Part shown: positions 1 through 64,000 of the stretch, one piece after another | Numbering within the stretch: position 1 is the first letter of the stretch | How the letters are laid out: each line of letters opens with the position of its first letter | Source: Erigeron canadensis | Taxonomy: Eukaryota > Streptophyta > Magnoliopsida > Asterales > Asteraceae | Length of the DNA stretch: 64,000 nt | Assembly: GCF_010389155.1 (NCBI RefSeq) | Contig: NC_057762.1 | Location: 2,901,513-2,965,512 of the forward strand | Direction: 5' to 3' | Position numbers and translations under genes: made by a program | The notes under the pieces: model-generated | What the model saw: the letters and a program-made list of their open reading frames with translations, nothing else | Told to the model about the DNA's origin: nothing | Database searches by the model: none

Positions 1-377
1 AAAAATATTTAACTTTGAAAATTTAAAAGTGAACCAGTTTAATTGGACGAAGAGTTACATTATTGGCGTCCGCACGTGTATACATGCTAATCCTTTATTT
101 AAAAAAATAATAAAATTACAAGTTTATCACCGTTTTCAATAAATCTAGTATTTTCTATATCATCCACTCGTCTGCTGATATATTTATCAACCGTGGTACA
201 TTTATCATCACTTTCTTTATTAAAAAAGATATGATATTAAGCCAATGGTATTACAGTTGACTCTATTCAAATTTATTGAAGAAGTATGAATAAAATTAGT
301 GATAACATTGGAACGGTTTTGACTCAATTTTTAATGTCAATCCTCCGGTGCCAACGCTTAAGAGGCATGGCATCAAC

Positions 378-598
378 CATTGGGGTGTTAGCCTAGTAGT
401 CAGGGGGTTCCACAATGTGGTTTCTTTCTGAGCAGGTTTTAGGTTTGAATTATGTCACATGTAAATGTAGTGAGAGAACCTTAGCAATGTTATACTCATC
501 TAACACATGAAGAGCAAACCCTTTAGGGCATTGCCAAGAGTCGAATCGGCGTAAGGTATTAGCCATTTATCTGTTGCTGCCTTTTTAAAAAAAAAAAG
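378..598 (+). mobile_element. tRNA-derived SINE with target-site duplication
   Basis: A 221 bp body ends in an A-run (about 587-597). It is flanked by a perfect 14 bp direct repeat, GGCATGGCATCAAC, at 364-377 and 599-612. Near its 5' end is a pol III A-box-like stretch (TTAGCCTAGTAGTCAGG, from about 389), and about 50 bases on is a B-box-like stretch (GGTTTGAATTA, 442-452). This is the normal layout of a plant tRNA-derived SINE. The perfect target-site duplication suggests the insertion is not very old. Confidence 0.8.
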
Positions 599-2470
599 GG
601 CATGGCATCAACGCTAACATTAACGCCGAATGTCAACTAGTTAATTTTGAAGCGGAGATCGTGGATGGAATTTTATTTATGTGTTTGTTTTGATCTTAAC
701 GGCTATTATTTTATTAACAAAAAATTGTTTTCTTTATAAGTGTTGTGTATCAAACTATCAATGGCTACTTTTGCTTTTTAATATCTCCCCTAAAAACTTT
801 ATAAATATACTTTCATTTAACAATTTCTATATACAACAATATTGGCTAACAAATTTAAGACCAACAACGTGATGATCACCACGCAGACAACCAACTAATG
901 AACAAGCTAGTACCCCAACAAATATGGAGTGTAGCTATGGAGTTATTCAAGGTGCACGTGAACCACATGACTTTTTTTTACATAATCTAAATTTACTTTA
1001 AAAAAATGATTATTTCAAAATGTATTGGTTTCATAAAAAAAAAATGAACCAATCTAGATGTTAAATTTATGCCGTTAAATGTTTTGTGAGTCTGGTAATA
1101 TGCGGTCCTTGGTCGTCAATGGAGGAATGGCACCACACGATTGGAAGCTCCGTCTATAAGTACGTGGAGCCATTTTTCCATACCGAGTGGTGTTACTAGT
1201 GTATATCATGTCACGAATAAATGTATGCATGTTAATACTTAGCTCGAAAGTTGTTTTTTTAACAGAAAATTTGGGTTCAACCACAGGTTTCTTCATATAT
1301 ACAACTCCAATTACAGAGAACCCATAATGAGAAAAACCTCGTCTCCATTCTCAAGAGCATCACACGAGTACTTGAACCCAAGACCTCACAGTCTCAGACC
1401 CTACCATATACGTACCAATCTATCTATTGATGATTGGTTTGAAAGTTGTTTTTTAATGTGTCGAATCTTCATTTTAAGGAAAAAAAAGAGAGAAAAGAAC
1501 ATAGTTAATACAGAATTATCACAAACGTGTCGTTTCTATACATACATTATGTAATCTATAATCTATAAACTTATTCGGAAATAGCAAGTGAAACGAAATG
1601 CGCCATATATATAGTATTGATCATTTCTGGCACGTGCTGCCTTCATTTATATACAAGTAAGCTTATATTTAGGTCCAAGCATCATTAATAAAAGTATATT
1701 GGTGAACTTATATAATCATCCACACGTATGTATAAGGTTGTAAGGTCCTTCAAACTCAACCATGTTTATCTGTATGTTTGTGATTGTATATATGTGTACT
1801 CATGTCAAAAGATTATAGAAGGAAAATAGCATTTTATCACAACTAAACTTTATGTAAAACTATTTTCATTTCACTTTGGATAACAAAATATTTAAATTTA
1901 ATCGATTAGGGTAGGGATTTAAAAGGAAATCCAATGTTCCAATTAAAGCTGTTCGAATATCGATATGTTTTCATATTCTACTAAAAACGTATATTGACAG
2001 GGACACTTTTGACTTGGATGCTAAATTGTCAATGGGCACACGCAAAGCATGGTTGGAAACTTGGAATAGAAACAACTTTTTTTTTTTAATACCCAAATCA
2101 AAGATTGACGCATAATGTCATCCTATAATCCATTTTTTTTCTAACCAAAAACGTATGAAACTTCACATTATGAACTTGCCTTTTTGCAATAGATAAACTT
2201 ACATATATTTGAACTCATCGAATGGAAATTAAAATACTACAAAAGGTAACAATATAAGAAAGTGAATGAATTAATATAGACCAACAACGTACATGGCTTT
2301 GTAAACATTATTGTTGTGAAAGCAATGGTAGCATACGTTGCATTAGTAGTACAAAACACCCATGTGAAGATTTAACTATAGAGATAAACTCATCGATGTT
2401 ATTATTGTACTTGTGATTCCCCCTTATTAATCACCACCCACATTTGCTCATATTAAATACTTTGTAATAA

Positions 2471-2741
2471 CTAAACCGAGTGTTTTTTCGTGTATATTTC
2501 AATTACATAACTACAATCCAATTAATGCTAATAACAAGGCTATTAATCTCATATCATTTATAATATCAGGTATCGTTAGAGTCACCCATGATGACAATGG
2601 ACGCGTCAACTAAACCGAGTATCTTTCGTGTATATATTTCAATCACATAATTACTATTCAATTAAAAGATTTAAAGTTAACAACATGCAATTATAGCATC
2701 ATGTATGTTAAAGTCACACATGATGACAATGGACACATCAA
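2471..2741. repeat. Two-unit tandem duplication, about 135 bp each
   Basis: Units 2471-2609 and 2610-2741 both begin CTAAACCGAGT and both end around ATGATGACAATGGAC followed by a short CATCAA/CGTCAA tail. They differ by scattered substitutions and small indels, so the duplication is not recent. No coding potential is evident. Confidence 0.7.
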
Positions 2742-2772
2742 ATCTACATTATCTTTTACTAGCATGTTAATT

Positions 2773-3060
2773 ACCCGCACAGTGCAGCGGTAACGGTGAT
2801 AATGGCGATGACTAGTGGTGGTGGTGGTGGCGGCGTCAAGTGGTTTAAAATAATGTAAATGTAATTGATGTAAATGTGGTCGTGAAGTTATTTTAAAAAA
2901 TAAAAGTTTAGAGTGTAAATTAATAAATAAGCGTTGAATGTGTAAATTGATTCAATAAAGACAAATTAGGTAATTTATTATAACTATTTCGAAAAAGATG
3001 ATTTATTAAGTGCAATTAGGTTATTTCTTACTAACTTTTGTATAACTTTTTTCAAAAATA
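2773..3060. repeat. Degenerate GC-rich dispersed repeat (Helitron- or MITE-like)
   Basis: A GC-rich start (ACCCGCACAGTGCAGCGGTA) and a GGT/GGC trinucleotide-rich tract stand out in otherwise AT-rich DNA. A similar opening, with the same GCG-rich core, recurs near 61.88 kb. Plant non-autonomous elements often have such openings, but I cannot define both termini here. Confidence 0.35.
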
Positions 3061-4028
3061 AGAAGGTATAACTATGTTATCCAAATGGATTTGTGTGAAT
3101 TTAGTTTTATACTCTTGTCCAGTGTCCACATTAGATAGATGCTCATGATAACAAGTGCTTAATTTTGCCTTGAACATACTCCCGAATTAACAAAAGTGTT
3201 GCGAAATCAAACGACACACCAAATTGAGCACTTTCTTTTTAAAGGGAAATGAAAACCTTTGTGTGAAATTACTAAACATTGTATAAGTCGCATGCTAACA
3301 TACATTTAATTAACTCAAAATTTTCAGTAACTTAAGAAAAAACAATATTTAAGATATACTCCATAACTGAAGTCTGAGTCTTTCCATTTCACGTTGACTA
3401 ATTTCACATTTTTAATTTTTTTAAAACCCATCTAGTTCACAAGTATCAATCCATTTATATATTTGGTGATAGTCATCAATCAACACTTTAATATATGGGT
3501 ATAAAAAATACAGAATTGGCAATTTCTCTTAATCATCACAATTACTCTATTAGCCACTTGGTCATTATGGCCATCCAAAGTTCCAAAGCCGAATTATCCA
3601 TAATCATAACTAGTACTGTTATACCCGGCTATTGGGCAGGGATAACAATCGAACATAGACTTGAATGCGGTTAATTAATTCTAACATGTCAATCATTACC
3701 ATTAGATAAAAAAAACACATCGTTAAACAATACACTGTTAATTTTAAAACATAAAACTTTGATGGAGAAATATAAACTTGCAATGTTCTTAGAAGATAAA
3801 ATATAAGAAACTAAAAAACTTTGATTGTGAAAATTAAAATAAACTAAAGTTGTATCACATGAATCGTTAAACATAAAACTTTAATGGTAAAAATAAAAAG
3901 TCTGAAAAGGATTTAGTGGTTAAAGTGTGAAAAACTAAAATATTACAATCCTAAATAAAATATAAAATAAAAAGCCCAGGAAGTTAAGCTAATATCTACA
4001 CAACACGCTAACTTAAGCACTAAAATTA

Positions 4029-4080
4029 AAAAAAAAACAAAAAAAAACAAAAAAAAACAAAAAAAAACAAAAAAAAAAAA
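4029..4080. repeat. A-rich tandem run, decamer AAAAAAAAAC-like
   Basis: About four to five units of nine or so A residues followed by one C form a simple-sequence repeat. No other feature is associated with it. Confidence 0.85.
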
Positions 4081-4753
4081 CCAACCAACTTGTTTCATTA
4101 TTCATATGCTAATTTAGTTTATATAGTATATAAAATTGGGTATTCGGGTTAGGTCCAAACTTTTATACGGAGTATATAAGAAAACAAAATGTTAGACCCA
4201 ATGATTTTTGTTGGACCCAGTGCTATTTGTTGGGCCTCGCCTCAAGCCCATGTATGCAGACTTAGAGTTGGACGTCGTAGTTCCTGTAGAACTCAATCAA
4301 AACTTCAAAGAAAAAACTTTTTTTTCACCACTAATTACAATCCTTTTAAACGGTGTTATGTGATCCATGATATATATATAGATTTCAGCCCAACTAAAAT
4401 ATATTTGGACCATTCATTAAACATACCCGTTTTTAAGAAAAAGTCATGATATTTTTGGTGGCCCAAATATACATATGAGCTGCTATCTATGATGAAAGCG
4501 GTTTATTTTTCTTTCGTGCATCATGGAAGGAAAGCGATATCCTCACCTGAATATTTAGTTGCATAGATAAATTACCGATTTGCATAATGTGTTATAAAGA
4601 TTTTCCTATTGTTGGTGTACTTATTAAAATAATAATAATATTGTAGGTTTATCACTTCCTATATAATCAAAGAATCACTCTGAATTGTTTGTTACTGCTT
4701 TTGTATTTCCATTTGTGACATCCATTTACTATTTCTTGGTATTGTACCTTTTA

Positions 4754-4795
4754 TTAATGTAAATGGATGTGAACAATAACATCATTTTACATTAA
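4754..4795. repeat. Short imperfect foldback
   Basis: TTAATGTAAATGGATGT on the left pairs with ACATCATTTTACATTAA on the right across an 8-base centre, with a few mismatches. It is a small hairpin in intergenic DNA with no known role. Confidence 0.5.
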
Positions 4796-6015
4796 CATAT
4801 AGTATTAGGTTTAGCAAACTATAAAGTATAAACAAAAGCTAACTTAGCAAAACTGGCTCCTTCACTCATTTAGTCATGTCTTTTGTACCAGTATTTAAAG
4901 GGGAGTTGGGTTTGATTCCATCAAAGCCTTTTTTGTTTTTTTTTTGCTTTTATTTAAACTTTTACATTTCACTCCTAGAAAAATACATTTTGATATTTAT
5001 TTGTTTTATTACTGGCCCATTTTCTTTGTATTTTATGTGTATTTACTTGATGATGTGAAAATGTAGAAAAGTTATAGAATTGCCAGTATGATTCAACGGG
5101 CATCATCCTTCTTGACTTCTTTCTAATTTGTCATCAACTTTCTGATTATGTATGATGAGAAATCTAGATAATTTGGTGATAATATCATATGTCACATTTT
5201 CTACAAGCCTAGCTCATTTTGCTGCTAATATGGCCACATTGATTAGCGATTTAGCCCGATAGTCTGTAACGTTGCATCAAATAAAACAAAGAAAAGTTTT
5301 ATTCAATTCGTAGAGTCGAGCTTGTTCCTGAATCGGTTTTCCAATCCACAAATCAGATTATATGTATGTCCCATTTTCCTTAATCAAGTTCATGATCAAA
5401 AATCGAAAAATAGCTAGGCTGGCCAGGATATATCAAGAACAGATTCATCTTTACACCATGTTAGAAATGATGTTACAAAACAACCAGTCACGATTATTGT
5501 GGGCATTTTAGAAGAAGATTATAGTTTTAATAAATCAAATACTTATGAAAGTTGTCAAAAACATTAAACATTTATGCCTAGCTAATAGTTGGGTCAATTT
5601 GTGCTGTCAAATTTTACCAGTTTACTATAATTAAAAGGTTTATAAGATAAGAAAAAATTTTAATTACATTTTGTAAAATCGTTGATATAGAGTCATGTCT
5701 TACCCAAAATCTGAGTCAATTTGGGTTGATATTACTTTCTGCAAAGACATATTTTTATCTATATATGACTTAAGAATAAAACGTAGCAACTGTATCTTGA
5801 CTAAAAATGAAACCTGTTAAATGACAATAAAAACATCTTTGAGTAAACATTTGTACAAGAATTTCCCCAATTAAATAGTTATAATATATATGTACAGGAT
5901 TCTTGCATAAAATTAGAAATATACTGTTAACTGCTAGGAGAAAAATATTCACTATTGTAAGAAGATTCGATCAAGCAAAAAAAATTTCATGTTCAAATGT
6001 TCAATTATGTATGTA

Positions 6016-7689
6016 TCAGTATTGCCAATCCATACCAAAGCCCAATTGCCCATTTTGCCTTCCAAACCATCGCCTTGTTAAATCTCTTAACCTATTATCA
6101 TACACTTCACAAAATCTCTCTTCCCATCCGTCGGGCTTAACCGCAAGACTCCCAAGACCAGGAGCCCGATCATTTGATTTCAAGTTCACTGAACGGGTCC
6201 AATCCACAACATAAGCCGATACTCTTCTCCTAAACTTCGCTTTAAACTCGTCCCACACTTGATACTTATAATGGTTCACCACCACCTTTTCAATATCCAC
6301 TTTCATGCTTTTATACCCATCTTTTAACTTAAAATGATGAATCACATTAAGCAAAGACTCATGAACCGCATCAAGTAAAACAATAGACTTATGCCGGTTT
6401 TCAACTTCATTTCTACAATTATACCCTTGTGTCACACCCAGTAAGGGGTGTTTCTTTTGCTTCGACGGCCCAAACTCATAACAACGAATAATTAACTCTC
6501 CATACGGAAACTTTGGCAAAAGCAACCCTAAAAGCATTTTCGACGGTTTTAACAACTTCCATGATGGCGAGTACACAAACTCGTCTACATCAATATACAT
6601 CATCCACTTACACGAGTTTTTTGCAAGCAATGCTGCATGCGAAAAACCAGCTTCTTGTGTTTTTGGCCAAAGCCAAAAACGCAACTCGATATCATACCCT
6701 CTTGATCTCAACAACTTTACAACTTCCCCTAAATCATCATCACTACCATTGTCATACAATATAAACCTATCAACCCCAATTTTGGAATGATAAATAACCC
6801 ATTCTTTTAAAAACTTGCCAACATTAAAAACCATAGTACATGCGCACAATAGTTTCTTTTTACTAATCTCCACTATCTTACGCCTAGGGGTGTAATATGC
6901 GATGGATGGAACAATAACCGAATTGTTATTTTTTTGTAAGATTACAAGCGACGCTTTGACTGGACTTTGACCAAACGCCGTTAAATGCGGACGTTCACAT
7001 CTAAACACTTCTTGTAATGAGCTACTAACGGAGGTTATAACGCCGTTAAGTATATTTTCACCAAAAAGACATTTAAATTCCTTTGGACTTCTATTGACTC
7101 CTTGACGATTATTAATTCCTTTAACAAACAAAACGACGTCGCTTTGCGTTTCGATTATATTGTAAACTATATAACTCCACCGGAGCATCTCCGGCGCCGG
7201 TGAAACCTGCGCTATTATGTGATCGTCCGGGCAGGTTGTGAGCACCGGTTGCCGGAACGGAAGTCTCCGACGAAACCGCTTCGGAAGCTGACACGTGTAC
7301 GTTTTCCGATCATACGGTAACTCACCAGAAAACCTTGCCGGAGAAATCTCGTTAGTATCGAACAAACAAAAACGCGATGTGTAATTAGATGCCACGTGTG
7401 CATTTTCCGGCGATTCTGTTACGATCACGAGCACCTCCCATGCCGGAAACAGAACGGATACATTCGCAATCGGAAAGTGATCGGAATTGTTATCGGTGAA
7501 CTGAATCGGAAACGGAACGATAGGATTAAGCGGTTGGATTTGAATTAATTGTGAAACGGCGTCGTATTGGAGTTTAGGAATGTGGAGTTGGGGGATTGAT
7601 AAGAGAAGGAGGTGGTAAATTGTGAAGAAGAAAATGATTGGAATCGATACGTATAGAAAAACTGTACGTATATGTATTTTTTGGGTCAT
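6016..7689 (-). CDS. Glycosyltransferase family 92 (DUF23) protein, type II membrane
   Basis: An intronless frame of 557 codons on the minus strand, starting with the ATG at 7687-7689. It is predicted to be a Golgi type II glycosyltransferase. A short cytoplasmic tail is followed by one hydrophobic signal-anchor (residues about 9-30), a lumenal stem, and a GT92/DUF23 domain from about residue 280. Visible family features are the CACTMVFNV entry strand (282-290), the LYDNGSDDD segment (311-319) and the metal-binding DxD-type motif D367-V-D369 inside YIDVDEF. Later come conserved Cys and His residues (CYEFGPSK, 403-410; VNHYKYQVW, 471-479). Length and layout match the plant GT92 proteins related to Arabidopsis At1g27200. 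GALS galactan galactosyltransferases belong to the same family, but this protein resembles the At1g27200 branch more. The donor and acceptor sugars cannot be read from the sequence. No frame damage is seen. Confidence 0.9.
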   Translation of the reverse strand: MTQKIHIRTVFLYVSIPIIFFFTIYHLLLLSIPQLHIPKLQYDAVSQLIQIQPLNPIVPFPIQFTDNNSDHFPIANVSVLFPAWEVLVIVTESPENAHVASNYTSRFCLFDTNEISPARFSGELPYDRKTYTCQLPKRFRRRLPFRQPVLTTCPDDHIIAQVSPAPEMLRWSYIVYNIIETQSDVVLFVKGINNRQGVNRSPKEFKCLFGENILNGVITSVSSSLQEVFRCERPHLTAFGQSPVKASLVILQKNNNSVIVPSIAYYTPRRKIVEISKKKLLCACTMVFNVGKFLKEWVIYHSKIGVDRFILYDNGSDDDLGEVVKLLRSRGYDIELRFWLWPKTQEAGFSHAALLAKNSCKWMMYIDVDEFVYSPSWKLLKPSKMLLGLLLPKFPYGELIIRCYEFGPSKQKKHPLLGVTQGYNCRNEVENRHKSIVLLDAVHESLLNVIHHFKLKDGYKSMKVDIEKVVVNHYKYQVWDEFKAKFRRRVSAYVVDWTRSVNLKSNDRAPGLGSLAVKPDGWEERFCEVYDNRLRDLTRRWFGRQNGQLGFGMDWQY

Positions 7690-7752
7690 TTGTGTTTTGT
7701 GAAGAAGGAGAAGAAGTAATATGGAGAAGATGGAGCGAAGAGATGAAGTAAG

Positions 7753-7765
7753 TTTATATATGGGG
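7753..7765 (-). promoter_or_regulatory. Probable TATA box of the GT92 gene
   Basis: Read on the minus strand this is CCCCATATATAAA, about 65 bases upstream of the start codon at 7689. A pyrimidine-rich CTTC/TCTTC leader follows, typical of a plant 5' untranslated region. The transcription start would be expected around 7725. This is inferred from position and composition only. Confidence 0.6.
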
Positions 7766-8159
7766 AGTAAAGAGGCGGCTAATATTTAGACAATTTTTAA
7801 TTCTAATTTATTTTTGATCTTTTTTAGGGTTTAAAGAACATTAATGTTTGAAATTTGATTGATTATGTACTTTTATTTGTTACCAGTGTGAAATTTTGTT
7901 TTAAGAGTGACAATTTGTTATAAAGATAACATGATAATTTAAAAAATTCAAAATGTTTTATAATATAGTAAAGATAAAGATAAAAAAAAATAAAGATTTA
8001 ATAAAAGAAAAAACTAGTTTTTTAGGGCTACTTTTTATACAACTTGTTATTTGTGTGATATAGTAAAACAAAATATTTTGTGGTAATTAGCAGCAAATAA
8101 TACGGAATAACATGTTATTACTTATTTTGTTTTGATAAAGAAAGAAAGAAAACTGCTCA

Positions 8160-8310
8160 GTGGCACTTTCTGTAGGTTTTGAGCTCTAATAACTTGATGG
8201 TGTATGGGGAGGTTAAGATGTAGGCAAACCTTACATTTATCAAAGTAGAGAGAGTCTTCCATTTTTCACCTAAATGGTAGGAAAAAACCCTCTAACAATG
8301 TTGCTACTTA
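8160..8310 (+). repeat. Possible degenerate Au-type SINE fragment
   Basis: The run GTAGGCAAACCTTACATTT followed by AGTAGAGAGAGTCTTCC resembles the conserved 3' part of Au-type plant SINEs. No clear target-site duplication or tail is visible, so this is only a resemblance. Confidence 0.3.
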
Positions 8311-9666
8311 TTTTGTTTTAATACTTTTTATTATCCGGATGATTTTCGGGCCTTATAATTATAATAGGGTAAAGATAGTGAATTGGAAAAAATAATGTGA
8401 CATTAGGGGTTGCCTTGAATCATTACAACTATATATCAATTCTCTAATCGAACTGAAAATTAAATCATGTACCTTGCATATATTTAAAAAAGCAACAAAA
8501 GTAAGACATGTCCCTCCCTCAACGTGGTCTAGACCACTTTGCAAAAACCACATTGATGGTTGCAAATTTGCAATGGACTATGCGGATAAGGCTAGCTTTT
8601 AAAATAGTAGAATTGACTAATTTACATTCAATAGATAAGGTTAGTTTATAAATAGTGGTTGAAACTTGAAAGTTATGACATAAGTTACTAAATGAAAAGA
8701 ACTAATTTTTGAGAGAGGATTTTGAAATGTCAAATAAGGAATATACTGCAAAATGGAATTGACTCTAGTTGGTCAAATTCACGAGCAAATCATTTTTCGA
8801 AGTTTGTTAGTAAGTACAAAGTGTTTACTTAGTTATAAAAAAAAATACTGTATCCAACTTTTCATAACTTTATAACTTTACATAACATTATTTTCATGCA
8901 ATTCCAGTTTTCAACCTCAAGAGCGGTCTGGACTTGAAATTGGGGTTTGCGGGCTTGTTACTACTTAGACTCTTAATTTTACTATTATTTTTTACGTATC
9001 TACTTTTTAGAAAATAGAGAAGTAGTTGCCTTCTCTTACAAACCAACGTTTAACCTTTTTGAAATACATAAAACCCTTATGATATGTTTTTTCATAACTT
9101 TTTGGCATTATTGAAGTTCAAAAGTGGAAATACACTTATATGCGTAGATCTGAATTAAGAAGGCTATCCTTTTCTTTCTTGCTAGCTAGCAAGTGACTAT
9201 ATTTTTATTTTTTTTACATCTATGCTATATAGCTAATTGAAAACTCGGGAAACGGTAACAAATCATATAATAAGTTTTGATGATAGTCTAGTAATATGAG
9301 ACATATGACATAAAAAAGAGAGGTAAGTGGTTCAAAACTTATCAAAGTTTTTTTTAAATACAATGTTACATGTTGCCTTGTTGGTCACAAGACCGGTGAA
9401 TGAGATACTTGTAATGGGTTAGTTAATAATTTCAAGTTTCAACAAGCGATGTTGAAAGCATACATTCATACGCCCCAGGTAGTAACAAACAATAATGTTC
9501 AATTGCATCAATGATGACAATTAAACTTATGATGAATTGATGATCAAAATTACATATTTGTTCATCTGTGATAATCATGTTATAAGTTATATCTAAAAAT
9601 TACCTTACCAATTTTGAAATTGTTAAACTTATGATATAATTTATATGAATATAACTAAACAAAATA

Positions 9667-9845
9667 GGGAGAAGGGGATATGAGGCTGTTAGGCATCTAA
9701 GTTGGGTGAAAAACCCCTCACATACCTTTTTTTAAACCATAAAAATCATGGGGGACCAAACATTTATTCAAAATATTAAAATATTGGTATGTGAGGGGTT
9801 TTTCACCAAAGTTGAGTGCATAACAGCCCCATACTCATTTTTCTT
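9667..9845. mobile_element. MITE with about 50 bp terminal inverted repeats and 9 bp TSD
   Basis: The 179 bp element is flanked by a perfect 9 bp direct repeat AACAAAATA (9658-9666 and 9846-9854). Its ends are inverted copies of each other. The left arm runs through GAGGCTGTTAGGC to GGTGAAAAACCCCTCACATACC, and the right arm reads the same in reverse complement with a few mismatches. A 9 bp duplication and long inverted repeats fit a Mutator-derived non-autonomous element. It has no coding capacity. Confidence 0.8.
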
Positions 9846-10554
9846 AACAAAATATTATTTGCAACAAAATATAATAGTTTAACAGTAAATTGAATAAGCG
9901 AAGAGTATAACTCTCATCTTGTATTGCACATAAAGTGAGTTCTTACTTTTCACATCCCAAAATCTATCTTTATTAATTTTCTAATTTTAAGCTTATTTTC
10001 CAGGACATTTTATTATTATCCAGATATATAATGAGATTTAAATACCAAAAAGGGTGGAATTAAATCCTTTAATTGCTGCAAAAGCTATTTCACATGTGCT
10101 TTTTGAGCAACACAAATTCTTTGCATTTGAGTATAGTATATTGGTTACTTGTACTGCAACCACGCATATATATTGTTAAAGTATAATATATTTTTCCATT
10201 TAAAATTTAAACTAATTACCCTTTGGAATGTTTTGTCAGCAAAAAGAATAAAAATGAAGAGATAGAGAACTGGAATCATAGGTCCAAAACATGAGTTCAG
10301 CTTATTTGATACTGATATTTGTTTTTTTGAAGTAAAGTTCGATTTTAATTTCTGATACGAGGTAGCTTAGAATTATTTGAGGTGTTTTAAGAGTAAAATA
10401 AATTTACTAAAAAAAAAATGGTCATAGTTCCAAAACGGATCATGTGTTGCTATCATAATATGATGGATTTGTATTAATTTTTCTTGTCACAATTGTATTT
10501 TATTTATAAAAGGCATTGGGTAACACCACCAGGTCAACGGTCAACCCCACTAGG

Positions 10555-10582
10555 TTATTAGCGGCGACGTCGCCGCTAATAA
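10555..10582. repeat. Perfect 28 bp palindrome near the left MULE end
   Basis: TTATTAGCGGCGAC is followed directly by its own reverse complement. Two closely related palindromes occur near the right end of the element (14484-14517 and 14592-14625). The shared GC-rich core at both ends suggests a subterminal transposase-binding or structural motif. Confidence 0.85.
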
Positions 10583-10610
10583 TGGGACCCCCGACACGTC
10601 CATCGACTGA

Positions 10611-10673
10611 TGCCAGCCTGCTGCTGGAGACTGACGTGGCAGTGCCACGTCAGTCTCCAGCGGCAAGCTGGCA
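10611..10673. repeat. 63 bp near-perfect palindrome in the left MULE end
   Basis: Centred on G10642, the inner 18 bases on each side pair perfectly (CTGGAGACTGACGTGGCA and its reverse complement). The outer 13 bases pair with two mismatches. This would extrude as a strong hairpin. It lies between the outer palindrome and the transposase gene. Confidence 0.85.
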
Positions 10674-11155
10674 GCCATCAGATATCGGGAATGGGAATGG
10701 TTTATGACATATCGGGAATGGTTTTTTGACATAGTTCAATAAGATCAAAAGAGTTTAATGCATAGGAATCAACGATTTTAAATGTAGTTCAACAGGATCA
10801 AAAGTGGTACATAGAAATTATCGATTTCAAAACTATATATATAATGGAATGTCCAACTAAATGTATACCTGAAAAAAACAGCAACTAATAACATATTTAA
10901 TACCCCAAAGTCGTGGTTTTCCTACTGAATTATTGTGTATTTCGAAAAAAAATTCCAAACATACGAATCATCGTTTTTCATTACATATTTGTAGTTGCTG
11001 GTATTGTGTATGGTTTTCAATCTTAGTGTTTATATATATATGTATTATGAATATAGATATAGATATTATACGTATGTGTAAATATATCTACATATATATA
11101 TAGTATGGACACCATTAATAGTTAATGTAGTTGATGTTTACTTGAATTGTTTCAG

Positions 11156-13375
11156 ATGGATAGTTTGGAGGATATTTGGGCAGACCCAGAAAACGTACGT
11201 ATTGAAGTGCCGGATAATGTGTTTGAGCAACCTGATGTAGATGGTGAATATGAATGCGAAGCTGGGGACTTTGAAACTGATGAGGTGTTCGGTTCCTTTG
11301 AAGAATTAACGGAGTGGGCTCAAAGAATAGCAATGGATTTGGGTTATGTTCTAGTTATACGGCGGACGAACAAAAACTCAAAAGAGGTGGTCAATAAAGT
11401 GACACTTATATGTCACCACGGTGGAGCGCGCGATGCAAGGTTAATTGGTCCACCTAAACGGTCAAGTAAGATAGGTTGTCCTTTCACTTTAATAGGCCGC
11501 TCTGGGCGTGATGGTGGTTGGAGGTTAACTGTCCAGGATTGGAGACACAATCATGATCCAACTACTAATCTGCAAGGGAATGCATATGCCAGACGGATGA
11601 CGGATGAAGAAAAGGAATTTGTGGGGACCCAATCGGATCGCGGTTTGTACCCACATCAGATCCTGGTAAACCTCAAACTTGAATTTCCAGGAAACTTGAC
11701 TCGCAAAGGAGACATTACGAACTTCCTAAAAGCGAGAAGAAGGTCGGGCCAAGCAGGGCGTACTCCAATGCAGGTACAAACATTAAATATTTTATTGTAC
11801 TACGTTGTTGGAATTGACTTATTTACTCTATCTTGGTCATTAATCGCAGGTTATGTTTTCACTGTTGCAAGAGAAAAGGTACTTTTACCAGTTCACCACA
11901 AATAACAAAAATGGACGCTTGGAGAACCTATTTTTCATTCATCCAACATCAATGACCCTATGGCACGCATTTCCCTAGGTTATTGAAATAGACTCCACCT
12001 ACAAAACTAACATCTACAACATGCCACTAGTTGAGATCGTCGGCGTGACTTCTACGGGGAAGACCTTCAGTTTAGCGTATGCGTTTATCGTAAACGAGCG
12101 GGAGGCAAATTATCAATGGGTTTTACGATGTCTTCGGTCCACCCTTGATGATAGCTTTGCCGTTCGTGTCGTTCTTACTGACAGGGAGCTGGCCCTGATG
12201 AGAGCTTTGAAGGTTGTTATGCTGGATTCGAAACATCTGCTGTGTAGGTACCATATATGGCAAAACATAATCAAGCACTGCGAACCGGCATTGCGGATGA
12301 AGAAAGATGTTAACATTGACAGGCTTAACGTTTGGTGGAAAAAAGTCTATCAGTCTCGGACTTTTGACGAGTTTAAGTCAAATGAGAAGGAGTTAAAGGA
12401 AATACTTACGGGTTTTCCAGGCGTCTACAAGTACCTGACCGATAGTTGGTTGTCCCGATACCGAGAGCAGTTTGTGTCCTGTTGGGTCGATGAATACCTC
12501 AACTACCAAAACCACACCACAAACAGAGTGGAGGCCGAGCACCATTTACTGAAGGAAGAATTGAGGGGGAAATGCACATTTACTAGAATCCTCCAATGTG
12601 TTGATTCTGTCTTGATCAGTCAAGAAGCAGAAATAAGGGGCCAACTGGGGTATAGCTACGGGATCCGGAGTCAGAGGCACAGTCATCGGCCAGTTGGGTT
12701 GGGTATGTTGCGGAACCGTATAACGCCAGTCTTTCCAAAAATTACGCTTGGGTACTAGGTGAGATACCATCATACTTAAGGCCGTACGTTGTAGGCGCAC
12801 AAAATGTTAAAGGAGACGGTAACTGTGGATTTCGAGCTACCGCTGTAGCTTTGGGGCTAGATGAGGAGATGGGTGCAGAGTGGGTTCGTACGCAGATGCT
12901 AGCGGAGTTTGAATCTGACCTCGAAGGGTACATGCAAATGTTTGGGCAAACAGAGGGCAACCGAATGTTGACGGCACTGCGAACATCGTATTATGGACGA
13001 AGCCGGCCCATGCATCATTGGATGAGTAAAGTGTGGTTCCATATCCTCCTGGCCAATAAGCTGGGTATAATAGTCAACTGCGTTAGCCTACGTGACCCCC
13101 GAACAGTATTTCCGATGCATCACGGCTTAGATCAACTGTTATTCAAACAACCGATAAGTATTGCTCTGATAAACAACGAAACCCATTTTGTTGCAGTGAA
13201 ATTAGCAGGCGACTACCCAATGGCCTACAAGAATCCGGAATGGGAATTTCACGCAACCGATCCTGCACGTCGACTAGCAATAACGTACGCAAATCAAGAA
13301 GATGCGTGTCAAAATTGGTTGTACGCAAACATGCCAAGAGTACCACCAGGCCCTCCTATTGTAATAAATGATTAA
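11156..13375 (+). pseudogene. MULE transposase gene: FAR1-like domain, MULE DDE domain, OTU protease
   Basis: Exon 1 starts at the ATG at 11156, directly after an acceptor-like TTTCAG. It encodes a FAR1/WRKY-GCM1-type zinc region (ICHHGG, IGCPF, RHNHD). A 76 bp intron (11774-11849, GT...AG) leads to the MULE transposase domain with catalytic-type residues in EIDSTYKT, VLTDREL and NRVEAEH, plus the CRYHI motif. An OTU cysteine protease domain follows, with the Asp/Cys box KGDGNCGFRA (about 12809-12838) and the C-terminal His box ETHFVAVKL (about 13180-13205), ending at the stop at 13373-13375. Two lesions are visible: an in-frame TAG at 11976-11978, next to the first catalytic Asp, and a frame change between about 12656 and 12758, between the transposase and OTU parts. 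Codon content is more GC-rich than the surroundings. It is either a recently broken autonomous gene, or a stop plus sequencing error; the domain assignments are firm. Confidence 0.8.
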
Positions 13376-13979
13376 ATTCGTTCAATGTTTTAAATCTACT
13401 AAAATGTTATAATGACAAGGTATCAATCTTAACTAACTTTGGTTGAAACGGTTGAATTTGTTACTAAATATTCAGGCAAGACACCGGATTAAGAGAAAAT
13501 TAAGTCAAATAACTTAGGTGAAAATTACAACGTGTGCTAATCCAATGATTAAAATTGTGTATGATTAAAATTTTATATACCTAAAATTGTTTTGGACATA
13601 TTTTGGACACAAAATTGTTTTTCAAAATTATTATACCTAAAATGTCCACATTTTTGCAACTTTTTTTCAAACCTTAGTTTCTAACATTAATACGAACCTA
13701 ATAAAAACTATATTAAACAATAATTATAACAACAGATGTTTTCCTAAAGATTAATGAATTTCTAAAAATCATATCATTCCTAACTATAATAACATAAGTA
13801 ATCTTTCCTAAATATACTACTATAACATTTCCATAACTAATACTTTCTAACATATATTTACTAACACTTGTTTTTTAACATTTTTTTAATATCAGTAGTT
13901 AATAACTGATATTAATATTTTTTTCCCTAAAATAAAACTCCATGTATTTATTTACTATATTATCATTATGATTATTATT
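13376..13979. other. AT-rich non-coding interior of the MULE, 3' of its gene
   Basis: Nothing coding is seen between the OTU stop codon and the minisatellite. The sequence is A/T homopolymer-rich and probably includes the 3' untranslated region and spacer of the transposase gene. Confidence 0.6.
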
Positions 13980-14400
13980 ATTATATACTTACATATAATA
14001 CTAGTTATCATACATGAATATTTGTTAACATATATTAAAATTTTTGTACAACAAAAATATTATTTAAAATATATTAAAATACTTACATATAATACTAGTT
14101 ACCATACTAGTTACCATAGCATATATGAATATTTGTTAACATATATTAAAATATTTGTTAACATTTATTAAAATACTTACATATAATACTAGTTACTATA
14201 GCATATATGAATATTTGTTAACATATATTAAAATATTTCTTAAAATATATTAAAATACTTACATATAATACTAATTACCATAGCATATATGAATATTTGT
14301 TAACATATATTAAAATACATGCATATAATACTAGTTACCATACTAGTTACCGTAACATGAGTACAACAAAAATATTTGTTAACATATATTAAAATAAAAA
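13980..14400. repeat. AT-rich minisatellite inside the MULE, about five units
   Basis: Units of about 60-95 bp each contain CATATAATACTAGTTACCAT, then GAATATTTGTTAACATATA and then TTAAAATA. They start near 13988, 14080, 14177, 14258 and 14319. Some units carry a further internal duplication of the TACTAGTTACCAT motif. The array lies between the gene and the right-end palindromes. Confidence 0.75.
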
Positions 14401-14483
14401 CAATTAAAATAAAAACAATTATTTAAAAGTTTACCTCGTAACACACACTAAACAATTAATTCGAGAAACGCCAGTGGGGGGAC

Positions 14484-14517
14484 CCACTATTAGCAGCGAC
14501 GTCGCCGCTAATAGTGG
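14484..14517. repeat. Right subterminal MULE palindrome 1
   Basis: CCACTATTAGCAGCGAC is followed by GTCGCCGCTAATAGTGG, a 34 bp palindrome with one mismatched pair. It has the same core as the left-end palindrome at 10555-10582. Confidence 0.8.
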
Positions 14518-14591
14518 GGTCCACACCCACGAGATTCGGGAATGGTTACAGGTATCACGTGATGGGTTGCAGACGTTGACTGACAGGGGGT

Positions 14592-14625
14592 CCACTATTT
14601 GCGGCGACGTCGCCGCTAATAGTGG
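14592..14625. repeat. Right subterminal MULE palindrome 2
   Basis: A second 34 bp palindrome with the same GCGGCGACGTCGCCGC core, about 108 bp further out than the first. It lies only 10 bp from the right insertion boundary. Confidence 0.8.
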
Positions 14626-14914
14626 GTGGTCGTCGTTATAAAAACAATTATACTTGAATTTGATAGATTACTAAACCATTTATAAGCTTGTAATAATTCC
14701 CAATTATGCATTTTTAAGAACAACAATTTAATGGTTGCACATTTTATTAAATCTTTAACTTGATCACGGCTTAACACTTTTAAATCTCTGAGCATCATTG
14801 TTTTTTAACTTTTAATCAAATACGTAGGAAAAGCTTACATGTTTCTTAGGTGCTGTAAAACTAAAATTACTTAACATCCGTTTTAAGTACAAAGTTAATC
14901 ATGTATACATTTTC

Positions 14915-15418
14915 GAGGCCCGTCCAATGAATTTTAGGTACACTGCTCGACAATATAAAAAGGTGTCCACTAAACACTAAAAAAAAAAATTAAAAACGAA
15001 AGAGATAGTAGATATTTATAAACGTTTAAAACAACTATAACAATAATATCTTTTAAAAAAAAACAGTTTAACAAAGTTCTATAACTTAATCGATAAATGT
15101 ATTAAAAATTACGCTTTGAATAGTGTCATTCTCCTAGCATTTTTGGAAGCAAAATTATTGATCAACCTTTCATAATCGATGCGTTCTATGCAATTATGTT
15201 TGATTTTAACTTACAGTTTGCGTTTGGATCTATGAAATTTGTTCAGAAAAGTCGAAAACGTCAAAAAAAAAAAAGATGGGTTCGTTTAATATATATATAT
15301 ATATACAATACAATACAATTCTATAGAATAAAAAGTATTGAGCTTTTACTCTTTGACCAAAGTTTGGTTTTACTATCCACTAGTCTTAGACGGTGGAGTA
15401 ATAATACATGCATAACAG

Positions 15419-15451
<33 letters not shown>

Positions 15452-15533
15452 GGAATCTTGCAAAATTTGGTGCCCCTAAAATTTTGAGGCCCTGCTTAAT
15501 TGTGCCGCCTGCACTTGCTCAAGGTCGGGCCTG
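14915..15533. mobile_element. Non-autonomous hAT-like element in unit A
   Basis: Unit B lacks this 619 bp segment. It is flanked by an 8 bp duplication with one mismatch (ACATTTTC at 14907-14914, ACATTGTC at 15534-15541). Its ends are short inverted repeats: GAGGCCCGTCC on the left, and GGTCGGGCCTG on the right, which reads CAGGCCCGACC on the other strand. An 8 bp duplication with CAGGGCC-like ends is typical of hAT elements. The right part (CCTAAAATTTTGAGGCCCTG) also looks like the end of a common plant hAT MITE. No transposase is present. A CA-dinucleotide repeat lies inside at about 15418-15443. Confidence 0.7.
15418..15454. repeat. CA/TA microsatellite
   Basis: A run of about twelve CA dinucleotides is followed by a few TA dinucleotides, inside the hAT-like element. 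Confidence 0.9.
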
Positions 15534-15993
15534 ACATTGTCAATCACTCTATCTCAATCATGCTCTACCAGCATCATCGAGCTTAATTAGCAGTTGACTA
15601 CAACACCAATCATATGATATATTGGGGTAAATGTGATTTTCGGTAACTTTTATTTTACAATCTTTAAAAGAGATTGATGTGGTTTTTTCTTGAAGGCTAC
15701 ATTCATTCTTCTTCTTTTTTTCTTTTTTTTTTTTTCATTTTTTGATTTTGAAAAGTGCTGTGCACTACTACTCGAAAAAATCAGACGTTTGAAGTCCAAA
15801 AAAATTGAAAAAAAACACACTATAGAGGGCGAAGCCCAATAATGGTCCATGACGTACATGCTAGATGGCTAGATGCTAGTATGCTACCTTAAGCAATGTT
15901 GGACTACTTGCAAACTGCAAAGTAAGGTCTAAAAAGCCCAACTAAGCCCATACTTTATTTAATCAATCGAGTATCATTGTATGATGGGTTTGT

Positions 15994-16163
15994 TCTTAGA
16001 AATAATTCTCTCTTATACAGCAAGAAAAAGATTAGGAGGAATTGAATGCTTTTGATTCGTTACCATAATTAGAAGGTTTTCTCTTTGTATAAATAGACGT
16101 CTTGGTGTAATTATCATCAACAACATAAATAAAATCACTATTTCTAGTTAATATATCTTTTCA
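15994..16163 (+). repeat. 5' LTR of the copia element
   Basis: 170 bp, starting TCTTAGAAATA where the 3' LTR has TGTTAGAAATA, so the usual terminal TG is mutated here. It ends ATATCTTTTCA, directly followed by the primer-binding site. Confidence 0.88.
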
Positions 16164-16245
16164 TGGCATCAGAGCAGGCGATCCTGTCATCATCATCTAC
16201 CTTTTAATCCTCAAATCCTAATACCTAAAACCGATCCAAGCCACC

Positions 16246-19200
16246 ATGGCTGATGAAGCCGACGGCAGTGGTTTCGATTTGGCACTACAATTGGTCAATT
16301 TCTTACAAAACAGCACCAACCAACAATCACAAAACTCCAAACTTTCTGACAATCTTTAGATAAATCTGAAGCTGAATCATCAAAATTACGCCTTATGGAC
16401 TCGGATGATCCGATTCGCCATAGGCGGTAAATAAAAAAACCTACTTAATCATTTAACCGAAAACCCACCAACAAAAATATCAACAGAAAAATATGAAGTA
16501 TGGGAGCCAGAAGACCTGATTGTCTTTTCATGGCTTATCTAGAATATTGAACCAATCTTGGTTGGAAATCTGACCGAATTCTCCACGTCAAAAGAACTTT
16601 GGGATGCCTTGGCAACCACATATAGCAACAGCAGAGACAAATTACAAACCTTTAATCTGCACGTCAAGGCAAACGAACTCAAACAACTTGATAAATCTCT
16701 GGAGGATTTCTGAATTTCACTCCAAGGCGTATGGGGTGAGATCGACCGTATAGATCCAAACCCAATGAAATGCCCAGATGATATCAAAATATACACCAAA
16801 CTTAGATCGGAATAGAAATTGTTTCAAATTTTAAATAGTCTTGACCAAAAATTTGAATCGGTAAAACGGGAGATACTTCGGATCAACCCGCTTCCTACGG
16901 TCGAATCCGCGTATGCAACCGTTCGCAAAGAAGCCGCTCACCAAACCATCTTGGGAGCAACTAACAAGGAAAGTGAAGGCATTGCCACCGGGTTAATTGC
17001 AGGAGAACCCGACGGCATAGGATTTTTGATTATGGGGCCACCAACACAATGACATACGAGATTTTTGATTTTTCAAAATTCTCGACACTCAGGAGGACTC
17101 ACATCAAAGCTGCAAATAAAGAAAAAATGGATGTAAAGATCGGAGGAACCATTGAAATTTCTCCAAATATTAAATTGCCCAATTGTCTTCATGTTCCTTC
17201 CTTGTCACATAAACTTTTATCCATAAGCCATGTGACAAAAGAGTTAAACTACTCAGTACTTATGCATCCAACTTTTTGTCTGTTACAGGATATCCGGACG
17301 GGACAGATCATTGGGAGTGGCACTGAAAGAGAGGGATTGTACTATGTTGATGAAGTGACTCCTAATGGAAGTGTAATGCTAGCTCATGGAACTAGTGAAA
17401 GAGAAACATGGTTGTGGCACAGAAGATTGGGACACCCTTCAGTTAGTTATTTACATACCTTATTTCCTAAACGTTTTTCCTTTGAATAAGTCAATTACTT
17501 GTGAAACTTGCATTCTTGCTAAAAGCCATAGACAAACCTATAAACCAAGCAATACTAGAGCTCAAGTACCTTTTTCGTTAATTCATTCTGATGTGTGGGG
17601 CCCTGCCCCGGTTCTTGTGGTTCAAAACTTTCGATATTATGTTATATTTGTTGATGATTATACCAGGATGACGTGGATTTATTTCTTAAAAAATAAATCT
17701 GAAGTTTATGATAGGTTCACTGTTTTTTATACCATGATCCAAACCCAATTTCAACAGTCTATTAAAATCTTGAGATCAGATAATTATGGAGAATATGTAA
17801 ATTCACAACTGGACCTATTTTTCCAATCTAAAGGAATAATACATCAAACCACATGTTCGCATACCCCTGAACAAAATGGTGTTGCCGAACGAAAAAATAG
17901 ACTTTTATTGGAAATGACTAGAGCTCTAATTTTTGAATCACATGTTCCAAAAAGTTTCTGGCCTGAAGCCTTGGCTACAACCACCTACCTGATTAACCGA
18001 CTTTCAACCAAAATTCTCAAAATAAAAACTCCTCTAAAAACCCTAACTGAACATAATACACTCCCACCAACGCTTACTCTCCCACCTAAGGTGTTTGGAT
18101 GTACTGTGTTTGTTCATGTTCCCAAAACTTTTCGTGATAAGCTTGATCCATGTGCAGAAACATGTGTTTTTCTGGGATATGGGTTAACTCAGAAGGGTTA
18201 TAGGTGCTATAATCCGAAAAATCGTCGTATATTCACTACGATGAATTGTGATTTCCTTGAAACTAAGTATTTTTACTCCCCGCCACACAGTGGTCAGGGG
18301 AGGAACAACAAGACACACTGTGTTGGCTGGGATATTATTCAGAAATAGGCTCCTAAAATAGCCTAGTTCATCCTATTTTCACAGTTGAAGAACAGCAGGC
18401 GGTTGATGAAGAACAGTCCCCTCAAGACATCAGTGTCACCGAAAATGTGAGTCCTAACCTGACATCCGAGGTATGTAGTCCTTCCACTGAAACTAATGTT
18501 ATCCCAGATTCCCTAAATGAAAGTGTACAGGAAATTGAGGAACATGCTGAACATGTAGATACAGAGATATCAGAAAAATATGTGCTCCTAGCAAAATCAA
18601 CCAGAGGAATTCCTGCAAAGTGCTATTCTCCAGAAAGAACTCCCAAAAGATCCAAGTATCCTATGGCAAACATAGCAAGGGGATATTTATCTGAATAAGC
18701 AAAGGCGTTTATAGCAAACTTATATTTAGAAGAAATTCCATCAACTGTAGATCAAGCTTTGAAGTTGAAAAAATGGAAAGATGCTATGGATGTTGAGATG
18801 GGTGCACTGGTGAAAAATGAAACATGGTATAGATGTATTTTACCTTAAGGGAAGAAACCAGTAAGATGCTGGTAGGTCTATACAGTGAAGTATAAACCAG
18901 ATGGTGCAGTAGAAAGATATAAAGCTTGATTGGTTGCCAAAGGATACACTCAAACATATGGAGTTGATTATTCTGAGACATTCGCCCCTGTTGCAAAACT
19001 AGATACTATACGGGTCCTATTCTCTGTAGCAGCAAATCAAGGTTGGCCTCTTCATCAGTTTGACGTTAAGAATGCCTTTTTACACGAAGAATTGAAAGAG
19101 GAAGTATATATGGAACCTCCACCTGGATTCTCTCAAGACTTTAAGCATGGAGAAATGTGTAAGTTAAAAAGATTACTGTATGGATTGAAACAGTCACCCA

Positions 19201-20229
19201 GAGCATGGTTTGGCAGGTTCACACTAACAATGAAAAAGTATGGGTACAAACAAAGTAACTCTGATCACACCCTGTTCCTGAGTTGTAAAGGAGATCATAT
19301 AACGTGTTTGATAATATATGTTGATGACATGATTATCACTGGGAATGATGAAAGTGAAATCAAGAAGCTTAGAGAAAGTCTATATTTTGGATATTCATTT
19401 GAAGTATTTCCTTGGAACTGAAGTATTGAGATCACAACAAGGGATATTCATTTGCCAGACGAAATATATTTTGGATTTCCTAGCAGGACCGGCATGATTG
19501 ATTGTAAGCCAACAGATTCACCCATGATGCTGAGACAGATGAAAAGGATGCCGATAAAGGTCAATATCAACGAATAGTAGGGAAGCTAATTTATTTGGCT
19601 CATACTCCTCCAGATATAGCCTATGTTGTTGGAATAGTAGGTCAGTTCATGCACCAACCACAAGAAGAACATAAGAATGCAGCCTTAAGGATTATCAAAT
19701 ATCTCAAAGGAACTACTAATCATGGAGTACTGTTTAAAGCAAATGGCCATCTTAATATTCAGATATATACAGATGCTGATTGGGCTGGAGATAAAGGAAA
19801 CAGAAGATCAACTTCAGGATATTTCTCCCTGGTAGGTGGTAATCTAGTCACATGGAAGAGTAAAAAACAGAAAGTTGTTTCTTTATCAAGTGCTGAAGCT
19901 GAATTTCGAGGAATAGCTAAGGGACTAGCAGAAGCTTTGTGGCTTAAAAAACTTGTGACGGAATTAGGATTCGCTCCTAAAAAAAGTATTCAGATTATGA
20001 ATGACAATGAAGTAGACATCTAAATCTCAGAGAATCCATGCAGCAAGATAGAACTAAGCATGTGGAAGTTGATCAACATTTCATCAAAGAAAAGCTTGAA
20101 GATGGAATTATCAAATTACCGTTTGTCCGATCTGAAGATCAACCGGTTGATATTTTAACTAAAGCAGTGGGGACAGCTATATTCCACAAATGTCTGAACA
20201 AGTTGAATTTTGGCAGTCCCACTATTTAA
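16246..20229 (+). pseudogene. Copia gag-pol remnant
   Basis: The gag start ATG lies in a good context (CCACCATGG, 16241-16249). Gag is then interrupted by a stop near 16358 and others, but a UBN2-type region is readable from about 16490 to 16970. The zinc knuckle and protease active site appear to be lost at about 17040, where a retropepsin C-terminal part picks up. The GAG-pre-integrase motif LWHRRLGHPS lies near 17411-17440, and the integrase core (HSDVWGPAPV onward) at about 17583-18200. Reverse transcriptase (QFDVKNAFLHEEL and the YVDD catalytic box near 19318-19329) covers about 18720-19400. RNase H (YTDADWAGD, LSSAEAEFRG) covers 19595-20020, with its tail to 20229. At least six stops or frameshifts separate these pieces. 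Nothing functional can be made from this copy as it stands. Confidence 0.88.
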
Positions 20230-20241
20230 CTTGAGGGGGAG

Positions 20242-20416
20242 TGTTAGAAATAGTTCGCTCTTACGCAGGAAGAAAAAGATTAGGACGAATTGAATGCTTT
20301 TGATTTGTTACCATAATTAGAATGTTTTCTCTTTGTATAAATAGACGTCTTGGCTTGGTGTAATTATCATCAACAACATAAATAAAATCACTATTTCTAG
20401 TCTATATATCTTTTCA
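20242..20416 (+). repeat. 3' LTR of the copia element
   Basis: 175 bp, starting TGTTAGAAATAG and ending ATATCTTTTCA. It is preceded by the polypurine tract TTGAGGGGGAG and followed by the target duplication TTTGT. It carries a 5 bp insertion (GGCTT duplication) relative to the 5' LTR. Confidence 0.9.
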
Positions 20417-20421
20417 TTTGT

Positions 20422-21129
20422 GTTGATTTTCTTGGTAGGTACTACAAACAAACTTGTGAAGAAAATATAATTTATTTTATCCCCTGAAATTTATTGCCTC
20501 TACTTTCCCCTTTCTTTTAACGAATCTTTGATAGACTAATACGAAATCATTTATAAGCTTTTAATAACTCCCAATTATGCTATTTCAATAACAACAATTC
20601 AATGGTTGCTCATTTCTTGAAATTTTCAACTGAGATATCTCTTCACGCTCATCAAATAAACTTATAACTGTTTGAGCATCATTTTTTCTAAAACTTCTTA
20701 CTATATACAAACAAATAGCTCATCGATAATCTATCAAACATTTTGATCAAAATTATACATATTATAACATTTTTGAGCAAGTTCAATGAAACATGAGATA
20801 TTTGACAAAAGTACACTTGAAGTTGAAGCTAATAAACTAAGAAATTGAGGTTGTTACTAATAATTTATTAAATGCATATAATGTAATACGTAATACCTAA
20901 AACCAAATTCTTGAATTTCATAACAAACAAAGTAGAAATATTAGCTCCCCCCCTCAAAAAATAAAAAAAAATAAAAATAAAAATAAAAAAATAAAAATAT
21001 AGCAAGCAAAAAGCCCAATTGACGTACATTATTACCTTAAGCAATGGGAGTGTTGGACTAGTTGAAAAGTAAGGTCTAAAAAGCCCAAAATGTAAGTATA
21101 TCTTTCTTAGTTTCTTTTATTTTTGTTGG
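20422..21129. other. Right part of tandem unit A, non-coding
   Basis: The segment from about 20525 to 20835 aligns with 22045-22370 in unit B. The rest is AT-rich with poly-A/T runs. No gene is seen. Confidence 0.6.
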
Positions 21130-22474
21130 GGTTAATTACAAATTTGAGGTGTTATAAGAGTAAAATAAATTTACTAAAAAGAAAAGGTCATAGTTCCAAA
21201 ACGGATCATGTGTTGCTATCATAATATGATGGATTTGTATTAATTTTTCTTGTCACAATTGTATTTTATTTATAAAAACAATTATACTTGAAGTTGATAG
21301 ATTACTAAACCATTTATAAGCTTGTAATAATTCCCAATTATGCATTTTTAAGAACAGCAATTTAATGGTTGCACATCTTATTAAATCTTTAACTTGATCA
21401 CGGCTTCACACTTTTAAATCTCTGAATATGTAGGCAAAGCTTACATGCTGCACAGTATGTTTCTTAGGTGCTGTAAAAACTAAAATTATTTAAAAACATC
21501 TGTTTTAAGTACAAAGTTTTATCATGTATACATTGTCGATCGCTCTATCTCAATCATGCTCTATCAGCATCATCAAGCTTAATTAGCAGTTGACTACAAC
21601 ACCAATCATATGAATATTATATATTAAGGTAAATGTGATTTTCGGTAACTTTTATTTTACAATCTTTAAAAGAGATCGATGTGGTTTTTTCTTGAAGGCT
21701 ACATCCATATATTTCTTCTTCTTTTTTTTTTTTTTATATATATATATTTTTTTAATTTTGAAAAGTGCTGCACTACTACAGTACTACACTACTACTCGAA
21801 AAAAACCAGACGTTTGAAGTCCTAAAAAAGTGAAAACAAATTGTAAAAAACACTAAAAAGGGAGAAGCCCAATAATAGTTCATGACGAACATCAAATGTT
21901 ACCTTAAGCAATGCTGCCATGCTGGACTACTTGCAAACTGCAAAATAAAGTCTATAAAGCCCAACTAGGCCCATACTTTATTTAATCAATCAGTATCATA
22001 GTATGATGGGTTTGTGTTGATTTTTCTAGTGACTATTGTATTTTATTTATACGAATAATTGATAGACTAATACGAAACCGTTTATAAGCTTTTAATAACA
22101 CCTAATTATGCAATTTCAAGAACAAACAATTCAATGGTAGCTCATTTATTGAATCGTCAACTTAGGTCTCTCTTCACACGTATCAAATAAACAAACCCAT
22201 AACTCTTTGAACATCATTTTTTCTACAACTTTTTACTATAAACAAACAAATAGCTCATCGATAATCTATCAAACATTTTGATCAAAATGATACATATTAT
22301 ATCATTATTGGGCAAGCTTAACGAAACATGAGATTATTTGACAAAAGTATACTTGAAGTTGAAGCTAATAAAATAAAAAATTGATTGAATTATTAGGCCA
22401 TGGGAGTGTGTGACTAGTGCAAAGTAAGGTCTAAAAAGCCCAAACGTAAGTATATCTTTCTTTTATTTTTGTTG
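21130..22474. repeat. Tandem duplication unit B (empty-site copy)
   Basis: A collinear partner of unit A without the MULE, hAT or copia insertions. The uninterrupted sites are TTATAAAA at about 21270, ACATTGTC at about 21530 and TTTGT at 22011-22015. It also appears again at 36505-37780, as part of the larger duplication across the N gap. No coding sequence is recognised. Confidence 0.8.
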
Positions 22475-24463
22475 TATATGTTTTAGATGAAAATTAAATA
22501 CTGTAATAAATGTATATACAAAATTTGAATAATTGGGAGTAGCGATATCAGCTATGTGTAATTGGTGGGGAATGTATAATTGTATAAGTGCAATATTTAA
22601 TTGTACTATGTGCTTTATTCATTTGTACTTTTTTTTTTTAATGTTTGTGTCATGGAACGGCTAGTTGTTACATCCATACGGGCAGACGGTCACTAGCGAC
22701 CGATCCACGAAGTTAGGGACCACAGGGGAGGGGAAACCCACCAATTTAACCACTACAGACTAACAGAAGGCACGATGTTAAATTGGAGGTAAAACCTCAC
22801 TTGCTCAGACTCAGACCCTGGTTACCCAGGATCCAAACATCATTGCAGGATTTCGAAATGCCACTGGGGTTTGTACAATTTATCAAATGAATATGAAGTG
22901 TTTGGTTAAGTTATAGGGATAAAAGCAATTAAAGGATTCCCTTTCTGATATTTAGCTTCATAATAGAGAAGGATATATTCATATATACTTACCACTAAGT
23001 TCAAAACATATATGAGATTAAACTTTAATTTATTCTTGTGCTCAATATTTGGCTTTTGTTTCTCTATAAGTTTAAAACTATCCATGTATACAAAAAGTTA
23101 GTTACCTTTGAAATATAAAGTTTGTTTCTATACGTAATCTAACTTGTTTAGAATGAAACCTAGAACTTCTAAAAAGATTCCCATCCTCCTTAGTAAGAAG
23201 TCTCAAACTCGGTGGAAAATCTCAAAGTATAATGATCTATTCTTACTGATTAGCCACCAATTTAACAGTCTCACTATACTACTTTAGACCGGTCACAAAT
23301 TTCTACTACGAACCCATTTTAACCATCAATGTTTAACATCACAAAACAAGCCTCAACATTCGATCACAAATTGCAAGACGTTAAGCAATTTTGGCGTTAA
23401 AAAAAAAAAAAAAGACAAGCAATTAACATCATTTTATTGCTTTCAAACACAATCGTATATACTATTGCATCCTTCCCTAACTTACTTCACCAAGAACATT
23501 CGAAGCATTTAAGAAAAACTAACGTCTAACAATATATCTTTGGGAATCATTGAATCAATTATAGATTGCTAATGAGTAATGAGTAACACCACACAATATC
23601 TAAGTTAAAACTATTTAAATAGCTCGACATTTGATGTCATGAAAGAAGATGATTTTAATGAGATCTTAGTGAAATTAAGCACAATCACTTAGATCAGAGG
23701 TCACTTTAGCAACCGGTTAGTACGTAGCAAAGTCAAGATTTTAGATTTGTGGTAGCAAAAAAATTTAGACAATATTAACGAGTGTATAATAGAGCTAAGT
23801 TAGTGTATGAGATTCAAGTTTTTGTTTTGTCGTGTGAGAATTAACTTTGAACTATACTAATTCATTAAAATAACATTACATATATCGAGTTTATAAATAG
23901 TGTAAAAGCGTCACGGTTGCTAGAGGTTTATATTCTTACATTATAGATTTGGAGTATGTTTAGTAAAAATAGCTGGAGCTGAAAATGGGGGCTCAAGCTG
24001 GAATTAAGAGCTAGAGCTGTAAAATTAAAGCTTCCAATTGTATAAATCTGTTTGGCAAACTAGTTATAAGTTGTGGCTAAAAAACGTAAAATTACAATAC
24101 TAGGCATAAAATTTCCTTTTAGAAAAAAAATGCATAATACAAGCAAAATTGATATAACAAAAAGGGAATTGATCTGTACACCACCAAACATGTTATATAG
24201 TATTGTACTAATATTTTTTCTTAAAAAGTCTTTATTTTAATTATGATGTCATAAATAATTTACATTAATTTTAATTAAAAATAGCTCACTAAATACTTAT
24301 TTAAAGTTCTTAATCTTTTATTACAAACAAAGAAATATTTTTTATAATTATATGTTATTCAATTCATCAACTCCATATCGATTTATAATATATTAATAAC
24401 AAAAATTACATGCATATTTTATAGTTTTATAATTTTAATTAAAACGCCCGGTTTGAACCCGGG
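22475..24463. other. Non-coding left flank of Ty3 copy 1
   Basis: AT-rich sequence with no recognisable gene. It holds a short retroposon (22629-22869) and, near 23960-24065, a segment with AGCTGGAGCTG and GTTTGGCAAA motifs that resembles the ends of a small hAT-type MITE. It ends in a short GC hairpin (CCCGGTTTGAACCCGGG, about 24447-24463), into which the Ty3 element inserted. Confidence 0.55.
22629..22869 (-). mobile_element. SINE-like poly(A) retroposon, minus strand
   Basis: The insert begins with a T-run on the plus strand, that is, a 3' poly(A) tail when read on the minus strand. It is flanked by perfect 7 bp repeats TTTGTAC (22622-22628 and 22870-22876). Near the opposite end, the minus strand reads GGCATTTCGAAATCC, weakly like a pol III B box. 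Size and structure fit a SINE, but the family is not identified. The same insert is at 37927-38166 in the duplicate block. Confidence 0.6.
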
Positions 24464-27143
24464 TGTGACATCCGTCAACAAAACTGGTAATTTATTATAG
24501 TCTCTAACTTACATTCCAAATTTCTTGACTAGTCAATGTGCCTATATAGTATAACAAGCATAGAAATGTGGTGATCATTTCCAATATGGGATCTCTATTA
24601 CTTGATATTCAATAGTTTAGGATTGAGATATTTGATCTTCCTAAACGTAGATGACTATAACTATCCCCGTAATTTCTAGACTTGTAGTTGTTAGTCATAT
24701 TTATTTATAGACATTGATAAATTAGTATACGCTATTTAGTGGTGAACGAAATCAATAATTATAAAAGTAATATATAATTAGTATAAGTCGTAAGATGGTA
24801 ATAGTAATAGTAAAATATCATATGTTTAGTAAAAAATTTTAGTCATATATATATTACCACAATTTAATGGTGAGCAAGGAATTTTAATTCCATTAGAATT
24901 CTTATGATACATTAAGTCTAATCATAAACTAACTAAAACACTTATCACATATATATATAAATAATGACTATACCCTAAACAAAAAAAAAAAAAAAATATA
25001 ACCTATCTTTGATTCCTCCTGCCGTCGAACATCATCAAACAAAACACCATCACAAATCTATTTTTTTTTATCACTCAATTCTCAAAAAAAATCATCTTAA
25101 GGAGTTCTTGGATTTTGGTAAGTTTAATTATAATTCTATTGAATCTTGATTTAAATTACAATTAATAATAAAATTCTTAAAGATTATATTCTATTCTTCT
25201 TTTCAAGGTGTCTAAGAAGAAGATCATCAATCTTGGGGTAAAATCACTTGTCTTCTCTTTTCATATATATTAGTCTTTTTAATTATTAATATATATATAT
25301 ATATATAAGCATATTTTTTTTATTAATTTTTATTATAAGTAACCTATTTGATGAATATATATTATGGCAAATTTATAATAATGAATGAAAGGGTTTTTTT
25401 TTTTAGGGTTAAATCAAAAGCTTGAATAATAAATCATATTAATGTTAAAAGTTTAAGTATTCAATGAAGCATAATAATTAATGTAATAAAAGAAATCCAA
25501 TTATGAAGGCATGAAAATCATAATAACAGATTTAATTAGGTGTTGGAAAGATTTGAAATTTATATATAAATATTAGTTGTAGTAGTCTTTAAAACAGTTT
25601 GTTTGGGTTATTTCAGAATCTGGACAGATTCATTTTGTTAACTTTGAGAGGTCGTATCTTGGTCATGGGAGATGGTTAAGTCACGTTTTTGGTGTCTAAA
25701 ATTAAGTTCAGGAAGTCTACTTTCTGGTGGAAGTGGTTTCGTGTCAAAATATGAAGTTTAAGGTTGTCAAACGAATTTTATAACAAAACTGCGCAAAGCT
25801 GAGTTTTCCGAACAGATTTTGGTCGACTTCAAATAGTCATATCTTGGTCGATTTTATGAACTGGAAAATTATTTTTCTCCAGAAACGTTTTTGAGATGTT
25901 AAGATTGTACAGTAAAAAATTGGATTTTTTTGAAGCTTCGAAGGCCCTTAACTTTTATAAAACTTTTCTGTGCGCAAACAGTGATTTTTCTGACTAGTCT
26001 GTAATCATTGAATTTTTAAAAATAGTTAACGTGCCAAATAAATTATAAAAAAATTCATGTAAGTATATAACACTCTAAGGTAACAGTAGTTAAGATTTGG
26101 AATCTTGAATCATTCGTTTCATCCTAATAAAAAAATAGATAAAGTTACCAAAAATTTCAGTTAATATGAACTTGTAGAATTTAATCTTAAATCAGTAAAA
26201 CAAATATTATATATTAAGTTATGTGACTTGTAACTTAATAATATATGACAAATCAATTGTGAATATTTTGAAAGTAGCCATATGTGTATTTCATCAAATA
26301 CGGGTTACAATGGACAGTTCTTGACCATGTCCATAATTGTAACTTGTTCATATTTATATGTTGTGTAGATTCTAGCGACCTTGTTGGAATTGCATAACTA
26401 CTTGCTTGTTGAGGTGAGTTTCGTGGCCCCTTTTTATTTTATTTGTTTGGGGGAAAATGATGCTCAAAACACTTTTCATTTCTTTAGTAGTTGTGCCAAA
26501 CTTTTTTGTTTTCTTGGACAAATACGTGTAATTATGAAATGTGTATGCTAGCTTGTTGTGTTGATTCCATGATGCAATAGATGTCTGTTGATATCTATTG
26601 AAGACTATTTGATATCTATCGACCAACTATATACTACAGCTGGTAGTTGTTGGTATTTAAAGCATGATTGAGTTGTTGGCAGGAGTGATGGGGATTGTGT
26701 TGTTGGATAACTATGATGACATTGATTACTATTTGGATTGCATACAAGCTGCTACATGTTTATTTTTACACTATTGTCCAAACCTCATATATCATGCACA
26801 ACAAATTCATTTGAATTCCTTTAAACCTACGAACTCACCAACATTATGTTGACATTTTCGAGCATTCATTTTCAGGTAATAACAATGTTTAAGAAGATTG
26901 AGCTTATGGACTTTAGGAAGACCAATAAGAGATCCTTCATGGACTCCTAGATTGCATGTGAAACATTGAACGCTATTTGCAGTTATTACTTCTTTGCTAT
27001 TTGAGGCGTGTTGCCTAGACCTTCCGTTTATGGAATTTACATTTATTTGAATTTCATTTAGTATGACTCTATTATAAAGTCCATGTGCCTTTGCTATATC
27101 TTTTAGTCATATCCTACGATTCCGCCTAAGGTGGGGTGTGACA
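24464..27143 (+). repeat. 5' LTR, Ty3 copy 1
   Basis: About 2680 bp, TGTGACATCC...GGTGTGACA, with TG/CA termini. It includes a TATA-like run (about 24950-24960) and an A-run just downstream. It is nearly identical to the LTRs at 39754 and 48313. Confidence 0.92.
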
Positions 27144-27146
27144 GAT

Positions 27147-27160
27147 TGGTATCAGAGCCG
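27147..27160 (+). promoter_or_regulatory. Primer-binding site, initiator tRNA-Met
   Basis: TGGTATCAGAGCCG begins three bases after the 5' LTR. It is the standard plant retrotransposon primer site, complementary to the 3' end of initiator tRNA-Met. Confidence 0.9.
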
Positions 27161-27390
27161 TGGTTATAGAGAATTAGGTGGTTGGCCTAGACTATAACCT
27201 AAGTACCCTCATATAGTGTACATTATAGGAACTATTTGTGCATCGTATATGTGTGAGTACTTTCATTAGATAGCACTAGTTATGTGAGCCTTATATTTGC
27301 GTTTAATTGCTAATTATGATGAAGCCTTATGTGCTTAGATTAGTGCAAAGTTTCAGCCTGTAATTTTAACGTAGCTAGTTTTACTTAGTC

Positions 27391-27816
27391 ATGGCACGTA
27401 CAAAGAAAACAGCCCGTAAGAGTTCCGCATGGAGGGACATAATCATCCGTCGACAACTTAAAAGGGACGTCGCAGCTAACAAGGAAACCCCCGCTCAAGA
27501 ACCATCTCAGAAGCCTAGAGTTTCCTCTGAAAGCGAACCGTCAGAAGATCCTAACTACTACTCCAAGACAGTTATAATCATCGATTCTGACAGCGAGCCG
27601 GAGGAAGAATCGGACTATGATTCTAAGGCAGACTCCGAAAGCGTTCATAAGGGAAAGACAATGGAGGCTACGATAAAGGACAACAGAAGCTATAGTCCTA
27701 CTAGCTCAGTAAGCTCTCAAGAGAGCCGGGTCGGACCAACACGACAACAAGCTTCTTATCCTCCCACCATTTCCTCCAACTCCCCTTATGACGCCACTTG
27801 CACGTGGGAGGGCTAG
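27391..27816 (+). CDS. Extra pre-gag ORF with histone H3 tail-like N-terminus (copy 1)
   Basis: An intact 141-codon frame between the primer-binding site and gag, identical in protein to the frame at 42679-43104, where the full description is given. Being intact in the error-rich copy does not count as independent evidence, because this part of copy 1 lies outside the low-quality zone. Confidence 0.6.
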   Translation: MARTKKTARKSSAWRDIIIRRQLKRDVAANKETPAQEPSQKPRVSSESEPSEDPNYYSKTVIIIDSDSEPEEESDYDSKADSESVHKGKTMEATIKDNRSYSPTSSVSSQESRVGPTRQQASYPPTISSNSPYDATCTWEG

Positions 27817-28277
27817 CCTTTAAGGACTATCTAGGAATCCTATCGAACTTGCATTAGCTTCTTTTTTTCTTACTTTCTTAGTTTTGGATTTTATTCTTAT
27901 GTCTTGGATTCCTTCTTTCGAATTGGAAATTTCTTGGATTTATAAATTTTTTTTTTTTAGATTGATTGATTAATCGAAATGTCGTGCTTGGTATATGGAT
28001 CTATGTGTTTTGTGGCAATTATTTATGAAGGATGTGCTGAATTTGTGATATGTGAATTTGGACGATAAAAACGTGTGTGGTGGGATGTAGTTGTAATTAC
28101 GGTGCGCAACGTAATTACAAATACATCACAACACACATGCGCTTATATGACCAAGTTTGCTGATCAAACTCAACACAATTAACAAATTGGACAAGGTGTA
28201 AGAATTTTGCCATGAGTAGTAGTTATTCATTGAAAGTCTTCATCAAGTACTTATAAATCCTTTCTCTTGTGTAGAAA
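27817..28277 (+). other. Spacer between the extra ORF and gag, copy 1
   Basis: 461 bases without a coding frame. T-rich at first, it then carries a long stem-loop (28073-28138) and a shorter GTTTGCTGATCAAAC inverted repeat shortly after it. Gag starts at the ATG at 28278. Confidence 0.6.
28073..28138 (+). ncRNA. Predicted RNA stem-loop upstream of gag (copy 1)
   Basis: Left arm 28073-28101 and right arm 28110-28138 pair at 25 of 29 positions around an 8-base loop, GTGCGCAA. The ten loop-proximal pairs (TTGTAATTACG side) are uninterrupted. Copy 2 has the same structure at 43361-43426. The role is unknown; packaging signal, translation control or a source of small RNA are possibilities. Confidence 0.6.
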
Positions 28278-31200
28278 ATGAATAGAGGAGGAAGAAATGG
28301 AGGACGTGGAGGTAGAGGTGGTGGACGTGGTGGAAATAATGGGGTTAATGATGGAGAAGGTGATGGTGGCAATCCGGATATTGCAAACATGATCACTCAG
28401 CAAATAGCTGCCGCTATTCCTACTATTGTTACTCAAGTGACCGCTGCTGTTCTTAATGCCAACAACAATAACCCTAATAATAATAACAATAATGAGAATA
28501 ACAATAACAACAATGAGAACAACAATAACAATAATGAGAACAATAATAACAATAATGAAAATAACAATGATGGTAATCAGAATAACAACATCATTGGAGG
28601 CAATAATAATGGATGCACCTATAGGGAGTTTCAATATTGTAAACCACCAGATTTTGATGGCAAGGGAGGAGCATTGGCAGCCACTAGATGGATAGAGAAA
28701 ATGGAAGCTGTCATGGATATTAGCAACTGTGCAGAGAATCAAAAGGTGAAGTATGCCGCAGCTTCACTGACTAATAAAGCATTGACATGGTGGAACACTG
28801 AGATACAAGCTAGGGGTAGAGTAGCAGCTGTGGGGATGACATGGGACGAGTTTAAGGAATTACTACTGGAAGAATTCTGTCCGAAAAATGAAATGCAAAG
28901 TTGGAAAATGAATTTTGGAATCATTCAATGGTAGGAGCCAAACATGCCGCTTACACTGATCGGTTTTATGAGCTTGCCAAACTAGTACCTCATCTAGTTA
29001 GACCTGAATCAAATAGGATCCAGAGGTATATCTATGGTCTTGTTCCCCAAATTCGTGGGCTTGTGTCAGCAACTGAGCCAACCACGATTCAAAGTGCTAT
29101 TCAGAAAGCAGGTTCTTTAACGGATGAAATGGTGAGAAATGGGTCATTGTCTAAGGTTAATGAGAAAAGGAAGGATGGTACTGAGACAAGTGGGTCAAAG
29201 AATACTAATGGAAATAACAAGAAGGCAAAAATGGCAACGGGGTTGATGGCAACGGATGCGACTAAGATCGGATATACGGGTACTGCTCCAAAGTGTACAA
29301 AATGTCAATTCCATCATTTCCAAAATTCACCTTGCCGTTTGTGTACAAACTGCAACCGATTTGGACACCTTGCTAGGGACTGTCGAGTGGGAGTCAAGCA
29401 GGTGGCTCCGGTGAATGCTGTTAACCCGATAAATAACCGTGGAACGTGCTATGAGTGCGGTAGTCATAACCATTACCGCAACACGTGTCCAAATTTGAAC
29501 CGAGCATGGGGTCAGAGGGGTAATAATCCAAATCAAGTACTAGCTATTGGTGGAACTCAGAATCAAGGAAATAATCAGGGACAAAGAGCTAACAATCAGA
29601 ATCAAGTGGTAGCTAATGGAGGGAATCGGAATCAAGGGAATAATGCCAACCAAGCCCGTGGTAGAGCTTTTGTCATGGTAGCAAATGAAGCTCGTCAAGA
29701 TCCAAATATTGTGACGGGTACGTTTTCCTTAAACAATCACCTTGCTACAGTATTATTCGACTCTGGTGCTGAGTACAGTTTTGTTTCTATTAAGTTCATG
29801 CCACTCCTAGATAGAGAACCCATAATATTGAATACTTATTTCTTGGTTGAGGTAGCTAATGGAAAATTGATAGAGTTGATAGAATCGTTAATGATTGTAC
29901 CTTAGAAATAGAAGGTCATTGTTTAGTGTTAACCTTCTGCCTTTCTCGTTAAGGAGTTTTGACGTAGTTATTGGTATGGATTGGCTATCGAAGCATAGAG
30001 CCGAGATAATTTGCTATGAGAAGGTGGTCCGTATACCGCTAGGAAATAGTGAAATGCTACTCATATACGGGGAGCGGGTGGAGGAAAATCAGAAGCACCT
30101 CATGGGCATTCAGGCTAACGAGAAGAAACTCGAAAATATTCCTATCGTACGGGTTTTTCCACAAGTTTTTCCCGAAGATCTAACAGGATTACCTCCTGTA
30201 AGACAAGTTGAATTCCGTATAGATCTTATTCCGGGAGCGACGCCAGTCGCCAAAGCTCCATACCGTTTAGCACCTACCGAAATGCAAGAACTGTCTAATC
30301 AACTCCAAGAGCTCCAAGAAAAAGGCTTCATCAGACCTAGTCATTCGCCTTGGGGAGCACCAGTATTGTTTGTCAAGAAGAAAGATGGTTCGTTTCGTAT
30401 GTGCATCGATTACCGGGAGTTGAACAAACTGACAGTTAAGAATCGTTACCCTCTTCCTAGAATCGACGACTTATTCGATCAACTTCAAGGTGCGAAGTTT
30501 TTCTCGAAAATAGACCTTCGGTCCGGATATCATCAACTCAGAGTTAATGAAGCAGATATTCCAAAAACAGCATTCAGGACTCGATATGGACATTTGAGTT
30601 CTTAGTCATGCCTTTCGGTTTGACTAATGCACCCGCAGTTTTCATGGATTTGATGAACCGTGTATGCAAACCCTATCTCGATAAGTTTGTTATTGTATTC
30701 ATTGATGACATTTTAATCTATTCGAAGTCTAAGGAAGAACATGAATCTCACTTGAAAATGATTCTTGAACTACTTTGGAAAGAGAGATTGTTTGCTAAGT
30801 TTTCGAAGTGCGACTTTTGGTTACAAGAAGTTCATTTCCTTGGGCATGTAGTGAATAGTGAAGGAATCCATGTTGACCCCAGTAAGATCGAAGCAGTAAA
30901 AGATTGGAAGACTCCTACGACGCCATCAGAGGTTCGTTCATTTCTAGGCTTGGCCGGGTATTATCGACGATTCATCGCTAACTTCTCGAAAATCGCTCAA
31001 CCACTTACTCAGTTAACCCAAAAGGATAAGAAGTTTGATTGGGGAGATAAGCAAGAAAAGGCATTCCAAACACTGAAAGAAATCTATGTAACGCTCCTAT
31101 TCTTACCCTCCCCGATGGTCCGGACGATTTTGTAGTTTATTGTGATGCTTCAAATCAAGGCTTGGGATGTGTACTAATGCAAAGGGGTAAAGTGATTGCT

Positions 31201-33006
31201 TATGCCTCTCGGCAACTCAAAATCCATGAGAAAAACTACACCACCCATGACTTGGAGCTTGGTGCAGTGGTTTTTGCACTCAAATGTTGGAGGCACTATC
31301 TCTATGGGACGAAAAGTGTGATCTACACCGATCACAAGAGTCTCCAACATATTTTCGATCAAAAAGAGTTGAATATGCGACAGAGGCGGTGGATTGAATT
31401 ATTAGTGACTATGATTGTGAGATTCGTTACCATCCGGGTAAGGCGAATGTTGTGGCTGACGCGTTAAGTAGGAAGAAAGAATTAAGTCAAAGCAAGTACG
31501 AGCATTGATCATGACAATTCATTCGGATATAAAATCAATGATAAGTCGGGCTCAAGATGAAGCATTGCAGAATATCAATGTAGAAAAAGAAGGGTTACGT
31601 GACCTTGATCAGCAAATGGAGCGTAAAGAGGATGGAGTACTGTACTTTGTAGGACGAATATGGATTCCACTTGCAGGTGGATTAAGAACAGTGATTTTGG
31701 ACGAGGCACATAGTACGAGATACTCCGTACACCCGGGAGCTGATAAAATGTATCACGACCTTAAGGATTTGTATTGGTGGCCGAGAATGAAAAGAGATAT
31801 AGCCAGTTATGTCAGTGGATGCTTAACATGTCTAAAAGTCAAAGCTGAACATAATAAACCACCGGGTTTATTAGTGCAACCACAACTTCCGAATGGAAAT
31901 GGGAAAGAATAACCATGGATTTTATTACAAAGCTGCCAAGAATAGTAGTGGGCATGACAAGATTTGGGTGATAGTAGATAGATTGACAAAGTCTGCGCAC
32001 TTTATAGCTATCCGTGAGAGCTACACAATGGAGCAGTTAGCAAGGATTTATATAAAGGAGATAGTGGCAAAGCATGGAATTCCGGTGTCTATTATATCTG
32101 ATCGTGATAGTCATTTCACATCACGATTTTGGCAGTCATTGCAAAAGGCATTGGGAACAGTTTAGAGACCTGAGTACGGCTTACCATCCTCAAACCGATG
32201 GACAAAGTGAGCGTACTATTCAGACTTTGGAAGATATGCTTAGGGCGTGTGTGATGGACTTTGGGGGAGCTGGGATATTCACCTTCCTCTAGTTGAGTTC
32301 TCGTACAATAATAGTTATCATTCAAGTATTAAGTGTGCTCCATTTGAAGCTTTATATGGGCGGAAATGTCGCTCACCTGTTGTTTGGGCTGAGATTGGAG
32401 AAAGTCAGTTGATTGGCCCGGAGATTGTACAAGAGACACAGATAGGATTTTTCAAATCAAAGAAAGACTGAAAGCAGCTAGAGACCGCCAAAAGAGCTAC
32501 GCCGACAAACGGCGAAGGCCTTTAGAATTCTATGTTGGTGATAAAGTGTTACTTAAAGTGTCGCCTTGGAAGGGCATGGTTCGATTTGGAAAGAAAGGAA
32601 AGTTGGCACCAAGGTACGTTGGACCGTTTGAAATTGTTGAACGGATTGGTCCGGTAGCTTATCGTTTAAGACTACCTCAAGAACTAAGTAGGATACATGA
32701 TACATTCCACGTGTCAAATCTCAAGAAGTGTCTCGCGGATACAAGTTTGCATGTACCGCTAGACGACATTAAGATTGATGACAAGTTACATTTTGTGGAA
32801 GAACCAGTTGAGATCATGGATCGAGAACTTAAGACATTAAACGTAGTAAAATTCCAATTGTCAAGGTCCGGTGGAATTCAAAACGAGGGCCAGAGTTTAC
32901 TTGGGAGCGAGAGGATCAAATGAAAATCAAATATCCACATCTATTTGATGCTACGACTTCCAACCGTAACTCCAACAAAATTTCGAGACGAAATTTTCTC
33001 AAGTAG
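28278..33006 (+). pseudogene. gag-pol, Ty3 copy 1, multiply frameshifted
   Basis: The same gag, protease, reverse transcriptase, RNase H, integrase and chromodomain order as in copy 2, but split into many short frames. Single-base losses are visible relative to copy 2 near 28901, 29864, 30595, 31083, 31405, 31472, 31892, 31943, 32265, 32436 and 32837, with a local scramble near 32157. Almost all are deletions in runs of A, C, G or T. The remaining bases are essentially identical. This pattern suggests uncorrected sequencing error near a contig end rather than evolutionary decay. The protease-to-RT frame difference near 29895-29950 is shared with copy 2, and so is not explained by this. Confidence 0.88.
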
Positions 33007-33013
33007 GGGAGAC

Positions 33014-35633
33014 TGTGACATCCGTCAACAAAACTGGTAATTTATTATAGTCTCTAACTTACATTCCAAATTTCTTGACTAGTCAATGTGCCTATATAGT
33101 ATAACAAGCATAGAAATGTGGTGATCATTTCCAATATGGGATCTCTATTACTTGATATTCAATAGTTTAGGATTGAGATATTTGATCTTCCTAAACGTAG
33201 ATGACTATAACTATCCCCGTAATTTCTAGACTTGTAGTTGTTAGTCATATTTATTTATAGACATTGATAATTAGTATACGCTATTTAGTGGAACGAAATC
33301 AATAATTATAAAAGTAATATATAATTAGTATAAGTCGTAAGATGGTAATAGTAATAGTAAAATATCATATGTTTAGTAAAAAATTTAGTCATATATATAT
33401 TACCACAATTTAATGGTGAGCAAGGAATTTTAATTCCATTAGAATTCTTATGATACATTAAGTCTAATCATAAACTAACTAAAACACTATCATATATATA
33501 TAATAAGATATACCCTAAACAAAAAAAAAAAAAAAAATATACCTATCTTGATTCCTCCTGCCGTCGAACATCATCAAACAAAACACCATCACAATCTATT
33601 TTTTTTTTATCACTCAATCTCAAAAAAAATCATCTTAAGGAGTTCTTGGATTTTGGTAAGTTTAATTATAATTCTATTGAATCTTGATTTATTACAATAA
33701 TAAAAAATTCTTAAATTATATTCTATTCTTCTTTTCAGGTGTCTAAGAAGAATCATCAATCTTGGGGTAAAATCACTTCTTCTTTTTCATATATATTAGT
33801 CTTTTTAATATTAATATATATATATATTATAAGCATATTTTTTTTTATTATTTTATTTATAAGTAACCTATTTGATGAATATATATTATGGCAATTTATA
33901 ATAATGAATGAAAGGGTTTTTTTTTTAGGGTTAAATCAAAAGCTTGAATAATAATCATATTAATGTTAAAGTTTAAGTATTCATGAAGCATAATAATTAA
34001 TGTAATAAAAGAAATCCAATTATGAAGGCATGAAAATCATAATAACAGATTTAATTAGGTGTTGGAAAGATTTGAAATTTATTATATATATTAGTTGTAG
34101 TAGTCTTTAAAACAGTTTGTTTGGGTTATTTCAGAATCTGGACAGATTCATTTTGTTAACTTTGAAAGGTCGTATCTTGGTCATGGGAGATGGTTAAGTC
34201 ACGTTTTTGGTGTCTAAAATTAAGTTCAGGAAGTCTACTTTCTGGTGGAAGTGGTTTCGTGTCAAAATAAGTTAAGGTTGTCAAACGAATTTTATAACAA
34301 ACTGCGCAAAGCTGAGTTTTCCGAACAGATTTTGGTCGACTTCAAATAGTCATATCTTGGTCGATTTTATGAACTGGACAATTATTTTTCTCCAGAAACG
34401 TTTTTGAGATGTTAAGATTGTACAGTAAAAAATTGGATTTTTTTGAAGCTTCGAAGGCCCTTAACTTTTATAAAACTTTTCTGTGCGCAAACAGTGATTT
34501 TTCTGACTAGTCTGTAATCATTGAATTTTTAAAAATAGTTAACGTGCCAAATAAATTATAAAAAATTCATGTAAGTATATAACACTCTAAGGTAACAGTA
34601 GTTAAGATTTGGAATCTTGAATCATTCGTTTCATCCTAATAAAAAAATAGATAAAGTTACCAAAAATTTCAGTTAATATGAACTTGTAGAATTTAATCTT
34701 AAATCAGTAAACAAAATATATTAAGTTGTGACTTGTAACTTAATAATATATGACAAATCAATTGTGAATATTTTGAAAGTAGCCATATGTGTATTTCATC
34801 AAATACGGGTTACAATGGACAGTTCTTGACCATGTCCATAATTGTAACTTGTTCATATTTATATGTTGTGTAGATTCTAGCGACTTGTTGAATTGCATAC
34901 TACTTGCTTGTTGAGGTGAGTTTCGTGGCCCCTTTTTATTTTATTTTTTGGGGAAAATGATGCTCAAAACACTTTTCATTTCTTTAGTAGTGTGCCAAAC
35001 TTTTTGTTTTCTGGACAAATACGTGTAATTATGAAATGTGTATGCTAGCTTGTTGTGTTGATTCCATGATGCAATAGATGTCTGTTGATATCTATTGAAG
35101 ACTATTTGATATCTATCGACCAACTATATACTACAGCTGGTAGTTGTTGGTATTTAAAGCATGATTGAGTTGTTGGCAGGAGTGATGGGGATTGTGTTGT
35201 TGGATAACTATGATGACATTGATTACTATTTGTTGCATACAATGCTACATGTTTATTTTTACACTATTGTCCAAACCTCATATATCATGCACAACAAATT
35301 CATTTGAATTCCTTTAAACCTACGAACTCACCAACATTATGTTGACATTTTCGAGCATTCATTTTCAGGTAATAACAATGTTTAAGAATTGAGCTTATGG
35401 ACTTTAGGAAGACCAATAAAGATCCTTCATGGACTCCTAGATTGCATGTGAAACATTGAACGCTATTTGCAGTTATTACTTCTTTGCTATTTGAGGCGTG
35501 TTGCCTAGACCTTCCGTTTATGGAATTTACATTTATTTGAATTTCATTTAGTATGACTCTATTATAAAGTCCATGTGCCTTTGCTATATCTTTTAGTCAT
35601 ATCCTACGATTCCGCCTAAGGTGGGGTGTGACA
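33014..35633 (+). repeat. 3' LTR, Ty3 copy 1
   Basis: About 2620 bp, some 60 bp shorter than the other three LTR copies because of many scattered one- to few-base deletions. It starts TGTGACATCC after the purine-rich AAGTAGGGGAGAC and ends GTGTGACA. Confidence 0.9.
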
Positions 35634-36404
35634 CCCGGTTAAACTATTTTTAGAAACATTATGATGTGCATGTCGACAAATTTTTCAAATGTTTTTTATT
35701 TATTTATGATGTCATATCTAATTAATAAACTGTTAAAGATAATAACCCATTAAATATTTTCAAATGTTTTATTTTATCTATGATGTCTACAATTTATTCT
35801 TTAGTAGAAAACAAAATAATACTTTTTTATATAATATCATAAATGTCTTTTTATGTTTATTAATGCAATAGGTACTAATATATATAATTATTGTGTTGAT
35901 CAATTTAATATTTCAGCCGAGTTATATAATCAACTAGATTTTAGACCCGTGTCCGACACTGGACACGGGTTACGATTTATCAATATAGATCTTCATAATT
36001 TAATTCATAAAAACTTATAATTTGGAAGATATATGGTTCTAAGTGATATACTTGCAAATTGTAGTACAATAACCACATATTCGTCACAGTCATTATTAGC
36101 TAATACACATTGATGAATGTGTTAATAGTCATTCCACAAGGCACATGCTATAATAATTTCTCTATTATATAAATTTTGAAACCAATTGTACTCATAAGTG
36201 ATATTAGTATGAAAGATTAATTAATTAAATATAACATACTTGATCCCGTATTTGACATTCAAGTATACGTGTTTGATCATGATACGACCCATAACATGAA
36301 TATGTTTATTTTCAACCACTGTCCAATGATAATAGATAACAATTATGATTGTTTCATATTGTTTGATAACAATTAATGACTTTGTGATTTGAGTGGCAAT
36401 TGTA
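35634..36404. other. Right flank of Ty3 copy 1 up to the gap
   Basis: Matches 50995-51795 with many small deletions. It contains a short perfect hairpin, ACCCGTGTCC...GGACACGGGT (35945-35970). No gene is seen, and the sequence stops at the N gap. Confidence 0.7.
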
Positions 36405-36504
36405 NNNNNNNNNNNNNNNNNNNNNNNNNNNNNNNNNNNNNNNNNNNNNNNNNNNNNNNNNNNNNNNNNNNNNNNNNNNNNNNNNNNNNNNNNNNNNNNN
36501 NNNN
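36405..36504. other. Assembly gap, exactly 100 N
   Basis: A run of exactly 100 N, the conventional placeholder for a scaffold join of unknown size. The sequences on either side belong to two overlapping versions of the same block, so the true gap may be negative. Confidence 0.98.
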
Positions 36505-39500
36505 AATTTACTAAAAAGAAAAGGTCATAGTTCCAAAACGGATCATGTGTTGCTATCCTAATATGATGGATTTATTAATTTTTCTTGTCACATTGTATTT
36601 TATTTATAAAACAATTATACTTGAAGTTGATAGATTACTAAACCATTTATAAGCTGTAATAATTCCCAATTATGCATTTTAAGAACAGCAATTTAATGGT
36701 TGCACATCTTATTATCTTTAACTTGATCACGGCTTCACACTTTTAAATCTCTGAATATAGCAAAGCTACATGCTGCACAGTATGTTTCTTAGGTGCTGTA
36801 AAAACTAAAATTATTTAAAAACATTTTTTTAAGTACAAAGTTTTATCATGTATACATTGTCGATCGCTCTATCTCAATCATGCTCTATCAGCATCATCAA
36901 GCTAATTAGCAGTTGACTACAACACAATCATATTATATATATATTAGGTAAATGTGATTTTCGGTAACTTTTATTTTACAATCTTAAAGAGATCGATGTG
37001 GTTTTTTCTTGAAGGCTACATCCATATATTTTCTTCTTTTTTTTTTTTTTATATATATATATTTTTTTTAATTTTGAAAAGTGCTGCACTACTACAGTAC
37101 TACACTACTACTCGAAAAAACCAGACGTTTGAAGTCCTAAAAAAGTGAAAACAAATTGTAAAAAACACTAAAAGGGAGAAGCCCAATAATAGTTCATGAC
37201 GAACATCAAATTTACCTAAGCAATGCTGCCATGCTGGACTACTTGCAAACTGCAAAATAAAGTCTATAAAGCCCAACTAGGCCCATACTTTATTTAATCA
37301 ATCATATCATAGTATGAGGGTTTGTGTTGATTTTTCTAGTGACTATTGTATTTTATTTATACGAATAATTGATAGACTAATACGAAACCGTTTATAAGCT
37401 TTTAATAACACCTAATTATGCAATTTCAAGAACAAACAATTCAATGGTAGCTCTTTATTGAATCGTCAACTTAGGTCTCTTCACACGTATCAATAAACAA
37501 CCCATAACTCTTTGAACATCATTTTTTCTACAACTTTTACTATAAACAAACAAATAGCTCATCGATAATCTATCAACATTTTGATCAAAATGATACATAT
37601 TATATCATTATTGGGCAAGCTTACGAAACATGAGATTATTTGACAAAAGTATACTTGAAGTTGAAGCTAATAAAATAAAAAATTGATTGAATTATTTGGG
37701 CCATGGGAGTGTGACTAGTGCAAAGTAAGGTCTAAAAGCCCAAACGTAAGTATATCTTTTCTTTTATTTTTGTTGTATATGTTTTAGATGAAATTAAATA
37801 CTGTAATAAATGTATATACAAAATTTGAATAATTGGAGTAGCGATATCAGCTATGTGTAATTGGTGGGAATGTATAATTGTATAAGTGCAATATTTAATT
37901 GTACTATGTGCTTTATTCATTTGTACTTTTTTTTTTTAATGTTTGTGTCATGGAACGGCTAGTTGTTACATCCATACGGGCAGACGGTCACTAGCGACCG
38001 ATCCACGAAGTTAGGGACCACAGGGGAGGGGAAACCCACCAATTTAACCACTACAGACTAACAGAAGGCACGATGTTAAATTGGAGGTAAAACCTCACTT
38101 GCTCAGACTCAGACCCTGGTTACCCAGGATCCAAACATCATTGCAGGATTTCGAAATGCCACTGGGTTTGTACAATTTATCAAATGAATATGAAGTGTTG
38201 GTTAAGTTATAGGGATAAAAGCAATTAAAGGATTCCCTTTCTGATATTTAGCTTCATAATAGAGAAGGATATATTCATATATACTTACCACTAAGTTCAA
38301 ACATATATGAGATTAAACTTTAATTTATTCTTGTGCTCAATATTTGGCTTTTGTTTCTCTATAAGTTTAAAACTATCCATGTATACAAAAAGTTAGTTAC
38401 CTTTGAAATATAAAGTTTGTTTCTATACGTAATCTAACTTGTTTAGAATGAAACCTAGAACTTCTAAAAAGATTCCCATCCTCCTTAGTAAGAAGTCTCA
38501 AACTCGGTGGAAAATCTCAAAGTATATGATCTATTCTTACTGATTAGCCACCATTTAACAGTCTCACTATACTACTTTAGACCGGTCACAAATTTCTACT
38601 ACGAACCCATTTTAACCATCAATGTTTAACATCACAAAACAAGCCTCAACATTCGATCACAAATTGCAAGACGTTAAGCAATTTTGGCGTTAAAAAAAAA
38701 AAAAAAGACAAGCAATTAACATCATTTTATTGCTTTCAAACACAATCGTATATACTATTGCATCCTTCCCTAACTTACTTCACCAAGAACATTCGAAGCA
38801 TTTAAGAAAAACTAACGTCTAACAATATATCTTTGGGAATCATTGAATCAATTATAGATTGCTAATGAGTAATGAGTAACACCACACAATATCTAAGTTA
38901 AAACTATTTAAATAGCTCGACATTTGATGTCATGAAAGAAGATGATTTTAATGAGATCTTAGTGAAATTAAGCACAATCACTTAGATCAGAGGTCACTTT
39001 AGCAACCGGTTAGTACGTAGCAAAGTCAAGATTTTAGATTTGTGGTAGCAAAAAAATTTAGACAATATTAACGAGTGTATAATAGAGCTAAGTTAGTGTA
39101 TGAGATTCAAGTTTTTGTTTTGTCGTGTGAGAATTAACTTTGAACTATACTAATTCATTAAAATAACATTACATATATCGAGTTTTATAAATAGTGTAAA
39201 AGCGTCACGGTTGCTAGAGGTTTATATTCTTACATTATAGATTTGGAGTATGTTTAGTAAAAATAGCTGGAGCTGAAAATGGGGGCTCAAGCTGGAATTA
39301 AGAGCTAGAGCTGTAAAATTAAAGCTTCCAATTGTATAAATCTGTTTGGCAAACTAGTTATAAGTTGTGGCTAAAAAACGTAAAATTACAATACTAGGCA
39401 TAAAATTTCCTTTAGAAAAAAAATGCATAATACAAGCAAAATTGATATAACAAAAGGGAATTGATCTGTACACCACCAAACATGTTATATAGTATTGTAC

Positions 39501-39753
39501 TAATATTTTTTCTTAAAAAGTCTTTATTTTAATTATGATGTCATAAATAATTTACATTAATTTTAATTAAAATAGCTCACTAAATACTTATTTAAAGTTC
39601 TTAATCTTTTATTACAAACAAAGAAATATTTTTTATAATTATATGTTATTCAATTCATCAACTCCATATCGATTTATAATATATTAATAACAAAAATTAC
39701 ATGCATATTTTATAGTTTTATAATTTTAATTAAAACGCCCGGTTTGAACCGGG
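36505..39753. other. Non-coding left flank of Ty3 copy 2
   Basis: Repeats unit B and the SINE-like insert already described for 21171-24463. No gene is seen. It ends in the hairpin CCCGGTTTGAACCGGG, whose last five bases form the target duplication of the Ty3 element. Confidence 0.7.
37927..38166 (-). mobile_element. SINE-like retroposon, minus strand (duplicate)
   Basis: The same insert as at 22629-22869, flanked by TTTGTAC at 37920-37926 and 38167-38173. Confidence 0.6.
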
Positions 39754-42430
39754 TGTGACATCCGTCAACAAAACTGGTAATTTATTATAGTCTCTAACTT
39801 ACATTCCAAATTTCTTGACTAGTCAATGTGCCTATATAGTATAACAAGCATAGAAATGTGGTGATCATTTCCAATATGGGATCTCTATTACTTGATATTC
39901 AATAGTTTAGGATTGAGATATTTGATCTTCCTAAACGTAGATGACTATAACTATCCCCGTAATTTCTAGACTTGTAGTTGTTAGTCATATTTATTTATAG
40001 ACATTGATAAATTAGTATACGCTATTTAGTGGTGAACGAAATCAATAATTATAAAAGTAATATATAATTAGTATAAGTCGTAAGATGGTAATAGTAATAG
40101 TAAAATATCATATGTTTAGTAAAAAATTTTAGTCATATATATATTACCACAATTTAATGGTGAGCAAGGAATTTTAATTCCATTAGAATTCTTATGATAC
40201 ATTAAGTCTAATCATAAACTAACTAAAACACTTATCACATATATATAAATAATGACTATACCCTAAACAAAAAAAAAAAAAAAAATATAACCTATCTTTG
40301 ATTCCTCCTGCCGTCGAACATCATCAAACAAAACACCATCACAAATCTATTTTTTTTTTATCACTCAATTCTCAAAAAAAATCATCTTAAGGAGTTCTTG
40401 GATTTTGGTAAGTTTAATTATAATTCTATTGAATCTTGATTTAAATTACAATTAATAATAAAATTCTTAAAGATTATATTCTATTCTTCTTTTCAAGGTG
40501 TCTAAGAAGAAGATCATCAATCTTGGGGTAAAATCACTTGTCTTCTCTTTTCATATATATTAGTCTTTTTAATTATTAATATATATATATATATATAAGC
40601 ATATTTTTTTTTATTAATTTTTATTTATAAGTAACCTATTTGATGAATATATATTATGGCAAATTTATAATAATGAATGAAAGGGTTTTTTTTTTTAGGG
40701 TTAAATCAAAAGCTTGAATAATAAATCATATTAATGTTAAAAGTTTAAGTATTCAATGAAGCATAATAATTAATGTAATAAAAGAAATCCAATTATGAAG
40801 GCATGAAAATCATAATAACAGATTTAATTAGGTGTTGGAAAGATTTGAAATTTTATATATAAATATTAGTTGTAGTAGTCTTTAAAACAGTTTGTTTGGG
40901 TTATTTCAGAATCTGGACAGATTCATTTGTTAACTTTGAGAGGTCGTATCTTGGTCATGGGAGATGGTTAAGTCACGTTTTTGGTGTCTAAAATTAAGTT
41001 CAGGAAGTCTACTTTCTGGTGGAAGTGGTTTCGTGTCAAAATATGAAGTTTAAGGTTGTCAAACGAATTTTATAACAAAACTGCGCAAAGCTGAGTTTTC
41101 CGAACAGATTTTGGTCGACTTCAAATAGTCATATCTTGGTCGATTTTATGAACTGGAAATTATTTTTCTCCAGAAACGTTTTTGAGATGTTAAGATTGTA
41201 CAGTAAAAAATTGGATTTTTTGAAGCTTCGAAGGCCCTTAACTTTTATAAAACTTTTCTGTGCGCAAACAGTGATTTTTCTGACTAGTCTGTAATCATTG
41301 AATTTTTAAAAATAGTTAACGTGCCAAATAAATTATAAAAAATTCATGTAAGTATATAACACTCTAAGGTAACAGTAGTTAAGATTTGGAATCTTGAATC
41401 ATTCGTTTCATCCTAATAAAAAATAGATAAAGTTACCAAAAATTTCAGTTAATATGAACTTGTAGAATTTAATCTTAAATCAGTAAAACAAATATTATAT
41501 ATTAAGTTATGTGACTTGTAACTTAATAATATATGACAAATCAATTGTGAATATTTTGAAAGTAGCCATATGTGTATTTCATCAAATACGGGTTACAATG
41601 GACAGTTCTTGACCATGTCCATAATTGTAACTTGTTCATATTTATATGTTGTGTAGATTCTAGCGACCTTGTTGGAATTGCATAACTACTTGCTTGTTGA
41701 GGTGAGTTTCGTGGCCCCTTTTTATTTTATTTGTTTGGGGAAAATGATGCTCAAAACACTTTTCATTTCTTTAGTAGTTGTGCCAAACTTTTGTTTTCTT
41801 GGACAAATACGTGTAATTATGAAATGTGTATGCTAGCTTGTTTGTGTTGATTCCATGATGCAATAGATGTCTGTTGATATCTATTGAAGACTATTTGATA
41901 TCTATCGACCAACTATATACTACAGCTGGTAGTTGTTGGTATTTAAAGCATGATTGAGTTGTTGGCAGGAGTGATGGGGATTGTGTTGTTGGATAACTAT
42001 GATGACATTGATTACTATTTGGATTGCATACAAGCTGCTACATGTTTATTTTTACACTATTGTCCAAACCTCATATATCATGCACAACAAATTCATTTGA
42101 ATTCCTTTAAACCTACGAACTCACCAACATTATGTTGACATTTTCGAGCATTCATTTTCAGGTAATAACAATGTTTAAGAAGATTGAGCTTATGGACTTT
42201 AGGAAGACCAATAAAGAGATCCTTCATGGACTCCTAGATTGCATGTGAAACATTGAACGCTATTTGCAGTTATTACTTCTTTGCTATTTGAGGCGTGTTG
42301 CCTAGACCTTCCGTTTATGGAATTTACATTTATTTGAATTTCATTTAGTATGACTCTATTATAAAGTCCATGTGCCTTTGCTATATCTTTTAGTCATATC
42401 CTACGATTCCGCCTAAGGTGGGGTGTGACA
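39754..42430 (+). repeat. 5' LTR, Ty3 copy 2
   Basis: 2677 bp with TGTGACATCC and GGGTGTGACA ends. It contains several homopolymer runs that vary by a base or two among the four LTR copies, and an internal 62-codon frame (41950-42138) that recurs only because the LTRs are identical. Confidence 0.93.
40238..40250 (+). promoter_or_regulatory. Candidate LTR TATA element
   Basis: CATATATATAAAT lies about 485 bases into the LTR. It is followed after about 20 bases by an A-run and a CT-rich stretch that could hold the transcript start and the beginning of R. A GGTAAGT donor-like site and a TTTTCAAG acceptor-like site follow downstream. No transcript evidence is available. Confidence 0.4.
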
Positions 42431-42433
42431 GAT

Positions 42434-42447
42434 TGGTATCAGAGCCG
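42434..42447 (+). promoter_or_regulatory. Primer-binding site, initiator tRNA-Met (copy 2)
   Basis: TGGTATCAGAGCCG starts three bases after the LTR terminus, as in copy 1. Confidence 0.9.
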
Positions 42448-42678
42448 TGGTTATAGAGAATTAGGTGGTTTGGCCTAGACTATAACCTAAGTACCCTCAT
42501 ATAGTGTACATTATAGGAACTATTTGTGCATCGTATATGTGTGAGTACTTTCATTAGATAGCACTAGTTATGTGAGCCTTATATTTGCGTTTAATTGCTA
42601 ATTATGATGAAGCCTTATGTGCTTAGATTAGTGCAAAGTTTCAGCCTGTAATTTTAACGTAGCTAGTTTTACTTAGTC

Positions 42679-43104
42679 ATGGCACGTACAAAGAAAACAG
42701 CCCGTAAGAGTTCCGCATGGAGGGACATAATCATCCGTCGACAACTTAAAAGGGACGTCGCAGCTAACAAGGAAACCCCCGCTCAAGAACCATCTCAGAA
42801 GCCTAGAGTTTCCTCTGAAAGCGAACCGTCAGAAGATCCTAACTACTACTCCAAGACAGTTATAATCATCGATTCTGACAGCGAGCCGGAGGAAGAATCG
42901 GACTATGATTCTAAGGCAGACTCCGAAAGCGTTCATAAGGGAAAGACAATGGAGGCTACGATAAAGGACAACAGAAGCTATAGTCCTACTAGCTCAGTAA
43001 GCTCTCAAGAGAGCCGGGTCGGACCAACACGACAACAAGCTTCTTATCCTCCCACCATTTCCTCCAACTCCCCTTATGACGCCACTTGCACGTGGGAGGG
43101 CTAG
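42679..43104 (+). CDS. Extra pre-gag ORF: histone H3 tail-like N-terminus plus SIM-like motif
   Basis: 141 codons, intact, upstream of gag on the same strand; I recognise no Ty3 family protein. Residues 1-11 are MARTKKTARKS, one difference from histone H3 (Q5 to K in mature numbering). With a two-residue and then a three-residue offset, RRQL (20-23) lines up with H3 RKQL, and AANKETP (28-34) with H3 AARKSAP. Lysines thus occupy the places of H3 K4, K9 and K27. Residues 61-69, VIIIDSDSE, look like a SUMO-interaction motif with an acidic/serine flank continuing to about residue 83, rich in potential CK2 sites. The rest is Ser/Pro-rich and probably disordered. No histone fold is present, so it is not a histone gene. 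It could be an H3-derived capture or convergent mimicry. Whether it is translated is unknown. Confidence 0.6.
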   Translation: MARTKKTARKSSAWRDIIIRRQLKRDVAANKETPAQEPSQKPRVSSESEPSEDPNYYSKTVIIIDSDSEPEEESDYDSKADSESVHKGKTMEATIKDNRSYSPTSSVSSQESRVGPTRQQASYPPTISSNSPYDATCTWEG

Positions 43105-43566
43105 CCTTTAAGGACTATCTAGGAATCCTATCGAACTTGCATTAGCTTCTTTTTTTCTTACTTTCTTAGTTTTGGATTTTATTCTTATGTCTTGGATTCC
43201 TTCTTTCGAATTTGGAAATTTCTTGGATTTATAAATTTTTTTTTTTAGATTGATTGATTAATCGAAATGTCGTGCTTGGTATATGGATCTATGTGTTTTG
43301 TGGCAATTATTTATGAAGGATGTGCTGAATTTGTGACATGTGAATTTGGACGATAAAAACGTGTGTGGTGGGATGTAGTTGTAATTACGGTGCGCAACGT
43401 AATTACAAATACATCACAACACACATGCGCTTATATGACCAAGTTTGCTGATCAAACTCAACACAATTAACAAATTGGACAAGGTGTAAGAATTTTGCCA
43501 TGAGTAGTAGTTATTCATTGAAAGTCTTCATCAAGTACTTATAAATCCTTTCTCTTTGTGTAGAAA
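43105..43566 (+). other. Spacer between the extra ORF and gag, copy 2
   Basis: 462 bases without a coding frame, holding the stem-loop at 43361-43426. A ribosome scanning from the 5' end would meet the extra ORF first, so gag needs re-initiation, internal entry or splicing around the first ORF. Confidence 0.6.
43361..43426 (+). ncRNA. Predicted RNA stem-loop upstream of gag (copy 2)
   Basis: Arms 43361-43389 and 43398-43426 are identical to those in copy 1, with 25 of 29 positions paired around the loop GTGCGCAA. It is about 140 bases upstream of the gag ATG. Confidence 0.6.
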
Positions 43567-45243
43567 ATGAATAGAGGAGGAAGAAATGGAGGACGTGGAG
43601 GTAGAGGTGGTGGACGTGGTGGAAATAATGGGGTTAATGATGGAGAAGGTGATGGTGGCAATCCGGATATTGCAAACATGATCACTCAGCAAATAGCTGC
43701 CGCTATTCCTACTATTGTTACTCAAGTGACCGCTGCTGTTCTTAATGCCAACAACAATAACCCTAATAATAATAACAATAATGAGAATAACAATAACAAC
43801 AATGAGAACAACAATAACAATAATGAGAACAATAATAACAATAATGAAAATAACAATGATGGTAATCAGAATAACAACATCATTGGAGGCAATAATAATG
43901 GATGCACCTATAGGGAGTTTCAATATTGTAAACCACCAGATTTTGATGGCAAGGGAGGAGCATTGGCAGCCACTAGATGGATAGAGAAAATGGAAGCTGT
44001 CATGGATATTAGCAACTGTGCAGAGAATCAAAAGGTGAAGTATGCCGCAGCTTCACTGACTAATAAAGCATTGACATGGTGGAACACTGAGATACAAGCT
44101 AGGGGTAGAGTAGCAGCTGTGGGGATGACATGGGACGAGTTTAAGGAATTACTACTGGAAGAATTCTGTCCGAAAAATGAAATGCAAAAGTTGGAAAATG
44201 AATTTTGGAATCATTCAATGGTAGGAGCCAAACATGCCGCTTACACTGATCGGTTTTATGAGCTTGCCAAACTAGTACCTCATCTAGTTAGACCTGAATC
44301 AAATAGGATCCAGAGGTATATCTATGGTCTTGTTCCCCAAATTCGTGGGCTTGTGTCAGCAACTGAGCCAACCACGATTCAAAGTGCTATTCAGAAAGCA
44401 GGTTCTTTAACGGATGAAATGGTGAGAAATGGGTCATTGTCTAAGGTTAATGAGAAAAGGAAGGATGGTACTGAGACAAGTGGGTCAAAGAATACTAATG
44501 GAAATAACAAGAAGGCAAAAATGGCAACGGGGTTGATGGCAACGGATGCGACTAAGATCGGATATACGGGTACTGCTCCAAAGTGTACAAAATGTCAATT
44601 CCATCATTTCCAAAATTCACCTTGCCGTTTGTGTACAAACTGCAACCGATTTGGACACCTTGCTAGGGACTGTCGAGTGGGAGTCAAGCAGGTGGCTCCG
44701 GTGAATGCTGTTAACCCGATAAATAACCGTGGAACGTGCTATGAGTGCGGTAGTCATAACCATTACCGCAACACGTGTCCAAATTTGAACCGAGCATGGG
44801 GTCAGAGGGGTAATAATCCAAATCAAGTACTAGCTATTGGTGGAACTCAGAATCAAGGAAATAATCAGGGACAAAGAGCTAACAATCAGAATCAAGTGGT
44901 AGCTAATGGAGGGAATCGGAATCAAGGGAATAATGCCAACCAAGCCCGTGGTAGAGCTTTTGTCATGGTAGCAAATGAAGCTCGTCAAGATCCAAATATT
45001 GTGACGGGTACGTTTTCCTTAAACAATCACCTTGCTACAGTATTATTCGACTCTGGTGCTGAGTACAGTTTTGTTTCTATTAAGTTCATGCCACTCCTAG
45101 ATAGAGAACCCATAATATTGAATACTTATTTCTTGGTTGAGGTAGCTAATGGAAAATTTGATAGAGTTGATAGAATCGTTAATGATTGTACCTTAGAAAT
45201 AGAAGGTCATTGTTTAGTGTTAACCTTCTGCCTTTCTCGTTAA
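43567..45243 (+). CDS. gag: Ty3 Gag and aspartic protease
   Basis: 558 codons from the ATG at 43567. The N-terminus is an RGG-rich tract (residues about 3-20), then a helical-looking stretch, then an asparagine-rich tract with repeated NNNNNNE units (about 60-105). The retrotransposon Gag capsid domain covers about 115-260 ([21 protein letters not shown]). Zinc-binding Cys/His sequences follow at about 339-400 ([23 protein letters not shown] and [14 protein letters not shown]), then a Gln/Asn/Gly-rich linker. The protease active site is D495-S-G-A, in [12 protein letters not shown]. The frame ends at 45241-45243, shortly before the protease C-terminus is complete, and the continuation is in the -1 frame. 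Gag packages element RNA in cytoplasmic particles and the protease matures the polyprotein. Confidence 0.9.
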
Positions 45244-48200
45244 GGAGTTTTGACGTAGTTATTGGTATGGATTGGCTATCGAAGCATAGAGCCGAGATAA
45301 TTTGCTATGAGAAGGTGGTCCGTATACCGCTAGGAAATAGTGAAATGCTACTCATATACGGGGAGCGGGTGGAGGAAAATCAGAAGCACCTCATGGGCAT
45401 TCAGGCTAACGAGAAGAAACTCGAAAATATTCCTATCGTACGGGTTTTTCCACAAGTTTTTCCCGAAGATCTAACAGGATTACCTCCTGTAAGACAAGTT
45501 GAATTCCGTATAGATCTTATTCCGGGAGCGACGCCAGTCGCCAAAGCTCCATACCGTTTAGCACCTACCGAAATGCAAGAACTGTCTAATCAACTCCAAG
45601 AGCTCCAAGAAAAAGGCTTCATCAGACCTAGTCATTCGCCTTGGGGAGCACCAGTATTGTTTGTCAAGAAGAAAGATGGTTCGTTTCGTATGTGCATCGA
45701 TTACCGGGAGTTGAACAAACTGACAGTTAAGAATCGTTACCCTCTTCCTAGAATCGACGACTTATTCGATCAACTTCAAGGTGCGAAGTTTTTCTCGAAA
45801 ATAGACCTTCGGTCCGGATATCATCAACTCAGAGTTAATGAAGCAGATATTCCAAAAACAGCATTCAGGACTCGATATGGACATTTTGAGTTCTTAGTCA
45901 TGCCTTTCGGTTTGACTAATGCACCCGCAGTTTTCATGGATTTGATGAACCGTGTATGCAAACCCTATCTCGATAAGTTTGTTATTGTATTCATTGATGA
46001 CATTTTAATCTATTCGAAGTCTAAGGAAGAACATGAATCTCACTTGAAAATGATTCTTGAACTACTTTGGAAAGAGAGATTGTTTGCTAAGTTTTCGAAG
46101 TGCGACTTTTGGTTACAAGAAGTTCATTTCCTTGGGCATGTAGTGAATAGTGAAGGAATCCATGTTGACCCCAGTAAGATCGAAGCAGTAAAAGATTGGA
46201 AGACTCCTACGACGCCATCAGAGGTTCGTTCATTTCTAGGCTTGGCCGGGTATTATCGACGATTCATCGCTAACTTCTCGAAAATCGCTCAACCACTTAC
46301 TCAGTTAACCCAAAAGGATAAGAAGTTTGATTGGGGAGATAAGCAAGAAAAGGCATTCCAAACACTGAAAGAAAATCTATGTAACGCTCCTATTCTTACC
46401 CTCCCCGATGGTCCGGACGATTTTGTAGTTTATTGTGATGCTTCAAATCAAGGCTTGGGATGTGTACTAATGCAAAGGGGTAAAGTGATTGCTTATGCCT
46501 CTCGGCAACTCAAAATCCATGAGAAAAACTACACCACCCATGACTTGGAGCTTGGTGCAGTGGTTTTTGCACTCAAATGTTGGAGGCACTATCTCTATGG
46601 GACGAAAAGTGTGATCTACACCGATCACAAGAGTCTCCAACATATTTTCGATCAAAAAGAGTTGAATATGCGACAGAGGCGGTGGATTGAATTATTTAGT
46701 GACTATGATTGTGAGATTCGTTACCATCCGGGTAAGGCGAATGTTGTGGCTGACGCGTTAAGTAGGAAAGAAAGAATTAAGTCAAAGCAAGTACGAGCAT
46801 TGATCATGACAATTCATTCGGATATAAAATCAATGATAAGTCGGGCTCAAGATGAAGCATTGCAGAATATCAATGTAGAAAAAGAAGGGTTACGTGACCT
46901 TGATCAGCAAATGGAGCGTAAAGAGGATGGAGTACTGTACTTTGTAGGACGAATATGGATTCCACTTGCAGGTGGATTAAGAACAGTGATTTTGGACGAG
47001 GCACATAGTACGAGATACTCCGTACACCCGGGAGCTGATAAAATGTATCACGACCTTAAGGATTTGTATTGGTGGCCGAGAATGAAAAGAGATATAGCCA
47101 GTTATGTCAGTGGATGCTTAACATGTCTAAAAGTCAAAGCTGAACATAATAAACCACCGGGTTTATTAGTGCAACCACAACTTCCCGAATGGAAATGGGA
47201 AAGAATAACCATGGATTTTATTACAAAGCTGCCAAGAACTAGTAGTGGGCATGACAAGATTTGGGTGATAGTAGATAGATTGACAAAGTCTGCGCACTTT
47301 ATAGCTATCCGTGAGAGCTACACAATGGAGCAGTTAGCAAGGATTTATATAAAGGAGATAGTGGCAAAGCATGGAATTCCGGTGTCTATTATATCTGATC
47401 GTGATAGTCATTTCACATCACGATTTTGGCAGTCATTGCAAAAGGCATTGGGAACACGTTTAGACCTGAGTACGGCTTACCATCCTCAAACCGATGGACA
47501 AAGTGAGCGTACTATTCAGACTTTGGAAGATATGCTTAGGGCGTGTGTGATGGACTTTGGGGGAAGCTGGGATATTCACCTTCCTCTAGTTGAGTTCTCG
47601 TACAATAATAGTTATCATTCAAGTATTAAGTGTGCTCCATTTGAAGCTTTATATGGGCGGAAATGTCGCTCACCTGTTGTTTGGGCTGAGATTGGAGAAA
47701 GTCAGTTGATTGGCCCGGAGATTGTACAAGAGACAACAGATAGGATTTTTCAAATCAAAGAAAGACTGAAAGCAGCTAGAGACCGCCAAAAGAGCTACGC
47801 CGACAAACGGCGAAGGCCTTTAGAATTCTATGTTGGTGATAAAGTGTTACTTAAAGTGTCGCCTTGGAAGGGCATGGTTCGATTTGGAAAGAAAGGAAAG
47901 TTGGCACCAAGGTACGTTGGACCGTTTGAAATTGTTGAACGGATTGGTCCGGTAGCTTATCGTTTAAGACTACCTCAAGAACTAAGTAGGATACATGATA
48001 CATTCCACGTGTCAAATCTCAAGAAGTGTCTCGCGGATACAAGTTTGCATGTACCGCTAGACGACATTAAGATTGATGACAAGTTACATTTTGTGGAAGA
48101 ACCAGTTGAGATCATGGATCGAGAACTTAAGACATTAAAACGTAGTAAAATTCCAATTGTCAAGGTCCGGTGGAATTCAAAACGAGGGCCAGAGTTTACT

Positions 48201-48305
48201 TGGGAGCGAGAGGATCAAATGAAAATCAAATATCCACATCTATTTGATGCTACGACTTCCAACCGTAACTCCAACAAAATTTCGAGACGAAATTTTCTCA
48301 AGTAG
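45186..48305 (+). CDS. pol: Ty3 Pol: RT, RNase H, integrase, chromodomain-like tail
   Basis: An open frame of 1039 codons, overlapping the gag-protease frame by 58 bases in the -1 phase. It opens right after an in-frame TGA (45183-45185) and has no natural ATG at its start, so it must be reached by frameshift from gag or be a broken continuation. Domains: the end of protease ([11 protein letters not shown], about 23-33), reverse transcriptase (about 120-290, catalytic F269-I-D-D272), RNase H ([10 protein letters not shown] onward, about 415-520), an integrase HHCC zinc region (about 610-660), and an integrase DDE core (about 685-830, with [25 protein letters not shown]). Then come a GPY/F-like module ([18 protein letters not shown], about 908-925) and a chromodomain-like tail (about 980-1020, FTWEREDQM). 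The latter suggests targeting of integration to modified histones, as known for chromoviruses. Confidence 0.92.
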
Positions 48306-48312
48306 GGGAGAC
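48297..48312 (+). promoter_or_regulatory. Purine-rich tract before the 3' LTR
   Basis: TCAAGTAGGGGAGAC directly precedes the TGTGACA of the 3' LTR and overlaps the pol stop codon. It is the probable plus-strand primer site, though a T interrupts the purine run. Confidence 0.6.
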
Positions 48313-50994
48313 TGTGACATCCGTCAACAAAACTGGTAATTTATTATAGTCTCTAACTTACATTCCAAATTTCTTGACTAGTCAATGTGCCTATATAGTA
48401 TAACAAGCATAGAAATGTGGTGATCATTTCCAATATGGGATCTCTATTACTTGATATTCAATAGTTTAGGATTGAGATATTTGATCTTCCTAAACGTAGA
48501 TGACTATAACTATCCCCGTAATTTCTAGACTTGTAGTTGTTAGTCATATTTATTTATAGACATTGATAAATTAGTATACGCTATTTAGTGGTGAACGAAA
48601 TCAATAATTATAAAAGTAATATATAATTAGTATAAGTCGTAAGATGGTAATAGTAATAGTAAAATATCATATGTTTAGTAAAAAATTTTAGTCATATATA
48701 TATTACCACAATTTAATGGTGAGCAAGGAATTTTAATTCCATTAGAATTCTTATGATACATTAAGTCTAATCATAAACTAACTAAAACACTTATCACATA
48801 TATATATAAATAATGACTATACCCTAAACAAAAAAAAAAAAAAAAATATAACCTATCTTTGATTCCTCCTGCCGTCGAACATCATCAAACAAAACACCAT
48901 CACAAATCTATTTTTTTTTTATCACTCAATTCTCAAAAAAAATCATCTTAAGGAGTTCTTGGATTTTGGTAAGTTTAATTATAATTCTATTGAATCTTGA
49001 TTTAAATTACAATTAATAATAAAATTCTTAAAGATTATATTCTATTCTTCTTTTCAAGGTGTCTAAGAAGAAGATCATCAATCTTGGGGTAAAATCACTT
49101 GTCTTCTCTTTTCATATATATTAGTCTTTTTAATTATTAATATATATATATATATAAGCATATTTTTTTTTATTAATTTTTATTTATAAGTAACCTATTT
49201 GATGAATATATATTATGGCAAATTTATAATAATGAATGAAAGGGTTTTTTTTTTAGGGTTAAATCAAAAGCTTGAATAATAAATCATATTAATGTTAAAA
49301 GTTTAAGTATTCAATGAAGCATAATAATTAATGTAATAAAAGAAATCCAATTATGAAGGCATGAAAATCATAATAACAGATTTAATTAGGTGTTGGAAAG
49401 ATTTGAAATTTATATATAAATATTAGTTGTAGTAGTCTTTAAAACAGTTTGTTTGGGTTATTTCAGAATCTGGACAGATTCATTTTGTTAACTTTGAGAG
49501 GTCGTATCTTGGTCATGGGAGATGGTTAAGTCACGTTTTTGGTGTCTAAAATTAAGTTCAGGAAGTCTACTTTCTGGTGGAAGTGGTTTCGTGTCAAAAT
49601 ATGAAGTTTAAGGTTGTCAAACGAATTTTATAACAAAACTGCGCAAAGCTGAGTTTTCCGAACAGATTTTGGTCGACTTCAAATAGTCATATCTTGGTCG
49701 ATTTTATGAACTGGAAAATTATTTTTCTCCAGAAACGTTTTTGAGATGTTAAGATTGTACAGTAAAAAAATTGGATTTTTTTGAAGCTTCGAAGGCCCTT
49801 AACTTTTATAAAACTTTTCTGTGCGCAAACAGTGATTTTTCTGACTAGTCTGTAATCATTGAATTTTTAAAAATAGTTAACGTGCCAAATAAATTATAAA
49901 AAAATTCATGTAAGTATATAACACTCTAAGGTAACAGTAGTTAAGATTTGGAATCTTGAATCATTCGTTTCATCCTAATAAAAAAATAGATAAAGTTACC
50001 AAAAATTTCAGTTAATATGAACTTGTAGAATTTAATCTTAAATCAGTAAAACAAATATTATATATTAAGTTATGTGACTTGTAACTTAATAATATATGAC
50101 AAATCAATTGTGAATATTTTGAAAGTAGCCATATGTGTATTTCATCAAATACGGGTTACAATGGACAGTTCTTGACCATGTCCATAATTGTAACTTGTTC
50201 ATATTTATATGTTGTGTAGATTCTAGCGACCTTGTTGGAATTGCATAACTACTTGCTTGTTGAGGTGAGTTTCGTGGCCCCTTTTATTTTATTTGTTTGG
50301 GGGAAAATGATGCTCAAAACACTTTTCATTTCTTTAGTAGTTGTGCCAAACTTTTTGTTTTCTTGGACAAATACGTGTAATTATGAAATGTGTATGCTAG
50401 CTTGTTTGTGTTGATTCCATGATGCAATAGATGTCTGTTGATATCTATTGAAGACTATTTGATATCTATCGACCAACTATATACTACAGCTGGTAGTTGT
50501 TGGTATTTAAAGCATGATTGAGTTGTTGGCAGGAGTGATGGGGATTGTGTTGTTGGATAACTATGATGACATTGATTACTATTTGGATTGCATACAAGCT
50601 GCTACATGTTTATTTTTACACTATTGTCCAAACCTCATATATCATGCACAACAAATTCATTTGAATTCCTTTAAACCTACGAACTCACCAACATTATGTT
50701 GACATTTTCGAGCATTCATTTTCAGGTAATAACAATGTTTAAGAAGATTGAGCTTATGGACTTTAGGAAGACCAATAAAGAGATCCTTCATGGACTCCTA
50801 GATTGCATGTGAAACATTGAACGCTATTTGCAGTTATTACTTCTTTGCTATTTGAGGCGTGTTGCCTAGACCTTCCGTTTATGGAATTTACATTTATTTG
50901 AATTTCATTTAGTATGACTCTATTATAAAGTCCATGTGCCTTTGCTATATCTTTTAGTCATATCCTACGATTCCGCCTAAGGTGGGGTGTGACA
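48313..50994 (+). repeat. 3' LTR, Ty3 copy 2
   Basis: 2682 bp, nearly identical to the 5' LTR at 39754-42430. Differences are mainly homopolymer or TA-run lengths. It is followed by the target duplication CCGGG. Confidence 0.93.
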
Positions 50995-50999
50995 CCGGG

Positions 51000-53900
51000 T
51001 TAAACTATTTTTAGAAACAATTATGATGTGGCATGTCTACAAATTTTTTCAAAATGTTTTTATTTTATTTATGATGTCATATCTAATTAATAAAATTTTA
51101 AAGATAAATAACCCATTAAATATTTTCAAAATGTTTTATTTTATCTATGATGTCTACAAATTTATTCTTTTAGTAGAAAACAAAATAAATACTTTTTTAT
51201 ATAATATCATAAATGTCTTTTTATGTTTTATTAATGCAATAGGTACTAATATATATAATTATTGTGTTGATCAATTTAATATCTTCAAGCCGAGTTATAA
51301 TATATCAACTAGATTTTAGACCCGTGTCCGACACTGGACACGGGGTTTACGATATTATCAATATTAGATCTTCATACATTTAATTCATAAAAACTTATAA
51401 TTTGGAAGATATATGGTTCTAAGTGATATACTTTGCAAATTGTAGTACAATAACCACATATTCGTCACAGTCATTATTAGCTAATACACATTGATGAAAT
51501 GTTTGTAATAGTCATTCCACAAGGCACATGCTATAATAATTTCTCTATTATATAAATTTTTGAAACCAATTGTACTCATAATGTGATATTAGTATGAAAG
51601 ATTATTATTAATTAAAATATAAACATACTTGTGATCCCGTATTTGACATTCAAGTATACGTGTTTGATCATGATACGACCCATAACATGAATATGTTTAT
51701 TTTCAACCACTGTCCAATGATAATTAGATAACAATTATGATTGTTTCATATTGTTTGATAACAATTATGACTTTTGATTTGAGTGGCAATTGTAACTTTA
51801 AAAAATTAAATAAAATACTTTTTGTAACGTTTTTAAAAAATTTAAGAAAAAATTCTCAGATTGATGGCTAAAAATAAATATAATTTAAGTATTTAGGATT
51901 AAAAAATATAAATTATTGATGGAAAACAAAAAAAGTATAAATTAATGAGACTTATACTACAAATTAATATAAATTCCAATATAATATATTTGGATAATGA
52001 TTATTAGGATTTCTAATTTATAGTTAATCTAAATGATGACATAAGCGAGAGTCAATTTGATACAATTGAGCGATTTGATTGGTTAATAAGTCATTAGTTC
52101 AATTGTCTTATAGTATATATTAAGATTAAGATTAAGATTAAGATTAAGATTAAGATTAAGATTAAAATTAAAATTATACAATTACTACTAAAATCTTAAT
52201 ATATATGATAGAACACATTATTGGATATATATTAGCTATTATTTTATTGGATAAATATTAGCTCTTATTTTATCGGATATATATAAGCTATTATTATTTA
52301 TTTATTATATTAAAACTATTGGGTAAAAAGTGTAAATTTTTGATGAAAAACAAAAAAGTGTAAATTAAAGTCAAAATTGAAAAAAAAGTCAACATTAAGA
52401 AATCGAGAGCTGTGATTGGTCGATAAGTTATTAGAGCAACTGTGCTTTAGTATAATAAAAGATAACAAAAGTTATATAAATTTTTTTAGATTTGTATTGC
52501 TTTTAAAATTTTATTAAAAATGCTCGGGTTAAAGCCGGACTGATTAACTAGTTTACATATTAAAATTTCTTTTAAAACAGATTTATTTATAAAAAATAAA
52601 ATAAACAGATTAGCTTTTATAGATGGGAAGAAAACAAATGAATCATAGGTATTATTTTCTTTTTTTAATTTCTTTTGTGTCATCAATTAAGTTAAGATAA
52701 TCCAAATATTTAAAATTTAGGTTTTATTAACTTGCAAGAAAAATTTGAGTTATTTTCTCGGTTATCTTATGATGATAAGTGCAAAAATATATTTTTTATT
52801 AGTATAATAATAATACTAATATGAAATAAGAATAGAATTAAAAGAGTAATGAAAGTTGCAACCATATAGCCATAAAATTGCTATGCAATTATTGTAGGGT
52901 GTGAGTATTACTATCATGTTTAATTCTTCAACTTGTCGTGTTGAACAAAGCGGGCTTCGAACGTGACAGAAGTTTTTGAAGGTATCTGAGTAATTTTCAT
53001 GGTTAGGAGTTAGGGCTTTTTTTTGTTGAAAGCTTCTTCTATGAGCTTCTTTTTATAAGTGTTTTTGGTTTTTTTTTTTTTTTTTGAAATTTAAAAGCCC
53101 AAGCCTTAACTTCCAAACAAGGTTACTCTTTTTGTTGAAGAGTTTTTTTTTTCTAAAGCTCCATCTCCTAGCTTCTAAAAAGCCCCTAGAAAGCCTTTGC
53201 CAAATATATACTTTATTTAGGACAAAAATATTTTGTGTGTTGTTAGGTTAATAGTTCACTGGTAAAGAAAAGTCCTTTCAATAAAGACTTGAATTTAGGA
53301 AGACTTAGACTTCGATTCTAAGAAGGCAAAGAGAGTTTTCCTTGTAATAGATATTGAATAAGAGACTCTAAAATATGAACGGATTAAAACAATATGGTTT
53401 AGACCCTGTTATGATATTTGATATACGGTTATAAAAAACAACAATATCTTTATGTATAGATAATCGAACAATATAAAGGGGTCATTTGTGTCACGATATA
53501 TAAAGGAAAAGTCGGCACGCACAACACACATCATGTTGAGTCAGGAATGAGTCATTTGGTTACGTAACGACAGATTCTAAAACTTTCAATGAGGGTGAGA
53601 GTTGTCAGTTGTCACTATCTCTGTATCCTTTCATATAATTATTGGAATGAATCTGATGAGATCAACATCCATCCATCCTTATTTACATGCTTAAATTTTT
53701 ATATTGAGAAAATATCTCTTATATGTATAGAGATTTCGATTAAAAATTTGTATAGCAAAAAGAGTAAGATTAATGTTAAAAATTCATAAGATATAATCCT
53801 AATACTGAGGCTATATATATTTGTATAATTATCAAACTATAGACTACATTCTTCTCACTAAGTGACGGATCTAAAAGTTTAAACGGTTAAGGACCAAGAA

Positions 53901-55764
53901 AACTAACAATGAAACTACATGGTAACTTGGAACCCAAAGACGCTAGTTAACTTATAATTTTAGAACAAAATTAAAATTTTGACTTACAAATTAAACATAA
54001 AAAAAACAAGTAAAATTTATAGTTTACATTGTCGTCTAAACATTCAAACAAGGTTAAGTTATTGTCTTATTGACATTGTTACATGCCTAGAGTGATCTAC
54101 TTCTACTACTGATAAAAGGTTTACTATGTAAATGACATGCCAGAGAAAAATATATTTTGTTTGTTATTAATCAAAGACACTTAACTAAATGTTGTTTGGA
54201 ACACATGATATGATTTTTCTCAATAAATCAAAGTTAGTTTGTTATATTTGATACATGTTTCTATCAAACCATAGCTATATTTGGCACGACCCTCGAACTA
54301 TACATTAAACAAAATTATGAATGCGTTAATTAAAAGAATAGTGGAATATAACATTTTTGATATAAGAATCAACCACTAAAATACAAACATCTTTTTTAAA
54401 AATCTAAAAAACCTACATATATGTACGGAGAAACTAAGTGTCTGGTGCTCTTGCACAAATCACTATTGTTCAACAAAATGTTTAAGTATTTTGCAAAAAA
54501 CTTTTAAGACGAGATGCATAACAACATTTTTAGCTATCAATATATTTTATTATACACGTATAAAATATAAATTGTTGTGAATATTTTTAGCAACTTACTT
54601 ACTTAGTGATGTGGAAATATTACTTCTATTTCTTTTAATGTATAATTCATGACCATTCTTACCCTATAACATACTTCTAGTCACATTTAATAAGTAGTTC
54701 ATGAGCTAATTATCTCATGTCGAAACATATTGATAGCATCCTTTTATTTACGCCCAAAGTTTAATTGATACACAAAGTCCTTTTTAAGGTGACGAAATAC
54801 AGCAACAAAAGTTGAAGGACCAAAAACCATATATATACCTAATAGAGCAAAAAATATGATTTTATTTCTACCAGATATTTTTGGGTTGATGATGTCGAGA
54901 CTTTATTTGGTGTCAAGAGAGCGACTGAGTTAACAAAAAGACAGATCTTATAAAAACAAACATCAAAAAAAAAAAAAAAAAAAAAAAAAACTCAAAGTTA
55001 TTATAAAAAGATCACACGTCAATCTGTTATATATTTATTGCCAACTTCACCGTATCTCCGCCGTGATTGACACGTATGCACCATCATTTTTGATCATAAA
55101 TATACTCTCTTTATTTTCCGGTTAACAAATTTTCTTGAAACCAAGAAACTTATTTGGGGAATATTTTTAAGGTAAAATCTTTCCGGGTTCTTCAAATTCT
55201 GATGAAATATCACCAAATCAGGTAAAAAGTTTGAATCTTTACATCAATTTCTATCTTATATTAGCAAATTTTGATGTATGTATAAAACGGATGAGGTTTT
55301 CGCTATTCGGGTTATCCGGGGTTAATATTTGACTAACATGAGACCCCCTTGGGCCACCTTGGTGGTGGTGGTGGTTCATATTTTATGCCAACCAATAGAG
55401 ATTGTCTTTCTGTTGAGATTTTTTGAGCTCAACTTGATGATATTTATTATGTTTGATTGTGAAAGATTTTTGAAATTGTGGTGTAGGATGTAATATGGTA
55501 GCAAGTTGCTTGCTTTATGCTTATTGTGTATTTAAAATGTGCTTCTAGTGGCTTCTTTGATCATATCTTGTAACAATTTTTGTATTAAAAATAGAAGATA
55601 TTTTTGACCCAATTGGCAATTATGGTATCTGTGGATAAGTAGGCATATTCTTGATGACAAAGTTTGGTTCTTTTTAAATATAGCTTGTCCTTTTCTTGAA
55701 ACTTTTATGTGTTTAGATATACATTGTTATTTCCTAAATGTGAATTTAATATTTTGTTTTATAG
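51000..55764. other. Non-coding region between Ty3 copy 2 and the BTB gene
   Basis: The first 800 bases repeat the flank of copy 1 and contain the hairpin ACCCGTGTCC...GGACACGGGG (51320-51345). After 51795 the sequence is unique, AT-rich and without a gene I can support. Two related short segments, near 52070-52115 and 52405-52450 (ATTGGTYRATAAGTYATTAG), look like dispersed repeat ends. A CTCGGGTTAAAGCCGGACTG hairpin-like end followed by AACTAG lies near 52522-52551. A poly(A) run of about 27 is at 54965-54990. The right end probably includes the promoter and a 5' untranslated exon of the BTB gene. Confidence 0.55.
52120..52165. repeat. (TTAAGA)n microsatellite
   Basis: About seven hexamer units TTAAGA, decaying into TTAAAA units at the right end. 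Confidence 0.9.
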
Positions 55765-55864
55765 TACCATGTGTGTTGTGTTTGGATCTTGATCATTTTT
55801 TCTATAAATATCTAGTTGGCATTGTAGCATAACTATCAAGTGATTGAGGAACTTCATAGAAGAA
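55100..55864 (+). promoter_or_regulatory. Probable 5' untranslated exon, leader intron and uORF of the BTB gene
   Basis: A donor-like CAAATCAG/GTAAAA at 55221/55222 and an acceptor-like TTTTATAG ending at 55764 would define a leader intron of about 543 bases. The following leader has an upstream ATG at 55769 that opens a seven-codon frame ending at 55792, before the main ATG at 55865. These are inferred from sequence signals only. Confidence 0.4.
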
Positions 55865-58800
55865 ATGGAGAAGAAGCAAAAGAAGTTTCTGACTGTCGCG
55901 CCTTTTGAATGTGCGTGGCGTGACGATTTGAGGTTTAAGGAAGCCGGAAGAGGGTGTGTGGCGTTTGAGGCATTTGCACACAACGATGTGACAGTGGTTT
56001 TCCGTGAGCAGTTAGGTAGTCAACATTACCATTACAAAAGAGATAATAGTCCACATTATACTGTGATCATAGGTAGTCATAGAAATCGGCGGTTGAAGAT
56101 CGAGGTAGATGGGATCACAGCCGTTGATGAAGCCGGTTTAGGTTTATGTTGTTCTTCTGCATTTCAAAGTTATTGGATAAGTATTTGTGATGGGTTGATT
56201 AGCATTGGAAAAGGGCGGTACCCTTTTCAAAATCTTGTCTTTGAGTGGCTTGACACGAAGCCTAACTGCAGCGTGCAGTATGTCGGGCTTAGTAGTTGGG
56301 ATAAACATGTTGGATATAGAAATGTTAATGTGCTTCCATTAACACAAAACCATATATCTCTTTGGAAGCATGTTGATTACAAAGGTGAAGATGACAATGA
56401 AGAAGATTTTAGGAATGAATTCGGAAACTTTGATAATCATAAGGGGCTTGGAAGTTTCCTTGAAAGTTGGGAGTTATCTGATGTGTATTTCGTTGTGGGT
56501 GACGAAGAACGCGCTGTCCCTGCTCATAAGGTGATCTTGGCAGCAGCAGCAGATAATTTTAATCTATGGTTGTTTGATCAAGATGTTATCCCAATTAAGG
56601 ATGTAAATTATCCGGTTTTGCATGCATTCCTTCGGTTTATTTATACAGGCTTTACCCAGGTATTTCTTCTTCAGTTTTTATTTATTTAAATTATTATGCT
56701 TACTTTAACATTTTGTGTCCCTAAAGTGATTATCTAATTATTGTGAGTTGACTGATTTTTCGTGTTTATGTAACTTAATCTAGTATTTGAGGTGTCAGTT
56801 TTGATTTAGATCACAATGGTTCCAACACAATCGAGTATAGTTAGTTGAATTCATTAAATAAGTAGAATTTGTTAAACGCCCAACATTATTGAAAGATGAT
56901 AATCACAATCTCTTGCAGCAGAAGCACATCCATGCACTATTTTCTACACCACATTTGTACAGTTAATCAATATTTCTCGTTATCTATGTGTAGATTCCAG
57001 AGTCTCTACTGGGACCCCTGAGGGGTCTAGGCTTACGTTTTGGAGTAACTTCATTGGTGAGGCAATGTGAAGAAGTTACCGAACGATTTAAACTCAATAA
57101 AAAGTTATTTGACTCTGGAAAGAACATAGAGATATCATACCCGAGCTCTCAGCCCCATTGTGGTGGTGCCGCCTTTCCATTGGGCCTTCCTGTGAATGTG
57201 CAAAGGCTTGAAGAATTGTATGTAACAGGCGGGTTTAGTGATGTGGACATTAACATTGAAGGTCATGGTCTTGTTGTTCGGTCTCATAAAGTTATTCTTG
57301 GTTTGTGGAGTCTTCCCTTTAAGAAGGTGAACTACTCTTTATTGACGTTTATTAATTTTAAGAAGTAAAATGAAAGTTCTAGATAGACAATTGTAAATTA
57401 AGTGCTAACAAAACAATCGAATTGGCAGATGTTCACAAATGGAATGATTGAGAGCATTTCTTCATCTGTTTGCTTAAAAGATGTCTCACCAAAAGCGTTC
57501 AAGATTATGATTGATTACTTTTATAATGGTGGATTTAACTTGGAAGATACGATTGATAGTAACAACTTGCTACTCGAGCTTCTTCTATTGGCAGATCAAT
57601 TTGGGGTTTCTCTTCTTCACCAAGATTGCTGCAAAGCGCTTTTAGAGCGGCTTTCAGAGGTAGTTTGGATAACCCTTTTGTGTTTTCATGTTATATAATC
57701 TGTTAATGTTGATATCTTAATATTTTGTTTGGTAACCGTGGTTTTGAAGTGTTACTCTAAAAGTACGGTGGAGTGCGGATCCGGACTTGTGAGAACAAAG
57801 AGATGGGTTTTATGATCATGAATTATAAAATATTAATTACTCTTGTCTATATATTATATGCAGGGATGGAATTCGAGTAGTGGATGAAGGTCTTACAACA
57901 CGAGTTTTTGTATTATGCACACGGATGAAGACACTTTTGGCCAAGTAATTGATTAATTATTTCTATATTCTAACCCTCATACTTTGTTGCAGGGCTCGGT
58001 ATGCCTAATTCTTCAAGTTATACCCTCCATCCCTTCATGTAAACTTATAGAAGAAACGTGTGAAAGGATATTTACAATGCACTTTGATTACTGTACAACG
58101 GCTAGTACCGACTTCATCTTGTTAGATGAGTCAACTTTCTCTAACATTTTACAGGTGGGTTCTAAGTTTTAACTAGCATTATAGTTTCCACAAATGTTTA
58201 CACTAGTAATGTCAGCTACGCCAAAGGGACTTCGCCTAGTGGTAGGTGAGGTGACCCATCAACCAAAAAGTTGTGGGTTCTAGGCTTCTAGCCCCATGGT
58301 GGACAAATTGTAAATATTTATGTAGAATACTTGCCGTTCTAAATGGTATAATGTTAGTTACTGTAATTTTTCAATATTTGTTAGTGATTTAAGGCTTAAT
58401 CTTCTTGTGTTCATTTTTAGAGGTCAAAAATCTTATTTTAGTTGCACATCTCTCTATAACTGTCGTTTTTCTGGTTGTATGCGTATCTTCATCGACTAAA
58501 GTTCTATATTTTGTGGGATAAATTTTTTCAACAATAAGGTGGTAGTTTGTTGCTAAAATGCAATTGACCTTGTAGAAAACAACTTCATTTTGGTCTGTCA
58601 TATAAAAAGTAGAAAAAAATTTGAGCACTATACTATTTATTAAGACTGTGGGCTGCTTCTCTAGCTCTTGAGAAATGAACATGTCTTTATAGTGAAACAT
58701 GAATTTTGCAGCATCAAGATTTGACCGTAACTTCTGAAGAGAGAGTTCTTAGTGCCATCTTAATGTGGGCCTTGCAACCGGAGGAATTATCAAGTTGGGA

Positions 58801-61181
58801 GGTGGTAGACAACATGCTTTCAGTAACAACACCAAAAGATCTTTTTGGGACTAGACTTCTATCACTAAATGTCTTGCTACCTCTTGTGCGATTTTCATTG
58901 TTTCCTTTGGTCCTACTTAAGAAGGTAAGCAGCAAATGATGATCTTGAATTTTCTCAATTTAGTGTGTTTTGTACTTTTGTTTTGCTATTTTAATCATTA
59001 ATTTTTTGTTGCCAATCATTTTTTTGTGCTGATATTGGCAATGATACCTTATCTTGTGATTCAGATGGAGACAAGCAATTTAAGCATGCAAATACGTACT
59101 TTTTATTATTTGGTAAGTTGCAGGTGTTATTCTTCGTTTTTTGGTTAGATGCTCTCTTCGTCCTACAGGTTGCAATATGGGCGGTTTGGGCTTGTTGGGT
59201 AACTGGTCAAAAGGGGTGGAGTTGACCCACCAACACACTATATGTTATTTGAGTTTATAGATAACTAAATATGATTACTGAAACTTTTGTAAATTAATGA
59301 TCCTACCAGATGGTCGCATTTTTGTTGTCCGGATGTCTACTGCTGTGTTTCCTACTGCCTAGCTTTCGAACTACCCATTTGGCCATTAGCCCATTATCGT
59401 TGTTACTAATGGCTGATTTTACTCATATAGGACCAATACCTTTTCTATTTAGCGTTTGAATGAGAATTAGAACACTTGTCGAAGTATGTAGATAATGTAG
59501 CATGAGAAAATAAAAACACTTGTAAAAAACTATGGACATATCGATCCTTTTTTTAACTATATGAAGTGTTTATTTGCTAGGTGAAAGAAGCCATCGAGTT
59601 CTTGGAAGCAGGTTTACAGACTCCAGGGAGTCATCAAAAGTATGTTTGAATGTAACAAACAACTTGTCTTTATAACAATAATACATGAATACGGGTAAAC
59701 GGAGGAGATTTTCTGTTATTCGGGTTATCTGGGAATGAGGAGCCAATTTTTTCCCACTTGGATGTAGCAGCCTATCTGTTTTTTTTTTAGCCCGTGGCCG
59801 GTTTTAGCCATTTCCCTTGCCACCCCAAGATTTTTGCCTAGGACGAGTTGAACCTAAGACCTCTCAATACATGAATATGTACTCAATTGCTATAAGATGA
59901 TAGTAACATACAGTTATAATTTATAAAATTTTGTGTATTTTCTGCATCTTTGTTTCCAGCCGTCTAAGTATTTTTTTTTTTTAAATTCTTGTATTAAGGT
60001 TCCAACATAGACAATCCAGTTTTAAGGAGCTCCAATACATACGTGATGGGGATAGCAACGGAGTTCTGTACTATGTGGGCACATCATATGGTAAACACCA
60101 ATGGGTTAATCCAGTTTTAGCTAAGGTAATTCTTCCTTCTATGTATATTAATAAAAATGGAGAAGAAAAAGGGAAGTGCTTATCGATTTTCTTGGTGTTT
60201 TTTTTTCTTCAGAAAATTAGTATTATGGCTAGCAATCCTACTTCAAGATACACAGATCCTAAGGTCTTGGCCTCAAGGACTTATCAGGTATGACTCTATG
60301 CAGATGATATATATATAATCTTTGTTTCATTTGTTAGTATCTCATTAATTTTTACTAATCTTGAAACAGGGAACTTCTTTTGCTGGCCCCCGTATCGAGG
60401 ATGGGAAGAACTGTTCGTGGTGGATGGTTGACCTTGGCATTGATCACCAGGTCTAACTCATACTTCCTGATAATGCTATGTGTTACTTAAAGGCTTATTT
60501 TTCTGATGTAACCTTACATTTATTTTTCTGATTTGAAACAGCTCATGTGCAACTATTACACATTGAGACAAGATGGATCAAAGGCGTTCATGAGATACTG
60601 GAATTTTCAGGTATATTAATCTAGACTCTTCTTATTTCTGAAAACAGACGCACAAGACTAGTGACGTCTAAAGGTCTAATGTCAACTCTCATGTTTTTTT
60701 ATTTTGGAAAGGAAAAAATTTACTCATAAAACCACCTAATATATAAACCAGCCGTCTCCAACGAGACTTGAACCCACAACCTTTGATGGGCCACCATATT
60801 TCCGTTAGGCTAAATGACCTTTGGTATGCCAACTCTCATGTTGTATGAATATGAATAACAACATTTATCTTTAAGAAATCCTTCCATGTACATAACCTTT
60901 TCTATGTTGAAAAGGAAACTGGTTGACCTTGAAAAGTCAACTGATGTATTTTCAACTCTCAGGGTTCATATGATGGTAAAAACTGGACAAATTTACGGGT
61001 ACATGAAAACGACCAAACAGTAACCAAACCAGGACAATTTGCTTCATGGGCAGTCACGGGCTCAAATGCTCTGCTTCCTTTTAGATACTTTAGAGTGGCT
61101 CTAATGGGTCCCACAACAGACGATATCAACCCATGGACACTTAACATTTGCTTCTTGGAACTCTACGGGTTTTTCCGCTGA
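55865..61181 (+). CDS. BTB/POZ-BACK-discoidin protein, At2g30600 type
   Basis: Twelve coding exons: 55865-56659, 56994-57326, 57429-57659, 57993-58154, 58712-58924, 59065-59112, 59581-59639, 59999-60125, 60213-60287, 60370-60450, 60542-60610, 60963-61181. All introns are GT-AG. The total is 2412 nt (803 codons plus stop), close to the roughly 800-residue Arabidopsis At2g30600 protein. The N-terminal family region starts with KFLTVAPFECAW. BTB 1 begins near residue 202 (SDVYFVVGDEERAVPAHKVIL). BTB 2 follows at about 345-450 (SDVDINIEGHGLVVRSHKVIL, continued by MFTNGM in exon 3), then BACK (exons 4-5, DLTVTSEERVLSAILMW). A C-terminal F5/8-type discoidin-like domain covers exons 8-12 (GTSYGKHQWVNP, WWMVDLG, LPFRYFRVALMGP) and ends in LELYGFFR. 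BTB proteins of this kind are thought to be adaptors of CUL3 ubiquitin ligases. The ATG at 55865 is chosen because the upstream in-frame codons contain no other ATG. Exon 6 is the least conserved, and so the least certain. Confidence 0.9.
58219..58348 (+). mobile_element. SINE-like insertion in intron 4 of the BTB gene
   Basis: It has an A-box-like TCGCCTAGTGGTAGGTGAGG and, about 40 bases on, a B-box-like GTGGGTTCTAGGCTTC. Imperfect 12 bp flanking repeats TAATGTYAGYTA lie at 58207-58218 and 58349-58360 (two mismatches). No long A-tail remains. It is probably an old tRNA-derived SINE. Confidence 0.55.
60696..60829 (-). mobile_element. tRNA-derived SINE in intron 11 of the BTB gene, minus strand
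   Basis: A T-run at the left is the reverse of an A-tail. A perfect 13 bp flanking repeat CAACTCTCATGTT (60683-60695 and 60830-60842) extends to 16 bp with one mismatch. In reverse orientation it has a B-box (read on the plus strand as GAGACTTGAACCC, about 60763-60775) and an A-box (TTAGGCTAAATGA, about 60805). It is about 120 bp upstream of the last exon, without disturbing the splice sites. Confidence 0.75.
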
Positions 61182-62453
61182 ATCCATATAGTTCTGTTGT
61201 AACCTTTTTTGTAATACGAATAATTGGTGTATTTTCTTTTGTAAGTTTATATATGATATAGCAAGTGAGAGGTCTCGTCTATGTAATGTATGCCAATCTG
61301 TTGTTTCTGCTTGTGTGAACTCAGTTCATGTTCCTGTTTATCTTTGATGAATAATGATCAAGTTAAATAAGACCACTTCTTTTTTTCTTTTTGCTTGAAA
61401 ATAATTGATGAAAGAATGGATCAGGTGGTTATAATTATGTTAATACAGGTAGTAGTCAAACTGTCAAAATTCCAAATGTCTTTCTTTTTCATGCAAGTTC
61501 AATGTCCATGAGTATCAGTGGGTGTGTAAACATGGTCTGAACCAAGGAAGCATGCAGCCAGAATTGGATCAAACTGAAGTGGTACTAGCCATGTTCGGTT
61601 TGGTTTTCAGACTATTAAAATCTGTGTACCAAGATCTTAAAAATCGGTACCTACTTGGGCACCCCTCACTTGCAGTTGAGAGATCGCTTTTGCTTGTTGT
61701 TTTGTTGTCGCTTCCTAGTTAGGTTCAAAACTGAATCTTTTTCAGGTCGCTACAAATTGGATATCTATTTGGTTTAGGGCCGAACTCATTTTACATTGGA
61801 ACCAAACCACATGGAGTCAAGTTATAGTTCACATTACATACCTTGAACGCCCGAACCAACCCATATATAACGAGCATAGGGCCCGCGCGTTGCGGCGGCT
61901 AGAAGGTGAGAAAGGCAGGCGGTGGTGGAGATCGAGGGAGGCTGTGGAGAAGGAGGGCGGCAACGGAGGGCGATAGAAAGTCGATAGAGTGTATAATGAT
62001 TAGAGAGAAAATTGGGGAAAGGGGAATATATAAGGGTTTTATGTTTTAAGTAGGGGTATTTTGGAAAAAAAAATTTTGCTTAATTTCTTAATCTCAATCC
62101 TCTTTATAAGGGATTATAGATAACTAAATGGGTCAAATTGCTACATGTAATATTGTGTAATAGGACCAAATGATCCTCAACAGAATCAATTTTAACTTTC
62201 ATTTATGGCTTCTTTTCATGTCTTGTATTGTTTAAATTTGGCACGCAAAATACAATGTCACTTCAATTTGGATTAAAAAAAAAAAGAGAGAGAAACGGAA
62301 ATTTACAACGTCTCCTTGTAATAAATAAAATCTGATGGCCTGCACTACTCTACTACTCTATATGAGTAGATACTCTCATAGAACATGTTATACGAGTTAT
62401 ACTATCTATATATTCTATATGTATATATAATTGCCGCATAGCTACTACTAACA
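61182..62453. other. Intergenic region between the BTB gene and the small gene
   Basis: The first 200 bases are the likely 3' untranslated region of the BTB gene. No further protein gene is supported: the open frame at 61522-61722 has no family resemblance. A GC-rich dispersed repeat lies at about 61875-62140. Possible promoter elements for the next gene (TGTATATATAAT near 62420) are at the right edge. Confidence 0.55.
61875..62140. repeat. GC-rich dispersed repeat (Helitron- or MITE-like)
   Basis: It begins GGGCCCGCGCGTTGCGGCGG, then a G-rich tract with GGTGG and GGAGG motifs, then an AT-rich tail. The opening resembles the degenerate repeat near 2773. The termini are not defined and there is no coding capacity. 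Confidence 0.4.
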
Positions 62454-62800
62454 ATGGATGCTCATTCTACCTCCTTTCCTGCAGGTTTAATTTATATACA
62501 TTCGTTGTTTTTTACTTTTAGTTTTTTCCCGTTTAATTATTCTATTTTTTACTTTTAGTTTTTGGGGGTTTTTTTTATGTTTTTTCTTTCTTATGATTCC
62601 AGCCTCTTTTTAGTTGTAACTCATATATAGTTTTTCATTGTTTTTGTATAATGTAGCCAGCGGTAAATTTTGAAAACGGGCTAAAGAAATATTTAGCTCG
62701 TCATGACAACTTATTAAGCAAGGCCGAATGGGAAGATGTGTGTCGTTTATATGGAATTTTAAAGAAAGAATGCGAAACGATCAATAAAACCAAGGACTGA
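62454..62800 (+). CDS. Small two-exon gene, 56-residue protein of unknown function
   Basis: Exon 1 is 62454-62484 and exon 2 is 62661-62800, joined by a GT-AG intron of 176 bases with a phase-1 junction that keeps the frame. The product is 56 residues, basic and acidic mixed, with no signal peptide or membrane segment. The C-terminal 45 residues (from VNFENGLKKYLARHD to the end, with SKAEWEDVCRLY in the middle) look like a compact charged two-helix protein. I do not recognise the family. The gene is supported by in-phase splice sites, an upstream TATA-like run and gene-like codon content, against a background where random frames of this kind are AT-biased. The true start could lie elsewhere if there is an additional 5' exon. 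Confidence 0.5.
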
Positions 62801-63621
62801 TTAAGCATTTCTGATCAATCAAGGTTGGAGATCGATGGTGTCTTTTAATCCTATTTCAATTGTTTATTACCTCGCAATTAGCATTTTTGATTAAGTCTTT
62901 TAGCACATGTTTCAATTTTGTTGAAGTATATTATTAGCTACTATATTAATTAATGCTACATGAAATAAGGGAGTATTGATATCTCCATGGATATTTAATT
63001 CTCTGTAATTTGCATTTTTGGAATGTGAAAGAAAATTGCCCAAATTCTCTCTTTTCTCTTTGTGTATATATAATAATTTTTTTTGGGAGGTTTAGCCTAC
63101 TCTACAGGGGTCATATGATAGGATAATAAAACATCACTTGAATAGTCGGGGTTGACTATAGACAGATGGTAACCAATGCATAAATTTTTGTAAGGAACAT
63201 TTAGCTTGACGAGATGAATATTAAGGGTGTGCCGTGTGTGTAGTGTTTAAGAGATTAATGGTATAAAAGGTGGGTTCAAAACTAGTCCTTTACATTGAGT
63301 ATGTATTGGAAGGATTAGTTTTTGAAGTGTTTTTTGCTGATGTGACGTTAACTGGGACTAGTAAGATGAATCCTAAGATCCCTTAAGTACTACATTTACA
63401 TTGATTGAAATTACCCGGTAGTCAAAATCTAAGCAAATTCACCAAAGCTTAGAACATTACCTTTACCTTAAATCAAAAGAAAAAGAAATATTCACGTTAT
63501 TGACATCACACCCAAGGCGGCTATTAAGTGTTGTCGAATATGGATAACAACCTTCTGTTTAGAGGGAAAAAATAATTAGAATATATCAATTTCATAGACA
63601 AATTTGTTTCTACAAAAGTTA
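62801..63621. other. Non-coding region right of the small gene
   Basis: It contains the presumed 3' untranslated region of the small gene and AT-rich intergenic sequence. I see no gene or defined repeat before the inverted repeat that starts at about 63622. Confidence 0.55.
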
Positions 63622-64000
63622 TATATATAAACTCACCAAGTTATTAACTTATCTGCATCTTCTGCTCGTTTCATCACATAGTTATGATTGTGGTAAATAT
63701 CCCGCAAGTGAAGTTGCGACTAGTGAGTGACAAATATTTTGGATCGTTGCCAAATGTTGAATCTGTAATTAAAAAAGCTTAAGCTTTTAGTGCTATGACG
63801 CAAAAAAAATAATAATAATAATAATAAAAAATTGGACCACCAAAAAGGCTTTCTTAATTATAGATTTAACATTTTGCAATCATCCAAAGTACTTGCACTC
63901 GCAAGTCGCAACTTCACTTAATGGATGGTTACCACCAGTCATAACTATGTGGTCAAACACGTGAAAAATGCGGATAAGTCGAAAACTTGGTGAGTATATA
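63622..64000. mobile_element. Long inverted repeat (MITE- or foldback-like), cut by the window end
   Basis: The left arm, about 63622-63780, and right arm, about 63848-64000, are reverse complements over roughly 155 bases, with mismatches and small gaps. Shared blocks include CTCACCAAGTT, CACATAGTTATGA, AAGTGAAGTTGCGACT and TTTGGAT. The 67-base loop holds an AAT microsatellite (about 63809-63827). The right terminus may extend beyond the window, so no target duplication can be checked. The size fits a MITE with long inverted repeats. A hairpin RNA gene is the alternative. Confidence 0.65.

Follow-up and report, generated by a model that had tools for sequence, protein, structure and literature searches.

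Between the 5' LTR and gag of a Ty3 retrotransposon in Erigeron canadensis lies an open reading frame whose predicted product begins almost exactly like histone H3, raising the question of whether a plant transposon encodes an imitation of the H3 tail or whether the resemblance arose by capture, composition or chance. We examined the ORF in the window, that is, the whole 64,000-nucleotide stretch of DNA that was analysed, in its own genome (426 Mb in 356 contigs) and among homologues from outside.

A young Ty3 element with an extra ORF ahead of gag

Two LTRs with a target-site duplication enclose gag, protease, RT, RNase H and integrase in Ty3 order (Table 1), identifying the element as a Ty3 LTR retrotransposon. 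Alignment of the 5' and 3' LTRs revealed 0 substitutions and 15 gap columns over 2687 aligned columns, and because the LTRs carry no substitutions we conclude that the element inserted very recently. LTR gaps lacking substitutions suggest indels in the assembly, and the frame breaks seen in young copies may partly be assembly artefacts. The sequence TGGTATCAGAGCC is the likely primer-binding site, presumably for initiator-Met tRNA. The lineage is probably that of the Tekay/Del chromoviruses, an assignment made from resemblance. Pfam reports no chromodomain at the integrase C-terminus up to E 10; by eye the tail resembles a type II chromodomain. The whole element sits in a 15.3-kb tandem duplication (21168–36404 versus 36505–51794; 98.7% alike, with 15 substitutions and 164 gap openings), and the second ORF copy, being half of this duplication, is no independent insertion and was therefore dropped as independent evidence. 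In the gag-pol overlap (45186–45243) the two genes lie in different frames in the window copy, while four other close copies have one open frame of 1579–1580 codons. Near its start (about 43750–43867), gag contains a long Asn/Glu-rich repeat stretch.

Table 1. Coordinates in the window of the element, its 5' ORF and the duplicate ORF
Feature	Position	Strand	Basis or remark
5' LTR	39754..42430	+	Alignment to 3' LTR; preceded by target-site duplication CCGGG at 39749–39753
Leader	42431..42678	+	Has five ATGs whose frames all close ahead of the ORF
Likely primer-binding site	42434..42446	+	Sequence
5' accessory ORF, 141 aa, without confidently predicted structure	42679..43104	+	Open frame; AlphaFold2
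H3-like start MARTKKTARKS	42679..42711	+	Sequence, pattern scans; start context TTAGTCATGG
C-terminal part of ORF product, from SYSPTSS	42976..43101	+	Recognisable in outside homologues
gag with zinc knuckles and protease start	43567..45243	+	Pfam Ty3_capsid 1.6e-15, RVP_2 4.6e-13
Protease end, RT, RNase H, integrase	45186..48305	+	Pfam; frame differs from gag in window copy
3' LTR	48313..50994	+	LTR alignment; followed by target-site duplication CCGGG at 50995–50999
Second ORF copy	27391..27816	+	Other half of the 15.3-kb tandem duplication

The ORF begins 248 nt past the end of the 5' LTR and lies 462 nt ahead of gag. A sequence-only reading had described it as an intact 141-codon frame between the primer-binding site and gag of a young Ty3 element, and ORF analysis, Pfam and the LTR alignment bear this out. 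Its start, MARTKKTARKS, matches the MARTKQTARKS of H3 at 10 of 11 positions, residue 6 alone differing, and the start context is unchanged in 7 of the 8 examined copies L061–L068, the eighth being altered at base +4 only. When the product was compared with solved structures using phmmer, the two best matches were H3-type N-termini, those of Cse4 and H3.Y, aligned start to start and weak (E 1 and 1.4). Pfam found no histone domain in the product up to E 10, and the conserved similarity to H3 stops at residue 11. A Pfam match to BLM_N (E 0.0015; 18.2 bits, where the cut-off is 27) was put down to composition. AlphaFold2 gave a mean pLDDT of 55 with 0 residues at 70 or above; the product is probably disordered, and low pLDDT throughout is what would be expected of a protein that displays a short motif.

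Distribution and origin of the H3-like start

Under uniform bases, a degenerate 30-nt pattern for the H3 start is expected by chance about 0.0002 times in the genome. With at most 1 mismatch it occurred at 52 places and its reverse at 0. A slightly wider pattern, with at most 2 mismatches, occurred at 56 places, made up of 37 in the element lineage of the ORF, which sit at coordinates of ORF relatives and include some that are not independent insertions, and 19 H3-type starts, 11 of which were translated and 8 classed by their matched bases alone. All 11 translated loci begin MARTKQTARKSTGGKAP. At 3 mismatches, 11 further places appeared, which we kept out of the argument, and the reversed pattern gave 13 matches with up to 3 mismatches. 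Two H3-like starts at 3 mismatches, C2:11342774 (MTRTKRSARKS) and C1:37895920 (MARTKKPTRI), possibly belong to an H3 variant or CENH3. Taken with the chance expectation, the scans reveal a specific tail match beyond chance, confirming the resemblance first noticed by eye.

In its own genome the ORF gave 56 match rows. Residues 1–141 are covered in 25 of them, a count that includes both window copies as halves of one duplication, and 22 of the 25 are stop-free. The start is exactly MARTKKTARKS in 20 of these 22, the remaining two carrying R9C and A8T. Among 30 copies compared over the first 33 bases, 26 are identical, 2 have one base changed and 2 are interrupted by a deletion. The frame is thus, as in Tekay 5'-aORFs, an extra sense ORF between the 5' LTR and gag that is retained in most copies of its group.

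Seven older starts, one each from L061 to L065 and two from L066, are in order MARTKKTARKS, MTRTKKTACKS, MARTKKTARKS, MARTKQTTRKS, MARIKQTACKS, MARTKQTSRKI and MARTTQTTHKS, so that Gln stands at residue 6, as in H3, in four of them (L064, L065 and both L066 ORFs). Where these seven starts depart from the young one, 10 of the 19 base changes are C-to-T or G-to-A if the young base is taken as original, as in decaying methylated copies. Past the start, the older frames diverge strongly in sequence and length. The further alignment proposed earlier, RRQL and AANKETP, is wholly or partly absent from older copies and outside homologues; K27/S28 mimicry was dropped for this reason, while the lysines corresponding to H3 K4 and K9 stand in register. 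L066 (C7:28250000-28259500) and L065 (C7:25372000-25380000) have ORF relatives on both strands within a short stretch, as if two old copies lay side by side in opposite orientation. No H3-like start was present in five stretches 5' of gag from related copies (pol 72–75% identical): L069, L071 and L072 have a recognisable primer-binding site but no stop-free run of 70 codons from there to gag, and L070 and L073 showed no primer-binding site upstream of gag.

A first single-sequence protein search with the ORF found no match, but alignment-based searches did reach homologues. A profile of the copies retrieved P0001 (E 2.5e-4) and P0002 (E 0.022) among 3138 candidates, and a second profile including both retrieved at least seven proteins at E up to 10 among 7980 candidates scored, adding P0003 (6.0e-20, near P0002) and P0004 (1.4e-19). 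P0001 (MVRTKFTARKS), P0002 (MARTKFTARKS) and P0003 (MARTKLTARKS) keep 9–10 of the 11 start residues, and beyond the start they match the window ORF at 36–39%. The C-terminal ends of P0002–P0004 are much like that of the window ORF despite strong divergence and length change. In P0003 an in-frame ATG lies 19 codons upstream of the H3-like start, and in P0004 the H3-like start is missing from the frame. P0005 (Tanacetum coccineum, E 0.078), with a gag-like tail and a start unlike H3, was rejected as support, as were P0006 (E 2.1) and P0007 (E 9.0), which look like acidic low-complexity matches. The scanned viral contigs and prokaryote genomes yielded no relatives. Loss of the ORF or of its first 11 residues from other copies, which the sequence-only reading had named as an outcome that would tell against it, was not what we saw, the start being recognisable in older subfamilies and in three outside homologues.

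In 8 of 12 pairwise comparisons, the pairs not being independent and the alignment being gap-rich, the first 12 columns were more alike than the remainder (one-sided Fisher p 0.0015 to 0.044), and 4 of 12 showed no excess. Within the start, residue 6, equivalent to H3 Q5, varies among K, Q, F and L, and its neighbours are nearly fixed. The side chain of H3 Q5 is left exposed by many readers.

The start might also have been captured from an H3 gene or mRNA, as had been suggested for this ORF. The Gln6 of the older copies fits this origin, as does an L066 copy whose first 20 bases are shared with one H3 gene start. However, when the element start was compared with 17 H3 gene starts (two mismatched ones being left out), the best identity was 26 of 30 bases, the figure that arises most often when codons for these residues are drawn at random. 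The Ser11 codon is AGT in the element copies retaining it and begins with TC in 18 of the 19 H3-type starts, and no DNA similarity to H3 genes was found past the start. The codon-level comparison thus gave no excess similarity, and the ORF has neither the histone domain nor the continuing H3 similarity at the DNA level of an H3 gene or retrocopy. We regard capture as the source of the start as highly improbable, although a very old event whose synonymous sites have since become saturated is conceivable. Compared with a recent capture, convergence or a capture so old that its traces have faded is the likelier origin.

Constraint on the frame and competing readings

Over the whole frame, pN/pS was 1.08 among 25 copies (16 distinct) and 1.30 pooled over all 25, where gag gave 0.27. 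Measured against older copies, with the young L009 as reference for the ORF and the window for gag and pol, pN/pS was 0.45–2.57 for ORF segments 12–98 and 99–141, 0.22–0.45 for gag (4 copies) and 0.12–0.19 for pol (3 copies). With the frame near 1 and gag and pol under constraint, the ORF product is therefore fast-evolving or little constrained. Within the first 11 codons, 10 of the 12 counted changes in older copies were nonsynonymous, a stretch of too few codons to judge. In five older copies the start differed at 7 of 165 positions and the leader at 106 of 1223 (p 0.029); after both L066 ORFs were added, the counts became 19 of 231 and 191 of 1686 (p 0.093). Most older copies are about 90% alike in the leader and in the stretches between ORFs. 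Neutral evolution with stops in most copies, the other outcome that had been named as damaging, was thus partly borne out, in that pN/pS is about 1, but most young copies are open.

These results suit a nonfunctional leader ORF kept by shared ancestry, with its first codons conserved because the copies are young or because of an RNA function, and its likeness to H3 due to chance. Besides the near-neutral pN/pS, ATGs lie upstream in the leader, the leader and inter-ORF stretches are themselves much alike, and the start has no clear edge in conservation over the leader. Against this stand the low chance expectation of the pattern and the stop-free state of most full-length rows, and among outside homologues the start in P0001–P0003 and the C-terminal end in P0002–P0004 survive strong divergence and length change; we consider a nonfunctional frame quite improbable. 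The likeness might instead follow from basic composition or shared importin recognition, the start serving as a nuclear-localisation or nucleic-acid-binding stretch. RTKKTARKS is basic, and H3 tails themselves function in nuclear import. The sunflower 5'-aORF protein, moreover, has a predicted NLS (PMC11728184). However, Ala2, Thr4, Thr7, Ala8 and Ser11 are mostly kept though a basic NLS needs none of them, and residue 6 shifts from K/Q to F/L, leaving this explanation fairly improbable.

The main rival is tethering, in which the H3-like N-terminus would anchor element complexes to chromatin readers of the host and influence where the element inserts, rather than disarm silencing. In sunflower, Tekay group 2, which has the 5'-aORF, lies mostly in chromosome arms, and groups 1 and 3, which do not, show a centromere bias (PMC11728184). 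In the present genome, 30 usable copies of the related group (pol 72–76% identical) lay nearer their own per-chromosome median than the 31 usable ORF-bearing copies did (0.063 versus 0.188 of chromosome length, p 2e-4), in a test that is biased by a centre set by the related group itself (leave-one-out) and by a group drawn from 44 of 7841 candidates, and that omitted small-contig copies and a few fragments and counted the tandem pair once. However, the distance to the nearer chromosome end did not differ between the groups (p 0.50), and in the related group five members were examined for the ORF. We know of no link between the ORF product and the integrase, and consider tethering unlikely.

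A candidate mimic of the H3 tail and its precedents

We therefore return to imitation of the H3 tail, which we advance as a hypothesis that the analysis has strengthened for the first 11 residues. The ORF would encode a small accessory protein, probably disordered, that imitates H3 residues 1–10 (ARTK-x-TARKS) at its N-terminus. Translation would begin at the ORF ATG, and removal of Met would then expose Ala1 as in H3. Host readers and modifying enzymes of the H3 tail near K4 and K9 might take the mimic as ligand or substrate, and the element would gain by titrating or diverting readers of K4me0 or K9me or writers of K9me, such as SHH1, ZMP, SUVH4-6 and CMT2/3. The product would then act like an anti-silencing protein, perhaps blunting H3K9/RNA-directed silencing. 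SHH1, of the Pol IV pathway, reads unmethylated H3K4 together with methylated H3K9, and ZMP, which is tied to Pol IV, binds unmethylated H3K4 (PMC7617993). Since both read this part of H3, an imitation of the H3 start has plausible targets.

Mimicry would be expected to leave a short motif fixed while the rest of a protein poor in predicted structure evolves fast; this is the pattern seen, though it does not prove mimicry. The clean form of the story is weakened by the near-neutral frame, by a start whose extra conservation over the leader is lost once the two oldest copies are included, and by the upstream ATG of P0003, as an H3-like stretch inside a protein would present no free N-terminus; P0004, for its part, has no H3-like start in its frame. 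On balance, functional H3-tail mimicry by the ORF product, taken in general, appears to us evenly poised. That a plant Ty3 lineage convergently evolved an accessory protein offering H3K9/RNA-directed silencing a decoy or substrate, in the form of a free H3 N-tail that is in register at K4 and K9, is a tentative proposal, and a specifically anti-silencing role of the product is more doubtful.

Compared with known systems, the window ORF has 10 of its first 11 residues in common with histone H3 and lacks a histone domain. VANC of VANDAL elements is an anti-silencing protein of a plant DNA transposon that acts on the DNA of its own family. Like VANC, the product of the window ORF would be an extra transposon protein that might counter host silencing; we know of no H3 mimicry by VANC. 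A closer parallel in motif is NS1 of influenza A (H3N2), with an H3 N-tail-like stretch reported to divert host machinery that recognises the H3 tail (Marazzi 2012, Qin 2014, as cited in PMC12937675). In both cases a short H3 N-tail-like stretch is encoded by a parasite. The stretch in NS1 lies in the C-terminal region, whereas that of the window ORF, which comes from a plant retrotransposon, is at the very N-terminus and corresponds to H3 1–10, its lysines in register with K4 and K9.

The sequence-only reading knew of no described Ty3 element with an H3-like ORF of this kind. Extra 5' ORFs of Tekay (Del) elements have been described as 5'-aORFs, for example in sunflower Tekay 13-2 (PMC11728184; see also PMC7264820), and as 5' forward eORFs in the REXdb survey (PMC6317226). 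These resemble the window ORF in lying in sense between leader and gag, in a mostly disordered product and in being present in one group but absent from its relatives (PMC11728184, PMC6317226); in contrast, the sunflower protein has about 400 aa and a C-terminal helix with a predicted NLS (PMC11728184). The REXdb survey, as described there, counted eORFs of at least 250 codons, so a 141-codon ORF would be missed (PMC6317226). The main text of PMC11728184 has 0 occurrences of 'histone' and of 'MARTK', and no H3-like transposon ORF was found in the literature searched, which comprised titles and abstract starts, with subscription papers and supplements outside its reach. An extra 5' ORF in Tekay is thus already known, and the H3-like start is the new part as far as that literature goes.

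The 10-residue H3-tail match at the predicted N-terminus offers a concrete, easily testable hypothesis for one Tekay 5' ORF. If the tail is bound or modified by silencing factors, the ORF would be a case of histone mimicry by a plant transposon and a form of counter-defence not seen in the literature searched. It would then also provide a natural probe for which H3-tail proteins matter to silencing.
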